Shown: positions 1 to 64,000 of the stretch, one piece after another
How the letters are laid out: every line of letters begins with the position of its first letter
Position numbering within the stretch: position 1 is the first letter of the stretch
Assembly: GCF_017301635.1 (NCBI RefSeq)
Contig: NZ_CP071091.1
Location: 3,918,001 to 3,982,000, forward strand
Reading direction: 5' to 3'
DNA: 64,000 nt
Origin: Myxococcus landrumus
Lineage (GTDB): Bacteria; Myxococcota; Myxococcia; Myxococcales; Myxococcaceae
Position numbers and translations under genes: made by a program
Notes under the pieces: model-generated
The model's input: the letters and a program-made list of their open reading frames with translations, nothing else
What the model was told of the DNA's origin: nothing
The model's database searches: none

Positions 1-249
1 CAGCCGTGGCTCGGAGAGTCCATCACCGAGACGGGCCGCGTCGCGTACCACGCAGCCACGCCGGCTCCGGCGCGCCTACGTGAGTCGCAGAGCTGGCCCC
101 GGTGCGACCACCAGGTCGCCTACCGCGCTGGGTGCCGCACCCAGCCAGTCCCCCCGGATTGTTGCTCACAAGTCTTGCAGCTCCCCCTTGCCGCCCCGTC
201 GTCATCGACCGACTCCACCGGAGGTACTCATGCCCCCCTGCACGCCTGA
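1..249 (+). CDS. Hypothetical phage protein, 3' end only
   Basis: This frame is open from the left edge to a TGA at 247-249. Its first 100 bases have the GC-rich third positions typical of real genes here, while the competing frame does not. It would overlap the start of the replication gene by 20 bases. The visible C-terminus has several cysteines and matches no family I recognise. It could be a chance open frame. Confidence 0.35.
   Translation, partial: QPWLGESITETGRVAYHAATPAPARLRESQSWPRCDHQVAYRAGCRTQPVPPDCCSQVLQLPLAAPSSSTDSTGGTHAPLHA
213..224 (+). promoter_or_regulatory. Ribosome binding site held in a small hairpin
   Basis: The GGAGG that fixes the start of the replication gene (ATG at 230) is preceded by its own complement: CTCC at 213-216, a three-base loop, then GGAG at 220-223. 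Folding would hide the ribosome binding site. A similar arrangement occurs at 2071-2085. Confidence 0.4.
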
Positions 250-1330
250 CGCGGACTGCCAGGGCCAACTTGAGGAGCTGCGCGTCGCGCTCGCGGAGGA
301 GCGCCGCGCCCGCTCGTTCGCGGAGGGACTCGCGGAGGGACTGAGGCAGGCGCTAGCGATGGCCCACAACGCGGCCAGCGCGCCGACACCTCACGCGTTC
401 CCCGTCACGCAGCCCAGCGTGACGCATCCCCAGCGCAGCGTGACGGCCAGCGTGACACAGGAGGGGGAGAAGGCGGGGGAGGCAGAGAAAGCCGAACGAA
501 AACGCGCTTCTGCTGCCGTCCGGCAAGCCGTGAAGCGCCAGCGTGACGGCCAGCGTGACGGCGCCCAGCCCAGTGTGACGCGACTCCCTGTTTCTTCCCC
601 CTCCTCCCCCACCATCCCCAGGGGTCGAGGGGCATTGGCTGTAGTCACCGCCTCTGCCCTGGATGTGCGTGACGCCCAGCGTGACGCCATCCGCGAGCAC
701 CGCACTCCGGACACCTTGCCGGCTCCGGTCCGCGAGCTGCGTGAGGCGTGGAACACCCTCGTAGCTCCCCACGGATTCTGGGCCTGGTCCGAGCGGACGT
801 CGCGCCAGCTCCTAGTGGACGCCCTCGCAGCGCTGGAGGCCCGGCCGCTCGAGGAGTGGCGCCGCGTGTTTGCCCTCGTGCCGCGCTCCCCGGTCTGTCG
901 CGGCGAGCTCCAGTCACGCACGCGAGCCAACGTGGTGCGCATCATCCGAGGTCGGACCACGTCCGGGCACGAGGTCGCTGAGCAGCTCCTGTCGGGGGCC
1001 TGGTCCGTGGACCCGGAGCCCGAGGTGATTGCACCGTCTGAGGAGCCCGGCGCCTTCATGTGCATGGAGGGCATCCCGGAGGGGACCGAGGCCATGCGCG
1101 CCTGGGCCCAGGTGCTGGCATCCATCCGGAGTGAGGGCCACCAGTACGCGCTGGAGTGGCTAGCGCGGGTCAGGCCCAACAACGTCGACGAAGGGCTGCT
1201 CGTCGTCGAGTGCCCAGACAAACACTTCCTCTCCTGGGCAGAGGACCACTACCGCGCCCTTCTGGATGAACACGCCGCGCGTGTCGGGCTCGCGGGCGTC
1301 AGCCTCATCACCGTCGACGAGGACTCTTGA
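230..1330 (+). CDS. Phage replication protein with DnaA domain I-like C-terminus
   Basis: This 366-residue protein probably starts phage DNA replication. The last 80 or so residues match the DnaA N-terminal (domain I) pattern: a tryptophan-led helix (AWAQVLASI), a WLARVRP strand segment, and VVECPDKHFLSWAEDHY. In DnaA that domain binds the replicative helicase or its helper. The N-terminal half is alanine- and glutamate-rich, followed by a serine/threonine/arginine-rich linker encoded by the repeats at 415-686. The ATG at 230 is chosen because GGAGG lies six bases upstream; a longer frame back to 80 has poor codon bias. It stands first in the early region, like lambda O, whose origin also lies inside the gene. 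I infer the replication role from the domain and the repeats. Confidence 0.6.
   Translation: MPPCTPDADCQGQLEELRVALAEERRARSFAEGLAEGLRQALAMAHNAASAPTPHAFPVTQPSVTHPQRSVTASVTQEGEKAGEAEKAERKRASAAVRQAVKRQRDGQRDGAQPSVTRLPVSSPSSPTIPRGRGALAVVTASALDVRDAQRDAIREHRTPDTLPAPVRELREAWNTLVAPHGFWAWSERTSRQLLVDALAALEARPLEEWRRVFALVPRSPVCRGELQSRTRANVVRIIRGRTTSGHEVAEQLLSGAWSVDPEPEVIAPSEEPGAFMCMEGIPEGTEAMRAWAQVLASIRSEGHQYALEWLARVRPNNVDEGLLVVECPDKHFLSWAEDHYRALLDEHAARVGLAGVSLITVDEDS
415..686 (+). repeat. Iteron-like direct repeats, candidate phage replication origin
   Basis: CAGCGTGACG occurs at 415-424, 436-445, 539-548, 551-560 and 677-686. A nine-base copy lies at 448-456, a one-mismatch copy at 571-580 and a partial copy at 666-674. 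The copies at 415, 436, 448 and 571 are read as SVT, while those at 539, 551 and 677 are read as QRD, so two reading frames are used. The repeat is therefore conserved as DNA rather than as protein. Iterons inside a replication gene are the layout of lambdoid origins. Confidence 0.6.
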
Positions 1331-1407
1331 CGCGCCCCTGTTTCTCGTCGGGGCGCATCGCGGCCCCTTCGCATCGCAGCACCGTTGTCACACCACAAGG
1401 AGGAAGC

Positions 1408-1992
1408 ATGAAGTCGTTCACGCTGGTCCTGCTGCTGGCACTGTTTCTGGGGACCTCTTCAGCGCGTGCCGCCCCGCCAATCGAGCGTGTCACCATTCCG
1501 GGACTGCAGCAGGACGAGTGGGCACGCACCATCGAGTACGCAAAGCAACGTACGCAGGAAATCTTCAACAAGTACGGAGGACGAGTCGGGTATCCGGGTG
1601 GCTCGAAGCTCGACCATGCTGACGCGCAGTGCATGGTGGGCTTGCTCGCCCATGCTTTCGTCACGGCATGGCGGAACACGCTTCCCTCGGGCACGCCTGA
1701 AGTCGTCAGGCTCGACCAAGCCGCCGAGTACCTGAAGAGAAACTCGGATTTCTGGTGTGGCCAGGGTGGTCCCCCACAAGAGAACCGCGCCCTGCAGATG
1801 CTGGCCCAGGCGGCGCAGGACACGGTGAAGGCTGGTCAGGTGAACCGCAATGCTGAGCGGTCGCTACCCAGCGGTTGGAAGAAGCAGCTCGACGCACTGC
1901 TCAAGAAAGACCAGTGGAGCCCCGCGGAAGTCGCCCTGGTGGGGACGGTGGCCGTCCTCTTGCTGGCGCGTGAGGCGGTCCCGATGCCGTAG
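1408..1992 (+). CDS. Secreted hypothetical protein
   Basis: The 194-residue product starts at an ATG with AAGGAGGA six bases upstream. It begins with a clear signal peptide (MKSFTLVLLLALFLG, cut after SARA), so it is exported. The mature part is mixed helical, with two cysteines that could form a disulfide, and ends in a hydrophobic stretch (VALVGTVAVLLLA) that may anchor it in the membrane. It lies between the replication protein and a small membrane protein. I do not recognise the family. In a prophage, a secreted early protein could act in superinfection exclusion, but nothing in the sequence proves that. Confidence 0.65.
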   Translation: MKSFTLVLLLALFLGTSSARAAPPIERVTIPGLQQDEWARTIEYAKQRTQEIFNKYGGRVGYPGGSKLDHADAQCMVGLLAHAFVTAWRNTLPSGTPEVVRLDQAAEYLKRNSDFWCGQGGPPQENRALQMLAQAAQDTVKAGQVNRNAERSLPSGWKKQLDALLKKDQWSPAEVALVGTVAVLLLAREAVPMP

Positions 1993-2070
1993 CCGTTCCC
2001 GCGGGGCCGCTCCGGGCGCGGCCCCGCGCCACACCGAGGTGCCTGATGAACAACTTTCGCTCGACCAACA

Positions 2071-2085
2071 ACCTCCGGTGGAGGT
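2071..2085 (+). promoter_or_regulatory. Ribosome binding site held in a small hairpin
   Basis: ACCTCC (2071-2076), a three-base loop and GGAGGT (2080-2085) form a perfect six-pair hairpin that contains the ribosome binding site of the small membrane protein starting at 2093. Translation of that gene may need the hairpin to open. Confidence 0.45.
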
Positions 2086-2092
2086 GCTTGTG

Positions 2093-2287
2093 ATGCCAGG
2101 ACTCATCCACGCAGTTGCCTACGCGGTGGTGGCGACGGGAGCACTCGTCATCATCGCCCTGTGTTCCTGGCTGTCGTTTGTCTCGCTCCGCGCTGTCCTC
2201 AAATGGAGCGGCTGGTGGCGCGACTTCTTCGCCTTCGTGGTGACGCGCAGCCGGAAGGACCGTCGCCTGCTCGGGAGGATGCGATGA
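2093..2287 (+). CDS. Small single-pass membrane protein
   Basis: This 64-residue protein has a strong membrane segment at about residues 8-32 (AYAVVATGALVIIALCSWLSFVSL), shown here only as its approximate extent, followed by a basic tail rich in arginine. The predicted topology is N-out or N-hairpin with the charged tail in the cytoplasm. GGAGGT lies seven bases before the ATG. The stop overlaps the start of the next gene (ATGCGATGA), so the two are translationally coupled. Small basic-tailed membrane proteins in prophages are often exclusion or lysis-timing factors; the function here is unknown. Confidence 0.55.
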   Translation: MPGLIHAVAYAVVATGALVIIALCSWLSFVSLRAVLKWSGWWRDFFAFVVTRSRKDRRLLGRMR

Positions 2288-2550
2288 CCCAGCAGGACCC
2301 GGGGCTGGACATGCGCCAGCTCATCCGTGACGACCCGCTCGAAGCAGAGCGACTGACCCGCTACGCCCAGTCGCTCATCCGCCGCGGCGCAGACCTTCAC
2401 GCCGTCCATGCCGAGACGTACATCCGGCTCGGTACGCTGTACCAGTGGCACTCGCGGATTCGCCGTGAGGCACTCACTCGGCGCACCGCGAGCAGCCAAC
2501 CGTCCACTCCTTGCGGTGGCGCCCGGCACGCGAGACTTCGCGCACGGTGA
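2284..2550 (+). CDS. Small hypothetical phage protein
   Basis: This 88-residue protein starts at an ATG overlapping the stop of the membrane protein before it. The first 60 residues look like a compact helical unit (DMRQLIRDDPLEAERLTRY) rich in acidic and basic residues; the tail is basic and low in structure. Its last 77 bases overlap the convergent Cys-rich gene on the other strand, so either this tail or the end of the other gene may be non-essential. No family is recognised. It probably belongs to the same early transcript as the replication protein. Confidence 0.5.
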   Translation: MTQQDPGLDMRQLIRDDPLEAERLTRYAQSLIRRGADLHAVHAETYIRLGTLYQWHSRIRREALTRRTASSQPSTPCGGARHARLRAR

Positions 2551-2761
2551 GCGCCCCCTGATGCGGTGGCACATGAGCGCCGCACCGACACCTCCCGGCC
2601 CGGAGGTTCGGTCGGCGACCAGGGCGCGCCCACCTGCACTCGGCTTCAATGTGCCTGGTGCCGGTCGCAGCCTCGTACCAGCACAGCTCGCCCTTCTGGA
2701 TGCGCCCTCCACATCCAGCCGCGGTGCAGGTTCCCGCTTTCGCCGCGACGATGATGGGCAT
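2474..2761 (-). CDS. Cys-rich, probably zinc-binding small protein
   Basis: The 95-residue product opens with MPIIVAAKAGTC, then has a CGG-IQKGE-CWY segment of the sort found in treble-clef or PARP-like zinc fingers, followed by further cysteine and histidine pairs (CRW, CRCGAH, CSRC). It probably binds zinc and perhaps DNA. Its start overlaps the stop of the sigma-like gene by one base (TGATG), so it is the last gene of a three-gene minus-strand unit: RusA, sigma-like factor, zinc protein. Small zinc proteins of this type are common near phage recombination genes. The exact function is unknown. Confidence 0.6.
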   Translation of the reverse strand: MPIIVAAKAGTCTAAGCGGRIQKGELCWYEAATGTRHIEAECRWARPGRRPNLRAGRCRCGAHVPPHQGALTVREVSRAGRHRKEWTVGCSRCAE

Positions 2762-3717
2762 CAGTCCCTCGGCAGCAGAGCGAGCTGGTCCGGCTGGAGC
2801 CGCGCGCGGCGAGCGCTGGCGACGCGCGGACGGCGGACCACCCCTCTGCTTGGCGCGTCGTCCTCGCCTGGGCCAAGTCCCTGCGCGTTGAGGTGCTCCC
2901 GGAGCCGCGCAAGGCCGCGCTGGTGGAGTCGTTCCACCTGCGCGAGTGTCAGCCGCAGCTCTACCGCCATGGTTCGCGTCGAGGCGGCTTGGCCTTCTGT
3001 GCGTCCGATACCTGAGAGGCCCTGGACGACCTGCCGCTCAAGCCTCGGCAGCCGATAGAGTGCCCACAGCACGGCATCCCGTTGGGCAACAAGAGCCAGC
3101 CGTTCGACCGTGTTGTCCACGAGAGAGAGTCGCAGCTCAGCGCTAGCGCCTGCGCCCCCGTGCTTCCGGTCAAGGGCGGCGGAACGCCAGTCGGCGCCGA
3201 GGTCCCGAGTGGCGAGCAGCGCATCGAGGGACACAGGCACGCTGACGGAGCCCTCCCCCAGGGCATAGGCCGCCGCGGCATCCATCCCTTGGCGGCGCAG
3301 CACGGACGATACTTCCACGCCCTCGGCAGCGGCGGTGCGCTTCGCCCTCCGCACCGCCTTGCGTGCATGGTCCGTCAGGTGAACGGCGCTCGACCAGCGC
3401 GCCGCGGCGCGCACCATCGCCTGCTCTCCCAGGCGCATTGCCCATGCCGGGAATGCAGAGCGCCCAGCACCCGCGCGCCCCGGCGTGAACGGGCGGGCGC
3501 GCTGCTGCTTCATCACTGCCATGAGCGCCTCCTGCACCAGGTCTGCGACCGGAGCCGCGCGCCACCTGCTCTGGACGGAGCGTGCAACGCGCTCAATGTC
3601 TGGCCGAATCAGCTCAGCGAGTCGGGACTCCGCACGCCGGGCTTCGCTCCCTCCAGCAGGCAAGCCCTGAAGCTTGTGGAGCAGCTCCTCGAGGACAAGT
3701 TCGCGCGCTCCGCTCAT
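2761..3717 (-). CDS. Phage-encoded sigma-70-like transcription factor
   Basis: This 318-residue protein has the outline of a sigma-70 family factor. A region 2-like part covers residues 55-120, with DLVQEALMAV at 59-68 and an aromatic segment (FPAWAMRLGEQAM) like the core-binding and minus-10 reading helices. A region 4-like helix-turn-helix covers 206-276 (LPRLERQVVQGL through LTLAQVERLHQRGLARLREHL). A long insert sits between them. The ATG overlaps the RusA stop (ATGA), so the two are coupled. It would redirect host RNA polymerase, most plausibly to phage genes. Known myxophages and many large phages carry such factors, but this one is divergent and could instead be an anti-sigma-like or packaging-related DNA binder. 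Confidence 0.6.
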   Translation of the reverse strand: MSGARELVLEELLHKLQGLPAGGSEARRAESRLAELIRPDIERVARSVQSRWRAAPVADLVQEALMAVMKQQRARPFTPGRAGAGRSAFPAWAMRLGEQAMVRAAARWSSAVHLTDHARKAVRRAKRTAAAEGVEVSSVLRRQGMDAAAAYALGEGSVSVPVSLDALLATRDLGADWRSAALDRKHGGAGASAELRLSLVDNTVERLALVAQRDAVLWALYRLPRLERQVVQGLSGIGRTEGQAASTRTMAVELRLTLAQVERLHQRGLARLREHLNAQGLGPGEDDAPSRGVVRRPRVASARRARLQPDQLALLPRD

Positions 3718-4247
3718 GACTCCTCCCTCCTCGCAGGAAGCCGGAGACCAGAGCTCAGCCGCAGCTTCGCCCTGGCCTTCTCCATCCGGTTGCGGTTTCG
3801 CGTCGCTCGGGCTTTCGCCGCGCGCTCCGCGCGGACGCGTCGGTGGGTCACAGCTTCCTCGTGGGTGGCGTGGCGCTCGCCCATGGCGCGCAGCTCGACG
3901 CGAGGCGCCGACGCATCGTCCTTGCGAACAGCAAGGAGCTTGACCACCTGCTCATCGTCGAGCCACGCAGCTCCGTTGAGGGCGTCACAGAGCACCTTCA
4001 ACGCGTTGTCCAGGTCCCCAGTCTGCCGCGGGCGGTACACCACGACATGCATCCGCACTGGGCCAGCAAGGGGACGTACTCGCGCATTCGCAACAGCCCG
4101 AGCGACGGCCGCCTTGTACGCGGTGGCTTGGGCGGACGGAACCAGGCCGCGCCCACGAGCTGCGCGCCAGTACGCATTCGCGGACGGTGGGTACGGGAGA
4201 GTCAACCGAACAACAGCGCAAGGTCGAGCTGATGGAGAGCTGGACAT
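3714..4247 (-). CDS. rusA: RusA-family Holliday junction resolvase
   Basis: RusA cuts four-way DNA junctions, resolving recombination and replication intermediates before packaging. The 177-residue product has the family N-terminus (LTLPYPPSANAYWR, residues 15-28) and the catalytic block GDLDNALKVLCDALNG (77-92) followed by WLDDEQV (95-101). D78, D80, K84 and D98 match the known active-site spacing. The basic C-terminal tail is longer than in E. coli RusA (120 residues). The start at 4247 is chosen close to the conserved domain; in-frame starts at 4280 (ATG) and 4286 (GTG) are possible. It is the first gene of the minus-strand early unit. Confidence 0.85.
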   Translation of the reverse strand: MSSSPSARPCAVVRLTLPYPPSANAYWRAARGRGLVPSAQATAYKAAVARAVANARVRPLAGPVRMHVVVYRPRQTGDLDNALKVLCDALNGAAWLDDEQVVKLLAVRKDDASAPRVELRAMGERHATHEEAVTHRRVRAERAAKARATRNRNRMEKARAKLRLSSGLRLPARREES

Positions 4248-4533
4248 GCCCCATCCGGTACCATCGAAACCTGACGGCATCGGCACGCCCCGTGCTCATC
4301 GGAAGGGCATGGACAACTGGACTTGGCGGGTGGCGCTCGCGCAGCGCCTTGGGGCGGCGGAAAGGCAGATGCAGGCTGCGATTGTCGGGCTGGACGGCAG
4401 TCCATCAGCGCAGACGAGGTATGCGCGGGCGCGGGCTGAGTACCGAATGGCCGAGGAGCAGGCCCTGGCCGTCCTCGGCGCGAGTGACGCGCTCGCTCTC
4501 GTCGAGGATGGCACCGCCGACGAGCTGGAGTAG
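4246..4533 (+). CDS. Small hypothetical phage protein
   Basis: This 95-residue acidic helical protein is divergent from RusA. With the ATG at 4246 (GGAG eight bases upstream) its start codon overlaps the RusA start codon inside one CATG. A second ATG at 4309 would give 74 residues, with a poorly spaced GGAAGG. The body (RLGAAERQMQAAIVGLDG, then an alanine-rich helix ending DGTADELE) reads as a single helical bundle. No family is recognised. It is followed closely, with overlap, by a zinc-finger protein. Confidence 0.5.
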   Translation: MPHPVPSKPDGIGTPRAHRKGMDNWTWRVALAQRLGAAERQMQAAIVGLDGSPSAQTRYARARAEYRMAEEQALAVLGASDALALVEDGTADELE

Positions 4534-4888
4534 AAGCTCGCTCGTGCCTCGCCACGACAGCAGCAAGACGCGCCCGGAGAGACGAAAGGCACGCGCCGGA
4601 ACCACCGTCCGGATTGACGGGCTCCACGTCTCTCGCGCGGCATGGTCGCGCGTGGAAGTGCTGGCCGAGCAGATGAAGCTCGCGGGCATTCCACGAGCAC
4701 GCCGCTCCGGTGCGCTCGACCTCCTGTTGATGCAGTCCACGGTTGCGGCCGAAGTCCTCGCAGGTGGATGCCCGGTCTTCCGCTGTGCGACGTGCGGCGC
4801 GTGGCCGGCGAGTGCCCGCGAGGCGATGGCACACCATGACTCCCGCCCGGAGCATGAGGTGCCGGGATTCACCGTGCCACCTCGCTGA
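4508..4888 (+). CDS. Zinc-finger, DNA-binding-like phage protein
   Basis: The product (126 residues from ATG 4508, or 114 from GTG 4544) contains a short ribbon-helix-like part (TTVRIDGLHVSRAAW, then an alternating helix) and ends in a classic-looking C2H2 finger: CATCG, a 12-residue helix, then HHDSRPEH. It overlaps the preceding gene if ATG 4508 is used. Both parts suggest nucleic acid binding, possibly a phage transcription regulator. The family is not recognised and the start is uncertain. Confidence 0.55.
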   Translation: MAPPTSWSRSSLVPRHDSSKTRPERRKARAGTTVRIDGLHVSRAAWSRVEVLAEQMKLAGIPRARRSGALDLLLMQSTVAAEVLAGGCPVFRCATCGAWPASAREAMAHHDSRPEHEVPGFTVPPR

Positions 4889-4906
4889 TTCCCCACCGGA
4901 CTGCGG

Positions 4907-4916
4907 CGCCCCTTCT
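4907..4916 (+). promoter_or_regulatory. CGCCCCTTCT intergenic motif
   Basis: Exact copy of the recurring prophage decamer, just after the stop of the zinc-finger gene and 18 bases before the GTG at 4935. Here a normal GGAGG also precedes the start. Confidence 0.5.
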
Positions 4917-4934
4917 TCGAGGCACGGAGGCCAC

Positions 4935-5153
4935 GTGCGAAGAGACCATCCATCCGCCCAGACTCCCGAGCGACTCCGGCGCCAGCGCGTGCGCGATGAC
5001 TACGCCCGCGCGCTGCGCCAGCTCAAGGGCGAGCCCGAACCCCAGACGGCAGTCGCACCAGCACTGGGGCCTGGCGAGAGGTGCCATTGCGGCGGACCGC
5101 TTCTACTGGTTGGTGGGCGGAGCATCTGCGGACTCGGCCTTCACGACGACTGA
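4935..5153 (+). CDS. Small zinc-ribbon-like protein
   Basis: The 72-residue product starts at GTG with GGAGG four bases upstream. The first half is a basic amphipathic helix (ERLRRQRVRDDYARALRQL); the second half has CHCGGPLL and a later cysteine, a half zinc ribbon. It follows the zinc-finger gene and may be another small regulator of the early region. No family is recognised. Confidence 0.5.
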   Translation: MRRDHPSAQTPERLRRQRVRDDYARALRQLKGEPEPQTAVAPALGPGERCHCGGPLLLVGGRSICGLGLHDD

Positions 5154-5266
5154 GCCATCTGTGGCAGGCACGAGCCGTCTGGCGCGGACCCTCAGCTCGC
5201 CAAGCTGCCACACCCGCCCGGCATGGTGCTGGGCGGGGTTGTTCTATCGCTGCGCCACGAGGAGCC

Positions 5267-5515
5267 ATGGCCAACGTCCTGGTGCGGTGGCAGGCCGAAG
5301 ACTTGCGCGTCGTTCAAGAGCCAGGGCACGCACCGCGCTTGGAGGTCTTCGACGCGCATGGCGACTGGTCCCCATGGTGGGAGCCGGTTGATGTGGCTGC
5401 TCGTGACGCTCTGGAGTTGCGGCGCCTGCTGGACCGCATCCTCAACACTCTGGCCCGGGTTGGTCGTGCGGACCAGGCGGCCTCGTGCGCCGGCAGTCCC
5501 TACCCATCGAGGTAG
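5267..5515 (+). CDS. Small hypothetical phage protein
   Basis: This 82-residue protein starts at ATG 5267 with GAGGAG three to four bases upstream. It starts with beta strands (VLVRWQAEDLRVVQE) and has a WSPWWEPVD aromatic patch before a leucine-rich helix. It lies between the zinc-ribbon protein and the toxin gene. The function is unknown. Confidence 0.5.
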   Translation: MANVLVRWQAEDLRVVQEPGHAPRLEVFDAHGDWSPWWEPVDVAARDALELRRLLDRILNTLARVGRADQAASCAGSPYPSR

Positions 5516-5532
5516 CCGCGGGCGCCACAACT

Positions 5533-5538
5533 TATATT
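5533..5538 (+). promoter_or_regulatory. Candidate minus-10 element of the toxin moron
   Basis: TATATT stands out in the GC-rich surroundings, 38 bases before the toxin start. No good minus-35 is visible. Phage accessory genes often have their own promoter, which this could be. Confidence 0.35.
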
Positions 5539-5576
5539 CCCGTCCTGGCTGGGCTATCTCGTTTTCTGTGCATTCC

Positions 5577-6215
5577 ATGGAACACGTGCGAGTCGCGAGC
5601 GTGCTTGCGCTGCTCACCATCATCGGCTGTGGCTCGGCAACCGTTGGCGCGACGGCAGGGGCGGTTCCCGCCGCTGGGAGATGGGCCGGGCCATCCGTTC
5701 CGTCACCTGACGGAGGAGTGGTGCAAACGGTCATCTACTATGGCCCGTGGCAGTGCAACGCCACGTACATGGCGCAGTGCGAGCGGAAGTGCGCCGCAGA
5801 GGGCCACGCGCTTCTGGGCTGCATCTGGATTGCGGACATCAAGGGTGATTGGACCGGGCGGTTCATGAGCCTGCCAGCGCGGGGGGGCACGCGCTTCGCC
5901 GTGAAGCACTGTTGCTGCAGCTACCCGACAGTCGGGAACGTCCCAGTCCTGCGGCGCATGTGGAACAACGCGCGCAGTGGCTTCCGACGCGAATGGGCCG
6001 ACGAGTTCGGCGCGTGGCCTCAGACGCGCGACGGGGTCAACTGGGCTGGCCACCACATCCACGACCTCCTGCACGGCGGTGCCCCGGTAGCGCGAGGCAA
6101 CATCATTCCAGTTCCGGACAACGTCCACCTGGAGCTCAACGAGGCATACCCAGCCTGCTACTCCAGAGACCCACGGTGGCTGGGAGTCGGGCCTGTGAAG
6201 CCCTACCTGGACTGA
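5577..6215 (+). CDS. Lipoprotein nuclease toxin, SitA-like
   Basis: The 212-residue product begins with a lipoprotein signal (lipobox IIGC, Cys18), so it is anchored in the envelope. A cysteine-rich middle part (Cys 60, 68, 72, 82, 112-114) precedes a C-terminal domain with W-AGHH-IHDLLHGG (155-168), NIIP (175-178) and H184. That is the pattern of HNH/His-Me finger nucleases in polymorphic toxins. The next gene is a SUKH immunity protein three bases away. In Myxococcus, SitA lipoprotein toxins of this layout, paired with SitI proteins and often on prophage-like elements, are passed between siblings by outer membrane exchange. I infer membership from layout and have not compared sequences. The start is the ATG directly before the signal peptide. 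Confidence 0.65.
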   Translation: MEHVRVASVLALLTIIGCGSATVGATAGAVPAAGRWAGPSVPSPDGGVVQTVIYYGPWQCNATYMAQCERKCAAEGHALLGCIWIADIKGDWTGRFMSLPARGGTRFAVKHCCCSYPTVGNVPVLRRMWNNARSGFRREWADEFGAWPQTRDGVNWAGHHIHDLLHGGAPVARGNIIPVPDNVHLELNEAYPACYSRDPRWLGVGPVKPYLD

Positions 6216-6217
6216 CG

Positions 6218-6694
6218 ATGACGATGGACGAACTCCTCGCTGAGGTCTCGCGCTCGCACCACCCGCGCCCCCCGGCAACCTCAGCGGAGATTGCCGAATT
6301 CGAGGCCCGCGTTGGGTGGAAGCTCGACGACGAGTTGCGGGCATTCTATCTCCACAGCAACGGCGCCGAGCTCTTCGAGCCGCTCCCCAATGCGCAGTAC
6401 ATCATCCTGCCCCTCGCGAAGATTCGACGTGCGCGCGTCGCGATACGCGGGCGGGATGAGGACTCCGCAGGCCCCCCTGGCTGGTGGGCGCTCGTGAATT
6501 CCCAAGATGGTGAGTGGGCGCTGCTCGACGTGAGTGCCGGCCAGCAGCCGTACCCACTCCTGGAGGCGTGGCACGAGACGTTCCCCGGCCAGTGCCAACG
6601 CATCGCCGGTTCGTTCCGCGAGTTCCTGGCCGCTGCGCTGGCTGGCGGGGACCGCCTCTACTGGCTCCAAGAGGGCGGCCCACTCGATAAATGA
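6218..6694 (+). CDS. SMI1/KNR4 (SUKH) family immunity protein
   Basis: The 158-residue product has the SUKH signature at residues 19-55: PATSAEIAEFE, then a W-KLDDELRAFYLHSNGAELF segment. It continues with the strand-rich core (PLAKIRRARVAI, WWALVNSQDGEWALLDV) and an aromatic C-terminal helix (SFREFLAAAL). SUKH proteins are cytoplasmic and neutralise toxins of polymorphic systems, mostly nucleases. It starts three bases after the stop of the lipoprotein toxin, so the two are one operon and this protein is expected to protect the lysogen. Confidence 0.8.
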   Translation: MTMDELLAEVSRSHHPRPPATSAEIAEFEARVGWKLDDELRAFYLHSNGAELFEPLPNAQYIILPLAKIRRARVAIRGRDEDSAGPPGWWALVNSQDGEWALLDVSAGQQPYPLLEAWHETFPGQCQRIAGSFREFLAAALAGGDRLYWLQEGGPLDK

Positions 6695-6719
6695 GCGGGC
6701 CGCGACTCCATCGTGCAGC

Positions 6720-7418
6720 TCAGGGCTCGCCGCGGCGCGCCGCCTCAAGCCGCACGGCCGCCGCTTCGCAATAGCGCTCCTCGAGCTCCACGCCCACGGC
6801 ACGTCGGCCGAGCTGCTGTGCCGCCACCAGCGTGGCGCCGCTCCCCGCGAACGGGTCCAGCACCAGGCCGCCCTCCGGACAGGCCCGTCCAATCAGGAAG
6901 GACATCAGCTCGACGGGTTTCTCTGTCGGGTGCGTGCGCCGCTTGGGCAAGACGGGCGCGAAGTTCGGAAGCACTGCACCGTGCCGCTTGCCCGCGAGCT
7001 TCCTCCGCTTCGGCCCAGCGCCGTGGAGCACCACCTCGTAGTCCGGCGCGAAGGAGGCCTCGCAGTCTCCGACGCCTCCGCGGTTCTTCCACCAGACAAG
7101 GGCGCCTTTCAGCGAGACGTGCGGCGCCATCACGTCGTGAAAGTCCGGCCACGATGCCCAGTGACAAAAGACGAAGGCATGAGCGTCCTCCGCAAGCGCA
7201 GCGCTCGCGGAGGCCATCGCCTGTCGAAACACCCGCATGCCCTGTCGAGCTCCATCTGCCCGAATCGGCGCGACCCTCTTCGACTTCGAGGACCAGGCCA
7301 TCCCGTATGGCGGGTCCGTCAGCAGGAGGTCCACGGACTGAGAAGGGAGGTCGAGCAGTGCGTCGCGGCAGTCTGCGTTGTAGAGGGTGACGGTGTTGGT
7401 CGAGTAGTACGGTTTCAC
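6720..7418 (-). CDS. Site-specific DNA methyltransferase (DPPY, beta class)
   Basis: The enzyme transfers a methyl group from S-adenosylmethionine to adenine N6 or cytosine N4. The 232-residue product has motif IV DPPYG at 35-39, the HPTEKP segment (163-168), and the cofactor motif DPFAGSGAT at 188-196. This IV-before-I order is the beta class. The GTG at 7418 is chosen because GGAAAGG lies upstream and the family usually begins a few residues before the first strand. No restriction partner is adjacent, so it is an orphan enzyme, probably protecting phage DNA or marking it. It runs opposite to the toxin operon. Confidence 0.9.
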   Translation of the reverse strand: MKPYYSTNTVTLYNADCRDALLDLPSQSVDLLLTDPPYGMAWSSKSKRVAPIRADGARQGMRVFRQAMASASAALAEDAHAFVFCHWASWPDFHDVMAPHVSLKGALVWWKNRGGVGDCEASFAPDYEVVLHGAGPKRRKLAGKRHGAVLPNFAPVLPKRRTHPTEKPVELMSFLIGRACPEGGLVLDPFAGSGATLVAAQQLGRRAVGVELEERYCEAAAVRLEAARRGEP

Positions 7419-7582
7419 AGGGCCCTTTCCGGCGCGGAGCAACTGCCCGCTGCACGGGCGGTGCCGGTGGGCCACAAATGGCGCGGTCGCCCACTCACTC
7501 CCCCCAGCCGACGCATCTCGAATGCGAAACAACTTGGACGCAGCACGGCCCGCCCCCGAGCATCAGGAGCGGGCCGCAGGAA

Positions 7583-7762
7583 TCAAAGGCTGAACGTCCA
7601 CCGCGCGCCCAAACCGGCCATCCGCTCGCGGCTGTTGGCCTCGGCAAAGGCAAAGAGACCCAGGTTGCTGAGCGGCCTGTAGCCGCCCTCCAGCCTCGCG
7701 TACCAGCCCGAGAGACTGGAGGTCCCGCCCTGCACCTCGACGTACCCGGAGCGAACTGGCAC
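7583..7762 (-). CDS. Small strand-rich protein with non-ATG start
   Basis: This frame encodes about 59 residues from GTG 7762. It alternates aromatic and small residues (SGWYARLEGGYRPLSNLGLF) and ends GARWTFSL, which resembles the last strands of an outer membrane barrel. The frame stays open upstream into the holin-like gene but has no earlier start. No ribosome binding site is visible before the GTG. It is either a short real gene or the remnant of a larger porin-like gene. Confidence 0.4.
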   Translation of the reverse strand: MPVRSGYVEVQGGTSSLSGWYARLEGGYRPLSNLGLFAFAEANSRERMAGLGARWTFSL

Positions 7763-7794
7763 GTCACTGAGGACAAATGAGAGCCCCGCAGCGA

Positions 7795-8316
7795 CTACAC
7801 GCCGCGGGGCGTCTGAGGGACCGCCGCCACCACCGGGGCCAGCGCGGCGGACGTGCCGAGGGCGCCGAGCGCCGTCGAGAACGCGGCGGCCCGGACCTTC
7901 TCTTCCGCCTTCTGGGCTCCATGGAGCGCGCTGAACTCCAGCTTCGCGAGTTGCTGCTCAGAGGACTTCAGCGGACGCCAGCCGTGCCGCACCATCCACT
8001 CGTCGAGGACCTGGAGTCCCTTGGCGGCCTTGTCCACGATGTTCTCCCTCTCGTCGAGCGCGGCCCAGTCCTCCACGATGTGGAAGGCATGGAAGGCCCC
8101 CGTGGCGATGATGCGCTTGCGCCGCGCCGTCAGCCAGGTGGCGCCCCCGAAGAAGAGGCCCATGGCACCGAAGATGCCACCGAGGACGGTGGTGATGGCC
8201 TCCGGCGTGAGGAGGGCGCTGATGATGGAGTTCGGCGGGCCGGAGGCCTCCGCGGCGAGCGCGACCGACGAGGCGAAGACGGCCGCGATGACGGCGAGCA
8301 TGACGACGTGCTTCAT
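7795..8316 (-). CDS. Membrane protein, holin-like
   Basis: The 173-residue product starts at an ATG with GGAGA seven bases upstream. It has a signal-like segment (MKHVVMLAVIAAVFASSVALAA), a second hydrophobic stretch (TTVLGGIFGAMGLFFGG) and then a charged helix-rich tail. That layout, and its place after an endolysin-type gene, resemble LLH-type phage holins, which punch holes in the inner membrane at lysis. It is the last member of a minus-strand unit of four genes, three of which carry the same hairpin leader. Confidence 0.5.
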   Translation of the reverse strand: MKHVVMLAVIAAVFASSVALAAEASGPPNSIISALLTPEAITTVLGGIFGAMGLFFGGATWLTARRKRIIATGAFHAFHIVEDWAALDERENIVDKAAKGLQVLDEWMVRHGWRPLKSSEQQLAKLEFSALHGAQKAEEKVRAAAFSTALGALGTSAALAPVVAAVPQTPRGV

Positions 8317-8320
8317 GGGA

Positions 8321-8365
8321 TTCTCCTGGAGACTGCGAGTGGGACAGCCCCCACGAGAAGAGGCG
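8321..8365 (-). repeat. Hairpin leader repeat, copy 1
   Basis: Copy of a 45-base element directly before the ribosome binding site of the holin-like gene. Read on the minus strand it has CGCCTCTTCT, then a hairpin (GGGGCTG/CAGTCTCC arms), then GGAGAATCCC and the ATG. Differences from the other copies keep the stem through G-U pairs. Confidence 0.65.
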
Positions 8366-8366
8366 C

Positions 8367-8822
8367 TCACTCCGCGAGGGGAAGGCGCCGGAACCCCATG
8401 AGGCCCTGGCGGTAGTGGAAGGTCGCGAAGGCCTTCACACGGGCCCCGGCCCTCTCGGCGTCCTCAAGTGTAAGCGTCGAGCTTCCGCCCCCGGAGGCCC
8501 CCACCACCACGCCCGCGCCCACGTGCACCATGACGTGCTCGGCGTCCATTGGGGCTCCGCGGCGGTGGTACAGGACGATGTCGCCCGGGAGCAGCTCGTC
8601 GGCACTCACCGGCTTGAAGTCGGCCCAGATGCGGTCCGTGTTGTGGGTGGCGCGGAGGTCCTGGCCTCCAACGTGCCGGAGTGCGGCTGTCACCAATCCG
8701 CTGCAATCGAAGAGGTGCTGGCCAGTACGAGTGTCGCACTCGCCCTTCGCTGCCCAGCGGTAGGGCGCCCCCATGTGGGCGAGGACGTAGGCGAGGAAGC
8801 GGGCACGTGGGGATACGGACAT
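8367..8822 (-). CDS. NlpC/P60 cysteine peptidase, likely endolysin
   Basis: NlpC/P60 enzymes cut peptide bonds in peptidoglycan. This 151-residue product has the family core: FDCSGLV with the catalytic Cys40, then LLPGDIVLY and EHVMVHVGAG with His96 as the likely base. A shorter start than the longest frame is used (ATG 8822, GGGAG six bases upstream), because the upstream extension holds the hairpin repeat. There is no signal peptide, so release would need a holin, which fits the neighbours. It may instead be the tail-associated NlpC type, but the position in the lysis module favours endolysin. Confidence 0.8.
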   Translation of the reverse strand: MSVSPRARFLAYVLAHMGAPYRWAAKGECDTRTGQHLFDCSGLVTAALRHVGGQDLRATHNTDRIWADFKPVSADELLPGDIVLYHRRGAPMDAEHVMVHVGAGVVVGASGGGSSTLTLEDAERAGARVKAFATFHYRQGLMGFRRLPLAE

Positions 8823-8825
8823 GAG

Positions 8826-8870
8826 GTCTCCCGAGGACTGTGAGTGGGACAGCCCCCGGGAGAAGAGGCG
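8826..8870 (-). repeat. Hairpin leader repeat, copy 2
   Basis: Second copy, before the NlpC/P60 gene. On the minus strand CGCCTCTTCT is followed by a stem of GGGGCTGT with ACAGTCCTC (one bulged T, one G-U pair), then GGGAGACC and the ATG at 8822. Confidence 0.65.
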
Positions 8871-8905
8871 GCTCGCGCCGAGACGCACGCGAGCCAGGGC
8901 ACTAC

Positions 8906-9409
8906 TCAGGAGCCGGAGCCGAGCTCCCGCGGCGGCAGGGAGAGCCGCGCGACAGCCAACCACCCCGCCTGGACAAGCGGCGGACACGCATCGAAGGCGG
9001 GCAATTCGGCCCCGGTCACCGCGGAGCGTCCATCCGTCACCGAGCCATACGCCCGGTAGGCACGCACCGCCGCGTCGAGCTCGGAGGGCATGGCGGCGGC
9101 CAGTGAAAGGCGCGCACTCTCCACCAGCTCGTCGGGCGGGGTGTACGCAGGCGCGGAGACCTTCGAGGCCGGGGTGGGGATGGTCGGCCAGAACCAGGTG
9201 CCGGGCTGGTCGGGGCCTCCGAGCTTCGCTCTGGGCACAAACGCGGTGAGGTCGCTGAGGCCGTCTTCAACATGGTCAAGGAAGACGTGGAGGGCGGCTT
9301 CCTCGCCGTGGATGTTCGTGATGATGGCGGCCCGCGCCTGCTCCCGCGAGGGGCCTTCGGGCAAGACGAAAAGGACGATGCTGCCGACGGTAGGCTTCTG
9401 GTGGCGCAT
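8906..9409 (-). CDS. Hypothetical phage protein of the lysis region
   Basis: The 167-residue product starts at ATG 9409 with AGGAGA six bases upstream. The first 60 residues look like a beta-barrel fold (GSIVLFVLPEG, then a hydrophobic strand AAIITNIHGEEAALHVF), followed by a proline-rich linker and an alanine-rich helical end. It has no signal peptide or membrane segment. It lies between the spanin-like protein and the endolysin on one transcript. No family is recognised. Confidence 0.65.
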   Translation of the reverse strand: MRHQKPTVGSIVLFVLPEGPSREQARAAIITNIHGEEAALHVFLDHVEDGLSDLTAFVPRAKLGGPDQPGTWFWPTIPTPASKVSAPAYTPPDELVESARLSLAAAMPSELDAAVRAYRAYGSVTDGRSAVTGAELPAFDACPPLVQAGWLAVARLSLPPRELGSGS

Positions 9410-9412
9410 GAC

Positions 9413-9457
9413 TTCTCCTGGGGACTGTGAGTGGGACAGCCCCCGGGAGAAGAGGCG
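9413..9457 (-). repeat. Hairpin leader repeat, copy 3
   Basis: Third copy, before the gene at 8906-9409. The hairpin occupies 9420-9443 with arms GGGG-A-CTGT and ACAG-CCCC on the plus strand, and its base touches the AGGAGA ribosome binding site. CGCCTCTTCT precedes it on the minus strand. Confidence 0.65.
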
Positions 9458-9460
9458 CCC

Positions 9461-9847
9461 TCACGCCCCTGAACGCTCGCTGGAGCCTGTTGAGCCAGAG
9501 GATTGAGCGCGCTGGACCTGCCGCGCACCACGCTCGCCCATGAGGATGTGAACGTGGTTCGTGACTTGGCCGAGCTGAGGCCGGGCCTCGCCCTGCCATG
9601 CCTCCAGCGCTCGCAGGCGCTGGTCTACAAGACGGAGCTCCGCGTCATGCTCGCGCACCACGCGCAGCTCCGTCTTGATGTCCCTCACGTCGGCCGCCAC
9701 GGACTCCACGCGCTGGACCAGCAGCGGCACCTGGTCAACGGCCTGCTCGTGCTTCACCTGTCGGCGCGACAAGAGGCCGTTGAGGAGAGGCACCAGGAGC
9801 TGGCTGACCGCAAGGGCGAGGATGGCGGTCTCAATCGAGGGGTTCAT
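9461..9847 (-). CDS. Small membrane-anchored coiled-coil protein (spanin or holin-like)
   Basis: The 128-residue product starts at ATG 9847, eight bases after a CGCCCCTTCT motif and with no purine-rich ribosome binding site. An N-terminal membrane segment (ETAILALAVSQLLVPLLNGLL) is followed by a long heptad-like helix (VESVAADVRDIKTELRVV to QRLRALEAW) and a disordered tail. That is the layout of inner-membrane spanins or small tail-associated holins. It is the first gene of the minus-strand lysis-like unit. Confidence 0.55.
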   Translation of the reverse strand: MNPSIETAILALAVSQLLVPLLNGLLSRRQVKHEQAVDQVPLLVQRVESVAADVRDIKTELRVVREHDAELRLVDQRLRALEAWQGEARPQLGQVTNHVHILMGERGARQVQRAQSSGSTGSSERSGA

Positions 9848-9855
9848 GAGCCGAG

Positions 9856-9865
9856 AGAAGGGGCG
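9856..9865 (-). promoter_or_regulatory. CGCCCCTTCT motif, 8 bases before the coiled-coil gene
   Basis: Exact copy on the minus strand. The last T is followed by eight bases and then the ATG at 9847. It faces away from the plus-strand copy at 9879-9888. Confidence 0.6.
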
Positions 9866-9878
9866 AGGGCGAGTGACG

Positions 9879-9888
9879 CACCCCTTCT
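9879..9888 (+). promoter_or_regulatory. CACCCCTTCT motif, 7 bases before the sce7726-like gene
   Basis: One-mismatch copy of the decamer, seven bases before the ATG at 9896. No Shine-Dalgarno sequence is present. Confidence 0.55.
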
Positions 9889-9895
9889 GCTGAAC

Positions 9896-10450
9896 ATGCA
9901 CGATGCAGACGTTCGCCCCGCGCTCCTCACTTACATCCGGACAACGCGCCCTCATGCTCGGGTCATGGAGGAACTGGGACTACGGTCTGGGCGCGTGCGC
10001 GTTGACGTCGCCGCACTGGAGCCGGGAGAGCTCGCCGCCTACGAGCTCAAGGCCGACACGGACAACCTCCGGCGCCTGCCGGGCCAGGTCGCCGAGTACA
10101 GCGCGGTGTTCGACCGCTGCACCGTGGTCACCGGGGGCCGACACCTCCTTCACGCAGCAGCCGCAGTGCCGCGCTGGTGGGGCGTAATGCGGGTGCGCGA
10201 GGCCGCAGGAGCATGGGTGCTGGAGCTGGTGCGGGAGAGCAGGCCCAACCCAAGTCCGTGCGCCGCGTCCGCCCTGGAGCTGGTGTGGCGCGCTGAGATG
10301 TTGGCGCTGCTGGAGTCGCGCAGTGCGGCGAGAGGGATGCGGACTTCCACACGGGAGCGGCTACGCGCACGCATCCTTGAGCTGCTCACTCCCGAGGAGG
10401 TCCGCGCCTACGTGCGGCAGGTGCTCGTCAGTCGCACGGACTGGCGGTAG
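9896..10450 (+). CDS. sce7726 family protein, PD-(D/E)XK nuclease-like
   Basis: The 184-residue product matches the pattern I know for sce7726 proteins: an N-terminal helix (DVRPALLTYIR), EELGLRSGRVRVDVAAL with the conserved aspartate, then AAYELKADTDNLRRLPGQVAEYSAVFDRCTVV, quoted here in overlapping part. The D...ExK arrangement with a following helix is that of restriction-endonuclease-fold enzymes. The family is common in phages and genomic islands and its job is not established; DNA cleavage or repair is likely. The start follows the decamer motif by seven bases. It is divergent from the lysis-like unit. Confidence 0.7.
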   Translation: MHDADVRPALLTYIRTTRPHARVMEELGLRSGRVRVDVAALEPGELAAYELKADTDNLRRLPGQVAEYSAVFDRCTVVTGGRHLLHAAAAVPRWWGVMRVREAAGAWVLELVRESRPNPSPCAASALELVWRAEMLALLESRSAARGMRTSTRERLRARILELLTPEEVRAYVRQVLVSRTDWR

Positions 10451-10529
10451 CGCCGGCCAACCAGCGTGCCGAGCGGACGCGTCCCGCATGTGCTCCGTGG
10501 GGGAATTTCAGTGCGGCTGAATGTAGGTG

Positions 10530-10561
10530 CACCTCCCCGGGGGTGGGAAACCGGGGAGGTG
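10530..10561. terminator. Strong hairpin between early/lysis and packaging genes
   Basis: A perfect 11-pair stem (CACCTCCCCGG at 10530-10540 with CCGGGGAGGTG at 10551-10561) and a ten-base loop follows the sce7726-like gene by about 80 bases. There is no T-run on either side, so it may be a Rho-assisted stop or a regulatory structure. The 10451-10771 gap holds nothing else I recognise apart from the decamer at 10754. Confidence 0.45.
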
Positions 10562-10753
10562 GGCCTAAAACCTGATTGCTCGGCGCCCTGCAATCCTGGC
10601 GCGTGGATTCCCCCGAGATTTCCCGGCGAAACCGTTAGGCGACCCCCTGTTTTTCTGGAGCCCTCGCGTTCCTAGCGGCCTGCTGGTGGGCAGTTCGTGT
10701 CCCGGCAGCGTTGCCCCAGCCTTCTGTCTCTGCGTTGCCTGATGGGCCACCAG

Positions 10754-10763
10754 CGCCCCTTCT
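10754..10763 (+). promoter_or_regulatory. CGCCCCTTCT motif, 8 bases before the gene at 10772
   Basis: Exact copy, eight bases before the ATG. It helps choose this start over a GTG at 10697. Confidence 0.55.
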
Positions 10764-10771
10764 GGCCGGGC

Positions 10772-11722
10772 ATGACCAAGCCAGCCCTCCAGCATCTCGC
10801 CCACCACCTCCGCGGATACACCGACTTCAAATGCCTCGCCCATGATGATGGCAACGAGCTCCTCCTCTTCGGCCAGGGGCAGCGCCAGGGCCGCACGGGG
10901 CGCATCCCCAAGCTACAGGCGCAGCACGCGATGGAAGATGGGGGCGAGGCGGCGCTTCTCGCCGTGGCCCGCGAAGCCCTCGGCATCACCGAGCCGATGA
11001 CAGGTGCCGAGGTGCGGGTGCTCTGTGCCAACCTCGCGTGGACGAGGGCGCAGGCGCAGGCGGGGCTCAACGAGAGTGCGGCGCTGGAGCTGCGCCTGTT
11101 GGCCCGCGAGCTCGGCGCGATTCAGCTTTGTGCCCGCGGGGAGGCATCGCCCGCAGACTGCCCTGCCCCATCCACCGCCCCCCCGCCCACGGAGGGTGAG
11201 TCCGTGCTTTCGGTCCACATCGGGGAAAAGCACTTCGCCGTCACGTGCCCGCCGACGGAGGCACTGGTGAAGCTGGGCGAGCTCGTCGAGGCAGCCTCCT
11301 CGAACGAGCGCAATGCCCCCAGCACTGCGACGCCCGCGAACGGTGCCGGTGTGGCCACGCCGGCCGAGGGCGCCGCACCGAGCCCTGCCTTCGGCGTCGC
11401 TCGCACTCCCGACTCTCCGCTCTGCACGTGCAAGTCCGCCCGGCCCCACAGCCTCGACTTCGTCGCGCATGTCGATACGACCGATGCACGGGAGGAGCTG
11501 GAGCAGCTCGATAGGCGTGCGGCTGCGGTAGCGGAGCGGCTCCGCGCCGCCCACTCCCCGGTCACCATCTCGGAGATGTCGGGTGCCATCAACTCCGCCA
11601 GTAGCTTCATCGGCGTCATCACCGCGGCGGGAAGCCGTGTGTCCACGGAGACCATCGGCAGGGCTGTCCAGTCCGCGCTCGCCTTGGTGGAGCGGGCCGA
11701 GCAACTGGCGCGCGGGGCGTAG
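10772..11722 (+). CDS. Hypothetical phage protein upstream of terminase
   Basis: The product has 316 residues from ATG 10772 (a GTG at 10697 would add 25). It has an N-terminal globular part (ALQHLAHHLRGY, GNELLLFGQG), an alanine-rich helical part, a short conserved-looking strand segment (SVLSVHIGEKHFAVTCP), a low-complexity linker, and a C-terminal coiled coil (REELEQLDRRAAAVAERLRA). It precedes the terminase small subunit by 21 bases. It may serve packaging or regulation, but no family is recognised. Confidence 0.6.
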   Translation: MTKPALQHLAHHLRGYTDFKCLAHDDGNELLLFGQGQRQGRTGRIPKLQAQHAMEDGGEAALLAVAREALGITEPMTGAEVRVLCANLAWTRAQAQAGLNESAALELRLLARELGAIQLCARGEASPADCPAPSTAPPPTEGESVLSVHIGEKHFAVTCPPTEALVKLGELVEAASSNERNAPSTATPANGAGVATPAEGAAPSPAFGVARTPDSPLCTCKSARPHSLDFVAHVDTTDAREELEQLDRRAAAVAERLRAAHSPVTISEMSGAINSASSFIGVITAAGSRVSTETIGRAVQSALALVERAEQLARGA

Positions 11723-11726
11723 TCGG

Positions 11727-11736
11727 CGCCCCTTCT
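11727..11736 (+). promoter_or_regulatory. CGCCCCTTCT motif, 7 bases before the small terminase gene
   Basis: Exact copy, four bases after the previous stop codon and seven before the GTG at 11744. Confidence 0.55.
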
Positions 11737-11743
11737 TCCGGAC

Positions 11744-12370
11744 GTGGCCCGTCACCGCGACCATGACCTGGAAACAGAGCCTGCCGAGGTGCTGGGCCTG
11801 GACCCGCTCGCGACGTACCGGCCCCTCAAGCAGCGGGGGCCGGCAACGACGCTGACCGAGCCCCTGGGCCTCGCGCTCTGCCGCCACATCGCAGCCGGCC
11901 GCTTCTTGAGGGACGCGGCTGTGCTCGCTGGGTCGAGTGACTCCGTCGTGCAGGGGTGGCTGCGCCGCGGGCGTGAGGACATCGAGGCCGGGGAGCAGAC
12001 GCTCTACACGTGGTTCGTCATGGAGTACGAGGCCGCCTCCGCGCACTTCCGCCGCGCGCTTGAGGAGGTCGTCCTCGCCAACATCGGCAACCGCGCGCTG
12101 CTGGAGAAGTTCATCCGGTGGCGCCTCAGCATTTCGGACCCCAAGCACTACACGCTCCCGAGAGTGAGCGCGGCGCCCGTCGCGGGCAACGGCCTCGGGC
12201 CCCTGTTCGAGCTCGTCACCCCAGAGCAAGCGCGCTCGAAGCTCGACGAGAAACTGGAGCGGTTCCTCGAGGAGCTCGCGAAGGACTTGCCTGCCAAGGC
12301 CGCTCCGGACTCAAGCGCAGCCGCGGGCACGCCCTCGAACACGGACGACGAGGACGAGGATGGTGGCTAG
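11744..12370 (+). CDS. Terminase small subunit
   Basis: The small terminase recognises phage DNA and loads the large subunit. This 208-residue product has an N-terminal helix-turn-helix (GLALCRHIAAGRFLRDAAVLAG, SDSVVQGWLRRG), a central helical hairpin (FVMEYEAASAHFRRALEEVV) for oligomerisation and an acidic tail (TDDEDEDGG). Identity rests on this layout and on its position: it overlaps the large subunit start by eleven bases. The GTG start has no Shine-Dalgarno sequence but follows the decamer by seven bases. Confidence 0.8.
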   Translation: MARHRDHDLETEPAEVLGLDPLATYRPLKQRGPATTLTEPLGLALCRHIAAGRFLRDAAVLAGSSDSVVQGWLRRGREDIEAGEQTLYTWFVMEYEAASAHFRRALEEVVLANIGNRALLEKFIRWRLSISDPKHYTLPRVSAAPVAGNGLGPLFELVTPEQARSKLDEKLERFLEELAKDLPAKAAPDSSAAAGTPSNTDDEDEDGG

Positions 12371-13880
12371 CGCAGCAGTTCTGGAGGCAGGGGAGGACCT
12401 GCTCGCCGGCATCCCCGTCATCACCTCGGAGACGCACGGCCGGTTCTCTCGGTTGCAGCGCGTCGCCCTCCGTGCTCGCGCGAAGGTTGGCACCGCCGTT
12501 GGGTTCGCCGACCTCGTGGGACTGACGCCGCAGGAGCTCGTTGCCCTCTACTACGAGCCCATCTATTCGCTGCGCCCAGTGCAGGTGCCGCCGCTGCACT
12601 ACCGGACGTTCTTCTTTCTGGGAGGCCGCGGAGCGGGAAAGACGTTCGCCGGAGCGAGCGCGGTCATCGAGGAGGCGCGTGCAGACCCTGAGGCGCGAAT
12701 CCTCATCGTCGGGCCGACGTATTCTGAGATTGTGAAGAACCAGCTCGAAGGAACGAGCGGAATCATCACGCTCAGTCCCCCGTGGTTCGCGCCGAAATAT
12801 GAGAAGGCCAAGCGCCGCCTCGTCTGGCCCAACGGTGCGCAGGCCACGTGGTTGCCCGCCAAGAATGCGGACAAGTTCAGGGGTCACCAGTACACGATGA
12901 TTTGGGCTGACGAGCCTGTGGCGTGGAAGGGCGACGCCATCGCCGTCTACAAGGAATGCCGCGCCGTCAACCGGCTGCGCACTTCGCGGATGCGCCGCGA
13001 GGGGTTGTCGGCGCGCATGTTCATCACGACCACGCCGGCCCCTACGGCGCTCTTTCGCGAGATGCTGGGGGACCGCGACGGCCTGGTGCTCGCGCGCTCC
13101 TCGACGATGGAGAACACCGACAACCTCGACCCCGCCTACGTCCGGTATGCGCGGCGGGTGATGAACTCGACCGAGGGGAGACGGGAGTTCTTGGGTGAGC
13201 TGACGTTCGCCATGGACCCGGCCATCTACCGGAAGGTCAATTGGACCAAGACCCGCGTCGCCCCGAAGAAGCGCCCCAGCTCCTTCGACTTTGTTGTGGT
13301 GAGCATCGACCCCGCGACAGGAGAAAAGAAGACCTCGGACTTGCACGGCATCGTCGTCGTCGGAGTTAGACGCGAGGCAGACGGGATGGACCACGTCTAT
13401 GTACTGGCGGACCTGTCGCTCCAGTCGCCCGAGCCGTCAGCATGGGCAAAGAGGGCGGTCGAGGCGCTACGGCACTGGGAGCCCTATGCAGCGAAGGACA
13501 GCCGTGGCAGAGCCAGGGCTTGGATATTTGCTGAAACCAACACAGGGGGAAACATGGTGCGTTCAACCATCCGCACCATTGCCAAGGTCAAGGTGCGGAC
13601 AGAGCGAGCCATGCAGTCGAAGGCCGAACGCGCGTCTCCGGTGTCGTCCTACGCCGAATCAGGCCTCGTCCACATGGTGGGCACACACGACAAGCTGGAG
13701 GCTCAACTCGCGAAGTTCACCGGCGCCGAGGGTGGGCACGGCCGCGACGACCGCGCTGACGCCTTCGCGTGGCCCATCTGGAAGTACGTCATTCCGAAAA
13801 GGGCAAACCTGGGGGCGGCCGAGCGTGACGTGAAGGACGTCACAGCCGGCGCTTCACCCGCGGAAGATGACGACGAGTAA
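12360..13880 (+). CDS. Terminase large subunit
   Basis: This is the ATP-driven DNA packaging motor and headful or cos nuclease. The 506-residue product has Walker A GGRGAGKT at 88-95, Walker B ending in WADE at 182-185, a coupling motif (FITTTPAP, 221-228), and a C-terminal RNase H-like nuclease with D317 (VVVSIDPATG), E392 and D467 (DDRADAFAW). The length is normal for the family. The ATG overlaps the small subunit, giving coupled translation. All catalytic residues are present, so packaging should work. Confidence 0.95.
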   Translation: MVASAAVLEAGEDLLAGIPVITSETHGRFSRLQRVALRARAKVGTAVGFADLVGLTPQELVALYYEPIYSLRPVQVPPLHYRTFFFLGGRGAGKTFAGASAVIEEARADPEARILIVGPTYSEIVKNQLEGTSGIITLSPPWFAPKYEKAKRRLVWPNGAQATWLPAKNADKFRGHQYTMIWADEPVAWKGDAIAVYKECRAVNRLRTSRMRREGLSARMFITTTPAPTALFREMLGDRDGLVLARSSTMENTDNLDPAYVRYARRVMNSTEGRREFLGELTFAMDPAIYRKVNWTKTRVAPKKRPSSFDFVVVSIDPATGEKKTSDLHGIVVVGVRREADGMDHVYVLADLSLQSPEPSAWAKRAVEALRHWEPYAAKDSRGRARAWIFAETNTGGNMVRSTIRTIAKVKVRTERAMQSKAERASPVSSYAESGLVHMVGTHDKLEAQLAKFTGAEGGHGRDDRADAFAWPIWKYVIPKRANLGAAERDVKDVTAGASPAEDDDE

Positions 13881-13929
13881 GGCGCCAGCCTCAAGAGGGC
13901 CGCATGCAAGGAGGGGACGTTGACGCCAC

Positions 13930-13939
13930 CACCCCTTTT
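13930..13939 (+). promoter_or_regulatory. CACCCCTTTT motif, 8 bases before the portal gene
   Basis: Variant copy with two mismatches, eight bases before the ATG at 13948. Confidence 0.45.
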
Positions 13940-13947
13940 CGTAGGGC

Positions 13948-15306
13948 ATGGCATCCCTCGTCCGCCGCGCCTTCCAAGCCCTCGGGCTACTCCCAGTCCA
14001 TCAGGGCCCCATCGTCCGCATTCTCCCGGTCCCGAGTTTCAGCCCACGGCGGGGTAGCCGGGAGGTGCTACTCGCGTACCGTGAGATTGCCTGGCTGCGC
14101 ACCGTGGTTGACACCGTGGCCGAGGCCACCGCAACCCCAACGTGGAAGGTCTACAAGCGCACCCGGCCGAACGGACTGAGCCGGGATGACAGGCGCCTGA
14201 AGTCGAGCGACAAGGCAGTGCGTACCAAGGCGATGAAGGAAGCAGCGGAGGCTGGAGATCTCGTAGATCTTCCGGACCATGAGCTGCTTCGGCTGCTGGA
14301 AGCGCCGCACCCACGCTACCCGGGCCGCGCATACTTGAAGCTCGGCCAGGTCCACGTTGATCTCGTGGGAGAGGTCTTCCTCTGGCTACAGCGTTCGGAC
14401 GATGGACGCGTGGCTGGCTGGGTCATCGTCCCTCCCAGTCGCATCATGATGACCCCCACGCCCGGCAATCCCTTCTTCTTCATCAACTACAATCTATTCA
14501 GTGGCACGGTGCCAGAGGCGGATGTTCTCTGGTTCAAGCACCTCGACCCCGAGAATCCGGAGGACCGCGGCTCCGGCGCTGGCATGTCTCTGGGTGACGA
14601 GCTCGACACCACAGAGGCAATCTCCCGAGCGACCAAGGCCACCTTCGAGCGAGGGGGCGTTCCATCAGCCATCGTGGGTGTGGACAGCAAGGGCGGTGCC
14701 GCAGATGAATTGGACGACGCCGTGGACGACTTGCGGAAGGAATTCGAGTCCCAGTTCTCTGGACCGGAGAACGCCGGGCGGATGTGGTTCACGCGCGGAA
14801 CCGCAAGCATCGCTGAGGTGCGGGTGTCCTTCCGGGAGCTCCAGACGGAGGAGCTCAAGAAGGGCCTGCTCGACTACATCCGACAAACCTACAACGTGCC
14901 ACCGGAGCTCGTGGGAGACCTCTCGTCTAGCAACCGCTCCACAGCCGAGGACGCGAAGTACACCCTGGCCGACTTCGCCGTGCTGCCGCGCCTGGAGTTC
15001 TGGCGCACGTGGCTGCAGCACTGCCTCGTGCCGCTCGTCGACCGGGACGCAATCCTCGACTACGAGGACCCGCGCCCGCAGCACTGGGAGCGCGTCTTCC
15101 GCCTCATGACGACGCCACCAACCCAGGCGTTCACATGGAACGAGGTGCGTGTCCTGGCCGGGTATCAGCCAGACCCGGCGCTCGCTGGTCGGCGCCCGTT
15201 GCCGCTACCGGGACAAGGCGGGGGCGGCATCAACCCCGAGAGCGCCGCTGCGAACGCAACTCCCTCCCCACCGCGAGACAGGAGCGGCGAGGAGGGCCGC
15301 ATCTAA
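13948..15306 (+). CDS. Portal protein (HK97-like)
   Basis: The portal is the twelve-fold ring through which DNA enters and leaves the head. The 452-residue product shows the HK97 portal pattern: an N-terminal region with IAWLRTVVDTVAEATA, GQVHVDLVGEVFLWLQ, the GVPSAIV strand, a long stem helix ending in LLDYIRQTYNVPPELVGDLSSSNRSTAEDA (quoted in part), then ADFAVLPRLEFW. The C-terminus is a disordered proline and glycine tail. It lies between terminase and protease as in HK97-type modules. Confidence 0.93.
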   Translation: MASLVRRAFQALGLLPVHQGPIVRILPVPSFSPRRGSREVLLAYREIAWLRTVVDTVAEATATPTWKVYKRTRPNGLSRDDRRLKSSDKAVRTKAMKEAAEAGDLVDLPDHELLRLLEAPHPRYPGRAYLKLGQVHVDLVGEVFLWLQRSDDGRVAGWVIVPPSRIMMTPTPGNPFFFINYNLFSGTVPEADVLWFKHLDPENPEDRGSGAGMSLGDELDTTEAISRATKATFERGGVPSAIVGVDSKGGAADELDDAVDDLRKEFESQFSGPENAGRMWFTRGTASIAEVRVSFRELQTEELKKGLLDYIRQTYNVPPELVGDLSSSNRSTAEDAKYTLADFAVLPRLEFWRTWLQHCLVPLVDRDAILDYEDPRPQHWERVFRLMTTPPTQAFTWNEVRVLAGYQPDPALAGRRPLPLPGQGGGGINPESAAANATPSPPRDRSGEEGRI

Positions 15307-15315
15307 GCGGTCCGC

Positions 15316-15325
15316 CGCCCCTTCT
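15316..15325 (+). promoter_or_regulatory. CGCCCCTTCT motif, 8 bases before the protease gene
   Basis: Exact copy, nine bases after the portal stop. With the following GGGGC it can form a short hairpin just before the ATG at 15334. Confidence 0.55.
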
Positions 15326-15333
15326 GTCGGGGC

Positions 15334-16023
15334 ATGGCGACGATGCGATTCAAGCGGATGACAGCAGCCTCTCCGTCCACCGCCGGAGAGCTGCCTGTCT
15401 TCCAGGCGTGCGACACCGAAGTCGACCGCGACGGCGACCGAATGCTCCCCGGTGCGCTGAAGCTGGAGGAGTTCGCAGGCAATCCCATCCTCTACTGGGA
15501 CCACGGGCACAAGCACGGCCGCCTTCCGGTTGGCACCTGCCGAGTCTGGGAAGAGGGCGGGCTGCACTTCATGGAGCCGCGCATCTCGGACGCCACGCAA
15601 GAGTCGCGAGACGTGAAGGCGCTGGTGGCCGACGGGACCATCCGCGCCTGCAGCATTGGGTACCTGACGCGGAGAGCTCGGCCCAATGCAACTGGTGGAG
15701 AGGATGTCCTCGACGCAGAGCTGGTCGAGGTGTCCCTCACTGGCATTCCCGCCAAACCCAAAGCCCTGAGAGTGAAGAGCATGACGCCCGAGGAGATGGC
15801 GAAGTCCTGGAAGCAGCTCGTCGAGGACATGGCCGAGACGAAGACGCTGGTGAAGGCGCTGCACGCGAAGGCGATTCCGCCCGAGGCGGAGGCAGACACC
15901 GACGAGCCCGCGGAGGAGCCCACCCCGACTGAGGGGAAGTCCACTGAGGACGAGCTCGAGGAGGCGCCGGACGGCGAGGAAGCCACGGTGGCGAAGTTCT
16001 TCCGGAGCTTCACCACCAAGTAG
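15334..16023 (+). CDS. Prohead protease with scaffold-like tail
   Basis: Family U35-type serine protease that matures the capsid. The 229-residue product has PILYWDHGHK (His57 or His59) and RACSIGY (Ser107), the expected catalytic pair, in a strand-rich domain of about 155 residues. The remaining tail is helical and very acidic (EAEADTDEPAEEPTPTEG), likely acting as the internal scaffold that is digested on maturation, since no separate scaffold gene is present. Confidence 0.9.
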   Translation: MATMRFKRMTAASPSTAGELPVFQACDTEVDRDGDRMLPGALKLEEFAGNPILYWDHGHKHGRLPVGTCRVWEEGGLHFMEPRISDATQESRDVKALVADGTIRACSIGYLTRRARPNATGGEDVLDAELVEVSLTGIPAKPKALRVKSMTPEEMAKSWKQLVEDMAETKTLVKALHAKAIPPEAEADTDEPAEEPTPTEGKSTEDELEEAPDGEEATVAKFFRSFTTK

Positions 16024-16029
16024 CGCGCC

Positions 16030-16039
16030 CGCCCCTTCT
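16030..16039 (+). promoter_or_regulatory. CGCCCCTTCT motif in the capsid leader
   Basis: Exact copy seven bases after the protease stop. The capsid ATG is 50 bases further on and has its own GGAG, so the motif here is not start-adjacent. Confidence 0.5.
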
Positions 16040-16089
16040 ACCCGCCTGAGCGCGCCATCGCGTCGCATCCACACCAGCCTGGAGTTGTC

Positions 16090-17277
16090 ATGCCCCAGAA
16101 CAACCCGAAGAAGACTGCCCCGCCGACCGTGCCTCCCGAGGTGGAGAACGCGCTCGCGCCCATCATCATCAAGCACGTCGAGGCCTCGCTCGCCGCGCGC
16201 CAGCCCGCCCCCATGGAGCCGGGCAAAGCCCCCGCCGTGCTCAAGTACAAGGGGATGTTCGACACCGAGCGGCCCGCCCATGCCGCGCTCGGCCTGCGCA
16301 TGAAGATGGCGTTCCTCGACTTCGAGGACCGCACCGCGCGCGAGAAGTCGAAGACGCGCAATGCGCCGCTGCGCGAGTTCATCGACAAGATGAAGTCGGC
16401 CGGTGTCTTCGAGTCCGTCTTCGGCCAGGGCGGAAGTCTCTGGGCGGTAGAGACACGCAGCGAGGAAGTCATCGATGTCCTGCGCCCGGCCTCCATCCTG
16501 CTGTCTGCCGGATGCCGCGTGGAGAGCGGCTACGGCAGCAAGCTCATCATCGGTGTGCTCAACGAGGGGGTGTCGGTGGCCTGGGAGGGCGAAGACGAGG
16601 AGGCCAGCGAGAGCGACTTGGACACGGGTGACCTCGTCCTCGGTGCCCACAAGGCGATGGCCACCATCCGCATCGCCAACGACCTGATGCGCAAGGGCAC
16701 GCTGCGCAGCGCCGAGCAGATTGCCCTCGACGTCGGCCGGGCCATGGGCGTCGCCTTCGACCAGGTGGGCCTGTATGGCAAGGGGCCGAAGAAGCCGACG
16801 GGCATCCTCAACACCGACGGCATCACCAAGAAGCCCATCAGCGGCACCAGCAATGACCAGAAGGTGGCCGACTTCAAGGGCATGGTCGCCGACGTCATGG
16901 GGGCGAACATCCCGCTCCAGGGGGCGAACCCGTTCTACTTCATGACGAGCGGCACGATGATGCACCTGAGCAGCCTCCGTGATGCGGCCGGCTCGGGGAA
17001 TGGCGGCTGGGTGTTCCCGGGACTCCAGGACCTGACGAACCCGACCATCAACGGGTTCCCGGTGAAGCACACCGAGTCCCTGGTCGGGAAGAAGGTCGTC
17101 GGATTCGGGCTGGCCCAGGAGCTGTACTTCGGCAACGCGGCGCCGCTGGAAATCGAACTCGGCGAGAACGGCAGCGACTTCAAGCGGGACCGAAAGACGG
17201 TGCGCGGCGTGCAGGAAGGCGACTGGCAGGTGCGCCGCGCCAAGGCGTTCTCCGTCCGCACGGGCGTCGAGTACTGA
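16090..17277 (+). CDS. Major capsid protein (HK97 fold)
   Basis: The 395-residue protein builds the icosahedral head. The first 100 or so residues are helical and charged and would be removed by the protease (delta domain). The rest shows the HK97 pattern: a long spine helix region (SAEQIALDVGRAMGVAFDQ, ending GKGPKKPTGILN), FYFMTSGTMMHLSSLRD, and the C-terminal strand block (ELGENGSDFKRDRKTVRGVQ). It starts after a longer leader with a GGAG site, consistent with high expression. Confidence 0.93.
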   Translation: MPQNNPKKTAPPTVPPEVENALAPIIIKHVEASLAARQPAPMEPGKAPAVLKYKGMFDTERPAHAALGLRMKMAFLDFEDRTAREKSKTRNAPLREFIDKMKSAGVFESVFGQGGSLWAVETRSEEVIDVLRPASILLSAGCRVESGYGSKLIIGVLNEGVSVAWEGEDEEASESDLDTGDLVLGAHKAMATIRIANDLMRKGTLRSAEQIALDVGRAMGVAFDQVGLYGKGPKKPTGILNTDGITKKPISGTSNDQKVADFKGMVADVMGANIPLQGANPFYFMTSGTMMHLSSLRDAAGSGNGGWVFPGLQDLTNPTINGFPVKHTESLVGKKVVGFGLAQELYFGNAAPLEIELGENGSDFKRDRKTVRGVQEGDWQVRRAKAFSVRTGVEY

Positions 17278-17353
17278 GCCACGCATTGGTGGACCGGGCG
17301 GGTCGTTCGGCCAGTCCGGTCCACTCCCCTCTCATTCTGCAACTGGAGAATCC

Positions 17354-17785
17354 ATGCATCCCTCTCTCAGCAACATCGGCGCCTACATCAAGGCGGGCGT
17401 CCTCGCGCTGGAACCTGCCGCGCGGGGCGCGGGTACCACGCAGGGGCCTGCCGTCGACATCACCCGGTTCAAGAGCCTCGTCCTGTCCGTTGTCGTTGGT
17501 GCATCCAGCGGCGCCCCGGCCGGAGTGAGTGCCGCGTTCAGCTTCGAGTCCCGCGTGCCCGACGGTGCGTGGGCGGCAGTGAAGGACAGGGATGGCAGCC
17601 CCATCACCGTGGCGGCCACCGCGGTCAGCGGTGCCGTCGAGTTGGACCTCGACCTCTCCATGGTGGGCGACGACCACGAGGAGCTGCGCGTGGTGCAGGT
17701 GCTGTCCTTCACCGGAGGGACGGCGCCGACGCTCCTGACAGGGGCCTCGCTCGTGTTGGGCGGCGCCGCTCGCCTGCCGGTCTGA
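17354..17785 (+). CDS. Hypothetical head protein, possible decoration protein
   Basis: The 143-residue product starts at an ATG with GGAG seven bases upstream. It is almost all beta (FKSLVLSVVVGAS, FSFESRVPDGAWAAVKD, VELDLDLSMVG) with a glycine-rich end, like small capsid decoration or head fibre proteins. It lies directly between capsid and neck genes. No family is recognised. Confidence 0.65.
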   Translation: MHPSLSNIGAYIKAGVLALEPAARGAGTTQGPAVDITRFKSLVLSVVVGASSGAPAGVSAAFSFESRVPDGAWAAVKDRDGSPITVAATAVSGAVELDLDLSMVGDDHEELRVVQVLSFTGGTAPTLLTGASLVLGGAARLPV

Positions 17786-17794
17786 GGTGACGCC

Positions 17795-18439
17795 ATGGCC
17801 TCGCCCGTCGACCTGCTGTTGCCCGAGCAGCTCCCCGTGTCTGCGCGCATGATGGACGCTGCGCGGCTCGGGCTCATCATCACCGCCGCGAGCGAGGCCG
17901 TGGCAACCTACTGCGGCTATCCCCTCCACCAACGGCTCGACGTCGTGGAGTCCGTTGCAGGACGCGGTGGTGCGTACCTCTGGCTGCGCGGCGCGGCCGT
18001 TCGACAGGTGACGCGCGTGGAGGTGCGCGGCGTTCCGCGGGCCGCAGGCACGTACGCGCTGGAGTCTTCGGGGCGTGGCCGCATCGTCGCCCGGGGAGAG
18101 GATTGGCCATTCACCGGCACATGGACGAAGGGCGTGTCCTCGACGCCGCTGAACCCCCAGGACACCGGAGAAGTCGTGGTGACGTATGACTCGGGCTGGG
18201 TGACCCCGGGGCAACGTGCTCTGGATGCGGCGCTGGTGGTGGACCTGCCAGCGTCTATCCAGCTTGCCGCCGTCGAGGTCGTGGTGGCCGCGGTGTCTCG
18301 TGACGGCAAGCCGGGCGACGCTGCCAGCGAGTCCATCGGCGACACCAGCATGAGCTACTTCGCCGGCGAGGACGGAGGCCGGACGGCACTGCCGTCCACC
18401 GCGCGCCAGCTCCTGGCCGCATACCGGAGACGGCGATGA
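17795..18439 (+). CDS. Head-tail adaptor protein (gp6-like)
   Basis: The 214-residue product begins with helices of the adaptor type (ARMMDAARLGLIITAASEAVATYCG) and has a strand-rich insertion (WLRGAAVRQVTRVEVRGV, GEVVVTYDSGW) before a C-terminal helical part ending in an arginine run. This is the pattern of HK97 gp6/SPP1 gp15-like proteins that dock under the portal. Its stop overlaps the next start (ATGA), so the neck genes are coupled. Confidence 0.75.
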   Translation: MASPVDLLLPEQLPVSARMMDAARLGLIITAASEAVATYCGYPLHQRLDVVESVAGRGGAYLWLRGAAVRQVTRVEVRGVPRAAGTYALESSGRGRIVARGEDWPFTGTWTKGVSSTPLNPQDTGEVVVTYDSGWVTPGQRALDAALVVDLPASIQLAAVEVVVAAVSRDGKPGDAASESIGDTSMSYFAGEDGGRTALPSTARQLLAAYRRRR

Positions 18440-18759
18440 CGCTGCTCGGGCATACGTTCCGCCACACCTTTCACCTGGCCAAGCACGTCTCCACCAACGC
18501 TGGAGGCGAGAGCGAGTACGCAGCCCCAGAGCCACACTCGTGCCGGTACCAGGGGGCGACGAAGCGCATTGTCGCCTCAGATGGGAGCGAGCGCGTAACC
18601 GAGGCCGTCCTCTACACCGCCGTGGAAGTTCACCCCCAGGACTACGTGTACCCGCCCGGTGCCGACCTGGACGACTACGGCGCCGGGCGATGCCCGCTGC
18701 GCGTCACGCCGCGCAACAATCTCGCCGGCGAGCTGGACCACTACGAGGTGTACCTGTGA
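18436..18759 (+). CDS. Head closure or neck protein
   Basis: The 107-residue, mostly beta product (HTFRHTFHLAKHV, TEAVLYTAVEVHPQDYVYPPG) starts in an ATGA overlap with the adaptor gene and ends in a GTGA overlap with the next. Size, fold and position fit a head-closure protein of the gp16 type, the valve below the adaptor ring. The assignment rests on order more than sequence. Confidence 0.6.
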   Translation: MTLLGHTFRHTFHLAKHVSTNAGGESEYAAPEPHSCRYQGATKRIVASDGSERVTEAVLYTAVEVHPQDYVYPPGADLDDYGAGRCPLRVTPRNNLAGELDHYEVYL

Positions 18760-19160
18760 CGCCACGGCACGTAGAGCGCGAGCTGGCCCTGCACCTGGAG
18801 TCCTCCGGCCTGGGGCTGTCCACCACGAGCACGGCGTCGAGCCTGTACTGGGGCGGACTCCCCACGAAGTCGCCAGACCGGGCCGTCCTCGTCCGCGACA
18901 CTGGGGGCGAGCAGTCCTTGTACTTGGGCACCGGGCGTGGGCTCCTCGCCGCTGACGCCCAGGTAGTGGTGCGTGGCGTGCCCAACCGTGTCGAGGAGGC
19001 GCGCGAGCTAGCGGTGGCGTGCTGGCGGGCGCTGCACCTTGCGCGCATCCCGGGGTTCGTCGGCGTGAAGTGCGAGGGCGCGGGCCCCATCGCCCAACCG
19101 CCCGACGGCAGCGGTAGACCTCGCCTCTCATTCAACGTCATCGCCAGCTTCGTCGCGTAG
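18756..19160 (+). CDS. Tail terminator or minor capsid protein
   Basis: The 134-residue product uses GTG overlapping the previous stop. It has a helix, then GLLAADAQVVVRGVPNRVEEARELAVACWRAL (quoted in part), and ends in strands (RPRLSFNVIASFVA). This alpha-beta arrangement, with a central conserved V-R-G-V-P-N turn, is typical of small phage terminator proteins that cap the tail tube and join it to the head. Confidence 0.65.
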   Translation: MTPRHVERELALHLESSGLGLSTTSTASSLYWGGLPTKSPDRAVLVRDTGGEQSLYLGTGRGLLAADAQVVVRGVPNRVEEARELAVACWRALHLARIPGFVGVKCEGAGPIAQPPDGSGRPRLSFNVIASFVA

Positions 19161-19164
19161 TCGC

Positions 19165-19174
19165 CGCCCCTTCT
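19165..19174 (+). promoter_or_regulatory. CGCCCCTTCT motif, 7 bases before the gene at 19182
   Basis: Exact copy, four bases after the terminator stop and seven before the next ATG. Confidence 0.55.
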
Positions 19175-19181
19175 TTGCGGC

Positions 19182-19622
19182 ATGCCGGTCAAGGTCAAGG
19201 TCGACGTCTTCGCGTTGCACAGGCTCCAGCAGAACCCGGTGCCAGTGCTGCGCGCGCTCGACATGCCGTGCCGCGACACCGTCCGCACGGCCATTACCTA
19301 CAGCCAGTTCCTCGTCCCCCGGCAAGAGCCTTGGGAGCGGTACACGGACGCGAGCAAGGATGTCGAGGACGCGCTTGCGGACACGGCCTTCATCTCAGGG
19401 CCCGAGTTCAATCTCTCGCGCCACCTCTCGACAACGTGGACCGCTGGCTACGAGCACGAGCGCGCCGGCGCCATCCACGAGGGCTTCCACTACGGGCCCC
19501 AGATCTTCAAACCGCCGCCGCACTTCCTGCGCAAGTCGTTCCGGCGAGCGCGAAGCGTCGCACGCAAGGGTGTGGCCCGCGTCATCAAGACCTATCTCGC
19601 GAAGACCTTCCCCTCTCGCTGA
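19182..19622 (+). CDS. Neck or tail-completion protein (gp10-like)
   Basis: The 146-residue basic product has an N-terminal helix, aromatic-rich middle (YSQFLVPRQEPWERYTD) and arginine-rich helical end (FRRARSVARKGVARVIKTYL). Its place between terminator and tube genes, and its basic nature, fit the HK97 gp10-like family of neck proteins. No purine ribosome binding site precedes the ATG, only the decamer. Confidence 0.6.
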   Translation: MPVKVKVDVFALHRLQQNPVPVLRALDMPCRDTVRTAITYSQFLVPRQEPWERYTDASKDVEDALADTAFISGPEFNLSRHLSTTWTAGYEHERAGAIHEGFHYGPQIFKPPPHFLRKSFRRARSVARKGVARVIKTYLAKTFPSR

Positions 19623-19645
19623 TGCACCCACGAAGGAGCAACACC

Positions 19646-20074
19646 ATGGCCGAACCGACCCCCGCGTATGTCCAATCCATCCACCTCGTTTCCGCCGCAG
19701 CCACTGCACCCGCAGAGGCCAACCGGCTCGATGGAATCAGCGAGGCGCCCGTGAACATGACCTCCGACACTGTCGACGGGAACTACCTGGGCAGTGACGG
19801 GTGGAAGCGGACGCACACGACGCTGAAGGGCTTCGAGATTCCCCTCTCGGGACACCACCTCCCGACGACCGTTTCGCACCAGCTCCTCAAGACGATGTAC
19901 CTCACCCATGCCGTTGGTTACTTGCTCATCGTGAAGGACATCTCCGGTGCGCCTGGTGCTGTCGGCACCCGCTATCCGGTGAAGGCGACCTCGTTCGAGG
20001 AGGGCCGCAGCGCCACGGACGTCCTCACGTTCAGCACGACCCTCACCAGCCAGGGCGCTCCCGTCGACTTCTGA
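19646..20074 (+). CDS. Major tail tube protein
   Basis: The 142-residue product starts at an ATG with AAGGAG seven bases upstream. Its strand pattern (VQSIHLVSAAA, GWKRTHTTLKGFEIPLSG, LLIVKDISG, DVLTFSTTLTSQG) fits the single-domain tube proteins of non-contractile phages, which stack as hexameric rings. It directly precedes the tail chaperone pair, as expected. Confidence 0.75.
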   Translation: MAEPTPAYVQSIHLVSAAATAPAEANRLDGISEAPVNMTSDTVDGNYLGSDGWKRTHTTLKGFEIPLSGHHLPTTVSHQLLKTMYLTHAVGYLLIVKDISGAPGAVGTRYPVKATSFEEGRSATDVLTFSTTLTSQGAPVDF

Positions 20075-20082
20075 CCTGACGT

Positions 20083-20092
20083 CGCCCCTTCT
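20083..20092 (+). promoter_or_regulatory. CGCCCCTTCT motif before the tail chaperone
   Basis: Exact copy eight bases after the tube stop and 32 bases before the chaperone ATG, which has its own GGAGAG. Confidence 0.5.
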
Positions 20093-20124
20093 CACCCTCG
20101 CAACCCAAGGAACGTGGAGAGTCC

Positions 20125-20499
20125 ATGTCGTCACTCAAGGCAAAGCTGAAGGCGAAGTCACAGCGGAAGGTCATCAGGTCGGTCACGTTGGATGGGGAGG
20201 CCGTCGACCTCTGCCGGCCCACCCATCCGGAGCGGCTCGACGTCTTCGCGGCGTCGAAGGCCGCAGGTGAAATCGACGAGGACAACAAACCGCTCAGTCT
20301 TGAGTCTGGCCTGAAGCTGATGGCGCGCGTTGTCGCGAGCGTGATGCGGGAGCCGCACACGGGGGAGCGTGTTTTCGACCCCGGCAGTGCCGAGGACCTC
20401 GCGACCATCTTCAACGCGCCCTGGTTTGAGGACCTCGACACGAACGCCGTCATGGCCGCGTTCCGCGCCACGGTGGAGGACGTCCGAAAAAACTCCTGA
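20125..20499 (+). CDS. Tail assembly chaperone, short form (gpG-like)
   Basis: The 124-residue product is mostly helical (RLDVFAASKAAGEID, ESGLKLMARVVASVM, ATIFNAPWFEDLDTNAVMAAF) and chaperones the tape measure during tail assembly. Its last codons contain the slippery site at 20487-20493; most ribosomes stop at the TGA at 20497-20499, some shift and continue in the frame of the next open region. Position between tube and tape measure genes is canonical. Confidence 0.85.
   Translation: MSSLKAKLKAKSQRKVIRSVTLDGEAVDLCRPTHPERLDVFAASKAAGEIDEDNKPLSLESGLKLMARVVASVMREPHTGERVFDPGSAEDLATIFNAPWFEDLDTNAVMAAFRATVEDVRKNS
20487..20493 (+). promoter_or_regulatory. Programmed -1 frameshift site (A-AAA-AAC)
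   Basis: The heptamer AAAAAAC sits in the right phase (A AAA AAC relative to the chaperone frame), two codons before the stop. After a one-base backward slip, reading continues at 20493 in the open frame ending at 20756. This is one of the strongest slippery sequences in bacteria and the usual place for it in long-tailed phages. Confidence 0.85.
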
Positions 20500-20756
20500 G
20501 CAACCCGTGGGAGTGGCTGGTCCTGCGGGTTGCTCGGGTGATGGGCCAGCCTCCATCTGTCGTCCGCGGGTGGTCTGACGAAGACATCCTCGGCGTCATC
20601 GCAGACATGGGCCTCGAGGCGCAGCAAGCCGAGGAGGACCGAAAGAACGCCGAGAAGAACGAGGCGACGCGCCGGGCTCTTAAGCAGGGCCCGAGCACTC
20701 ACACCACCGTCTACCGGCTCGGCTCACCGCCGCCCGGCGACAAGCGAGGCGGGTAA
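20493..20756 (+). CDS. Tail assembly chaperone extension (T part of gpG-T)
   Basis: This region is translated only after the -1 shift, adding 87 residues to give a fusion of about 210. It starts LLSNPWEWLVLRVARVMGQ and has RGWSDEDILGVIADMGLEAQQAEED, quoted in part, the typical helical T domain that binds the tape measure. An internal ATG at 20541 is not expected to be used. The stop abuts the tape measure GTG with no spacer. Confidence 0.8.
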   Translation, partial: LLSNPWEWLVLRVARVMGQPPSVVRGWSDEDILGVIADMGLEAQQAEEDRKNAEKNEATRRALKQGPSTHTTVYRLGSPPPGDKRGG

Positions 20757-23447
20757 GTGGCGCTCAAGGTTGGAGACCTTTACGTCTCTGTTTCAGCTGC
20801 GATTGGAGAGGCGCTCAAGTCCCTGGGCCAGCTCGTCGATGCGGTCGAGAAGGCGGCGCGGGAGGTGAAGAACGCCGGCAACGACATGGGCGAGATTGGG
20901 GCCGTGGTTGCGGCGGGCATCGGTGCCGCCGTCGCTGCGGCTACCGAGTCCAATGAGGGCATGAAGAAGGAGGTCCAGGAGCTGACGGACCTCGTCTACA
21001 CGCTTGCTGCCGACCTCGGCGACCTCTTCGCCCCCGTCGTCGAGAAGCTTGCCGACTTCATGTCTCGCCTCGTGGCGAACTTCCAGAGGCTCTCCCCCGA
21101 GGTGAAGTCCGCCGGAGCGGAAATCGCGGTGTGGGTTGCTGGTGCCGGCCTGGCGATGGGTGCCGTGGGCAAGCTCGCAGGTGTCGTCGAGGCGATGGCG
21201 GGCACCATGGGGTTGCTCGTGAAGGTGATGGCGGCGGCCAACACGTCGACGGCCGTCGCCGGGATTGCCTCAGGCTTCGCGTCGTCGGCTGCCGGTCTGC
21301 GCAGGCTCATGGACCTGCGGCCCGGCGAGCTCCTCGCGGGCATCGGAACCAGCGCAAAGGCCGCGACCTCCGGACTCGGCGGCCTCGGACCTGCCCTCGG
21401 AAACATCGCGAGTGGCCTGAAGTTCACGGCCACCTATCTCGCGTACTTCTCCGCGCCGCTTGTCGCCATCGCTGCCGCCGTCGCTGCTCTGACGCTGCTC
21501 GCTGGCTCGATCTATGGGGCGTGGACGGACACCAGTACAGGGGTCAAAGACTCCGTCCTTGAAATCTTCGCCGCCATTGGGGGCGTTGCGAAGGAGGTCT
21601 GGGAGGTGCTGTCGAACACGTTCGACGCCTTGGGCAAGGTCTTCGAGGCCATCGTCACCCGGGCCATAAACCTGTTGACGTGGCTTCTCCGCACGGCAGC
21701 GGAGAACCTCGCACCAATCGCAGATGCCGCCCAGCAAGGGAACATCGCCCGCGCTCTCCGCAAGATCTCTGGCATGACGGGGGAGGAGATCGTCAAGGCG
21801 TTCAAGAAGGGGGCGGCGGAGGCGGCCGAGAAGGTCACAGCCGCCGGCGCCGCAGTGTCGGGAACCCTAGCGGACATGGGGGCCACTGCCGCGAGTTTCG
21901 GAAAGGAGATCAAGCAAGGCGTCGCGTTCGGGGTCGGGAAGTCCTTTGACGGGACCAAGCAGATGTTCGACGCACTGGGCGTCCCGTCCATGTTCGAGAC
22001 GCTCAAGGCCCTCTTCACGGGGCCAATACTGGCTGACGTCGGGAAGCCGGATGTCCGCTACACGGAGAGCCGTCGGAAGGAGCTCGCGGCGGAAGCAGAG
22101 GCGCTCGAGCAGCGCATCAAGGAACTTGGTCAGATGCAGGCGAGGGCCGCTGCTGAGTCCGCCGAGGAGTTGCGGAAGCAGCTCGCGGCGGAACGCGAGG
22201 CCGCGGAGGAGTCGTTCAGGATCATCACGGAGGAGACTGAGCGCCTCGCAGAAGAGGCGCAGCGCATGGCCGCCGCTGCGCAGGAGGCCATCAAGCAGGC
22301 CCGCCAGGCGCTGGTGGACCGGGCCATCGGGAGCCTCGGCAAGCTGGGCGACCTGTTCAACTCGGCGATGCAGGGCTTCCAGGCGGGCGGCGTCTACGGC
22401 GCAATCATCGCCGTGGTGGCGGAGCTGCTCGCCAGCTCCAAGGGCTTCGCGGATGCCATCGGCGCGCTTAACGGACTCATCCAGTCGCTGGCTGACGGCC
22501 TCGGGACAATCCTGGAGCCCGCCCAGCCACTCCTCGGGGCCTTGAAGGGCGTCATTGACGCCTTTTTCGAGGTGCTCACGCCGGTGTTCGAGATGTTGAA
22601 CGCGGCGGTGGAGGCCATCGCGCCGCCGCTGGTCATCTTCGGGAAGCTGCTTGAGGGCCTCGCGCCGATGCTCTCCGCGGGTGCCAAGGCGCTCACGGCC
22701 ATCATGGACCCGCTCAACATGCTCGCGGGGCCGGCGATGGAGGCCCTGTTCGAGGTCTTGAAGTTCGTCTCCGAGGTCATTCTCAAGGTGAGCATCGCGC
22801 TGGGGGAGGTCTGGAACGCCATCATCAAGGCCATCCAGTGGGTGCTCCGGCAAATCAGCAAGGCGGTGGAGTGGCTCGGCATCAAGGCCCTCAAGAAGTT
22901 GGCCGACTCGATGGAAGGAATGAAGGCGGACACCGACGCGATGCGGGACTCGCTGAGCGAGCTCCAGGACACCACCTGGCAGAGCGCGCGGGACCAAGCC
23001 AACCACAACGCCGAGGTGCTCCGAGGCACCAAGGCGTTGGAGAAGATGACGGAGGCGCTGACGAACGTGCCGGCCGCGTGGAAAGTGGCACTGCGCCGCT
23101 TCGCGTCCCAGGATACGCAGGACGGGCCGAAGCGGCCGAACACGCCGACGCCTCCGCCCACCGCGGGCAACGGGCCGCCGCGCACCAACCCGCCGGTTAC
23201 CTACGAGGACCTGCCTCAGCGTCAGCGTGACCGCGAGGAGCGCGAGCGCGAGCGCCGGGGCGAGGTCATTCCGAAGACGTCGCTCCCCGGCAACGCCAAG
23301 TCCGGTCCCACCTACAACGTCACCATCAACGGAGTGGACGCGGAGAAGGCAGTCGATGAGGCGCTGCGGTTCGCGCAGCGGACCAGCTCGCTCCACCGCC
23401 TCGCCGAGGACGGCCGCTCGGTGCCGAAGGGATACAGGTTCGCGTGA
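20757..23447 (+). CDS. Tape measure protein
   Basis: This 896-residue protein sets tail length and is ejected ahead of the DNA. It is almost entirely helical, with alternating hydrophobic membrane-like stretches (VAAGIGAAVAAATE, LVAIAAAVAALTLLAGSIYG) and a long charged coiled coil (about residues 440-525, with repeated EE-R-AEEA heptads). A proline-rich stretch near 790-810 precedes the C-terminal conserved segment. By the usual rule of about 1.5 angstrom per residue this predicts a tail near 130 nm. The GTG start directly follows the chaperone stop. Confidence 0.92.
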   Translation: MALKVGDLYVSVSAAIGEALKSLGQLVDAVEKAAREVKNAGNDMGEIGAVVAAGIGAAVAAATESNEGMKKEVQELTDLVYTLAADLGDLFAPVVEKLADFMSRLVANFQRLSPEVKSAGAEIAVWVAGAGLAMGAVGKLAGVVEAMAGTMGLLVKVMAAANTSTAVAGIASGFASSAAGLRRLMDLRPGELLAGIGTSAKAATSGLGGLGPALGNIASGLKFTATYLAYFSAPLVAIAAAVAALTLLAGSIYGAWTDTSTGVKDSVLEIFAAIGGVAKEVWEVLSNTFDALGKVFEAIVTRAINLLTWLLRTAAENLAPIADAAQQGNIARALRKISGMTGEEIVKAFKKGAAEAAEKVTAAGAAVSGTLADMGATAASFGKEIKQGVAFGVGKSFDGTKQMFDALGVPSMFETLKALFTGPILADVGKPDVRYTESRRKELAAEAEALEQRIKELGQMQARAAAESAEELRKQLAAEREAAEESFRIITEETERLAEEAQRMAAAAQEAIKQARQALVDRAIGSLGKLGDLFNSAMQGFQAGGVYGAIIAVVAELLASSKGFADAIGALNGLIQSLADGLGTILEPAQPLLGALKGVIDAFFEVLTPVFEMLNAAVEAIAPPLVIFGKLLEGLAPMLSAGAKALTAIMDPLNMLAGPAMEALFEVLKFVSEVILKVSIALGEVWNAIIKAIQWVLRQISKAVEWLGIKALKKLADSMEGMKADTDAMRDSLSELQDTTWQSARDQANHNAEVLRGTKALEKMTEALTNVPAAWKVALRRFASQDTQDGPKRPNTPTPPPTAGNGPPRTNPPVTYEDLPQRQRDREERERERRGEVIPKTSLPGNAKSGPTYNVTINGVDAEKAVDEALRFAQRTSSLHRLAEDGRSVPKGYRFA

Positions 23448-24265
23448 TGAATTTCCTCCAGCTCAGCGGCATTCCCATCCCCTGCGATGCGTCGAGTCCC
23501 TTCACCTACGCCGAGGAGCGCATGGGCGAAGCGACACGCAGCTACGACGGGACACTCCACAGCTCCTTCCGTGGTGACGCGAAGTGGGGCTGCGCGGGCA
23601 CGACCTTCGCGCAGGAAATTCCGCTCTCGCGCGTCATGCGGAAGCTCATCAGCGGCGCTGGGCACTCGTGGAGCTTCGACAGCGGGTTCGTCAGCTCCAC
23701 GGGCATCAGCTACTCCGTGTTCAGCGGCAGCGCGTGGATTGAGACGAGCGGCTCGAAGTTCGGCACGGGGCACCTGGGCTGCTCCCCGGAGACCTATCTC
23801 AGGTGGCCGGTGCGGTTGCCTCCTCAGCGGACGCTCATGTTCTGGTCGAAGGGCACCTCGCTCGGCCCCACCTGGCGCCACGTCGTCGTCTACCCAGCGC
23901 TCAACAGCGTATGGATTGACGGCAGCGAGTGGGGGGACCTCTCGGACATTGAGGGGCTTGGGCTCATCGTCATTGTGACCGATGCCGCCATCGACATCGG
24001 CGCCCAGTATTCGGCCCCCGGCGATGCCTCCTTCGACGACTTGGTGGCACTGCCGTACACGCTTCCCGTGGCGTGGGCCCAGGGCTTGGCGGCCTCGAGC
24101 GTCCCGTTCGGCCCGCTCCCGTACCACACGGCCACGGGGACGGGCGTCGACGAGCCGCGCCGCGTGCTCGGCGAACCGGGCGACGGGACTGCCATCGAGC
24201 TGCGGACCGCCGGCGGGCTCTACCTGCCTCACGAGTCCTTCGACTTCACCTTGCGAGAGAAGTGA
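23447..24265 (+). CDS. Distal tail protein-like
   Basis: The 272-residue product starts at ATG overlapping the tape measure stop (GTGATGA). It is rich in aromatic and glycine residues with strand alternation (HSWSFDSGFVSSTGISYSVF, WRHVVVYPALNSVWIDGS), as in distal tail or tail-tip ring proteins that follow the tape measure. It overlaps the next gene by one base (TGATG). Family assignment is by order and fold character. Confidence 0.65.
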   Translation: MNFLQLSGIPIPCDASSPFTYAEERMGEATRSYDGTLHSSFRGDAKWGCAGTTFAQEIPLSRVMRKLISGAGHSWSFDSGFVSSTGISYSVFSGSAWIETSGSKFGTGHLGCSPETYLRWPVRLPPQRTLMFWSKGTSLGPTWRHVVVYPALNSVWIDGSEWGDLSDIEGLGLIVIVTDAAIDIGAQYSAPGDASFDDLVALPYTLPVAWAQGLAASSVPFGPLPYHTATGTGVDEPRRVLGEPGDGTAIELRTAGGLYLPHESFDFTLREK

Positions 24266-26649
24266 TGCGAGCGATTACACCCCAGGACTTCCTCCTCCTC
24301 GACAACGGCATGAGCACCTCGTGGCTCCGCGTGCGCTTCGCGTACCCGGGCGGTGACGTGGACCTCACCAACTTCGCGGGCATCAACTGGGTGCAGTCCT
24401 GCACCTGGTCCTCATCGCTCGACGCGCCCGTCGGGACGGCGATGCTCACGCTTCGCGCGTTCGGTCCGCCGGCCTACAGCCTCGCGCCGATGAACGAGAC
24501 GAGCCCGGCAAACAACGTCGGCGGAGTGTTCGACCCGTTGCTCCGTGTCGGCCGCGAAGTCCGCATCGACGTGAAGACAGTGCCGCGGGGGCAAGGCCCG
24601 GAAGATGGCGCCTGGTACGAGGTTTTCTTCGGGCGCATCGACGTCGTGGAGCCGAGCGGGGACACCCTCGCGGTCTCGTGCCGCGACATCGGCGGCGTGC
24701 TCCAGGACGTGCTCATCTGGGACGAGCGCGAGTATGGCGACAACACCGTTGGCATCGCGGTGCAGACGGTGATGACCCAGATTCTCGCGAACGCGGGGCT
24801 CTACGGGTACTTCGCCCCGTACACCCCCGTGGACCCGATGTGGCAGCTCGGGAAGTACAAGCAGGACAAGGTCCCGCTGATGGATGCGCTCCAGGCGTTG
24901 GCCGGGCAGCTCGGCTGGGACCTCCGCTTCCGCTGGCGAGAGGGCTTCCACTTCTGGCTGACGCTGCGCCAGCCAGAGCGCGAGGCCACCGTGCCCGTTT
25001 GGGAGGTCGCGCCGCACGACTACGCGGACACCTTGTCGCCGACGACGCGGCTCACGGACATCCGCAACGGGGTCCGAGTCATCTACGAGGACAAGAACGA
25101 CCTGGACGCGGCTGGTCTGTCGAAGCGCAAGGTGGTGACGGAGGTCGACACCGCATCCCGAGACCTCTACGGCGAGCGGTGGGCCGAGATCACCGAGGCC
25201 ACCTTGTCGAACATCGACACCGAGGTAGAGGCCCGCCGCTTGGCGAAGGCGTTCATCGCAGACCTCGCCCACTCGGCGCTTGAGGTGAGCATCACCGTCC
25301 CTCTCTGGTGGCACCTTGAGGTCGGAGATGTGCTGCTCGTGAGGGGTGACGGGATTCACCTGGACCACGACGAGCTGCTCGCGGTGCAGTCGCTGGAGCA
25401 CACCGTCGGGGCAAAGGGCTCCGCGTCTACGAAGCTCACCCTGCGTGGGCGGCCGTCCACGTCACGGGTCCGCTGGCTGCGCCGTGAGTCTGCCCCGGGC
25501 CTCGGTGAGCCGCTCCGCTTCCTCGGCCCAAACGCGCCTGTCGACCTCTCCGTCTCGAACACTGTCAACGGCGCCGCGCTCTCGTTCAAGCCGGCGCCCA
25601 CCGGGCCGAAGTGGGACTCGTTCGAGCTCCACATCTCCGCGACGCCGGGCTTCACGCCTTCCACCGCGACGTTCAAGGAGTTGACCGCAACGACTCGGTT
25701 CGAGGTTGCCGGCCTCCAGCCGGGAATGAAGCACTACGCCAAGGTGCTCGGACGTGACGCGAACGGGAACACCGGGGCTGTATCTGCGGAGGTGACGCTC
25801 ACTCCGCGGTACGTCTCGCCACTGGACCTTCAGCCCTACGTCAATGTGGCGTCGCTGCCGCCGAACGGAGACTTCGAGGCCCATAACAACCCGATGGTCC
25901 CCCCCGACACGTGGAGCATGGATGCGGGACTCTGGGGATCCGAAGTGAGGGCCGTATCCGACGCGCTCACGGGAGTCAGGGCGGTGATGGTCTCCGGCGT
26001 GGGTGCAATCGCATCACAGCTCATGGCTATTCGAGGTGGGAATCGATACGGCGTCGACCTCATGGCGAAGGGCTCCACTCCACCCGCCGTGTTCGCGGTC
26101 GCGCTCCGCTGGTTCGATGCGTCCCAGGCGTTTCTCGATGACGCCGTGATTATCAATACGCCGTCACCGGACGGCCACTACGCTCAGTTCACCGGCGCCG
26201 CAGCAGCACCACCTGCTGCCCGGTACGTGCGAGTCGTTATCACTGGCCCCGGTTCGGCATGGCCGGGTCGCACCCTCACTGTCGATTCTGTGCTTCTTGC
26301 CCCACTTGCGCTCGTTGTAGAGCAGCCGACTCCCGTTACCCCCTTTGACTTCGCTGGTGGGGGCGGCGGTTGGATGAACTTCGGGGCACCTGAAGCGCTC
26401 ACCCGATGGACGAAAGGGCTAGATGGGTGGGTGTCATTGGAGGGCGCCATGAAGAGTGGGGCCATTGGCGGCGCAGCCTTCATCCTGCCACCAGGGTGTC
26501 GGCCAAGCACAAACGAGCGCTTCGTCACGGCCTCAGCCAGTGGGAATGCACGCATCAGGGTTGAGCCGTCCGGTGCCGTCGTCGTTGAGGCGGCACTGGA
26601 CAACAGCCGCGTCCACCTGGGCGGCTGTCGATTCTTCGCGCGAGGCTAG
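24265..26649 (+). CDS. Tail tip / host-recognition protein
   Basis: The 794-residue product combines an N-terminal tail-hub-like part (YEVFFGRIDVVEPSG, DVLIWDEREYG, LAGQLGWDLRFRWREGFHFWL), a fibronectin type III-like unit around residues 425-515 (PVDLSVSNTVNGAALSF, FELHISATPGF, LQPGMKHYAKVLGRDANGN), and a C-terminal strand-rich carbohydrate-binding-like part. Such fusions form the tip that contacts the cell and binds the surface receptor. It is the last virion gene; no separate tail fibre gene follows, so receptor binding is probably here. Confidence 0.75.
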   Translation: MRAITPQDFLLLDNGMSTSWLRVRFAYPGGDVDLTNFAGINWVQSCTWSSSLDAPVGTAMLTLRAFGPPAYSLAPMNETSPANNVGGVFDPLLRVGREVRIDVKTVPRGQGPEDGAWYEVFFGRIDVVEPSGDTLAVSCRDIGGVLQDVLIWDEREYGDNTVGIAVQTVMTQILANAGLYGYFAPYTPVDPMWQLGKYKQDKVPLMDALQALAGQLGWDLRFRWREGFHFWLTLRQPEREATVPVWEVAPHDYADTLSPTTRLTDIRNGVRVIYEDKNDLDAAGLSKRKVVTEVDTASRDLYGERWAEITEATLSNIDTEVEARRLAKAFIADLAHSALEVSITVPLWWHLEVGDVLLVRGDGIHLDHDELLAVQSLEHTVGAKGSASTKLTLRGRPSTSRVRWLRRESAPGLGEPLRFLGPNAPVDLSVSNTVNGAALSFKPAPTGPKWDSFELHISATPGFTPSTATFKELTATTRFEVAGLQPGMKHYAKVLGRDANGNTGAVSAEVTLTPRYVSPLDLQPYVNVASLPPNGDFEAHNNPMVPPDTWSMDAGLWGSEVRAVSDALTGVRAVMVSGVGAIASQLMAIRGGNRYGVDLMAKGSTPPAVFAVALRWFDASQAFLDDAVIINTPSPDGHYAQFTGAAAAPPAARYVRVVITGPGSAWPGRTLTVDSVLLAPLALVVEQPTPVTPFDFAGGGGGWMNFGAPEALTRWTKGLDGWVSLEGAMKSGAIGGAAFILPPGCRPSTNERFVTASASGNARIRVEPSGAVVVEAALDNSRVHLGGCRFFARG

Positions 26650-26678
26650 TTCGGTTTCGTGACACTCCATCTGGGGAG

Positions 26679-27626
26679 TCACAATCCATCAGTAGGTACC
26701 TGCTCAACCTCCGCAATGAGTCTCTTGCTTTCATATATGATGAACGGCCCACTCATGAATTCCTCCAGGAGCCTTACAGTTGACTCGTCATTCTCCCAGG
26801 TCGCCTTCCTAAGCCAGTCGGGTTCGGCAACCTTGGCGGGTCCGTATTTGGTTTCAAGTGCCTTCTGAAGTGCGTCTACGACTTCACGCTGGCTCAAGCC
26901 TCGAGGGGCCTTCTTGCTGTCAAACTGGAGCATGACCCGCTTGAGCTTTCCATTTTTGAATGAATACACACAGATCGCCAGAAAGTCAGCAGCCACGCAT
27001 TCGCGATAGAGTCGCCCATCCTCGGCAACTTTAATGTCTGAATGTAGCCGCTTCACCTCTCCCTCGCGGGCCCCCCACGCAATGCCTTGATAGCCTCGCA
27101 TGTCGGGAGGGAGGACACCGACCCGGTTCCGGGGAGGTTGGGCGGAATGGTCTGCAACTGCAGGTTCTGATGTGCGGGCCTCGCCGCTTCCTGCATCCAC
27201 GCCGGCATCTGCATCGACACCGACATCCACACCGGCATCCGCCAGCGTCGTAGCTGCGGGCATTTGGTAGCGAGTCTTGCCCTTGAGGGCCGAAACCATA
27301 CGGCGGCGATCCACATCCTCGCCGCCCACCATTTGGAACGCCACCAAGCCATTGCACACTATGTCGCCGAATCCAGGCGTACTGGTTGCAACTTCGCACC
27401 AAGTCTTGGCCGCGCGTCCGGTCGCGAACTGGGTAATGCCGAGTTCGACATCTCCGACTTTGTAGTCGTATGACCTGGGGGCAATGGCTTGGCGGGTATT
27501 CTCCAATTTCGCAGAAAGCATGATGCCGCGCGATTCGGCAAACGCCTCTCCGTCCTCGATGGTGTCCAGCCGTTTTGTGAGGGTGGGCGCAGCAAGCATG
27601 ACAACAAGCAGAAGGGAGAGTCGCAC
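26679..27626 (-). CDS. Secreted hypothetical protein, prophage accessory gene
   Basis: The 315-residue product starts at GTG 27626 with GGAGG nine bases upstream; longer frames lack coding bias. A signal peptide (VRLSLLLVVMLAAP) is followed by a domain to about residue 125, an aspartate/alanine/glycine repeat linker (DAGVDVGVDADAGVDAG), and a C-terminal domain beginning RGYQGIAWG, a pattern seen in secreted bacterial proteins of unknown role. It is convergent with the tail-tip gene and its GC content is lower than in the neighbours. It looks like a lysogenic-conversion gene. Confidence 0.65.
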   Translation of the reverse strand: MRLSLLLVVMLAAPTLTKRLDTIEDGEAFAESRGIMLSAKLENTRQAIAPRSYDYKVGDVELGITQFATGRAAKTWCEVATSTPGFGDIVCNGLVAFQMVGGEDVDRRRMVSALKGKTRYQMPAATTLADAGVDVGVDADAGVDAGSGEARTSEPAVADHSAQPPRNRVGVLPPDMRGYQGIAWGAREGEVKRLHSDIKVAEDGRLYRECVAADFLAICVYSFKNGKLKRVMLQFDSKKAPRGLSQREVVDALQKALETKYGPAKVAEPDWLRKATWENDESTVRLLEEFMSGPFIIYESKRLIAEVEQVPTDGL

Positions 27627-27806
27627 CGTCAGAAACCTCCTCGGCAAGCCCCCAGCGCCGTAGCACCCGTGCACGCTCCGTACAAAGGCCCATGCCGACG
27701 GTGTCACACGACACCCGGCGCTGTTCTTGGTCGGACTGTCAGGGAACTCCGTAGTATCGCGTGCCCGCTGGCCGGGTCTCCTTCCGGTCAGCCGAGCGGG
27801 GTACAC

Positions 27807-28691
27807 GTGCGGAACGCGGAGAATATCTGGGGCGGGGGTGCGTCTCATGCTGTGCGCGGCGAAGGAGAACCGCGATCAATCCGTTCATCACGGAGGACGC
27901 AGCTCGGCATCATCATCCGGCGCTACCGCGGCATTCTGTTCGGGCGCCTCTTTCAGGTGCGCCATCCTGTCTCCGGCGAGCTGTCGCTGGAACTGGAGCT
28001 CACTGGGCGGCAGCACAAGCTAGCCCCACCCTTCGGAGTGGAGATGGTCATTGCGGCCCACCCGAAAGCAGGGGACTGCGCAGCGCGCCTCAGTGTGAGG
28101 CTGACACAGGCGCCGGCAGCGGCCTCGGATGCGGATGTTGCAGCCGTGTGTGAGGGTACCTTGACCTTGGCGAAAGCGACGCTCCAGACAGCGACGACTC
28201 GGTCTCAACTGGCCGACACGATGGCCCATCTACGCGCCCCCGCCCAGCGACGAGGCCCCGTGCTCCGCTCGCGACGCGCAATCCGCCGCGCTCGTCGCGC
28301 AATCCATCGCGCATGGCGCAACGCCGGGGCAGCGGCGACCGCGGCGTTGTCGCTCGTAGGGGTAGTCCTGATTGGGTCGTATCTCGCGCCACCACCAAAG
28401 CCCCCTCCCTCGCCGTGGGCTGGAGGGGGGACACCGGCTGGGTGGATGGTGCCAATTGCAATAGCCGACCAACCAATTCTCGGTCTCGCACTAGACCTCC
28501 CGAACGAGCCATTTCCGGAGCAGAAGACTCGGAACTGCGACGCTGACCTGGCCGAAGTGAAGATCAACGGAGGGTGCTGGGTGGAGACATCCAAGAAACC
28601 CCCGTGTGGTGAAAAGCTGTATGACCACAAGGGCAGGTGCTACCGCCCGGTCGGAAAAGAGAAGGCACCTCAACGGGCATTCTCACGGTAA
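27807..28691 (+). CDS. Single-pass membrane protein with Cys-rich tail
   Basis: The product has about 294 residues from GTG 27807; the start is uncertain. A basic cytoplasmic part (arginine runs near 28260-28320) precedes a membrane segment (ALSLVGVVLIGSYLAPP) and a C-terminal extracellular tail with NCDADLAEVKINGGCWVE and CGEKLYDHKGRCY. That tail resembles the end of many myxobacterial membrane-bound Ser/Thr kinases, but no kinase domain is present. It could be a stand-alone relative or the remains of such a kinase. Confidence 0.5.
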   Translation: MRNAENIWGGGASHAVRGEGEPRSIRSSRRTQLGIIIRRYRGILFGRLFQVRHPVSGELSLELELTGRQHKLAPPFGVEMVIAAHPKAGDCAARLSVRLTQAPAAASDADVAAVCEGTLTLAKATLQTATTRSQLADTMAHLRAPAQRRGPVLRSRRAIRRARRAIHRAWRNAGAAATAALSLVGVVLIGSYLAPPPKPPPSPWAGGGTPAGWMVPIAIADQPILGLALDLPNEPFPEQKTRNCDADLAEVKINGGCWVETSKKPPCGEKLYDHKGRCYRPVGKEKAPQRAFSR

Positions 28692-29284
28692 TGGGCTTGC
28701 GCCCGGAAACCGGGCGTGGTACCCAATTCCTAGCTTTTGCTGAACTCAAGTGACCCGCTGCAGCAGTGACAATCACCAGCGCGTCAGTCCCACAGAGAGC
28801 TTGGTAGTCCCCGCGTGCGTTCGCGAGCACTACCACCAGAAAAGGCCGGTGCACCCAGGTAGCGCTGGGACACCCGCCCCCCGGTGCTCTACCGGCGTCC
28901 GTGATTGTCCGCCGGTAGAGCGCCACTTCGTTTCTGGGGGTCTCGTGGCGCCGGTTGATACGACTACAGGCATCTTTCGTGCTTTTCGGGCGGAGCCACC
29001 GCCCGTCGCGCAGCTTCCCATGGCGCACACGCGCTGCGGATTGGGCCTCCGTCCCCATCTCGCCGTGGCGACTGCCGTCCCTGCAGCGAGCCTTGCAACC
29101 CACACGTCACGCGTTGGCCGGTGCGACAAGGCGTTCTGCCTTCTCCACGAGGCCTCGTGTGGCCTGCGGCTTGCTCCTCGAACGCCCCGCCGATGAGGTC
29201 GGCCTCGGGCGGCGCGGCGCAGGGCCGGAACGTCGCGCTTCACATCTCGTTCAACAACACCAGGGTCCCGAGTGGGGGAAGTCG
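28692..29284. other. Gene-poor spacer before the integration genes
   Basis: About 590 bases with no convincing gene. Open frames on both strands are long but have weak codon bias and no start signals. It contains the inverted repeat at 28883-28924 and might hold the promoter of the excisionase-integrase unit or integrase arm sites. Confidence 0.5.
28883..28924. promoter_or_regulatory. Long inverted repeat
   Basis: GCTCTACCGGCG (28886-28897) and CGCCGGTAGAGC (28910-28921) form a perfect 12-pair stem with a 12-base loop; with one G-T pair it extends to 15. It has no T-run. An operator, an RNA structure or an integrase arm-site pair are all possible. Confidence 0.45.
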
Positions 29285-29578
29285 ATGACGGAAGTGGAGT
29301 TGGAGGCCATCCGAAGAATCATCCGCGAGGAGCTGTCGGCCGCGGGCGCCGTCGGTGACCTTTTGACACTCGCACAAGCAGCCGCGCTGGTGAGCGTGAG
29401 CGAGGCGACCATCAAGCGATGGCTCCGCGACGGCGTGCTCGTGCGACATGGAGAAGGGCGCACGGTGCGCATCTCCAAGCGCCAGCTCCTAGAGGTGATG
29501 GCGAGGCAGGAGTCCTCGCCCGTCTCGAATGCGGAGTTGGAGCGGATGGCCGATGCGGCGCTCGGGAGGGCGGTCTGA
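29285..29578 (+). CDS. Excisionase-like helix-turn-helix protein
   Basis: The 97-residue product starts at an ATG preceded by GGGGAAG. Residues 22-75 form a MerR/excisionase-type winged helix (LLTLAQAAALVSVSEATIKRWL, then a wing and VRISKRQLLEVM). It likely binds DNA near the attachment site and steers the integrase toward excision, or controls its expression. The stop overlaps the integrase ATG (TGATG), so the two are coupled. Confidence 0.8.
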   Translation: MTEVELEAIRRIIREELSAAGAVGDLLTLAQAAALVSVSEATIKRWLRDGVLVRHGEGRTVRISKRQLLEVMARQESSPVSNAELERMADAALGRAV

Positions 29579-30957
29579 TGGGAGAGGTCTACCAGCGCAC
29601 CGACTCACCGTTCCTCTGGGTCTGGTTCTACGACGGCAAGGGAGTCCGACGATTCAAGTCCTCCAAGAGCAAGGACGAGAAGGTTGCTCGCAAGTTCCTG
29701 GAGAAAATCGAGCGCAAAGTTCAGGAGGAAGAGCAGCAGCGCAAAGCCGAAGCGGAGAGTGGCCTGGTCGACGCCGTGACGGGCACCGTCACCGTGGGCC
29801 GCTACGCCGAGCGGTGGATTGCAGAGCGGCGTGAGCGCGGTGTCGGTTCGGCGCACGACGACGAGAAGCGACTCCAGCACGCCCTTCCCCTTTTGCGGGA
29901 CATGCCCCTCTCAGAGGTCCGCCCGCGGCACATCCTGAAGGTCATCCGGACGATGCAAGCCAAGAAGGACGAGAACGGGCGCCCGAAGTACGCCCCTCGT
30001 ACCGTGCTTCACGTCTACGGAGTCCTCCGAGTCATGTTCGGCGATGCCCTGCGCGAGGAGCTCATCACCGAGACGCCCTGCGTGCTCAAGACGAAGCGGA
30101 AGGAGCTGCCCAAGAAGCGGGACAAGAATCCGGCATGGCGCAGCAAGGCGGTCTACACAGCGGCCGAGGTCGTCACGCTGCTGACCGCCGCGGAGATTCC
30201 CGAGCGGCGCCGCGTCATCTACGCCGCCGAATTGCTCAGTGGGGTCCGCATCAACGAGCTGACCCCACGGCGCCTGCGTGACTGGGAGACTGACTGCCAG
30301 CCGCTCACCAAGCTCATGGTGGCGACGCGCTACGTCGTGAAGACGAAGTCGGAGGAACCTGCGACGAAGACGGGTGTGGTGCGCGAGGTGCCGGTACACC
30401 CCATGCTCGCGAAGATCCTGCAGGCATGGCTGTCCGAGGGATGGGAGCGAGAGTACGGCCGCCCTCCAGGACCGGACGACTTCATCGTTCCAGCCGTGCG
30501 CGGCGGCTTCATGAGCTCGTCGTCGGAGTACAAACGACTCCAGGAAGACCTCGAAGCGCTTGGCCTGCGTCGCCGCAGGCAGCACGACATGCGGCGCACG
30601 TTCATCACCCTCGCGCGCGCCTGCGGTGCCGACAAGTCCCTGCTCCGCTGGGTGACCCACGGCCCACCCGAGGCGGCTGACGACATCATGGACGTCTACA
30701 CGAGTCCGCCATGGGCGACGCTCTGCGAGCAAGTCGCCCTACTGACCCTCCCCTTCCCCGAGGGGTTCCCCCCTCGGGGGAGCGCAGAAGCCGTTACGCC
30801 ACTGTTACGCTCAGGAGAATCACGAATGATGCTGACTACTTACAGCTTGGAGGCGGCGGGAATCGAACCCGCGTCCGAAAGCCTTCCGTCCTTCGACCCT
30901 ACGTGCGTAGTCCGCGCTTTGCTACGTCCCCAAGACTCCCACGGACGGGATTCCTAG
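29578..30957 (+). CDS. Tyrosine recombinase (phage integrase)
   Basis: Catalyses site-specific insertion into ssrA. The 459-residue product has a SAM-like core-binding domain (about 70-160) and a catalytic domain with R224 (SGVRINEL), K264, H336 and R339 (HDMRR), H361 and the nucleophile Y374 (MDVYTS). The body should end near residue 400. The frame instead continues, and from about residue 424 to the stop it is encoded by the strand opposite tmRNA, giving a tail starting EAAGIEP. In the circular phage this tail must differ, so the attachment site lies inside the gene. The M. xanthus phage Mx8 is known for the same design. Confidence 0.93.
   Translation: MGEVYQRTDSPFLWVWFYDGKGVRRFKSSKSKDEKVARKFLEKIERKVQEEEQQRKAEAESGLVDAVTGTVTVGRYAERWIAERRERGVGSAHDDEKRLQHALPLLRDMPLSEVRPRHILKVIRTMQAKKDENGRPKYAPRTVLHVYGVLRVMFGDALREELITETPCVLKTKRKELPKKRDKNPAWRSKAVYTAAEVVTLLTAAEIPERRRVIYAAELLSGVRINELTPRRLRDWETDCQPLTKLMVATRYVVKTKSEEPATKTGVVREVPVHPMLAKILQAWLSEGWEREYGRPPGPDDFIVPAVRGGFMSSSSEYKRLQEDLEALGLRRRRQHDMRRTFITLARACGADKSLLRWVTHGPPEAADDIMDVYTSPPWATLCEQVALLTLPFPEGFPPRGSAEAVTPLLRSGESRMMLTTYSLEAAGIEPASESLPSFDPTCVVRALLRPQDSHGRDS
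30848..30875. other. Attachment site region at the ssrA 3' end
   Basis: The phage-host junction must lie within or next to the T-arm and acceptor stem of tmRNA, the usual target of tyrosine integrases. The exact core length cannot be set without the left end. To the left of 30848 the sequence is phage. Confidence 0.7.
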
Positions 30958-31210
30958 AGCCGGTCCTGGATAGGTCTCGCCACCTCGGGTCCAGGCACCC
31001 TTGGCGGCCAGCCCGCATTATGACGGTCGATCCCAACCCCACGGGCCGAGAGCTGGGGGACCGCGCACTAAAAGCTGTTTTTAGGCAGCCAGCGCGAGCT
31101 CAACGTTGTCGTTGGCTTTTGTGTCTTTGCCGGGTTGGATTTACGAGCTACCTGACAAGCTCGGCACGCGTCTCGAACTTCCTTGCCCCCGTCGAAACCA
31201 GGTCGCCCCC
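30848..31210 (-). ncRNA. ssrA: Transfer-messenger RNA
   Basis: tmRNA rescues stalled ribosomes and tags the unfinished protein. The 5' end begins GGGGGCGACCTGGTTTCGAC and pairs over seven bases with CGCCTCC at the 3' end, with the T-arm GGTTCGATTCC before it. The internal frame encodes the tag ANDNVELALAA followed by TAA. The length is 363 bases without CCA. The base after the discriminator A should start CCA, but here the plus-strand equivalent reads AGC, so the CCA is not encoded on this side of the insertion and would have to be added by the CCA-adding enzyme. It is opposite to the integrase 3' end. Confidence 0.96.
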
Positions 31211-31264
31211 GGTTGGTGGACTGCTTGCTCCACTCGCGGCCACCGCTTCGACCGCGTTCTCCTC

Positions 31265-31292
31265 ACATTAACCGCTGAGGGCGCCTCGTCAA
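31265..31292 (-). promoter_or_regulatory. Sigma-70-type promoter of ssrA
   Basis: On the minus strand TTGACG (31287-31292), a 16-base spacer and TAATGT (31265-31270) give a start near 31258, about 48 bases before the mature tmRNA end. That leaves a short 5' leader to be trimmed, as is normal for tmRNA precursors. Confidence 0.65.
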
Positions 31293-31429
31293 TCCTCCTG
31301 AGCGTCCACCCCCGCACCTTCTCGCACGGATGCGGACACTCGGCCTCGAAGTCGCTTCCCCTCCCGCCTCTCCGGCGTAGGGTCCTCCCCTCGCTCGGGC
31401 CCCACGCCCCGAGGCCTCGAGGACACCGA

Positions 31430-32794
31430 ATGAGACGACTGCTCCCACTCCTCCTGCTCCTGCTGGGCATCGCGCTCCCCGCGTTCGCTCAGTCCACGAG
31501 CTCCCCCACCCAGGCCTTCCCCTACACCCTCAAGACGGACAAGCTCCCCAACGGCCTCACCGTCGTCCGGGTGCCCTACCCCTCCCAGGGCATCGTCTCC
31601 TACGTCACCGTCGTCCGCGTCGGCTCGCGCAATGAAGTGGAGGCCGGCAAGACGGGCTTCGCCCACTTCTTCGAGCACATGATGTTCAAGGGCACCCCGC
31701 GCCACCCGGAAGGCGAGCGCGAGCGCATCCTCGGCACCTTCGGGTTCGACGACAACGCCTTCACCACCGACGACATCACCCTCTACTACTCCTACGGCCC
31801 CACCGCCGGACTCCCCCAGCTCATCGACATCGAGGCCGACCGCTTCCGCAACCTCGAGTACTCCGAGCCCTCCTTCCGCACCGAGGCCCTCGCCGTCCTC
31901 GGCGAGTACCACAAGAGCGCCGCGGCCCCCTTCCTCAAGATGGAGGAGACCCTCAACGCCGCCGCCTTCACGAAGCACACCTACCGCCACACCACCCTCG
32001 GATTCTACGAGGACATCAAGGCCATGCCGGAGGCCTACCAGTACAGCCGCGACTTCTTCCAGCGCTGGTACACCCCGGACAACACCCTGCTCTTCATCGT
32101 CGGTGACTTCGACGACGACCAGGTGATGAAGCTCGTCCGCGAGAACTACGGCCCGTGGGACCGCAAGACGTCCACCATCACCGTCCCCACCGAGCCCCCG
32201 CAGACCCAGCCTCGCAACGCCCACGTCGACTGGCCCCAGCCCACGCAGCCCCGGCAGGTGCTCGCGTGGCACACGCCCGCCGCGTCCGCCAACACCAACA
32301 ACGCAGCCATCCAGACGGTGCTCGTCGCCTACCTCGTCGGCCCCACCAGCCCCGCCTACAAGCAGCTCGTCCTCGAGCAGCAGCTCGTCGAGTCCATCGG
32401 CAGCGACTACGTCGACCACCGCGACCCGCACCTGTTCACCCTCACCGCCACACTCAAGGACGAGCGCCACCGGGACCGCGTCCGCCTGGCCCTGCTCCGA
32501 GAGGTCAGCAAGGTCGCCGCGGGCAAGGTCGACGCCGCCCGCGTCAAGGCCATCCAGGACAACGCCCGCTACGGCGCCCTCATGGCCCTCCAGACGCCGC
32601 GCGACGTGGGCATCCAGCTCGGCTGGTACGCCGGAATCCTCGGCACGCCCGATGGACTCCAGCGCCACCTGGCCCACCTCGCCAAGGTGACGCCCGCGCA
32701 GCTCTCCGAGTTCACCAAGCGCTACCTCCAGGCCTCCAAGCTCACCCAGCTCAGCCTCACCCCCAAGGTCGACACCGCCGGAGGGACGAAGTGA
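31430..32794 (+). CDS. M16 family zinc peptidase, catalytic subunit
   Basis: The 454-residue product has a signal peptide (cut after AFA, residue 20) and the inverted zinc motif HFFEH at 79-83, with E159 as the third ligand at the usual spacing. The GFDDNAFT segment (105-112) is also typical of the family. It is therefore an exported, active insulinase-type peptidase of the periplasm. The ATG at 31430 lies directly before the signal sequence. It overlaps the next gene by one base (TGATG), a homologous inactive partner, so the two form a heterodimer operon. Confidence 0.92.
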   Translation: MRRLLPLLLLLLGIALPAFAQSTSSPTQAFPYTLKTDKLPNGLTVVRVPYPSQGIVSYVTVVRVGSRNEVEAGKTGFAHFFEHMMFKGTPRHPEGERERILGTFGFDDNAFTTDDITLYYSYGPTAGLPQLIDIEADRFRNLEYSEPSFRTEALAVLGEYHKSAAAPFLKMEETLNAAAFTKHTYRHTTLGFYEDIKAMPEAYQYSRDFFQRWYTPDNTLLFIVGDFDDDQVMKLVRENYGPWDRKTSTITVPTEPPQTQPRNAHVDWPQPTQPRQVLAWHTPAASANTNNAAIQTVLVAYLVGPTSPAYKQLVLEQQLVESIGSDYVDHRDPHLFTLTATLKDERHRDRVRLALLREVSKVAAGKVDAARVKAIQDNARYGALMALQTPRDVGIQLGWYAGILGTPDGLQRHLAHLAKVTPAQLSEFTKRYLQASKLTQLSLTPKVDTAGGTK

Positions 32795-34401
32795 TGAAGA
32801 CCCAGACCCTCGTGTCCCTCACCGCGCTGCTCTCCCTCGCCGGCTGCGCCTCCCAACAGAAGCCCGCGCCCGAGCACACGCCGCCTCCCGCTCAAGAGGC
32901 CACCGCCACGCCTCCCGTCGAGGCCCCGCCCTTGGCCCCCGCGGAAGTCCCCGCCATTCCGCTCCAGCAGCCCAAGCCGATGGAGCTCGTGGTCCTCGCC
33001 CGGCCGGACACGCCCATCGTCACCTTCCGGCTCGTCTTCCACTCGGGCTCCATCGACGACCCGAAGGGCAAGGAGGGCCTCACCGCGCTCACCGCCACGC
33101 TGATGGCCGAGGGCGGAACCCAGAAGCTCACCTCCGCGCAGCTGCTCGACGCGCTCTTCCCCATGGCCGCCGAGCTGGACACCTCCGTCGACAAGGAGTT
33201 CACCACCTTCTCCGGCCGCGTCCACCGCGACTTCCTGCCGCGCTACCTCGACATCTTCACCGATGTGCTGCTCGCGCCTCGCCTCGACGCGGCCGAGCTG
33301 GAGCGGCTTCGCACCAACGCCATCAGCACCGTGGAGAACGGCCTGCGCAGCGCCAATGACGAGGGGCTCGGCAAGGCCGCCCTCGATGCGCTCATCTACG
33401 AAGGCCACCCCTACGCGCACTACACCGGCGGCACCGTGCAGGGCCTCAAGTCCATCACCCTGGACGACGTGAAGGCCCACGCCCAGCGCGTCTTCACGCA
33501 GGACCGGCTCGTCGTGGGACTTGCGGGCGCCGTGGACGACGCGCTGAAGCAGTCGCTGCTCTCGCGCCTGGGCACGCTGCCCGCCACGGGAGCGCCTCGC
33601 GTGACGCTGCCCACCGTCACCGCGACGTCGGGCCGCGCCGTCATCCTCCAGAAGCAGACGCTCTCCACCGCCGTCAGCATGGGCTACGTCAACCCCGTGC
33701 GCCGAGGCGACCCGGACTTCTTCCCCCTCGCCTTCGCGCTCACGCACCTGGGCGAGCACCGCCAGTCCATCGGCCTGCTCTTCAACGAGCTGCGTGAGAA
33801 GCGCGGCCTCAACTACGGCGACTACGCCTACGCCGAGCACTTCATCGAGGACCCCGGCACCACGTACAACCGCACCAACATCGCGCGCACACAGCAGGAC
33901 CTCACCGTGTGGATTCGCCCGGTGGACCCGTCCCACGCGGTGTTCGCCACGCGCGGCGCGCTGTACTTCCTCGACCAGCTCGTGAAGGAGCCCATTGCCC
34001 AGGAGCGCTTCGACCTGATGCGCGGCTTCCTCCAGGGGTACTCGCGCCTGTGGGAACAGACGGACCCTCGGCGGCTGGGCTACGCCATCGACTCGCTCTT
34101 CTACGGGACGCCGCACTATCTGGAGCAGTACCGCCAGGCCCTCACGAAGATGACGCCGCAGTCCGTGCAGGAGGTGCTGCGTCGGCGCCTCCATCCCGCG
34201 GCCCTCAACTTCGCGTTCGTCACACAGGACGCGGAGGCGCTCGCCAACGCGCTGCGCTCGGGGCAGCCCTCGCCCATCACCTACGCGTCGGACAAGTCCC
34301 AGGCCCTGCTGGATGTCGACAAGTCCATCATTGGCTTGCCGCTTCCCGTGCGCGCGGACGCCATCACCGTCACCCCCGCGCAGTCCTTCATGGAGAAGTA
34401 G
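32794..34401 (+). CDS. M16 family lipoprotein, non-catalytic partner
   Basis: The 535-residue product starts in overlap with the catalytic subunit. It has a lipobox (LAGC, Cys18) and a proline-rich linker to about residue 60. It then has the M16 fold, with the zinc motif replaced (TALTATLMAEGGT), so no metal site remains. The glycine loop region near SIGLLFNELREKRGLNYGDYAY, quoted in part, is conserved. In bacterial M16 pairs this subunit helps bind substrate. It would sit on the periplasmic face of a membrane and hold its partner there. Confidence 0.9.
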   Translation: MKTQTLVSLTALLSLAGCASQQKPAPEHTPPPAQEATATPPVEAPPLAPAEVPAIPLQQPKPMELVVLARPDTPIVTFRLVFHSGSIDDPKGKEGLTALTATLMAEGGTQKLTSAQLLDALFPMAAELDTSVDKEFTTFSGRVHRDFLPRYLDIFTDVLLAPRLDAAELERLRTNAISTVENGLRSANDEGLGKAALDALIYEGHPYAHYTGGTVQGLKSITLDDVKAHAQRVFTQDRLVVGLAGAVDDALKQSLLSRLGTLPATGAPRVTLPTVTATSGRAVILQKQTLSTAVSMGYVNPVRRGDPDFFPLAFALTHLGEHRQSIGLLFNELREKRGLNYGDYAYAEHFIEDPGTTYNRTNIARTQQDLTVWIRPVDPSHAVFATRGALYFLDQLVKEPIAQERFDLMRGFLQGYSRLWEQTDPRRLGYAIDSLFYGTPHYLEQYRQALTKMTPQSVQEVLRRRLHPAALNFAFVTQDAEALANALRSGQPSPITYASDKSQALLDVDKSIIGLPLPVRADAITVTPAQSFMEK

Positions 34402-34477
34402 CGCACTGCTGTATTTCGACCCGGGGGGTGGGTCATTTGTTTCCGCCCCCTGGGAGCGAGTGCTATGAGCTGGCGTC

Positions 34478-36829
34478 ATGCGAGGAACCAGCTCCGGCCA
34501 TCTTCCACGGTGGCGGCCCCTGAGCGGCTCCATCATTCGACTTGCTGTGCTTGGCCTGATGATGGCCTCGGCGGCGGCAAGCGCGGAGCCAGACCCCTTC
34601 TCTCGCGGCTTTGACGCTGTCCCCGTCAAGCCCACTCCCGCGCAGAACAGCGGCATCGCGTTGGAGGGAACCAGCAGCGGCGAGCCCGTGGGAAGTTTCC
34701 GCGGCGCACTGCTCTTCGACTTCAACTGGCGCATCCTCGCGCTCAAGCTTGGAGACGAGAAGCTGGGCGACCTGCTGCCGTACCGGCTCGACGCGCACCT
34801 GCTCTTCGCCTACCAGCTCCATGAGCGCGTGGAGCTGGGCGTGGACCTGCCCGTCACGGTGCTCCAGGGCGACAACTTCCACCTCCTGCGCGATGCGCTG
34901 AACGCCCCCAACTTCCCCGGGGCCGCGGGCGTGAGCCGCACGACGCTCGGAGACATGCGCGTGGTGCCTCGGCTCCACCTCCTGGACCAGGAGCAGTTCC
35001 CCGTGGGCGTGTCGCTCATCCCCGAAGTCCGCCTGCCCACCGGCAGCGCGGACAGCTTCACGGGCGAGCGAGGAGTGCTCTTCGCCCCGCGCCTCGCGGT
35101 GGAGCACCGCTTCGGCTCCCTGCCTGTTCCCATCCGCGTCCTGGGCAACGTGGGCATGCGCCTGCGCAAGGATGCGCAGTATCTCAACCTGCGCGTGGGC
35201 GATGAGCTGACGCTCGGAGGCGGTGCCATCGCCGAGCTGCCCAACATGGGCCGGTTCACCGACGTGCAGGCCACGGCGGAAATGCATCTGGGCACGCCGC
35301 TGGTGCGCCCGTTCAACTTCGACCAGGCCGACTCGCTCAAGACGCCGTGGGAGGCGCTCGTGGGCGCTCGCGCGAAAATCTGGGGCAACTGGGGGCTCGA
35401 GCTGAACGTGGGCCGCGGCATCAACCTGTCCAGCGGCTACGGACGTGAAGCCCTGCGCGTCATGTTCGGGCTGCGCTACGACGAGCGCTTCGCCGACTCG
35501 GATGGCGACAACGTTCCCGACCACCGCGACCGCTGCCCCAACGAGGCCGAGGACAAGGACGGGTTCATGGACAGCGACGGCTGCCCCGACCTGGACAACG
35601 ACGACGACGGCGTGGTCGACGGCGAGGACAGCTGCCCCAACGTGAAGGGTCCCAAGGAGCGCAAGGGCTGCCCCGAGGTGGACACCGACGGCGACGGCAT
35701 CACCGACGAGTTCGACAAGTGCCCGGAGAAGCCCGGTCCCAAGGACTACGACGGCTGCCCCGACACCGATGGCGACGAGGTGCCCGACAACGAGGACGAC
35801 TGCCCCGACCAGTTCGGTCCGCCGGAGAACAATGGCTGCCCGTTCGACTCGCCGCCGTATGTGTTCGTCGAGTCGGACCGCATCCGCATCAAGGGCAACG
35901 TGCTCTTCGAGACGGGCTCCGCCGTCATCCAGAAGCGCTCGTATCCGCTGCTCGACGAGGTGGCCACGGTGCTGCGGAAGAACCCCACGCTGGGCCCGGT
36001 GCTCATCGAGGGTCATACGGACAACCGCGGCTCGCGGCAGCTCAACATGGGCCTGTCGGACCGGCGCGCGCGCTCCGTGCTCGACTACCTGGTGGCGAAG
36101 GGAATCGAGCGCAAGCGCCTGAGCTCCGCGGGCTTCGGCTTCGACCGGCCTATCGCCACGAATGACACGGCGCTCGGCCGCGCGAAGAACCGCCGCGTTG
36201 ACTTCAAGCTCGTGCGCTCCGAGGTGGAGACCGAGGGCAAGGAGACAGTCGTCCCGGCGGGACAGCAGCCTCCTGCTTCGAAGCCGTCCACGGATACGAC
36301 GGCTCCGGCGGCACCAAGTCCCGCGCCCACTTCGAAGCCCTCCACGGGTGCCTCGGCTCCAACAGCACCGAGTCCCGCGCCTGCTTCGAAGCCCGCCACA
36401 GGAGCCACGGCACCAGCATCGACAGGTGCGGCACCCGCCGCGAAGCCCTCCTCGAGCGCCCCAGCGCCGGCGTCATCGTCGGGAACCGCACCTGCGTCGA
36501 AGCCAGCCGCGACGGCTCCGCCATCGTCGTCAGGTCCTGCGCCTGCCTCAAAGCCCGCCACGACCACGGCTGCGCCCGCGTCGTCGTCGGGAGCCGCCCC
36601 TGCGGCGAAGCCAGCCGCGACGGCTCCGTCGTCGTCGGGTACGACTCCTGCCTCAAAGCCCGCCACGACCACTGCTGCGCCCGCGTCGTCGCCGGGAACC
36701 GCACCTGTGTCGAAGCCGGCCACGAGCCCGACGGCTCCGACACCGGCTACGGCTCCCACCTCGAAGCCACCAGCCTCCGACGGCAAAGCACCGAGCACAC
36801 CCGCGCAGCCGACAACGCCCGGGAAGTAG
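34478..36829 (+). CDS. OmpA-like outer membrane protein with TSP3 repeats
   Basis: The 783-residue product has a signal peptide (ending ASAAASA), a predicted barrel to about residue 335, then five or so thrombospondin type 3 calcium repeats (DSDGDNVPDHRDRCPNEAED and relatives, about 340-455). An OmpA peptidoglycan-binding domain follows (about 475-585, with IEGHTDNRGS and LSDRRARSV). The last 190 residues are an Ala/Pro/Ser/Lys-rich low-complexity tail. It ties the outer membrane to the wall and is a common myxobacterial surface protein. Confidence 0.9.
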   Translation: MRGTSSGHLPRWRPLSGSIIRLAVLGLMMASAAASAEPDPFSRGFDAVPVKPTPAQNSGIALEGTSSGEPVGSFRGALLFDFNWRILALKLGDEKLGDLLPYRLDAHLLFAYQLHERVELGVDLPVTVLQGDNFHLLRDALNAPNFPGAAGVSRTTLGDMRVVPRLHLLDQEQFPVGVSLIPEVRLPTGSADSFTGERGVLFAPRLAVEHRFGSLPVPIRVLGNVGMRLRKDAQYLNLRVGDELTLGGGAIAELPNMGRFTDVQATAEMHLGTPLVRPFNFDQADSLKTPWEALVGARAKIWGNWGLELNVGRGINLSSGYGREALRVMFGLRYDERFADSDGDNVPDHRDRCPNEAEDKDGFMDSDGCPDLDNDDDGVVDGEDSCPNVKGPKERKGCPEVDTDGDGITDEFDKCPEKPGPKDYDGCPDTDGDEVPDNEDDCPDQFGPPENNGCPFDSPPYVFVESDRIRIKGNVLFETGSAVIQKRSYPLLDEVATVLRKNPTLGPVLIEGHTDNRGSRQLNMGLSDRRARSVLDYLVAKGIERKRLSSAGFGFDRPIATNDTALGRAKNRRVDFKLVRSEVETEGKETVVPAGQQPPASKPSTDTTAPAAPSPAPTSKPSTGASAPTAPSPAPASKPATGATAPASTGAAPAAKPSSSAPAPASSSGTAPASKPAATAPPSSSGPAPASKPATTTAAPASSSGAAPAAKPAATAPSSSGTTPASKPATTTAAPASSPGTAPVSKPATSPTAPTPATAPTSKPPASDGKAPSTPAQPTTPGK
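36480..36800 (+). repeat. Near-identical 105-108 base tandem units in the OmpA tail
   Basis: The units starting at 36481, 36589 and 36694 encode 35-36 residues each (for example GAAPAAKPAATAPSSSG then PASKPATTTAAPASS). The DNA of successive copies is almost the same, so the number of copies can be expected to vary. Confidence 0.7.
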
Positions 36830-36992
36830 CACGGGCGCAGCGCGCTGAACGTGGCATCAAGGCCGCTGCCACCCATGCATCACGAATGGGTGGGTGGCGC
36901 GGGGCAGCGGACATCGCTCACGCGTCAAAGCCTCAAGACGACATGCCCCGCGACAGGCGAGCACGGCGTCAGGCACTCGACAGCGGAACCCC

Positions 36993-37571
36993 TTACTGCT
37001 GCTTCAGCGCCCGCTCGATGCGGCGGCGGATGGCATCCTCGGACATGGCGCCTCGCTGCGCATCCATCACCTTGCCCTCGCGGTCCAAGAAGTACAGCGT
37101 GGGCAGCGCGCTGACCTGGAAGGCCCGCGCCATGTCATCCCCGGCGTAGGCCACGTAGGGCTTCAGCTCCGGCAGGTGGCCCCGCACGAAGTTCTCCACC
37201 ATCTTGGGTGCCATGGCCCCGTCATCGCGGCTGGCCGCCACGAACACGAGCCCCTGCGACTCGTACTCCTTGGCCAGCTTCACGAGCGCTGGCATCTCCT
37301 CGCGGCAGGGCGGACACCACGTCGCCCAGAAGTCCAGCATCACCACCTGGCCCCGGAGGTCCTCCAGCCTCAGCTCTCCGCCCTCGTGCTTCTGAAGCAC
37401 GAACGAAGGCGAGGCCGCGCCATCTGGCACGAGCTGCGAGCGCCGAGCCTCCAGCACTCCCAGGTACACCACCCCCACCAACCCCAACCCCGCCAACACT
37501 CCCAAGAGCAGCTTGGTCCCCCCACCCACCGGCTTCGCGGGTGGCGGTGCGCCGATTCCTTCCTGCGTCAC
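36993..37571 (-). CDS. TlpA/ResA-type membrane-anchored thioredoxin
   Basis: The 192-residue product has an N-terminal membrane anchor (LLLGVLAGLGLVGVVYLGVL, residues 21-40) and an extracytoplasmic thioredoxin domain with WCPPC at 85-89, the cis-proline segment VSALPTLYFLDREG, and a helix-rich insertion as in TlpA. It reduces disulfides outside the cytoplasm, for instance in c-type cytochrome assembly. The GTG start overlaps the stop of the CFI-box gene (GTGA), so the two are one unit. Confidence 0.9.
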   Translation of the reverse strand: MTQEGIGAPPPAKPVGGGTKLLLGVLAGLGLVGVVYLGVLEARRSQLVPDGAASPSFVLQKHEGGELRLEDLRGQVVMLDFWATWCPPCREEMPALVKLAKEYESQGLVFVAASRDDGAMAPKMVENFVRGHLPELKPYVAYAGDDMARAFQVSALPTLYFLDREGKVMDAQRGAMSEDAIRRRIERALKQQ

Positions 37572-38644
37572 GAGAATCCACTCCTGGTCAGGCGGTCATG
37601 CACCTGCCTCAGCGTCCAGCGCACTCCGCTCCGAGCCACCGGCCTGCGTGACACCCACCGTGCCACGTCCGGGCCAAAGCGATAGTAGCCACGGATGAAC
37701 GCTCGACCGAGCTGACTCTTCCGCAGGACTTCATCTCGATACGCACGGAACGCCACCAGCTCCGGCGCTCCCTCGCCAAACGCCACCGTCGCCACGAAGC
37801 ACGAGGACGCCGGGCTCACCCACATGAGCCGCTGGTTGGTGAGGTTCACCACCACCTTCAGCTCCCGAGCCTCCGTGTACAGGAACGCCAGCAAGTCCCT
37901 GCGCGCCGCGGGGAACTCCTGTCCTCCCGCCTCCTCGAACTCGATACGCGCCGCGTTGTTCGCCCCCACCTCGTCCACGGTGAAGAAGTAGCGCTTCGAG
38001 CTGCGCCCCACCTCCACCTCCAACGCGCGCAGCTCCCCGAAGTACGCCAGGAAGCCCGTGCCGCACACCGGACAGACGAAGCGGTTGTAGGCGTGGCTCG
38101 TCAGGAACGCGTAGTCCCCCACCCGCTTGCAGCCCGTGTTCGGACACACCAGCTTCACGCTCGCCTGCGGCGCGGGCCGAGGGTCATACCGCGAGCCCCC
38201 CGACACCTTGTCGAACACCGGAGGCGGAAGCGGCGGCGCCGTCACCAGGTGCCGCGTCGGATGCGCGGCCCGCTCCAGCTCCTGCGCGCGGCGCCACGAC
38301 ATCTCCGCCGCCTCCAAGCGTCCGCCGGCCGTGTGGCACAGCGCCTCGCCGTGCGCGAGCAGCGCGGCCACGATTTTCTCCAGCGCGGGCGCATTCGACG
38401 GGTCTCTCCCCGCCGCGAGCGCCTCCGCGAGCACTTTCTCCACCTCCGGCAGCAGCGCCGCCGCGGCCTTTCGGGAAGGGTCCTCGGCGCGGCGGTACAC
38501 CGGCGGCTCGGGAATCCGGCTGAACAACGCGGACGTGGCGGCCCGGACACGCTCCACCACCGCGTCTCCACGACCCACGTCCATCTGCGCCGCCCTCGTT
38601 CGGGCGGCCTGGAAGAGTTCTTCGGGCTGCAAGCGCGCCGACAT
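37568..38644 (-). CDS. CFI-box C-terminal domain protein
   Basis: The 358-residue product starts at ATG 38644; the longer frame into 39124 has poor coding character. The first half is helical. The middle has a C4 zinc ribbon (LVCPNTGCKRVGD, then FVCPVCGTGFLAYFG). The C-terminus has the CFI-box (SSCFVATVAFGEG, FRAYRDEVLRKSQLGRAFIRGYYRFGPDVARWV quoted in part), a domain whose role is not established and that ends many myxobacterial proteins. It is coupled to the thioredoxin gene. Confidence 0.75.
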   Translation of the reverse strand: MSARLQPEELFQAARTRAAQMDVGRGDAVVERVRAATSALFSRIPEPPVYRRAEDPSRKAAAALLPEVEKVLAEALAAGRDPSNAPALEKIVAALLAHGEALCHTAGGRLEAAEMSWRRAQELERAAHPTRHLVTAPPLPPPVFDKVSGGSRYDPRPAPQASVKLVCPNTGCKRVGDYAFLTSHAYNRFVCPVCGTGFLAYFGELRALEVEVGRSSKRYFFTVDEVGANNAARIEFEEAGGQEFPAARRDLLAFLYTEARELKVVVNLTNQRLMWVSPASSCFVATVAFGEGAPELVAFRAYRDEVLRKSQLGRAFIRGYYRFGPDVARWVSRRPVARSGVRWTLRQVHDRLTRSGFS

Positions 38645-38743
38645 TAAGTGCCACGCCCCGCGCTGTCGCGCTTTACCGCCCACACCGCCGGAAACTGGCC
38701 AACCCCTCCCGCCCGATGTAAGAGGACGTAGGAGGCTGTGAGC

Positions 38744-39025
38744 ATGGGAGCTTTGAAGTTCATCGTCTGGACGGTCTGCGCGGTGGGGCTCGGCATCTTC
38801 CTGTCGTCGGGCAACGTGGATGGGCGCACGCCGCTGCAGCACATGGAGCGGACCTGGAAGCGCACCGTGAAGCCCGACACCATGGACCGGATGAAGGATG
38901 GGCTGGAGGACGCCTACGAGGACGCCAAGGGCGCCGTCTCCCGCTCGACGGATGCAGCACCTCGCGAGCGCATCACCGCGGAGGACCGTGCGGCGGTCGA
39001 CCGCATCATCGCGAAGAAGAAGTAG
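38744..39025 (+). CDS. Small membrane-anchored hypothetical protein
   Basis: The 93-residue product starts at ATG 38744 with GGAGG eight bases upstream. An N-terminal membrane segment (FIVWTVCAVGLGIFLSSG) is followed by a charged helical tail (RMKDGLEDAYEDAKGAV) ending in lysines. Divergent from the CFI-box gene. No family is recognised. Confidence 0.6.
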   Translation: MGALKFIVWTVCAVGLGIFLSSGNVDGRTPLQHMERTWKRTVKPDTMDRMKDGLEDAYEDAKGAVSRSTDAAPRERITAEDRAAVDRIIAKKK

Positions 39026-39108
39026 CCTGGCGGACAGGTCCGCTTCCGCACCACGGCCCCCCTCCCTAGCTTGCGTGGGTGGGCGGCCGGTCGGGGCGGA
39101 GGCGGGGC

Positions 39109-40356
39109 ATGCACAAGGCTCCATTCAAGAATGTCGTCATCATCACCGCGCTCCTGTGCGCGCTCTGGGTGCCCGGACAAGCCGCCGGGCGCGAGCGGGG
39201 ACGACTGTGGCTCGAGGCCCAGAACCGTTCGCTGGAGAACCAGCGCGCCACGCTGAGCCAGGTGGCTCGCCAGGCGATGCCCTCGGTGGTCTCCATCACC
39301 ACCCGACAGCCCGCCGAAGACGCTTCCGCGTCCGGTGAGGAGCCGCAGAAGGGCATCGGCTCCGGCTTCGTCATCCACCCGTCCGGGTACATCCTCACCA
39401 GCGCCCATGTCGTGGAGGGAGCGACCGAGGTCGTCGTCTCCCTGATGCATCCGCGCGGCTACGCGGAGGAGTACGTCGCCCAGGTCGTGGGCGAGGACAA
39501 CCGGACCGACTGCGCGCTCCTGAAAATCGACGCCCCGCGCAAGCTCCCGGTGCTCAAGCTCGCGTCGAGCTCCCACGTGCGCTCGGCGGACTGGATTGTC
39601 GTCATCGGCAATCCATTCGGACTGTCCCAGTCCGTGACGGTGGGCGTGGTCAGCTACATGGGCCGCACGGATGTGACGCCCAACGGGCGCGACGGCGACT
39701 TCGACTACATGCAGATGGACGCGTCCATCAACCCGGGCAACTCGGGCGGCCCCGTGCTGGACATGCACGGGGACGTCGTCGCGGTGGCCAACGCCGTGAA
39801 CGTGGCGGGACAGGGCATCGGCTTCGCCATCCCCATCGACATCGCGAAGACGGTGATTCCGCAGCTGCGAGCCCACGGGCGCGTGCGCCGTGGCTGGCTG
39901 GGCATCAGCGTGCAGGACTTCACCCCCGAGGTGGCCGAGGCCTTCAACCTGAGCCACGGCCCGGGTGTGGTGGTGACGGACGTGGTGGAGGATGGCCCGG
40001 GCGAACGCGCGGGGCTGCTCAGCGGCGATGTCATCGTGGGACTCGACACGCGGCGCGTGCAGCGGGCGCACACCCTGCGGTGGCAGGTGGCCGCCCGGGG
40101 CGTGGGCCGGAACGTGAAGCTGCGTATCCACCGGCTGGGCAAGCCCATGCGCCTCACGGTGCGGCTGGAGGAGATGCCAGATGACGGGCCCGTCCCCGCC
40201 TCCTTGGCCGCCCACCGGCAGGGCCGGCGCCCCACCCGCGCCCAGTCCGTCCTGGAGGACCTCCTGTCGCCCGTCCCCCGGTCCAAGTCCTTCCCGTCTC
40301 CCCCGCCTTCCGAGGCGGCGGACCCGGATTCCAGGGAGGGCGAACAGGCGCCTTGA
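39109..40356 (+). CDS. HtrA/DegP-type serine protease with one PDZ domain
   Basis: Periplasmic quality-control protease. The 415-residue product has a signal sequence (FKNVVIITALLCALWVPGQAAG, quoted whole only as a range 6-27), and a trypsin-like domain with His100 (TSAHVVEG), Asp134 (NRTDCALL) and Ser212 (NPGNSGGP). One PDZ domain follows at about 255-350 (GWLGISVQDFTPEVAEAF, LLSGDVIVGLD), then a disordered basic and proline-rich tail. The ATG at 39109 has GGAGG six bases before it. Confidence 0.92.
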   Translation: MHKAPFKNVVIITALLCALWVPGQAAGRERGRLWLEAQNRSLENQRATLSQVARQAMPSVVSITTRQPAEDASASGEEPQKGIGSGFVIHPSGYILTSAHVVEGATEVVVSLMHPRGYAEEYVAQVVGEDNRTDCALLKIDAPRKLPVLKLASSSHVRSADWIVVIGNPFGLSQSVTVGVVSYMGRTDVTPNGRDGDFDYMQMDASINPGNSGGPVLDMHGDVVAVANAVNVAGQGIGFAIPIDIAKTVIPQLRAHGRVRRGWLGISVQDFTPEVAEAFNLSHGPGVVVTDVVEDGPGERAGLLSGDVIVGLDTRRVQRAHTLRWQVAARGVGRNVKLRIHRLGKPMRLTVRLEEMPDDGPVPASLAAHRQGRRPTRAQSVLEDLLSPVPRSKSFPSPPPSEAADPDSREGEQAP

Positions 40357-40407
40357 GCCCTGGGACCACACCGGTCTTCCGGCGTGTCCTTGCGTTCGGG
40401 TGGCATG

Positions 40408-40431
40408 GGCGCTAGACAGTGCGCCTTTTTT
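40408..40431 (+). terminator. Rho-independent terminator after the HtrA gene
   Basis: GGCGC (40408-40412) and GCGCC (40421-40425) form a stem directly followed by six Ts (40426-40431), 52 bases after the protease stop. Confidence 0.75.
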
Positions 40432-40448
40432 CGTACCCGGCGGATGGT

Positions 40449-40462
40449 CCACTCCAGAGTGG
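40449..40462 (+). promoter_or_regulatory. Palindrome in the leader of the zinc-binding gene
   Basis: CCACTC, two bases, GAGTGG form a perfect 6-base inverted repeat 40 bases before the ATG at 40502. It may be an operator or a small RNA hairpin. Confidence 0.3.
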
Positions 40463-40501
40463 CGCCGCGGTTCTCGTATCGATTCGCAGGAGAGTTCCAC
40501 A

Positions 40502-40774
40502 ATGGCCGAGGCCACCCCGACGACCCAGAAGAAGCTCACCAAATGGCCCCGCACCGCCAAGGGCGGTGGCAAGAAGGCTTGCTCCGTGGAGGGCTGCAAG
40601 CGCCCCTACCGCGCCAAGAGCTACTGCTTCTTCCACTACAAGACCTGGCGCCAGGGCGACCTGCCCCACTCGCGCTACCGCACCTGCTCCAAGCCCGAGT
40701 GCCGCACCAAGGTCCTCAAGGCCGGTCTGTGCGAGAAGCACCACGCCGAGACGTACAAGAAGGACGCGGCGTAA
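40502..40774 (+). CDS. Small basic Cys/His-rich zinc-binding protein
   Basis: The 90-residue product is basic throughout. Its lysine-rich N-terminus (TTQKKLTKWPRTAKGGGKK) is followed by two Cys/His clusters: CSVEGCKRPYRAKSYCFFH and CSKPECRTKVLKAGLCEKH, the second repeating the first. Each cluster looks like a C3H zinc site. Such a basic tandem zinc protein is likely to bind nucleic acid. A normal GGAG and its own leader after a terminator point to separate expression. I do not know a function. Confidence 0.75.
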   Translation: MAEATPTTQKKLTKWPRTAKGGGKKACSVEGCKRPYRAKSYCFFHYKTWRQGDLPHSRYRTCSKPECRTKVLKAGLCEKHHAETYKKDAA

Positions 40775-40831
40775 GCATCCCGCCGTCGTGCTCGCAGCGG
40801 CGCCGGGGGCTTTTCCCTGCCAGGTGATTCC

Positions 40832-41260
40832 TCAGGTCAGGGAGAAGTGCCCCGCGCCACCGCGCGCCCCAGTTGCTCGAAGGCCGTGAGCCTCGGCTCC
40901 GCCTCGCACTGGGTCCGCCCGTGCCCGCATCTCCGTCCGCTCCAGTTCGTTCAGCAGGTGCTCCGCCGCCCACGGGTTGAGGGAGTCCGTGGACAGCATC
41001 CCCTCGCGCATCTGGCTCGCCAGCGCGTCGAGTTCCCCTGTCGCGTTCCGGGCTCCACCTCCACACCTCCATTGGCCGGCGACGGGCCCAGCGCCTGACG
41101 GTGACAGGGCTACAACAGTACCTCGGAGGACCGGGCCAGATTCATGGACGGCTGGGCGTCGTCCCCGAGGAGCCAGCCCTTGCTCGGGCATTCCACGCTG
41201 CTCGCCACCGAACACCCACGCCACGCGCCTCTCGAGCCTGGGTACGAGACGAGGTGCCAA
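40832..41260 (-). pseudogene. Possible downstream part of a degraded gene
   Basis: Only the last 65 or so residues of this frame look coding (LDALASQMREGMLSTDSLNP, HLLNELERTEMRARAD). The upstream part of the frame is a shadow. It lies just downstream, in another frame, of the coding-looking frame at 41110-41433; the two together could be one gene broken by a frameshift. A short separate gene starting at an internal ATG is the alternative. Confidence 0.35.
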
Positions 41261-41433
41261 CCGCGTACACTCAGCGCCTCGAGCACCGCATGGGCAGTGG
41301 TCAGGGGCGCCAACACCGCGTCACCTTTGACGAGGACGCTCTCGGCACCGCGGAACGAAGAGGTGGCTGGGTCGGAATGGACCAATCGCGGCAAGGCGAA
41401 GCGAGCCCCATCCCACGAGCGTCCGACGCGCAC
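41110..41433 (-). CDS. Hypothetical protein, possibly truncated
   Basis: The 107-residue product from GTG 41433 has good codon bias and a mixed alpha-beta pattern (LVKGDAVLAPLTTAHAVLEAL, WHLVSYPGSRGAW). No ribosome binding site is visible. It stops at 41110 while a coding-looking frame continues downstream in another register, so it may be the front part of a frameshifted gene. Confidence 0.4.
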   Translation of the reverse strand: MRVGRSWDGARFALPRLVHSDPATSSFRGAESVLVKGDAVLAPLTTAHAVLEALSVRGWHLVSYPGSRGAWRGCSVASSVECPSKGWLLGDDAQPSMNLARSSEVLL

Positions 41434-41512
41434 GTTCGATGGAGGACACCGGGGACATGCGCCGCTGGACGCATGACGCCGAGTTTAGCTGGTTGATCCT
41501 GAAGCAGATCGG

Positions 41513-41518
41513 TATATT
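41513..41518 (+). promoter_or_regulatory. Candidate minus-10 element of the lipoprotein gene
   Basis: TATATT lies nine bases before the ATG at 41528. TTGATC at 41493 is upstream but the spacer is only 14 bases. The transcript would have almost no leader. Confidence 0.4.
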
Positions 41519-41527
41519 CCCGCCTGT

Positions 41528-42118
41528 ATGCGTCGCGTGCCTCCTGGCTTGCTCTTGTCGCTCGTCGCCGTGCTCACCGCTTGTGGTGGCGCGGGCACGC
41601 CCGTGCGCGCGACCATGAGCGCTCGTCAGGCGCTCGCACACCCGCCCGAGTTCCTTGAGTTCGAGTCTCCCGCCACGCGGCTGGAGATGTTCCGCGAGGT
41701 GGCGCGTCAGTCGGACGTGGAAGCGGGTCAGGCGGCGCAGGCGCTGGTGCTCTTCCCCATCAGCCAGAATGGGGAGCTGCTGGCGGCCCCGGGCTTCGAC
41801 GTGCGCATGGACCTGTTCCAGGCGCCGGATGCGGGCAAGGGGCTGCAGCTCGTGCTGGAGGCTCGCGCGGGTGAGCGTTGGCCGGAAGACCGTCGGGAGA
41901 GCCTCCAGGGCTTGTCCGAGCGGGAAGCCGCCGAGCTGGTAGCCCGCACGCTGCTCGCGCACTGGGGCATCCAGCCCGAGGGTGCGGTGCAGGTCGACCG
42001 GGCGTCCAGCGCGCCGTACGCGGTTGCTTACGTGGACGGTATCCTGCGTATCAATCCAGCTTTCCTCTATCTGGCGGCTGCCTACGGTCCTGCTTCCATG
42101 CCGGCCGCGCTCCAGTAG
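41528..42118 (+). CDS. Hypothetical lipoprotein
   Basis: The 196-residue product has a lipobox LTAC (Cys19), so it is anchored in a membrane. The mature part has a helical segment (ATRLEMFREVARQSDVEAG) and strands (QLVLEARAGERW, YAVAYVDGILRINPAFLY). It lies upstream of purC with a 72-base gap. No family is recognised. Confidence 0.7.
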   Translation: MRRVPPGLLLSLVAVLTACGGAGTPVRATMSARQALAHPPEFLEFESPATRLEMFREVARQSDVEAGQAAQALVLFPISQNGELLAAPGFDVRMDLFQAPDAGKGLQLVLEARAGERWPEDRRESLQGLSEREAAELVARTLLAHWGIQPEGAVQVDRASSAPYAVAYVDGILRINPAFLYLAAAYGPASMPAALQ

Positions 42119-42190
42119 AGTCCCGCGCCCGAAGCAGCCCCCCCTCCTCGTCGGACTTCACCTTCCCGAGGGGCGGGCCGCGAGGCGCCA

Positions 42191-43150
42191 GTGAATACCT
42201 CCGCACTCCACGCTCAGCTTCCCCTCACGCTCCGCCAGGTGGACCTGCCGGCGCTCGGCCAGCACTACCGTGGCAAGGTCCGCGACACGTATCGCCAGGG
42301 CGACTCGCTCGTCCTCGTGACCACGGACCGGCTCTCCGCGTTCGACCACGTCCTCACCACCATCCCCTTCAAGGGCGAGGTGCTCAACCGGCTCTCGTCC
42401 TTCTGGTTCGAGAGGACGAAGCACATCTGCCCCAACCACGTGCTGGACGTCCCGGACGCCAACGTCACCGTGGCGCGCGCCTGTCAGCCCTTCACCGTGG
42501 AGGTGGTGATTCGCGGCTACCTCACCGGCAGCCTGTGGCGTGACTACGAGAAGGGCACGCACACCGCCTATGGCCTGCCCTTCCCCGCGGGCATGCGCAA
42601 GGACGAGGCCTTCCCCTCGCCCATCATCACCCCGTCCACGAAGGCGGAGTACGGGCAGCACGACGAGCCCATCTCCGAGAAGGAGATTCTCGCGCGCGGA
42701 CTGGCCAGCCCCCGAGACTGGGCCCGCATCACCGAAGCGGCGCGAGGCCTGTTCGCGGAGGGCCAGAAGTGGGCGCGCACCCGGGGCCTCATCCTCGTGG
42801 ATACGAAGTACGAGTTCGGCAAGGTGGGCGACGACATCTACGTCATCGACGAGATGCACACCCCGGACTCCAGCCGCTACTGGGTGGCGGACGAGTACGA
42901 GGCGCGCTTCGCCAAGGGCGAGGACCAGCGCATGCTCGACAAGGAGAACATCCGCCAGTGGCTCATCCGCGAGCGGGGCTTCTCCGGCCACGGCACGCCG
43001 CCGGCCATTCCCGATGATGTTCGCGTGGAGCTGGCCACCAAGTACGTCGCGGCCTTCGAGCAGATCACCGGCACGTCGCTGACGCTGGAGCCAGGCGACG
43101 TGCACGCGCGCATCGAGCGGAACCTGCGGCAGAAGGGCTACCTGAAGTAG
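42191..43150 (+). CDS. purC: SAICAR synthase
   Basis: Purine pathway enzyme joining aspartate to CAIR with ATP. The 319-residue product has the family signatures: YRGKVRDTYRQGDSLVLVTT (19-38 approx.), DRLSAFDHVL, the LTGSLWRDYEKG loop, and the ATP-binding LILVDTKYEFGKVGDDIYVIDE, quoted in part. Length is that of the larger, about 300-residue form. The GTG start sits at the end of a GC-rich leader. It is convergent with purB. Confidence 0.96.
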   Translation: MNTSALHAQLPLTLRQVDLPALGQHYRGKVRDTYRQGDSLVLVTTDRLSAFDHVLTTIPFKGEVLNRLSSFWFERTKHICPNHVLDVPDANVTVARACQPFTVEVVIRGYLTGSLWRDYEKGTHTAYGLPFPAGMRKDEAFPSPIITPSTKAEYGQHDEPISEKEILARGLASPRDWARITEAARGLFAEGQKWARTRGLILVDTKYEFGKVGDDIYVIDEMHTPDSSRYWVADEYEARFAKGEDQRMLDKENIRQWLIRERGFSGHGTPPAIPDDVRVELATKYVAAFEQITGTSLTLEPGDVHARIERNLRQKGYLK

Positions 43151-43182
43151 CCCTCCCGCGTGGGTCCACGACAAGGCCGGGG

Positions 43183-44496
43183 CTACTCGCTCCGGCCGAA
43201 GACGCGGCGGAAGATGTCGTCCATGTGCCGCGTGTGGTAGCCCGGGGAGAAGCAGTCGTTGATCTCCTCGGGCGTCATCATCTTGCACAGGTCCGCGTCC
43301 GCGAGCAGCGCCTGCCGGAAGTCCACGCCCTCCTCGTAGAGCTTCATCGCGTTGCGCTGGACGATGACGTAGGCGGCCTGCCGGTCCATGCCCTTGCGCG
43401 CCAGCTCCAAGAGGAGCCGCTGCGAGTTCACCACCCCGCCCAACAGGTCCAGGTTCTTCTTCATCTGCTCGGGGTAGACGCGCAGGTCCTCCATCAGCCG
43501 GGCGAAGCGCATCAGCATGAAGTCCGCGAGGATGGTGGCGTCCGGGCCGATGACGCGCTCCACGGACGAGTGGGAGATGTCCCGCTCGTGCCACAGCGCC
43601 ACGTCCTCCATCGCGCTCACCGCGTAGCCGCGCAAGAGGCGCGCAAGGCCCGTGAGGTTCTCCGAGAGGATGGGGTTGCGCTTGTGAGGCATCGCGCTGG
43701 AGCCCTTCTGCCCGGCGGTGAAGGGCTCCTCCGCCTCGCGCACCTCGGTGCGCTGCAGGTGGCGAATCTCCACCGCGAACTTCTCGATGCTCGCGCCGAG
43801 CAGCGCCAACGCGGTGAAGTACTCGGCGTGCCTGTCACGCTGCACCACCTGGCTGGAGGCCGGCGCGGGCTTCAGGCCCAGCTTCTTGCAGACGTACTCC
43901 TCCACGGCCGGAGGCAGGTGCGCGAAGGTGCCGACGGCGCCGGAAATCATGCCCGTGGCGATGGTCTCCCGAGCGTGCACGAGCCGCGTCCGGGCGCGGC
44001 GGAGCTCGTCGTACCAGATGGCCAGCTTGTGGCCGAACGTCACGGGCTCCGCGTGGATGCCGTGGCTGCGGCCCATCTGCAGCGTGTGCTTGTGCTCGAA
44101 GGCGCGCTTCTCCACCGCGGCCATCACCCGCTCCAGGTCCTGGAGGATGAGGTCCATGGCGTCGCGCAACGTCATCCCCAGCGACGTGTCCAGCACGTCC
44201 GAGGACGTCATGCCCAGGTGCAGCCAGCGTGCGCTGGGCCCGACGCGCTCCTCCATGAAGGTGAGGAACGCGATGACGTCGTGCTTGGTGGTGCGCTCGA
44301 TTTCCTCGATGCGCGCGGCGTCGGCGGGCGTGAAGTCCCCCGCACGCTGGACACAGTCCTCCAGCGCCTCACGAGGGGCCAGCCCCGCCTCGACCATCCC
44401 CTCCAGCGCGGCGAGCTCCACGTCGCGCCAACGGCGCAAGCGGGCCACATCGGACCAGAGGTTGGACATCTCCTGTCGGCTGTATCGCGGAATCAC
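43183..44496 (-). CDS. purB: Adenylosuccinate lyase
   Basis: Catalyses two fumarate-releasing steps of purine synthesis, including the one right after PurC. The 437-residue product has the superfamily signature SSAMPHKRNP near residue 275, TSSDVLDT (substrate loop) and GRSHGIHAEP with the catalytic histidine. The GTG start overlaps the stop of the next upstream gene (GTGA), so it is transcribed with the substrate-binding protein and kinase genes. Confidence 0.96.
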   Translation of the reverse strand: MIPRYSRQEMSNLWSDVARLRRWRDVELAALEGMVEAGLAPREALEDCVQRAGDFTPADAARIEEIERTTKHDVIAFLTFMEERVGPSARWLHLGMTSSDVLDTSLGMTLRDAMDLILQDLERVMAAVEKRAFEHKHTLQMGRSHGIHAEPVTFGHKLAIWYDELRRARTRLVHARETIATGMISGAVGTFAHLPPAVEEYVCKKLGLKPAPASSQVVQRDRHAEYFTALALLGASIEKFAVEIRHLQRTEVREAEEPFTAGQKGSSAMPHKRNPILSENLTGLARLLRGYAVSAMEDVALWHERDISHSSVERVIGPDATILADFMLMRFARLMEDLRVYPEQMKKNLDLLGGVVNSQRLLLELARKGMDRQAAYVIVQRNAMKLYEEGVDFRQALLADADLCKMMTPEEINDCFSPGYHTRHMDDIFRRVFGRSE

Positions 44497-45437
44497 TCGT
44501 AGACCTTCACGGCAAAGTCCCGCCGCGCCGCGAACCGGAGGAGCTCCAGCACGGGCTCGGAGGACGGACCCAACTTCTTGGCGGTGGTGAGATTGATGGA
44601 CAGGTCCAACCCTTCCGGCTGCGCCACCGCCAGCGCCCCCGGGTCGACCTTCTCGTGGATGATGCGATTGGCCAGCCGTCCCGCTTGCAGGCCAATGGCC
44701 AGGGGACTGGGTGACAACGCCAGCGCCGCACCCTCCTTCACCTGGCTGGGGGTGAGCGCGATGAGCGGCAGCCGCTTCGACTGCGCGAAGGCGATGAGCT
44801 CCTGGACGACGGCGGCGTTACCCACCGTCTTGTCCGCCACCATCAGCAGCGCGTCCACCCGGCCCGCCGCGCTCTCGAGCACCTTCTCCACCTTCGCCGG
44901 AGAGTCGACCTCCAGCGCGAGGATGGAGAGGTTCCTCGACGCGGCGGAGCTCTGCGCATGCGTCACCGTGCTCGCGGAGAAGCGCGGGTCATGCACCATG
45001 CCCACGCGGCGGACCTTGGGCGACACCGCGACGAGCGCCTCCAGCTCCGGCCCCAAATCACTGGTGAGGGAGATGCCGGTGACGTTGGGCCCCTCCAGTC
45101 CGTACTTCTCGTAGTACGGCACCATGGCGAAGAGGACGGGAATGTCCTCCCCCAACGAGCGCCTCGCGGCGTTGGCCGCCAGCGGCCCCAGGGCCAACAC
45201 CAGCGCGGGCTTCTGCGCCGCCAGCTTCTTGAAGACGCGCGCGGCGGCTCCCGGGCTCTCGTCGAGCATCATCTCCTGCACCTCCGCGCGAGCTTCAGCG
45301 GAGAAGCCCGCGATGACGGAGGCATACGGCGCCAGGTTGGCGGACTTCACCGCCACCACTCGTGGGCGAGCACTCGCCTGGGCCATCGCGGCCGCTGGCA
45401 ACAGGGAGAGCCAGAGCACGAGTGCCAGCCGGCTCAT
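44493..45437 (-). CDS. ABC transporter substrate-binding protein (ABC_sub_bind type)
   Basis: The 314-residue product has a signal peptide (to AAAMAQA) and the type I periplasmic binding fold: VVAVKSANLAPYASVIAGF, LVLALGPLAANAARR, VGMVHDP, then LLMVADKTVGNAAVVQELIAFA, quoted in part. The family usually binds small molecules such as amino acids or tryptophan analogues. No permease or ATPase is next to it, so it may serve as a sensor. Overlaps at both ends: ATGA with the kinase and GTGA with purB. Confidence 0.85.
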   Translation of the reverse strand: MSRLALVLWLSLLPAAAMAQASARPRVVAVKSANLAPYASVIAGFSAEARAEVQEMMLDESPGAAARVFKKLAAQKPALVLALGPLAANAARRSLGEDIPVLFAMVPYYEKYGLEGPNVTGISLTSDLGPELEALVAVSPKVRRVGMVHDPRFSASTVTHAQSSAASRNLSILALEVDSPAKVEKVLESAAGRVDALLMVADKTVGNAAVVQELIAFAQSKRLPLIALTPSQVKEGAALALSPSPLAIGLQAGRLANRIIHEKVDPGALAVAQPEGLDLSINLTTAKKLGPSSEPVLELLRFAARRDFAVKVYE

Positions 45438-48238
45438 GGCTGAGCGCTCGAGCAGCACCGGAAGCCCACCGACGCGGAAGCCACCTCGGGGTCGCCGTAC
45501 TTCAGCGCGCTGCAGCGGGAGTCGGCATAGGGCTCGTTGAATGCCCCACCCTTCTGGATGGTGCCCCGGCGCTCGATGCGGGTCTCCGTCCACTCGGCCA
45601 CGTTGCCGGAGAGGTCGGACACGCGATAGCCCGGCGAGACGCACTGAGGTGACGTCCCGGACGCCGCGATGGCAGGCACGATGCCCGCTTGGGGAATCTT
45701 CGTATTGCACGTGCCCTGAAGGTAATCGTTCCCGTAGGCGAAGCGCGCGTTGCCCGGTCCCTTGCATGCCTTCTCCCACTCGTCCTCTGTGCAGAGCCGC
45801 TTCTGCGCCGCCTCACACAGCGCACGTGCCTGAACCAAGGTGACGTCCACTCGAGGGGTCGCTCCCCGCTGGTTCGGGAACTCGAACTCGTCGATGCAGA
45901 AGGAGTTCACCATGACGTTCTCGCTGGGACGCTCGTCCACCTTGGCGAGCTCGTCGTCGCGGACCTTGCCTCGCTTGAAGGAGCCTCCGCTCACCAGCCG
46001 CATGCCGTCTGGACACTTCTCCGACAGGGCCACGACCAGCGGAGGCGCCGCTTCATTGGCCCCCTGCCGCGACATCGAACCCGCGGAGGGAGCAGACGGC
46101 TTCGGGGTGCCGCGAGACTTCCAGTAGTTCAACAGCAGATAGCCACCGCCCGCGCCCAGCGCGAGGCCACCCACGGTCAGCACCACCATCCAGACGAACG
46201 CCGAACGGCGACGCGCGGCAGAGCCCTTTTGAGGGCGATTGCCCCGCTGAGTCGGCGCGATGCGCGCTCCAGAGCGGGCCCCCGACATGCTCGGGTCGAA
46301 ATCGAGTGCCCGAGGCGCGGTGCGCGCTCCTGACATCGCCGGCACGGTCTCGAGCGTGCGCGCCGTGCGGATGCTCGGCACGACGGGCGCTTCCAAGGTC
46401 CGCGCCACGGGGCGGGCACCGGACGTCGCGGGCGAGGACTCCAACCCGCGCGCGGACCGAGCACCGGAGACGGATGGTGCGGACTCGCTCGCCGTCGAGT
46501 CCTGTCCTCGAGACGACGCTCGAGGCTGCGCCGAGGGCATCGGACCGGAGGCTCGAGGCGCGGGGCCTCCCGAACGAGCTGAGGACTCCGCACCGGAGCG
46601 TCCGCTCAGGGAGGGCTCCGAAGAGCCTCGCGAGAGACTCTCCGCGCCCGAGCGACCACCGTGATGAGAGTCCGCGCCAGACCGCGAGGACTCCGCACCA
46701 GCGCGGCCGCCTTGCGACGACTCACCACCGCCACGACCACCCTGCGACGACTCACCACCGCCGCGTCCACCCTGTGACGACTCACCACCGCCGCGTCCAC
46801 CGTACGGCGAGGACTCGCTCCCGGAGCGGCCACCAGGCAAGGCCTCCGACGCGGACCTCCCGACTTCGGAGCCCGAGCGCCCTGCATGCGCCGATTCCCT
46901 CGCGGACTCTTGCGCGGAACGGCCACCGTACGGCGACTCCGAACCCGCGCGGCCACCCTCGGACGCAGCCCGGCCGCCCTGCGCGGACTCCGTGGCGGAA
47001 CGAATCGCCGCGCCGGTGATGAAGGGCATCGCCTGCTCGGTGAGGCGCTGATGCGACGCATTCGGATTCGCGCCAATGATGGCGGCGAGCGTCGCGGCAT
47101 CCAGCGGCTGCGTCGCGTCCGGCGGAGGTGGCTCTTCCTCGACGTGCGGAGCAGCCACTGGCGGTGGCGGCTTGGCGGCGGACACGAGGCCGGTGGGAAT
47201 CGGCATCATGTCCGTGGGCACCGGCGGCGGAGGCCGAGCGGACATCCTCACCGCGGCGGCCTGCGCAGACCCCGGCGGAGGCGGCACACCGCGCACCCGC
47301 GTGGTCACCGCGGCAGGAGAGCGCGCGAGGATGTTGGCGAACTCGGCGTGCAGCTCACCCGCCGACTTCGGCCGGGCCAGTGGATTGATGTTGAGCGCTC
47401 GGCGATAGAGCGCCTCGAAGGACGTGGGCAGGTCCGGGTGCAGCGACGTGAGCCCCGGCACCACGCCTTCTGTCGGCACCAGTCCGGCGATGAGCTCTCC
47501 CATCACCACGCCGAGCGAGTACACATCCATCCGCGTGTCGAGTTCGCCGCCCGCCACATACTCGGGCGCGACGTAGACATCCGCGCGGTGCCCCTTCTGC
47601 GCCTGGACGAAGGGCAACTGCGGCACGGCGAGCCCCAGCCCGTAGTCCGTCACCTTCAACAGGTCCGGCAGGACGATGACGTTCTCGGGCTTCACGTCGG
47701 AGTGCGGACCGAAGCGATGCGCGGCATCCAGCGCTGCGGCCATCTGCGCGAGCAGCGGCTCCACGTCCTTCAGCGAGAAGAGCTGCCCGCGCGAGGCGCG
47801 CTGCTCCATCATCCGCCGCAGCGTCATGCCCTCCAGGAGCTGCATGGTGAAGAAGGGCCGCTCGCCATCGAGCCCCTCTTCGTAGACGCGCAACAGATTG
47901 GGGTGGTTGAGCTTCTTGCCCACCCGCATCGAGAAGGAGAACTGGGTGCGCTCCTCGGGCTGCTGGACGAGCCTCGGGTGCACGGTCTTCAGCGCGACCT
48001 CGACGTCGATCTCTTCGTCCTGGGCGCGGAAGACGAAGCCCATGGGGCCAGAGCCCACCACTTCCTTGATGGAGTAGCGGCCAGCGATGACGTCCCCTGA
48101 CTTGTAGGGGGCGCCGTCCAGACCTCGCTTGCGGGCGACTCCGGCTGCTTGTCGAGCAGCCGCGTCGTACTTCATCCCGCAGGTGGGGCAGGTGTCATGC
48201 GTCTCGGGGACGTGGCTTCCGCAGCGGTAGCAAAGCAA
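45434..48238 (-). CDS. Ser/Thr protein kinase fused to an FGE-like (SUMF1) domain
   Basis: The 934-residue product starts with a C4 zinc ribbon (Cys 3, 6, 17, 20), followed by a kinase domain at about 53-315: GSGPMGFVF loop (62-70), Lys84, HSDVKPEN (179-186) and DYG (198-200). The usual HRD and DFG are thus HSD and DYG, so it is a non-RD kinase; the core Asp and Lys are intact. A Ser/Gly/Arg low-complexity region with 30-base DNA repeats follows, then a membrane segment (VWMVVLTVGGLALGAGGGYLLL) and a C-terminal formylglycine-enzyme-like domain (about 715-934, with CTEDEWEKACKGP and LSGNVAEWTE). In myxobacteria this layout marks a membrane-bound signalling protein. It is coupled to the downstream gene. 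Confidence 0.9.
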   Translation of the reverse strand: MLCYRCGSHVPETHDTCPTCGMKYDAAARQAAGVARKRGLDGAPYKSGDVIAGRYSIKEVVGSGPMGFVFRAQDEEIDVEVALKTVHPRLVQQPEERTQFSFSMRVGKKLNHPNLLRVYEEGLDGERPFFTMQLLEGMTLRRMMEQRASRGQLFSLKDVEPLLAQMAAALDAAHRFGPHSDVKPENVIVLPDLLKVTDYGLGLAVPQLPFVQAQKGHRADVYVAPEYVAGGELDTRMDVYSLGVVMGELIAGLVPTEGVVPGLTSLHPDLPTSFEALYRRALNINPLARPKSAGELHAEFANILARSPAAVTTRVRGVPPPPGSAQAAAVRMSARPPPPVPTDMMPIPTGLVSAAKPPPPVAAPHVEEEPPPPDATQPLDAATLAAIIGANPNASHQRLTEQAMPFITGAAIRSATESAQGGRAASEGGRAGSESPYGGRSAQESARESAHAGRSGSEVGRSASEALPGGRSGSESSPYGGRGGGESSQGGRGGGESSQGGRGGGESSQGGRAGAESSRSGADSHHGGRSGAESLSRGSSEPSLSGRSGAESSARSGGPAPRASGPMPSAQPRASSRGQDSTASESAPSVSGARSARGLESSPATSGARPVARTLEAPVVPSIRTARTLETVPAMSGARTAPRALDFDPSMSGARSGARIAPTQRGNRPQKGSAARRRSAFVWMVVLTVGGLALGAGGGYLLLNYWKSRGTPKPSAPSAGSMSRQGANEAAPPLVVALSEKCPDGMRLVSGGSFKRGKVRDDELAKVDERPSENVMVNSFCIDEFEFPNQRGATPRVDVTLVQARALCEAAQKRLCTEDEWEKACKGPGNARFAYGNDYLQGTCNTKIPQAGIVPAIAASGTSPQCVSPGYRVSDLSGNVAEWTETRIERRGTIQKGGAFNEPYADSRCSALKYGDPEVASASVGFRCCSSAQP
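46640..47000 (-). repeat. Ser/Gly/Arg repeat array inside the kinase gene
   Basis: Successive 30-base units encode GGRGGGESSQ-like decapeptides (best copies at 46720-46800), surrounded by looser SGSE/AGRS variants. Unit number is likely to vary between strains. Confidence 0.65.
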
Positions 48239-48351
48239 AGCAGTCGGACTCCAGGGGCCAGTCGAGGAAGGACCACCAGCGGGGACGCGGTCCGGGCCTC
48301 ATATTCTGCACACTCCCCTGTCATCAAGGAACGATGCCGTCCGCGTCGGCC

Positions 48352-48807
48352 TTATCGGCCCGTGGACCCGAACCCACTCCCCCCCCGCGCCGTCGCGTCG
48401 AGGACCTCCACCTCGGTCAGCGTCGCGGAGGACACCGGCGCCACCACCAGCTGGGCGACCCGGTCGCCCCGACGCAGGGTGAAGGGCTCGTGGGAGAGGT
48501 TGACCAGGATGACCTGCACCTCGCCCCGGTAGTCCGCATCCACCGTCCCAGGTGAGTTGAGCAGGGTGATTCCATGTCGGAGCGCCAACCCCGAACGAGG
48601 TCGTACCTGGCCCTCGTAGCCAGGCGGCAAGCCCAGCGCGAGCCCCGTGGGAACCGCCATCCGTGCAAGGGGTTGGAGGACTTGCTCTCCGTCGATGTCC
48701 GCCCGCAAATCCAGCCCGGCGGCGAGCTCCGTCTCGTAGCGGGGAAGCGGCAAGGGTTCCGGGTGTGCGCGGACACGCCGCACCTGCACGGTCAGGGACG
48801 AGGCCAT
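48352..48807 (-). CDS. dut: dUTP diphosphatase
   Basis: Splits dUTP to dUMP, keeping uracil out of DNA. The 151-residue product has all five family motifs: GLDLRAD (31-37), RPRSGLA (69-75), [11 protein letters not shown] (87-97), RRGDRVAQL (112-120) and [10 protein letters not shown] (142-151). The start at ATG 48807 gives normal length; an upstream frame adds 24 residues without support. Confidence 0.95.
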
Positions 48808-48942
48808 GGCGCGGATGTACCACAGCCTCTCGCCGTCTCCAGCTCCCTCGCCAACGTCACGGGTAGTCCAAGCAAACACCTACGGCCGCGAAAAGACTCG
48901 CTCCCAGGAACACCCACCTTCCTCCGAGGAACTCGCATCCCC

Positions 48943-49953
48943 TCAAAAAGGTGCATCCTGGGACACGGTCCTAACAGAAGCGCGGAACTTGAGAGGGTCC
49001 ATCGGCCGAGAGGCCAGCTCGAGCTGGTAGTGCAGATGAGGCCCCGTGGAGCGTCCGGTGTTTCCGGAACGGGCGATGAGCTGCCCCCGAGTCACCTGCT
49101 CGCCCACTCGCACCAACAGCTCCGAGTTGTGGCAGTACGCCGTCGTCACGCCTCGACCGTGGTCCAACACGAGGACGCGGCCATTCACGGCGTCCTCACT
49201 CGCGCGCCGCACCACGCCCTCGGCCACGGCCGCCACCGCCGTGCCCGTGGGGACGCCCAGGTCCACGCCCGTGTGCATCTTCCGAGTTCCCAGCACGGGG
49301 TGATTGCGCTCTCCAAATGGGCTCGTCACACGAGCCCCCTCGGACACGGGCCACGCCAGGCCGAACGCCGTGGACAAGGCCAACGCCTGCGCCGCCCCCA
49401 CCGAGGCCGCTTCGAAGCCCGGAGGAAGCTGTCGGCTCAACGCCTCGAGCGACAACACGCCTCCTTCCGCCTCCGCCCGCTCCAGCGCATATCGCGCGGG
49501 CACGCGTCCGACGAAAACGGCCGTCACGCGGGCCTCCTCGCGAGGAAAGTCATCCGCCAGGCCCGAGAGGAGCCTGCGCGCCGCGACGGGTCCCTCCACC
49601 GGGTCCACCAGCGTCGACATGGAGATGCCCTGCTCCTGCGCCAACGCCGTCGCGGGAGCCCGCGCGCGAGCGTCCATTCCCTTCAGCGACAGGTGCGTGC
49701 CCCACGCCAACGCCTCGGCGCTCGTCAGCGCGCGCACCAGCGACACCTCTGGAGCCACCATGGGCGCGGCCAGCGTCGTGCCCGTCATGCCGTCGTAGAA
49801 CGCCAACAACGGGCGCGCCGTGCTCTGCGTGGAGAAGGCCCACGCGGAGGCCTTGCGCACCAGCGCCCCCGCGGGCGTGTGGTGATACGCCGTCCACACG
49901 CACAGCACCGCCATGCAGAAGTCCAGCAGCCCCCGGGCTCGGCTCGAGAACAT
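48943..49953 (-). CDS. M23 (LytM) family peptidase
   Basis: The 336-residue product has an N-terminal signal anchor (LLDFCMAVLCVWTAY) and a C-terminal LytM domain with the zinc motifs HTGVD and HLHYQ, within GERNHPVLGTRKMH and NTGRSTGPHLHY. All metal ligands are present, so it should cut peptidoglycan cross-links or activate amidases. It is preceded closely, 11 bases, by a membrane protein gene on the same strand. Confidence 0.9.
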   Translation of the reverse strand: MFSSRARGLLDFCMAVLCVWTAYHHTPAGALVRKASAWAFSTQSTARPLLAFYDGMTGTTLAAPMVAPEVSLVRALTSAEALAWGTHLSLKGMDARARAPATALAQEQGISMSTLVDPVEGPVAARRLLSGLADDFPREEARVTAVFVGRVPARYALERAEAEGGVLSLEALSRQLPPGFEAASVGAAQALALSTAFGLAWPVSEGARVTSPFGERNHPVLGTRKMHTGVDLGVPTGTAVAAVAEGVVRRASEDAVNGRVLVLDHGRGVTTAYCHNSELLVRVGEQVTRGQLIARSGNTGRSTGPHLHYQLELASRPMDPLKFRASVRTVSQDAPF

Positions 49954-49964
49954 GGGTGGGCGCC

Positions 49965-50765
49965 TCAGCGAAGGAACGACCAGAGAGGAGACGCTTCGAG
50001 CGCGGCGGCCACGGCCAGCGGCACCACCACCACGCATCCCAGGAGGCCCCGCGTGAAGGCCCCGCGTCCCGTCTCTTGCGCACAGGCCGTGTCCGCGTGC
50101 TGAAGGTTTCGCAGCACCGCGCGCCATCCCAGCGTGGACAGCACGCCCACCAGCGCACCGAGCGCCAATCCCCTCGCGCCCCAGTCCGCGACCCGGTCTC
50201 CCATCAGCTCGCGCCAGGACAGGTACACCGTGCCTTGAAGAAGCCGCGCCACCGCGCACGCTCCAGCCACCACCACCGCCCCCGTGGCGAGCGGTCGCAA
50301 CCACCGCATCGGCGTGGGCTTGCGCACGCAGCGCAGCCACAACGCACGCCATGAAGGCTGCTCCTTCGGTCCCTCCATCGCCACGCGCCACGCCTCCGCC
50401 GGGCGAGCGGCGGCGGCCTCGCGGTACCCCAACGCCGGAAGCGCGAGCACCAGGTCCGCGGCCAGCTCCCACGTCAGCGCCAGGACACGCGCGATGCGCG
50501 TGCGCAGCTCGAGCGAGACCCACTCCACCATGGGCGCTGTCAGGTCGTAGTGGCCCACCCAGCCATCGAAGGCCGCGTCCGCGCGGTCCACCCACGACAA
50601 CAGCCGGTCATCCAGCGTGTCCGCCGCCGCGTGCACGCCCACGGCCACCAGCGCCAGCAGCCCCAGGGGCATGAACGCCCATCGGAAGGCGCCCAGCGCG
50701 CGGGAGACCCAGGAGACGACGCCAGGAGGACTCGGTGGTGTGGCGGATGATGGACGAGGCGGCAA
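49965..50765 (-). CDS. Membrane protein of unknown function
   Basis: The 266-residue product starts at TTG with GGAGG five bases upstream. It has three or four membrane segments ([68 protein letters not shown]) joined by amphipathic helices. It lies upstream of the M23 peptidase and may work with it in wall remodelling. No family is recognised. Confidence 0.6.
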
Positions 50766-50845
50766 CGGTGCCTCCGGGCAGGCGGGGCTCGCACCTCCAA
50801 CGCACGGCCCCGAACCCCAGGTCTAAGCCAATCCCGCCCCCAACG

Positions 50846-50881
50846 AAAACACCCCCTCCCGCACAGTGGCGGAAGGGGGCG
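50846..50881 (-). terminator. Rho-independent terminator after pnp
   Basis: Read on the minus strand, CGCCCCCTTCCGC and GCGGGAGGGGGTG form a 13-pair stem with one mismatch, followed by TTTT. A second stem (GCGGACCTC/GAGGTCCGC, 50894-50916) lies just before it. Confidence 0.8.
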
Positions 50882-50931
50882 TCGGGTACCACGGCGGACC
50901 TCCGTGAGAGGTCCGCGTGGGGAGCCGTGAA

Positions 50932-53100
50932 TCAGGCCTTGGCGTTGGGCTGGGTGGCCTCGGGGGCCGGCTGCGCCGCGACGGTGTCCGCCGCGCCCTG
51001 CTGCTGCGCCGCGCGCTCCGCCATCGCCTCCTTGCGCGACAGACGAATCTTGCCCGTCTTGTCGATGCTGACCACCTTCACCAGCACCTCGTCGCCCTCC
51101 TTCAGCACGTCCGAGACGCTCTTGACGCGCTTGTCGGACAGCTCGGAGATGTGGATGAGGCCGTCGGTGCCCGGGAACAGCTCCACGAAGGCGCCGAACT
51201 CGGCGATCTTCCGCACGGTGCCCGTGTAGATCTTCCCGATTTCCGCCTCGCGGGTCAGCGCCTGAATCATCGCGATGGCGGCCTTCACGGCCTCGCCGTT
51301 CGCGCTGGCGATGTCCACCCGGCCGGAGTCCTCGATGTTAATCGCCGCGCCGGTGCGCGCGATGATGTCCTTGATGACCTTGCCGCCCGGCCCGATGACG
51401 TTCTTGATGAACTCGGGACGAATCTGGATGGTCGTGATGCGCGGCGCGTACTGGCTGATCTCCTTGCGGGGCTGCGCCAGCGACTTGAGCATCTCGCCCA
51501 GGATGTGGATGCGGCCCTGACGCGCCTGCTCCAGCGCGCGGCTCATGATCTCCGTGGTGAGGCCGGTGATCTTGATGTCCATCTGGATGGACGTGATGCC
51601 CTTCGTGGTGCCGCACACCTTGAAGTCCATGTCGCCCAGGTGGTCCTCGTCACCGAGGATGTCCGACAGGATGGCGACCTTGTCGCCCTCCTTCACCAGG
51701 CCCATGGCGATACCCGCCACCGGCGACTTGATGGGGACACCCGCGTCCATCAGCGCCAGCGTGCCACCGCACACCGAGGCCATGGACGAGGAGCCGTTGG
51801 ACTCCAGGATGTCCGACACGAGGCGAACCGTGTACGGGAACGAGTCGCTCTTCGGCACCATGTTGCGCAGCGCGCGCTCCGCCAGCGCGCCGTGGCCGAT
51901 TTCACGGCGGCCCGGGCCACGCAGCGGCTTGGTCTCGTTCACGCTGAACGGGGGGAAGTTGTAGTGCAGCATGAAGCGCTTGAACGTCATGCCACCCAGC
52001 ATCTCCAGGCGCTGCTCGTCCTCGCTGGTGCCCAGCGTGGTGACGACCAGGGCCTGCGTCTCGCCACGGGTGAACAGCGCGCTTCCGTGCGTGCGCGGCA
52101 GAACACCGACTTCACACGTAATCGCGCGGACCACGTCGTGCCCACGCCCACCGATGCGGCCACCGTTGACCGTCATCTCGCGCATGTGCTCGTACTTCAG
52201 GTCTTCCACCACCTGCTTGGCGTGCTTCTCCGTCAGCGGCGTGAAGGTCTCCGCCATCTGCTCCTTGAGCTTCGCGATGGCCTCCTTCTTCGCCTTGGAG
52301 AGCGCGTCATACCGGGCGCCCTTCTCCTTGATTTCATAGCCGGCCTTGATGCCCGCCATGGCCAGGTCGCGAACCTTGGCGCGCAGCGCCTCGTCCACCG
52401 CGGGCGCCTTGTCGTACGCGCGCACCTGCTTGTTCAGCTCGCGGCGCAGCTCGTCCTGCAGGTCCAGCGCGGGCTGCGCGGACTTGAAGCCGAACTCCAG
52501 CGCGGCCACCATGTCCGCCTCGGACACCTCTTCCGCGCCGCCCTCGACCATGACGATGGCCTCGCGGCTGACCGCCATGACCAGGTCCAGGTCGCTCTGC
52601 TCACGCTGCTTCGCGGTGGGGTTGGCCACCAGCTGACCGCCCACGCGGCCCACGCGGATGCCGGCGATGGGGCCGTTGAACGGGATGTCCGACACCCACA
52701 GCGCCGCGGAGGCGCCGGTGATGCCGTGCACGTCGCCCTCGTTCTCCGGATCCGCGGAGATGACGGAGGCGATGATCTGCGTCTCGTACGCGTAGCCTTC
52801 CGGGAACAGCGGACGCGCGGAGCGGTCCACCAGACGGCTGGCCAGCGTCTCCTTCTCCGTGAGGCGGCCCTCGCGCTTGAAGTAGCTGCCGGGGATGCGG
52901 CCGGCCGAGTACAGCTTCTCCTGGTACTCCACCGTCAGCGGCAGGAAGTCGACGTCCTTCTTCTCTCGCGCGCTGACCGCGGTCACCAGCAGCATGGTGT
53001 CGCCGTAGCGGACCACCACGGAGCCGTCGGCCTGCTTGGCCATGCGGCCCACTTCGATGCTCAGCTCGCTCTCACCAATCTTGACGCTCTTCTTCAACAT
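50932..53100 (-). CDS. pnp: Polynucleotide phosphorylase
   Basis: Exoribonuclease that degrades RNA 3' to 5' using phosphate. The 722-residue product has two RNase PH-like cores ([20 protein letters not shown] in the first; [30 protein letters not shown] in the second, quoted in part), a KH domain ([17 protein letters not shown]) and a C-terminal S1 domain ([20 protein letters not shown]). The Ala/Gln tail is normal for the group. The ATG at 53100 follows AAGGA. It is downstream of rpsO as in most bacteria. Confidence 0.97.
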
Positions 53101-53167
53101 GTCCTTGCCTCGATATGCTTCGGGCGAGGACCCCACCGCACGCACCTGGCCCGCAAATGCGGTCAGG

Positions 53168-53191
53168 CACCCCGGGAGGGCCCTCGGGGTG
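53168..53191 (-). promoter_or_regulatory. GC-rich hairpin in the pnp leader
   Basis: CACCCC and GGGGTG arms enclose a GAGGGCCCTC palindrome about 70 bases before the pnp start. In E. coli, PNPase controls its own mRNA through a leader stem; this may be the equivalent. The rest of the 53101-53433 spacer shows nothing I recognise. Confidence 0.4.
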
Positions 53192-53433
53192 TTTGAGCGG
53201 TCGCCAAGGCCTGGGACAGGCGCATGACAGGCAACCGCCAGCCTGTACTGCGGAAGGGCGCTTGCTGAGCGCCGGAGGGATGTCTCGGAACTTTTGATCC
53301 CTGATCGCACCGGCCGACTCCCGTCAGCCGGTCCGAACGGAAACCAAAACCTCCGTCGGCACCACTCCTTCGCCCGCCACCACCCACCGCTTCTCACTGC
53401 TTCTCGACAACCAACTTCGACGTCCTAAATGCG

Positions 53434-53460
53434 CGGGGCGCTGGTTGAACCAGCGCCCCG
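53434..53460 (-). terminator. Terminator-like hairpin between rpsO and pnp
   Basis: A perfect 12-pair stem (CGGGGCGCTGGT with ACCAGCGCCCCG) and a three-base loop lie 16 bases after the rpsO stop. The T-run on the minus strand is short (ATTTA), so partial read-through into pnp is expected. Confidence 0.7.
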
Positions 53461-53476
53461 AGTCCTGCCGAGGTGC

Positions 53477-53746
53477 CTACTTGCGGATGCCGAGGCCCTC
53501 AATGAGCTTCTTGTAGCGGGTGACGTCCTTCGACTTCAGGTAGTCCAGAAGCCGACGACGCTGACCGACCAGCTTCAGCAGACCGCGCCGCGAGTGGTGG
53601 TCCTTCTTGTGCGTCTTGAAGTGCTCCGTGAGCATGTTGATGCGCTCGGACAGCAGCGCAACCTGCACCTCGGGGGACCCGGTGTCCGACTCGTGGGTCC
53701 TGAACTTCGTCACCAGCTCCGACTTGCGCTCCTGATGCAGCGACAT
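53477..53746 (-). CDS. rpsO: 30S ribosomal protein S15
   Basis: Primary 16S rRNA-binding protein. The 89-residue product from ATG 53746 matches the usual length and pattern ([60 protein letters not shown], each quoted in part). A longer frame adds 14 residues without support. Confidence 0.98.
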
Positions 53747-53850
53747 GTGATTCTCGACCTTCGTGTCCCGCTCCGGGGTGGTTACCAACTGAGTCGCCCG
53801 GGTCCGCGGAGGGGTACAGACCGGGTCTCATGCTTCTAACGAGCGGGGGG

Positions 53851-53879
53851 CTTATAAGCTTCACCCTACCCAGGGTCAA
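53851..53879 (-). promoter_or_regulatory. Sigma-70-type promoter of rpsO
   Basis: On the minus strand TTGACC (53874-53879), a 17-base spacer and TATAAG (53851-53856) make a near-consensus promoter starting near 53844, leaving a leader of about 98 bases in which S15 could control its own translation. Confidence 0.75.
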
Positions 53880-53949
53880 CCTTGGACGCCTGCCCGTGCG
53901 CCCCGCGAGAGCTGGAGCGTGCGAAGACGCACAGCCCCAGAGCGTGCTG

Positions 53950-54822
53950 CTAGACGAGCACCCGCAGGTAGCGCAGTCGCCCACCCGCGCCCTCTGCCAC
54001 GGCCAGGAGCGCCCCGTCAGGTCCCGTCACACGCACCCGGCCCGGGCGCGACGATGCGGGGACCTCCACCGGGACGCCGTGGGACACGCGCCGGGCATCC
54101 TCGGCCCCGACCCGCACCTCGGGCATGTCCACCAGGGCATCGCCGAGTGACACCAGCCGTGAGGCCAGCGTGCCATCCTTCGCCTGCGACGCCACATCCG
54201 CCAGGGGCAATGCCCGGGCCAGCATGAAGGGCCCGCTCGCGGTGCGCCGCAGGGCCTCCAGGTGCGCGCCACACCCCAGGGCCCGCCCCAGGTCGAAGGC
54301 CAGGGTGCGAACGAAGAAGCCCTTGGAACAGCGCACGGACAGGTGAATCCGGTCCGCCGAGAAGTCGCGCAAGACCAGCTCGTACACCGTCACCTGGCGG
54401 GCGGCGCGCTCCACTTCCTCGCCCGCCCGGGCCAGTTCATACAGGCGCTTTCCGGCCACCTTCACCGCCGAGTACATGGGCGGAACCTGGTCGAAGGTCC
54501 CTCGGAAGCGCGCGAGCGCGGCCTCCAGCAGCGCGGGCGTCAGCGCGGGAACGGGCGCGGTCGCCGTCACCTGGCCCTCCGCGTCCTGGGTATCCGTCTC
54601 CGCCCCCAGGCGCACCGTGGCGTCGTAGGCCTTGTCGCCCTCGGTGATGAAGCCCGCCACCTTGGTGGCCTCACCCAGGCACAACGGCAGCACGCCGGTG
54701 GCCATGGGGTCCAACGTCCCCGTATGGCCCACCTTCTTGAGCTTCAGCAGCGAGCGCACCTGTCGCACCACGTCGAAGGACGTGGGACCGGTGGGCTTGT
54801 CGATGACGAGGACGCCGTCCAT
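53950..54822 (-). CDS. truB: tRNA pseudouridine-55 synthase
   Basis: Makes pseudouridine 55 in tRNA. The 290-residue product has the start DGVLVIDKPTGPTSFDVV, the catalytic motif GHTGTLDPMATGVLP with the nucleophilic Asp, and the KGFFVRTLAFDLG strand, each quoted in part. A C-terminal PUA-like part completes it. It lies 32 bases downstream of rbfA in the infB operon. Confidence 0.97.
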   Translation of the reverse strand: MDGVLVIDKPTGPTSFDVVRQVRSLLKLKKVGHTGTLDPMATGVLPLCLGEATKVAGFITEGDKAYDATVRLGAETDTQDAEGQVTATAPVPALTPALLEAALARFRGTFDQVPPMYSAVKVAGKRLYELARAGEEVERAARQVTVYELVLRDFSADRIHLSVRCSKGFFVRTLAFDLGRALGCGAHLEALRRTASGPFMLARALPLADVASQAKDGTLASRLVSLGDALVDMPEVRVGAEDARRVSHGVPVEVPASSRPGRVRVTGPDGALLAVAEGAGGRLRYLRVLV

Positions 54823-54854
54823 GTCAGGTCAATATTGTGGGGCCCAAGACCGAA

Positions 54855-55214
54855 CTACCAGCCTTCCTTGTTGCGGACCTCCCGCAGCAGACGGTCAATC
54901 TTGTCGCCTTCGCCGATGGACTCGTCGAAGGAGAAGAAGATTTCGGGCGAGACGCGCAGGTTGACGGCCGCCGTCACGGCGCGGCGTACAAAGCCCTTGG
55001 CCGCCTCCAGCCCCTTCTGGGTCTCCGACCGCTCTTCGGCGGTGCCCATCATCGAATAGAAGACACGGGCCACGCGAAGGTCCGGGGAGACCTTCACTCC
55101 GGTAATCGTGATGTATCCGATGCGCGGGTCCCTCAGCTCGCCCCGGGAGAGCAAGTCCCCGAGGGCCACCTGGATTTCCTGCCCCACTCGCTCGGGTCGG
55201 GAATGCGTCGTCAT
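54855..55214 (-). CDS. rbfA: Ribosome-binding factor A
   Basis: 30S maturation factor of the KH-like fold. The 119-residue product has [45 protein letters not shown] (quoted in part) and a C-terminal acidic helix. The ATG overlaps the stop of the DUF503 gene (ATGA). Confidence 0.96.
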
Positions 55215-55822
55215 TTCTTCTCCCAGTCTCGCGGGTTGCGCAGGGAACGGGCTCTCGCCCGCGCCTCGTCCAGCGTCATCCGTCCACCGCCCGACGGAGA
55301 CGGGCGGCCCGTACCGGGGCCACCGTCGTTATCGCCGTCATGACGGCGCTCCCAATCTCCCAACCCCTCCGCCTCGGCCAGCGATGCCCGCTCGCCCCGC
55401 AAGAACCGGGCGATGGCCGCCTCCGAGTGGGCCGCCGCCACCTCGGGCGACAGCAGGTCCTCTTCATCGTCCAGGGGCTCCACCGCCCGCGAGCCCGCCG
55501 CGGAAGCCATGGGGCCGCTCGAGAAGAGCTGGTCTCCAAAGCCCAATATCTCCGTCTCCCGCGCCATCAGCGGGGCGACGTACATCTCCTCGATGAAGTG
55601 GATGACCTTCTCGAGTTGCTCGTCCACATGGCGGCGGTCATTGCCCACCACCGAGAGAGCGAGCGTGGCCTTCTGCCAGAGGTCCTGGTCCTCCACCTCG
55701 GCCATCGCCACATTGAAGCGAGCCCTCACCCGGTCCATCACCCGGCGAAGCACCTGCCGCTTGGCCTTGAGTGAACCGCTCTCCGGAATCTGGAGGGTGA
55801 GACGTGCGACACCTACGAACAT
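55211..55822 (-). CDS. DUF503 family protein with long extension
   Basis: The first 95 or so residues match the small DUF503 (YlxP-like) family: [48 protein letters not shown], in part. The usual protein ends there; this 203-residue product continues with an acidic and glycine-rich disordered tail ending in a basic helix ([15 protein letters not shown]). It is coupled to rbfA and follows infB, its normal place. Confidence 0.85.
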
Positions 55823-55924
55823 GCCAATCCCCCGGCCCTCAGGGGCCCGCGAGCACGCGAGGCCCCTGGGGTGAAACCTCCCTGGGAAGGTGGGGCCTTC
55901 CCAGGGGGAGACGAGGCGCGAGGC

Positions 55925-58900
55925 TTACGTCAGGCTCTGCCGAGTCTCTTCAATCTCGTAGGCCTCGATGATGTCTCCGGCCTTGAGGTCGTTGAAGTCC
56001 GCGATGCCGATACCGCACTCGAAGCCCTGCGCGACTTCCTTGACGTCGTCCTTGAAGCGCCGCAGCGACGCCATCTTGCCCGCGAACAGCTGCTTGTTCT
56101 CGCGCATGAGGCGAACGAAGGCGCCACGCTTCATCACACCATCCAGCACCGCCGCGCCGGCGATGGTGCCCAGGCGAGGAACGTTGAAGGTGTTGCGGAC
56201 CTCCGCGCGGCCCAGCTTCTTCTCCGTGCGGATGGGCTCCAGCAGGCTCTCCATCTCCGTGCGCACCCCATCGATGAGCTCGTAGATGATGGAGTAGCTC
56301 TGCAGGGTGACTTCCTGCGCCTTGGCCGCGGCCTCCGCGCCGGACTCCGGGTTGACGTTGAAGCCGAGCACCACGCCCTTGGAGGCGGCCGCCCGCATCA
56401 CGTCGCCCTCGGTGATGGCGCCCACACCCGTGTGGACGACCTCCACCTTGACCTTGTGCGTGGTGAGCTTCTGGACGGCCTGCTTGACGGCCTCGGCCGA
56501 GCCCTGCACGTCCGCCTTGATGACGACGCGCAGCTCCTTGGGACCGCCGCCCGCCTTCGTCTTGGCGAACAGCTGCTCCAGGGACTCACGGCTGACCTTG
56601 CTGAGCTCGGTCTGCCGCTCCTTCATGTTGCGGTGCTCGGCGATCTGCTTGGCCGCCTTCTCGTCCGCCACCACGTTGATGGCGTCGCCCGCGCTGGGCA
56701 CACCGGACAGGCCGACGACCTCCGCGCAGTAGCCCGGCTTGACTTCCTTCACCATCTCGCCGCGGCTGTTGTTCATCGCGCGGACACGGCCGTAGTGCGA
56801 GCCGGTGACGATGGCGTCGCCCAGCTTCAGCGTGCCCTCCTGCACCAGCACCGTGGCCACCGGGCCACGGCCGCGGTCCAGCTTCGCCTCGATGATGGCG
56901 CCGACGGACGGACGGTTCGGGTTGGACGTGAGCTCCAACACTTCCGCCTGCAGCGCCAGGTTCTCCAGGAGGAGGTCCAGGTTCTGCTTCGTCTTGGCGG
57001 AGACGGGCACCATGATGGTGTCGCCGCCCCACTCCTCGGGGACGAGCTCGTGGTTGGCCAGGTCCTTCTTCACGCGGTCGGGGTTGGCGCCCGGCACGTC
57101 CATCTTGTTGATGGCGACGACGATGGGCACTTCCGCCGCCTTCGCGTGCTTGATGGCCTCCACCGTCTGCGGCATCACGCCGTCGTCGGCGGCCACCACC
57201 AGCACCACGATGTCCGTCACGTTGGCGCCACGGGCGCGCATGGACGTGAAGGCCTCGTGACCCGGGGTATCCAGGAAGGTGACGTCACCCCGCGCCGTGG
57301 AGATGCTGTAGGCGCCGATGTGCTGGGTGATGCCGCCCGCCTCGCCCGCCGCGACGTTCGCGCTGCGGATGGCGTCCAGGAGGCTCGTCTTGCCGTGGTC
57401 GACGTGGCCCATGATGGTGACGACCGGCGGACGCGGACGCTCGTCCTCGGGACGGGCCTCCACCTCGGGCAGGTAGTCCTCCACCTCGAAGCCCACGCGG
57501 TCGATCTTCCAGCCGTAGTCGCCGGCAATCATCTCCGCGGTGTCCGCGTCCACCATCTGGTTGGCCGTGGCCATCTTCCCCAGGCCCATCAGCTTCTTGA
57601 TGATGTCCGCGCTGCGCACACCCATGCGCTGGCCCAGGTCGGACACGCTGATGCCCTCCTGCAGCTTGATGACCTTCTTCTCCTCGGCCATCTGGGTGAT
57701 TTGCGTCTTGGCGCCCTTCTTCGTGGGCTTCTTCTTCTTGCCACGCACCGGGATGGTGACGCGGCCCCAGACCATGTCCGTCAGTTCCTGCTTGGACACG
57801 CTCTGCGTATCGCCGCTGGTGCGCTTGCGCTGGCCCCGCTCCTTGTTCTTGGAGACGTCCACCAGCTCGCGGCCGCGGCCCAGGTGGTCCGGGACCACCT
57901 TGTACTCACGCCGCTCGGGGATGCCCGCGCGACCCGGCGCCATGGGGTACTGCTTCGCCTGGCCGGCCGTCGGAGTGACGCGGCGGACCTGGATGAGCGG
58001 GCGCGAGATGACGACGGCCTGCGTGGCCGTGGGACGCGCCTGTCCACCCGTCGGAGACACCTGGGCGTGAGGAATGCCGCCCACCATGATGGTGGGGCCC
58101 TGGGGCGCCGTGGGAGCAGCGCCACCCGTGGCCTGCAGGGAACCCGGCGCAGAGCTGGGGCGCACCGCGCCCTGCCCCGGACGCGCGCCCTGTCCCTGGT
58201 AGGACGAGTAGCTGGGACGACCACCCTGCCCCGGCCGACCACCCGGGCCACCCGGGCCACCGGGACGACCGCCAGGGCCACCCGGACCACCCGGCCGACC
58301 ACCCGCGCCACCCGGACCACCGGGACGGCCACCCGGGCCACCCGGACCACCGGGGCGTCCACCCGAGGGCGCACCCCGCTGCCCATAACCCGGCGCGGGA
58401 CCCCGAGACACAACAGTCGCGGACGAAGACGGAGAAGAAGGCGTCCGGACAGTCGGCGGGACCGGCGAGCGCGGAGGGGGTTGCGGCAAGTGGGAACTCT
58501 CCTGAGAAGGGGGACGAGGCTGCGCGGCGGCAGCAGGGGGTGAACTGGGGGCGCGAGGCGCCTCGGCCGGGGCCTTGGGGGCCTCGGTCGCGACAGGGGG
58601 TTGGGCGGCGACCGCGGGAGCAGCCGGCGACTCGACCGCGGGGGTCGAGGCGGGCGGCGCGACAGGCGCGGCGGCGACGGGAGGCGGCTCCACCGCGGCG
58701 GGAGCCTGAGGAGGCTCCACGGGGGCCGAGGCCTCCACGGAGCGAGGAGGAGGCTCCTCCTGGTGCTGCGGAGGCGAGTAGGCCTCCACGGCGGGAGGCG
58801 GCGTATCGACGGCAGGCGCCGACATGGCGGCCTGGTCGGCGTACTCCATGCCATGCAGGTCGGAGCCAGCATCCGCCGAGGAGCCGGCGGCCGGGCCCAC

Positions 58901-59134
58901 CTTGCGGCGCACCACGAACCCCTTCGCCGTCACCGGGGGGGCTGCCTGCTTCGGCTTGCGCTTGTCCAGAATCTTCTGAACGGCGGCGGTCGCCTGGTCG
59001 TCATCGAGGGAGGACGAATGGCTCTTGACGTCGTAGCCGAGTGCGGACAGCTCGGTTACGACCTCCTTGTTGTCGAGCTCAATGCCGTGGCCCTTGAGCT
59101 CCTTGGCGATTTCGTGGACGCGCTTCTTCGACAT
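55925..59134 (-). CDS. infB: Translation initiation factor IF-2
   Basis: GTPase that brings initiator tRNA to the ribosome. The 1069-residue product starts with the IF2 N-domain ([20 protein letters not shown]), followed by a very long proline/alanine- and GGRPGGPGG-repeat region (to about 410). The conserved core follows, with the G domain ([19 protein letters not shown], in part; [12 protein letters not shown]), domains II to IV and the C-terminal beta barrel. About 1070 residues is the size known for M. xanthus IF2. The start at 59134 has AAGGG upstream. Confidence 0.97.
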
Positions 59135-59271
59135 ATTGCCCTTGTTGGCCTGCCGCACCCGGCGACTCCGGGGCGCAGCACCCTAGCTCAAACCCGAAAA
59201 TGTGTGCGAGTGGTCCTTAACACCCACTCCCCCCCAACACCCCTCCGCCCTCATGGCGCAGGCTCCTATGC

Positions 59272-59553
59272 CTACCCGAGCTGCGACGGGTCTACCAACC
59301 CCGCCTTTCCGCGAAAGGCACGACTGAACGCCTTCCGCTTCAGCGCTGCCGTCATGCAACCGACACCGCACAGGTAGGCGCCCCGTCCGGGCAGCCGCCG
59401 CTCCCTGTCCACCACGATGACACCCTCGGGCCCTATCACGAACCGGGTGAGCTCCGCTTGAAGTCGCTTGGATCCGCACCCGACGCACATCCGGACCGGA
59501 CCTGACCTGGCGATTGGCTCTTCTGGCACAGAGTGGCCAGTCGGGCGCCCCAC
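59272..59553 (-). CDS. ylxR: YlxR family nucleic acid-binding protein
   Basis: The 93-residue product carries the family core: RMCVGCGSKRLQAELTRFV, LPGRGAYLCGVGCMTAAL, and an FSRAFRGKAG end. It lies between nusA and infB, as in most bacteria. The GTG at 59553 gives 20 residues before the core; the true start may be nearer the MCVGC. Confidence 0.88.
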   Translation of the reverse strand: MGRPTGHSVPEEPIARSGPVRMCVGCGSKRLQAELTRFVIGPEGVIVVDRERRLPGRGAYLCGVGCMTAALKRKAFSRAFRGKAGLVDPSQLG

Positions 59554-59573
59554 GTCCTGCCTTCCTTTCTAGC

Positions 59574-61274
<1,701 letters not shown>

Positions 61275-61335
61275 GGTCTTCTCCTGAATGGGTCCACGGG
61301 CCCCCCGCGCGGCAGGGTGCCCTGTATGTCGACGT

Positions 61336-61821
61336 CTAGAACTCGAACTCCAGGTTCGCCTTGGCGATGTCCTTGAAGAGGATGTGGAAGGTTCCGGCGC
61401 CCTCCACCTCCACCGAGATACCGTCTCCCGCCACCCCGGTCAGCGTGCCGGTGAAGTTCTTGCGCGGCGGGTCACCCACCGGGCCGAACGTCTTCACCTT
61501 CACCTTCTGCCCCTGGACGCGCTCGAAGTGAGCCGGCTTCTTCAGCGGCCGGTCCACTCCAGGGCTGGAGACCTCCAGGCTGTACTCGTGGGGAATGAAG
61601 TCCTCCACGTCCAGCACCGGGTCCACCGCGCGGGAGACCTGACTGCACTCGTCCAGTCCAACCCGTCCGCCTGGCTTGTCGATGAAGAGCCGCAGCACCC
61701 ACCCCTCGCGTTCCCGGACGAACTCCAGGTCCACGAGCTCCAGGCCCTCGCCCGCAACGATGGGGTCGAGCACTGCCCCCGCCCGGTCCTCCACCGTCTG
61801 CTTGAGGTTCTTCTCCGACAT
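61336..61821 (-). CDS. rimP: Ribosome maturation factor RimP
   Basis: 30S assembly factor. The 161-residue product from ATG 61821 has the two family domains: GLELVDLEFVREREGWVLRL (part) with DECSQVSRAVDPVLD, then YSLEVSSPGVDRPLKKPAHF and a C-terminal SH3-like barrel. First gene of the nusA-infB operon; the 209-base gap to the divergent hydrolase gene must hold its promoter, though none is clear. Confidence 0.95.
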   Translation of the reverse strand: MSEKNLKQTVEDRAGAVLDPIVAGEGLELVDLEFVREREGWVLRLFIDKPGGRVGLDECSQVSRAVDPVLDVEDFIPHEYSLEVSSPGVDRPLKKPAHFERVQGQKVKVKTFGPVGDPPRKNFTGTLTGVAGDGISVEVEGAGTFHILFKDIAKANLEFEF

Positions 61822-62018
61822 AACCAGGAAACCAGACTCCAAAAACGCGAAAAGCGGGCACGGCGGCCCACTTTTCGAGGTGCACATCGAAAAATGTCGG
61901 GCGCGTCCGTAACACACCCCCCCAAAGGGTGTAAAGGAAGGACGCTCCCTCTAGGGTCCCGTGAAACCTGGCCAACAGGGCAAGGAATTCCCAGGGGTTC
62001 CGCGAGCTGGCCGGGCGT

Positions 62019-62024
62019 TATAAC
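62019..62024 (+). promoter_or_regulatory. Minus-10 element of the hydrolase gene
   Basis: TATAAC lies seven bases before the ATG at 62031 with no Shine-Dalgarno sequence between. A start at the usual distance would make the mRNA leaderless. A minus-35 is not clear. Confidence 0.5.
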
Positions 62025-62030
62025 GGGCCC

Positions 62031-62834
62031 ATGCACCTCATCGCCGCCGCCCAGATGGTGTCCACCGCGGACAAGGCCCACAACGTGGAAGCCGCCACCC
62101 GCCTTGTCCAGCGCGCCAGTGAGCTGGGCGCCCGGCTGGTGGGCCTGCCCGAGAACTTCGCCTGGATGGGACCAGAGCCGGAGCGTCAGGGCGCGGCCGA
62201 AGGGCTGGACGGCCCCACCCTCTCCCGGATGGCCGAGCTGGCGCGCGAGCGGAAGGTGACCCTGCTGGCCGGCAGCGTCCTGGAGGCAGGAGCCCCGGGC
62301 GGGAGGCTCTACAACACCAGCGTCCTCTTCGGCCCCGACGGCGAGCGCCTGGCCGTCTACCGGAAGATGCACCTGTTCGACGTCGACGTAGGTGATGGTG
62401 CGACCTATCAGGAATCCGCGGCGGTGGCGCCCGGGACGGAGGTCGTGGCGGCGGACACGGCGGTGGGACGGCTGGGGATGTCGGTCTGCTACGACCTGAG
62501 ATTTCCGGAGCTGTACCGGCGACTGTCGAAGGACGGCGCGACGCTGCTGGCGGTGCCGGCGGCCTTCACGATGATGACGGGCAAGGACCACTGGGAGGTG
62601 CTGCTGCGGGCCCGCGCCATCGAGAACCAGGCGTACGTGCTGGCTCCCGCGCAAGGGGGGCGGCACTCGGCCCAGCGCCAGACGTATGGCCACGCGATGG
62701 TGGTGGACCCCTGGGGACTGGTGACGGCGCGAGCCTCCGAAGGCGAGGGCCTGGCCTTGGCCCCCGTGGACCCGGCGCTCCAGGCGCGCATTCGCCGCGA
62801 CCTGCCCTGCCTGCGACACCGCCGATTGGATTAG
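62031..62834 (+). CDS. Carbon-nitrogen hydrolase (nitrilase superfamily)
   Basis: The 267-residue product has the nitrilase triad: Glu41 (GLPENFAWM), Lys112 (YRKMHLFD) and Cys153 (SVCYDLRFPELYR). The Nit1/Nit2-like sequence DLRFPELYR and the length fit omega-amidase or deaminated-glutathione amidase enzymes, which repair or salvage amides. Divergent from rimP. No operon partner is evident. Confidence 0.9.
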   Translation: MHLIAAAQMVSTADKAHNVEAATRLVQRASELGARLVGLPENFAWMGPEPERQGAAEGLDGPTLSRMAELARERKVTLLAGSVLEAGAPGGRLYNTSVLFGPDGERLAVYRKMHLFDVDVGDGATYQESAAVAPGTEVVAADTAVGRLGMSVCYDLRFPELYRRLSKDGATLLAVPAAFTMMTGKDHWEVLLRARAIENQAYVLAPAQGGRHSAQRQTYGHAMVVDPWGLVTARASEGEGLALAPVDPALQARIRRDLPCLRHRRLD

Positions 62835-62870
62835 CCTGGGGCCCTTGGACCTCCAGGCGGACCCCCTCTC

Positions 62871-63344
62871 GTGAATCGTCGACGCTGGCTCCCCATGCTG
62901 CTCGTGCTCGCGCTCTCGGCTTCGCCACTCGGCTGCACCGCCGAGGACGCGCCCACCGTGGCCACGACGTCGACCACGCCGCATCCCTCGCCTCGAGCAC
63001 ACCTACGCGGGCTGAAGGGGAACGTCCAAATCAAGCGCGCCACCGCCGACGAGTGGAGCACCGCCAGCGAGGGCGTGCCCCTGTTCGAGAACGACAAGGT
63101 GCGCACCGTCGCCGGCGCCGGCGCGGACCTCGTCTTCAGCGGCAACGGCAGCACCGTGCACCTGGGCGGAGACTCGCTCATCGGCATCGCGGAGACCCGG
63201 CCAAGGCCCGGGCGTCAGCGCACGGACCTGACGGTGCTGCGCGGCCGCATCGACGCGGAGCTGGAGCAGCCCTCGACCCAATCGCTCTCGGTCACCACGC
63301 CGGCGGCCACCATCCAGGCGGGAAGGGAGATTGTCTTCCAATGA
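62871..63344 (+). CDS. FecR-domain lipoprotein
   Basis: The 157-residue product starts at GTG 62871 with a lipobox (PLGC, Cys22). The mature part is a FecR-like beta domain (LRGLKGNVQIKRA, VPLFENDKVRTVAGAGADLVF, TVLRGRIDAEL, SVTTPAATIQAGREIVFQ, in part). In myxobacteria FecR domains often occur without an iron sensor and bind wall or polysaccharide. Its stop overlaps the LysM-like gene start (ATGA). Confidence 0.75.
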   Translation: MNRRRWLPMLLVLALSASPLGCTAEDAPTVATTSTTPHPSPRAHLRGLKGNVQIKRATADEWSTASEGVPLFENDKVRTVAGAGADLVFSGNGSTVHLGGDSLIGIAETRPRPGRQRTDLTVLRGRIDAELEQPSTQSLSVTTPAATIQAGREIVFQ

Positions 63345-64000
63345 GGACACCCTTGCTCCTGCTCGCATGGCTGAGTGCCGCGCATCCAGACCCCTCGACG
63401 GTGGTGGGTCCCCAGGAGTCCCTGAAGGACGTGGCGGTCCGCGTGCTGGGTGACGCCAATGCCACGGAGGAGCTGCGCGCACTCAATGCGCTTCCGTCCG
63501 ATTCAGTGCCTCCTGGAACCCGGCTGAAGCTGCCCGGACAGGAGCGGGCGCTGGCCCTCAAGGCGCTCGAGACGGCGCGCACACTCGTGTCCCAGGCCAA
63601 GGACGTGGGAGGTCCCACGGAGGCCGAGACACGGCTGCGCGAAGCCGAGGTCCACTTCCGCACCGCGCGTTACGCCCTCGCCTCCGAGGCCGCCAACGCC
63701 GCCGGTGCGCTGGTGACGGCCGCGCGCCCACCCTCCTCTTCCGCCTTCAGCGTGCGGGTGGAGCCGGACGCGGGCACCACCACCGTCACCGTCGTGCGAG
63801 GCCCGCCCGTCCGCGTGGAGGCCGAGGGCGTCACCCAACCCGTGGAACCTGGGGAGACGGTGCTCGTGGAGAAGGGCCGTCCGCCCACGCGTCCTCCGCC
63901 GCCGCTCGCGCCGCCCCAGCAGGACCGGCCCGAGGAGGGCGCGGTGCTCAAGCGGCGTGCGGACGGCAAGGGGCTGCTCGGTCCGGTGAAGCTGTCCTGG
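63341..64000 (+). CDS. LysM-like secreted protein, 3' end missing
   Basis: The gene starts in an ATGA overlap with the FecR gene and is open to the window edge (220 codons). A short signal peptide (MRTPLLLLAWLSAAH) is followed by a LysM-like segment (SLKDVAVRVLGDANATEELRALN, PPGTRLKLPG, in part), an alanine-rich helix and then a beta-rich or proline-rich part (VRVEPDAGTTTVTVVRGPP). Together with FecR it forms an envelope-associated pair common in myxobacteria. Confidence 0.75.
   Translation, partial: MRTPLLLLAWLSAAHPDPSTVVGPQESLKDVAVRVLGDANATEELRALNALPSDSVPPGTRLKLPGQERALALKALETARTLVSQAKDVGGPTEAETRLREAEVHFRTARYALASEAANAAGALVTAARPPSSSAFSVRVEPDAGTTTVTVVRGPPVRVEAEGVTQPVEPGETVLVEKGRPPTRPPPPLAPPQQDRPEEGAVLKRRADGKGLLGPVKLSW

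Follow-up and report, generated by a model that had tools for sequence, protein, structure and literature searches.

A decamer set at phage start codons is a probable single-block promoter in a family of myxobacterial prophages

Introduction

Why should many genes of one prophage carry the same pyrimidine-rich decamer a few bases before the start codon, where a Shine-Dalgarno (SD) sequence would be expected? The question is raised by the window, the 64-kb stretch of myxobacterial DNA analyzed here. An earlier note, made from the window alone, had offered two answers: a translation initiation element that takes the place of the SD sequence, or a promoter element for a phage sigma-like factor that yields leaderless mRNAs.

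The prophage is likely inserted at the 3' end of the host tmRNA gene, the last 26 nt of which recur 4.1 kb left of the window. Megablast of positions 9000-24000 gave no match to named phages. A search with the terminase returned 120 records, all below 60% identity, and the 20 listed were at 28-34%.

Results

Copies of the decamer in the window

The consensus is CRSCCCTTCT, most often realized as CGCCCCTTCT. The window holds eight exact copies (marked in Table 1); a scan of all 64 kb detected none past position 20092, in agreement with the earlier remark that the chromosomal half has no exact copy. With at most one mismatch allowed, 19 matches were found against 7.7 expected (sd 2.6), and none of 100 shuffles reached 19. 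The seven gene starts originally reported to have the motif 7 or 8 nt ahead all do: for the starts at 9847, 9896, 10772, 11744, 13948, 15334 and 19182 the spacings are 8, 7, 8, 7, 8, 8 and 7 nt. The further exact copies reported at 4907, 16030 and 20083 were also found, and they end 18, 50 and 32 nt before starts with GGAGG or GGAG. Three one-mismatch copies, CGCCTCTTCT, can be added to that list, and they precede three GGAG-type starts. We call sites 7-8 nt from the start class A and sites further upstream, before a start with an SD sequence, class B.

Table 1. Features of the prophage and motif sites in the window; the last column gives family members with a site of the same class.
Feature	Positions	Strand	Details	Family members
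Divergent sigma-70-family protein, 318 aa	2761..3717	-	own GGAGG site; proposed reader of the motif	
Class B, exact	4907..4916	+	predicted RNA start ~4924, then GGAGG, GTG 4935; small ORF 4935-5153, 72 aa	
Class B variant, CGCCTCTTCT	8356..8365	-	39 nt before ATG 8316 (gene 7795-8316, minus)	8/8
Class B variant, CGCCTCTTCT	8861..8870	-	38 nt before ATG 8822 (NlpC/P60 endolysin-like gene 8367-8822, minus)	11/16
Class B variant, CGCCTCTTCT	9448..9457	-	38 nt before ATG 9409 (gene 8906-9409, minus)	
Class A, exact, CGCCCCTTCT	9856..9865	-	8 nt before ATG 9847; predicted RNA start 9847	13/16
Class A, CACCCCTTCT	9879..9888	+	7 nt before ATG 9896; divergent partner of the 9856..9865 site	
Class A, exact	10754..10763	+	8 nt before ATG 10772	
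Class A, exact	11727..11736	+	7 nt before GTG 11744 (small terminase)	29/31
Class A variant, CACCCCTTTT, two mismatches	13930..13939	+	8 nt before ATG 13948 (portal)	28/32
Class A, exact	15316..15325	+	8 nt before ATG 15334 (head maturation protease)	26/28
Class B, exact	16030..16039	+	predicted RNA start ~16048, GGAG, ATG 16090 (major head protein)	16/26
Class A, exact	19165..19174	+	7 nt before ATG 19182 (unknown gene between connector and tail genes)	22/23
Class B, exact	20083..20092	+	predicted RNA start ~20100, GGAG, ATG 20125 (weak match to tail assembly chaperone family)	9/23
Integrase	29578..30957	+	right prophage end, overlaps tmRNA gene 3' end	
Host tmRNA gene	30848..31210	-	prophage probably inserted at its 3' end	

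The motif is conserved in two arrangements among related prophages

The association of the decamer with phage starts proved stronger than first noted. Across the window and 31 related myxobacterial prophage loci there are 189 exact copies, and 137 of them stop 7 or 8 nt short of ATG or GTG, compared with 6.0% at random positions; copies within 60 nt of a locus start or 80 nt of a locus end were left out of this count. Among the remaining 52, 48 have an SD sequence of GGAG type plus a start downstream within 70 nt (random positions, 19%). The motif thus occurs either 7/8 nt from the start without an SD sequence or 18-51 nt away with one. The four copies outside this scheme lie 6 nt before an ATG (locus L064), ahead of a second copy (L073), and twice in L091, once before a start that lacks a GGAG-type core and once where no start is evident. 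One duplicate locus (L102, identical to L062) was omitted, and terminase fragments of 84-102 aa with 56-63% identity, found in genomes G095, G104 and G071, were not counted as loci.

Dereplication kept 108 of the 137 adjacent copies and 42 of the other 52; the 38 of the latter with an SD sequence served for the distance and step tests. All P-values here are only indicative because the sequences are related. The distance to the start in these 38 is 18 nt once and 30-51 nt otherwise, and the range 9-17 is empty, as if the leader either had room for an SD sequence or did not exist. A chance motif can be discarded, given its conservation over 31 relatives whose terminases are 56-90% identical. Nine loci with terminases about 40% identical (L092-L100) contain no exact copy.

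Family by family, the class of site is often kept (Table 1). Five families with 130 members in total supplied 119 sequences for the PWM, and motif positions C4, C6, T7 and T8 are invariant. The window's own portal site counts among the four misses of its family because our codon-score caller, the source of the gene starts, placed that start at 14065. The motif can in fact correct gene starts, as the caller missed several that it marks. For the major head protein, all 16 members with a class B site have an SD sequence. The arrangement at 4907 (motif, 18 nt, GTG) recurs in prophages G106 and G107 ahead of an ORF related to 4935-5153.

Of the 175 adjacent starts, 18 have an SD core; the figures are 69 of 73 for non-adjacent and 189 of 373 for motif-less starts. 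The lack of SD sequences at adjacent starts is partly forced, because the motif fills their place; 7 of the 29 adjacent starts of small terminases have an SD-like core within the spacer. The other prophage genes of these genomes largely use SD sites, and the 184 of 373 motif-less starts without an SD core (for 155, no upstream gene lies close by) are in part due to wrong start calls by our own caller.

The sequence around the sites was also examined. No second conserved block was detected upstream: between -45 and -1 the maximum is 0.18 bits in the 108 dereplicated adjacent sites and 0.40 bits in the 42 others, and no -35 partner element was seen upstream of either kind of copy. In the non-adjacent copies, a pyrimidine-purine step, the usual context of an RNA start, is found 7/8 nt past the motif in 31 of 38 cases, the highest of 25 offsets (the next has 27); none of 20000 rotations reached 31.

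Two divergent gene pairs leave little room around the motif. In the window, the start codons at 9847 and 9896 are 48 bp apart with both motifs in between; in L083, the predicted ORF starts are 35 bp apart, again with both motifs in between, one of them with a mismatch. In neither pair could further promoters be placed without entering coding sequence. Where the upstream gene ends at most 120 nt away (100 adjacent sites on the plus strand), 87 sites begin 0-12 nt past the stop codon and four overlap the gene.

Genome counts give no sign of host use of the motif

The 10.37-Mb genome contains 62 exact copies of the decamer, against 113 of the reversed motif, and eight of the 62 fall in the 15-kb prophage stretch. 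The pattern decamer-N7-8-RTG occurs eight times (control, six), five of them in the prophage. Outside the prophage, 3 of 54 copies have a start at 7/8 spacing. As this equals the rate at random positions (6%), the motif does not appear to be used by the host, as far as genome counts go. The earlier note had proposed such a whole-genome count as a check.

A sigma-70-like protein accompanies the motif

The product of the gene at 2761-3717 is related in sequence to sigma regions 2 and 4, with a predicted sigma domain 2 fold. A profile of seven members of its family matched RpoS among PDB sequences (E 5.6e-9, profile positions 71-268). In Pfam, the window protein alone retrieved Sigma70_r2 only (E 3.2e-4; 20.9 bits, under the curated cut-off of 24), and its relative in G056 retrieved r2 and r4, both over the cut-off (E 6e-7 and 2.2e-5). 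Residues D59, L60, Q62 and E63 are invariant. The structure model of the 318-aa protein has a mean pLDDT of 70 and a pTM of 0.42; its residues 2-109 superpose on the second domain of several sigma factors (2.1-2.5 A, 88-97 residues aligned), with Z scores of 10.4-10.8 that are not decisive alone, because at Z around 10-12 helical proteins can match by arrangement alone. In each fold search, all of the best 50 rows listed were sigma-factor or RNA-polymerase entries. A region-4-like helix-turn-helix is present, and no matching -35 element was seen. The gene has no motif copy at its own start.

Of the 23 genomes that carry this prophage type, 21 have a sigma relative; among the 122 others one does, there as a broken fragment only. 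The two motif-bearing genomes in which none was found are G057, which has a stop in the terminase gene, and G061, a fragmented assembly; G095, with a terminase fragment only, gave no match either. Among viral contigs with the motif pattern, 22 of 37 have a relative, as do 21 of the 24 with at least two matches, which leaves three contigs with two or more motif patterns where none was found. These contigs were chosen for carrying the motif, so the control of zero there is not independent. Of 12 longer prophage regions, eight have the sigma-70 relative by clustering (the window and G083 were added by tblastn), and four have a second sigma-like family. The link between protein and motif is correlative: any core gene would co-occur in this way, as the large terminase does (21 of the 22 sigma-bearing viral contigs), so co-occurrence cannot single out the sigma gene.

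Discussion

The decamer is probably a single-block phage promoter, read by host RNA polymerase together with the phage sigma-70-like protein, with RNA starting 7-8 nt downstream and leaderless transcripts where the site is adjacent to a start codon. Under this model, a family of temperate phages of myxobacteria would use CRSCCCTTCT as its promoter element, and host polymerase carrying the divergent sigma-like protein would begin transcription 7-8 nt past the block. Genes with the block 7-8 nt ahead of their start, as in the small terminase, portal, protease, 19182 and 9461 families, would have mRNAs that open with their own AUG or GUG; genes with the block 18-51 nt upstream, such as those for the major head protein, the lysin and some tail proteins, would receive a leader of roughly 10-44 nt with a normal GGAG. 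The motif, its spacing and conservation, the two classes of site and the kinship of the protein to sigma-70 are observed; we infer the RNA start, its recognition by the sigma protein, leaderless translation and late timing from the arrangement of motif and genes. A promoter is preferred over a translation element because of the split in SD usage, the pyrimidine-purine steps in distant copies and the close divergent pairs. SD sites would then be absent at adjacent starts because RNA begins at the start codon, and the motif would not be a substitute for the ribosome's usual signal. Of the two original suggestions, the sigma promoter with leaderless mRNAs is strongly supported, by the leaderless/leadered split, the sigma-70-like gene and a geometry known from phage sigma factors. 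The SD-replacing element is disfavored by the distant SD-bearing copies and the lack of excess pairing with 16S rRNA.

The promoter might have another reader, such as a phage activator, an unrecognized phage RNA polymerase or the second sigma-like protein. In favor of this idea, the upstream block is absent, the second family exists, and co-occurrence does not set the sigma gene apart from other core genes. We consider it unlikely, as the sigma-70 relative is the sole widely shared transcription-initiation protein noticed and the second family reaches just 4 of 12 regions. A scan for a T7-type RNA polymerase was silent in 21 contigs and in the control genomes alike. That the decamer acts in the mRNA, bound by S1, another part of 16S rRNA or a phage factor, is improbable. 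It does sit exactly in the SD place, and adjacent genes mostly lack an SD site. But the motif is conserved 18-51 nt upstream of SD-bearing genes as well, and the fixed distance to the start expected of such an element is not kept by 52 of 189 exact copies, 48 of which precede SD-bearing starts. The divergent starts 35 and 48 bp apart would also leave separate promoters no place. CGCCCCTTCT contains no SD core, and its best pairing with 16S rRNA (that of G104, as the search found none in the own genome) reaches 9 of 10 positions with G-U pairs; 164 of 200 shuffles reach 9 and 11 reach 10.

Mycobacteriophage L5 has asymmetric intergenic repressor sites, the stoperators, bound by the phage repressor. 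A comparable site, retained between genes and bound by a repressor, an elongation-blocking protein or a DNA-modifying enzyme, would suit the asymmetry of the motif, its single orientation relative to genes and its position right after upstream stop codons; yet such a site leaves the 7/8 spacing, the absent SD at adjacent starts and the lack of sites at distances between 8 and 18 nt unexplained, and seems very improbable. Hardly any weight can be given to an RNA hairpin before the start (GCCCC...GGGGC) read by a phage translational regulator. Pairing with the C-run is conceivable for the G-rich spacers of class A, whose last bases are GG(G)C, and stems of at least 4 bp are possible in 82 of 108 dereplicated adjacent sites, against 56 of 108 with shuffled spacers. 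The C-run, however, is also present in non-adjacent copies, 20 of 38 of which have stems of at most 3 bp; sites such as CACCCCTTCTgctgaac and CGCCCCTTCTctcggctc keep the motif without a G-run, and the spacer G's would suit a promoter discriminator as well.

If the sigma-dependent promoter is real, an entire phage late regulon would be controlled by it, with most promoters directly on the start codon and systematic leaderless expression of virion genes. A tentative extension, somewhat doubtful at present, is that the block also fixes translation: head and packaging genes whose products are required in low numbers would be leaderless, and from the same promoter the genes for the major head protein and lysis would obtain an SD leader. 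Timing and dose would then both depend on a single element and on how far it lies from the start codon, and the leaderless set might evade host control of normal initiation. The natural gene pairs under one promoter would make leaderless versus leadered translation testable. The candidate sigma-promoter pair would have an unusual GC-rich specificity, of interest for the study of how divergent region-2 residues read DNA, and may provide an expression tool for high-GC myxobacteria.

Comparison with known systems

In titles and abstracts we found no description of this motif or of sigma promoters in myxobacterial phages; the decamer as a text word gave, among the matches listed, unrelated animal work. 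Phage-sigma promoters with a single element have been described, as have leaderless genes; a phage late regulon that unites the two did not come up in our searches. Late promoters of T4, read with gp55, consist of a single -10-like element without a -35. The proposed promoter resembles them in this respect and in preceding phage genes of proposed late timing. It differs in that the T4 element is AT-rich, depends on a different sigma protein and serves leadered genes with SD sites.

Further parallels come from three reports. Promoters of the phiEco32 gp36 sigma factor (tAATGTAtA) are described as a single short element with RNA start 6-8 bp downstream, ahead of middle and late genes (PMC8948821). 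One conserved block and a phage-encoded sigma-like protein are common to both systems, with the RNA start here predicted; the myxobacterial element is instead GC-rich, reused before many genes and mostly 7-8 nt from the start, so that leaderless mRNA is predicted, and its sigma protein retains a region-4-like part. In Deinococcus-Thermus, a -10 motif (TANNNT) some 6-7 bp ahead of the ORF produces leaderless mRNA that lacks a ribosome binding site (RBS), and interaction with host RpoD is reported (PMC12340547). Proximity to the ORF and lack of an RBS are shared, leaderless mRNA being a prediction in our case, whereas CRSCCCTTCT seems to serve prophages alone, with no apparent use by the host. 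Finally, the SAS of cluster K mycobacteriophages is a repeated asymmetric sequence in the RBS place, kept across gene families, that includes AGGAG and is able to base-pair with 16S rRNA (PMC3203893). The decamer likewise repeats asymmetrically in the RBS place before many phage starts; unlike SAS, as described in that source, it has no SD core and is also found far upstream of genes with a separate SD site.

The motif in the prophage and in the host genome

The prophage appears to extend to the tmRNA gene from a 26-nt repeat of that gene's 3' end, likely the left prophage boundary. Just left of the repeat, a 387-aa gene ends at window position -4142; it may encode the integrase of an element integrated in tandem at this tmRNA gene. 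Other loci detected within the prophage are included in the table. SMI1/KNR4 (SUKH) proteins are often immunity proteins.

Features of the prophage (window coordinates unless L101, a stretch reaching left of the window, is indicated)
Feature	Coordinates	Strand	Remarks
26-nt tmRNA 3'-end repeat	L101 15875-15900		~4.1 kb left of window
C-5 cytosine methylase and N6/N4 DNA methylase	L101 18394-19959 and 6720-7532	+ and -	
Sigma-like protein	2761-3717	-	318 aa
SMI1/KNR4 (SUKH) domain protein	6218-6694	+	
Leaders of three genes of a lysis-like cassette	8317-9447	-	Repeated 5' UTR: nearly identical 38-39-nt leaders after CGCCTCTTCT
Integrase	29578-30957		
tmRNA gene	30848-31210		

The decamer CGCCCCTTCT is a feature of the prophage. 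All eight exact copies in the window lie within 4907-20092, in agreement with the earlier note, which had seen none in the chromosomal half; with one mismatch allowed, 19 matches are detected (7.7 expected). The whole-genome count proposed in that note placed the start-adjacent form outside the prophage at chance level: the 10.37-Mb genome contains 62 exact copies, compared with 113 of the reversed motif, and the form motif-N7-8-RTG occurs eight times (control, 6), with five of the eight inside the prophage. The motif is therefore assigned to the prophage.

The seven genes reported to carry the motif 7 or 8 nt before ATG or GTG do so, two of them as variants (CACCCCTTCT at the 9896 gene and CACCCCTTTT at the 13948 gene), and the three further copies do precede starts with a Shine-Dalgarno (SD) site, either GGAG or GGAGG. 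The motif stands at the genes for terminase, portal, protease and the major head protein, among others, at tail genes and at an endolysin-like gene in the minus-strand cassette.

Conservation among related prophages

A terminase search in 145 genomes of the order yielded 31 loci at 56-100% identity in 23 genomes, the own locus included, and a second terminase group at ~40% identity. When 30 of these loci plus one from a viral collection were compared, exact copies were found in all 31 relatives; fetched loci of the 40% group had none (0/9). Two more prophage-like loci of the own genome (L094, 3894376, and L095, 5330700), with terminases 40-41% identical, lack exact copies.

The relatives and the window together contain 189 exact copies, and in 137 of them an ATG or GTG follows at a spacing of 7 or 8 nt, versus 6.0% at random positions. 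Placement follows the gene family. The motif is adjacent to the start in small terminase (29/31), portal (28/32), protease (26/28), and the 19182 (22/23) and 9461 (13/16) families, and lies elsewhere within 90 nt in major head protein (16/26), lysin (11/16), and the 7795 (8/8) and 20125 (9/23) families. The block consensus is C-R-S-C-C-C-T-T-C-T, with positions 1, 4, 6, 7 and 8 invariant (119/130 members of the five adjacent families, chosen at up to three mismatches). The first four bases after the block are variable, followed by GG(G)C ahead of the start. In the prophages of G106 and G107, the motif is followed by 18 nt with GGAGG and the GTG of a small ORF related to that after 4907; judging from this matching layout, the 4907 copy belongs to the same picture as the other sites. 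In some prophages (L066, L067 and viral contig G157) the variant CGGCCCTTCT is found at several genes at once, a possible specificity shift within one phage.

Promoter or translation element

The earlier note had offered two readings, a translation element replacing the SD site and a phage sigma promoter producing leaderless mRNAs. Four results favour the promoter. The translation element lost ground as complementarity between motif and 16S rRNA was no better than for shuffled motifs, while two placement classes, the distribution of SD cores, a sequence step and divergent gene pairs speak for the promoter. Non-adjacent exact copies are not strays, since 48 of 52 lie upstream of an SD site and start within 70 nt (19% of random positions). 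Among the 38 of these 48 kept after dereplication, the distance to the start is 18 nt once and otherwise 30-51 nt, with none at 9-17. SD cores are found at 18/175 adjacent, 69/73 distant and 189/373 motif-less starts; the low adjacent figure is partly forced by the place of the motif, but the high distant figure is not.

A pyrimidine-purine step at 7/8 nt is present in 31 of the 38 distant copies, the highest of 25 offsets (next, 27), and none of 20000 rotations reached 31. In two divergent pairs, one in the window and one in the related locus L083, the start codons are 48 bp and 35 bp apart, respectively, with both blocks in between. A conserved second block was not found upstream of the motif. 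With a promoter, an RNA start 7-8 nt past the block would yield leaderless mRNAs in the adjacent class and leaders of about 10-44 nt in the distant class. RNA start, leaderless translation, late timing and recognition by the 318-aa protein are predicted steps.

A candidate sigma factor

The likely reader of the motif is the 318-aa protein, whose ORF was absent from the gene-caller output. It belongs to a family of sigma-like proteins, of 249-313 aa in the relatives, noticed among prophage regions from twelve loci; a profile of seven family members retrieved RpoS (E 5.6e-9). Pfam places Sigma70_r2 below the curated cut-off in the window protein, and r2 and r4 above it in the G056 relative. The predicted model (mean pLDDT 70, pTM 0.42) is well predicted at residues 1-110, not at 157-206 and 283-318. 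Over 88-97 residues it aligns with sigma domain 2 at 2.1-2.5 A; all matches listed by both fold searches were sigma-factor or polymerase entries. Residues D59, L60, Q62 and E63 are invariant in the family alignment. Region 2.3 of primary sigma factors harbors an aromatic pair that is not seen in this alignment; its absence would be consistent with a target other than TATAAT. A second, distinct sigma-like family (149-234 aa) is present in prophages of G056, G069, G106 and G107 (L179, L173/L081, L176 and L178), directly beside the main sigma gene in G056, G106 and G107.

Sigma relatives were detected in 22 of the 145 genomes. This prophage type is present in 23 genomes, 21 of which have such a relative; the remaining one is G117, where only a broken fragment is found. 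Copy numbers of sigma gene and prophage agree in each genome except G057 and G061 (sigma count 0), and both loci share a contig, within 20 kb, in 21 cases. Two forms of the pattern CGCCCCTTCT-N4-GG(G)C-ATG matched 37 of 2.9 million viral contigs. An independent sigma-profile search retrieved 14 contigs, all among those 37; the protein is also encoded in 8 of the other 23 (22/37 altogether). Of the 24 contigs with at least two pattern matches, 21 encode it. Linkage alone cannot single out the sigma gene because 21 of these 22 sigma-encoding contigs also have the large terminase; the gene stands out by the sigma-like nature of its product.

Comparison with known systems

Phage-sigma single-element promoters and leaderless genes with a start-adjacent promoter block are known separately, and a title- and abstract-level literature search found no published description that joins both, with leaderless late genes forming the regulon of a phage sigma factor. 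The phage phiEco32 has a phage sigma factor and single-element promoters with the RNA start 6-8 bp downstream (PMC8948821), and in Deinococcus-Thermus a promoter block ~6-7 bp before the ORF yields leaderless mRNA with a host sigma factor (PMC12340547). The start-associated sequences of cluster K mycobacteriophages resemble the prophage motif in layout; unlike it, they contain an SD core (PMC3203893).
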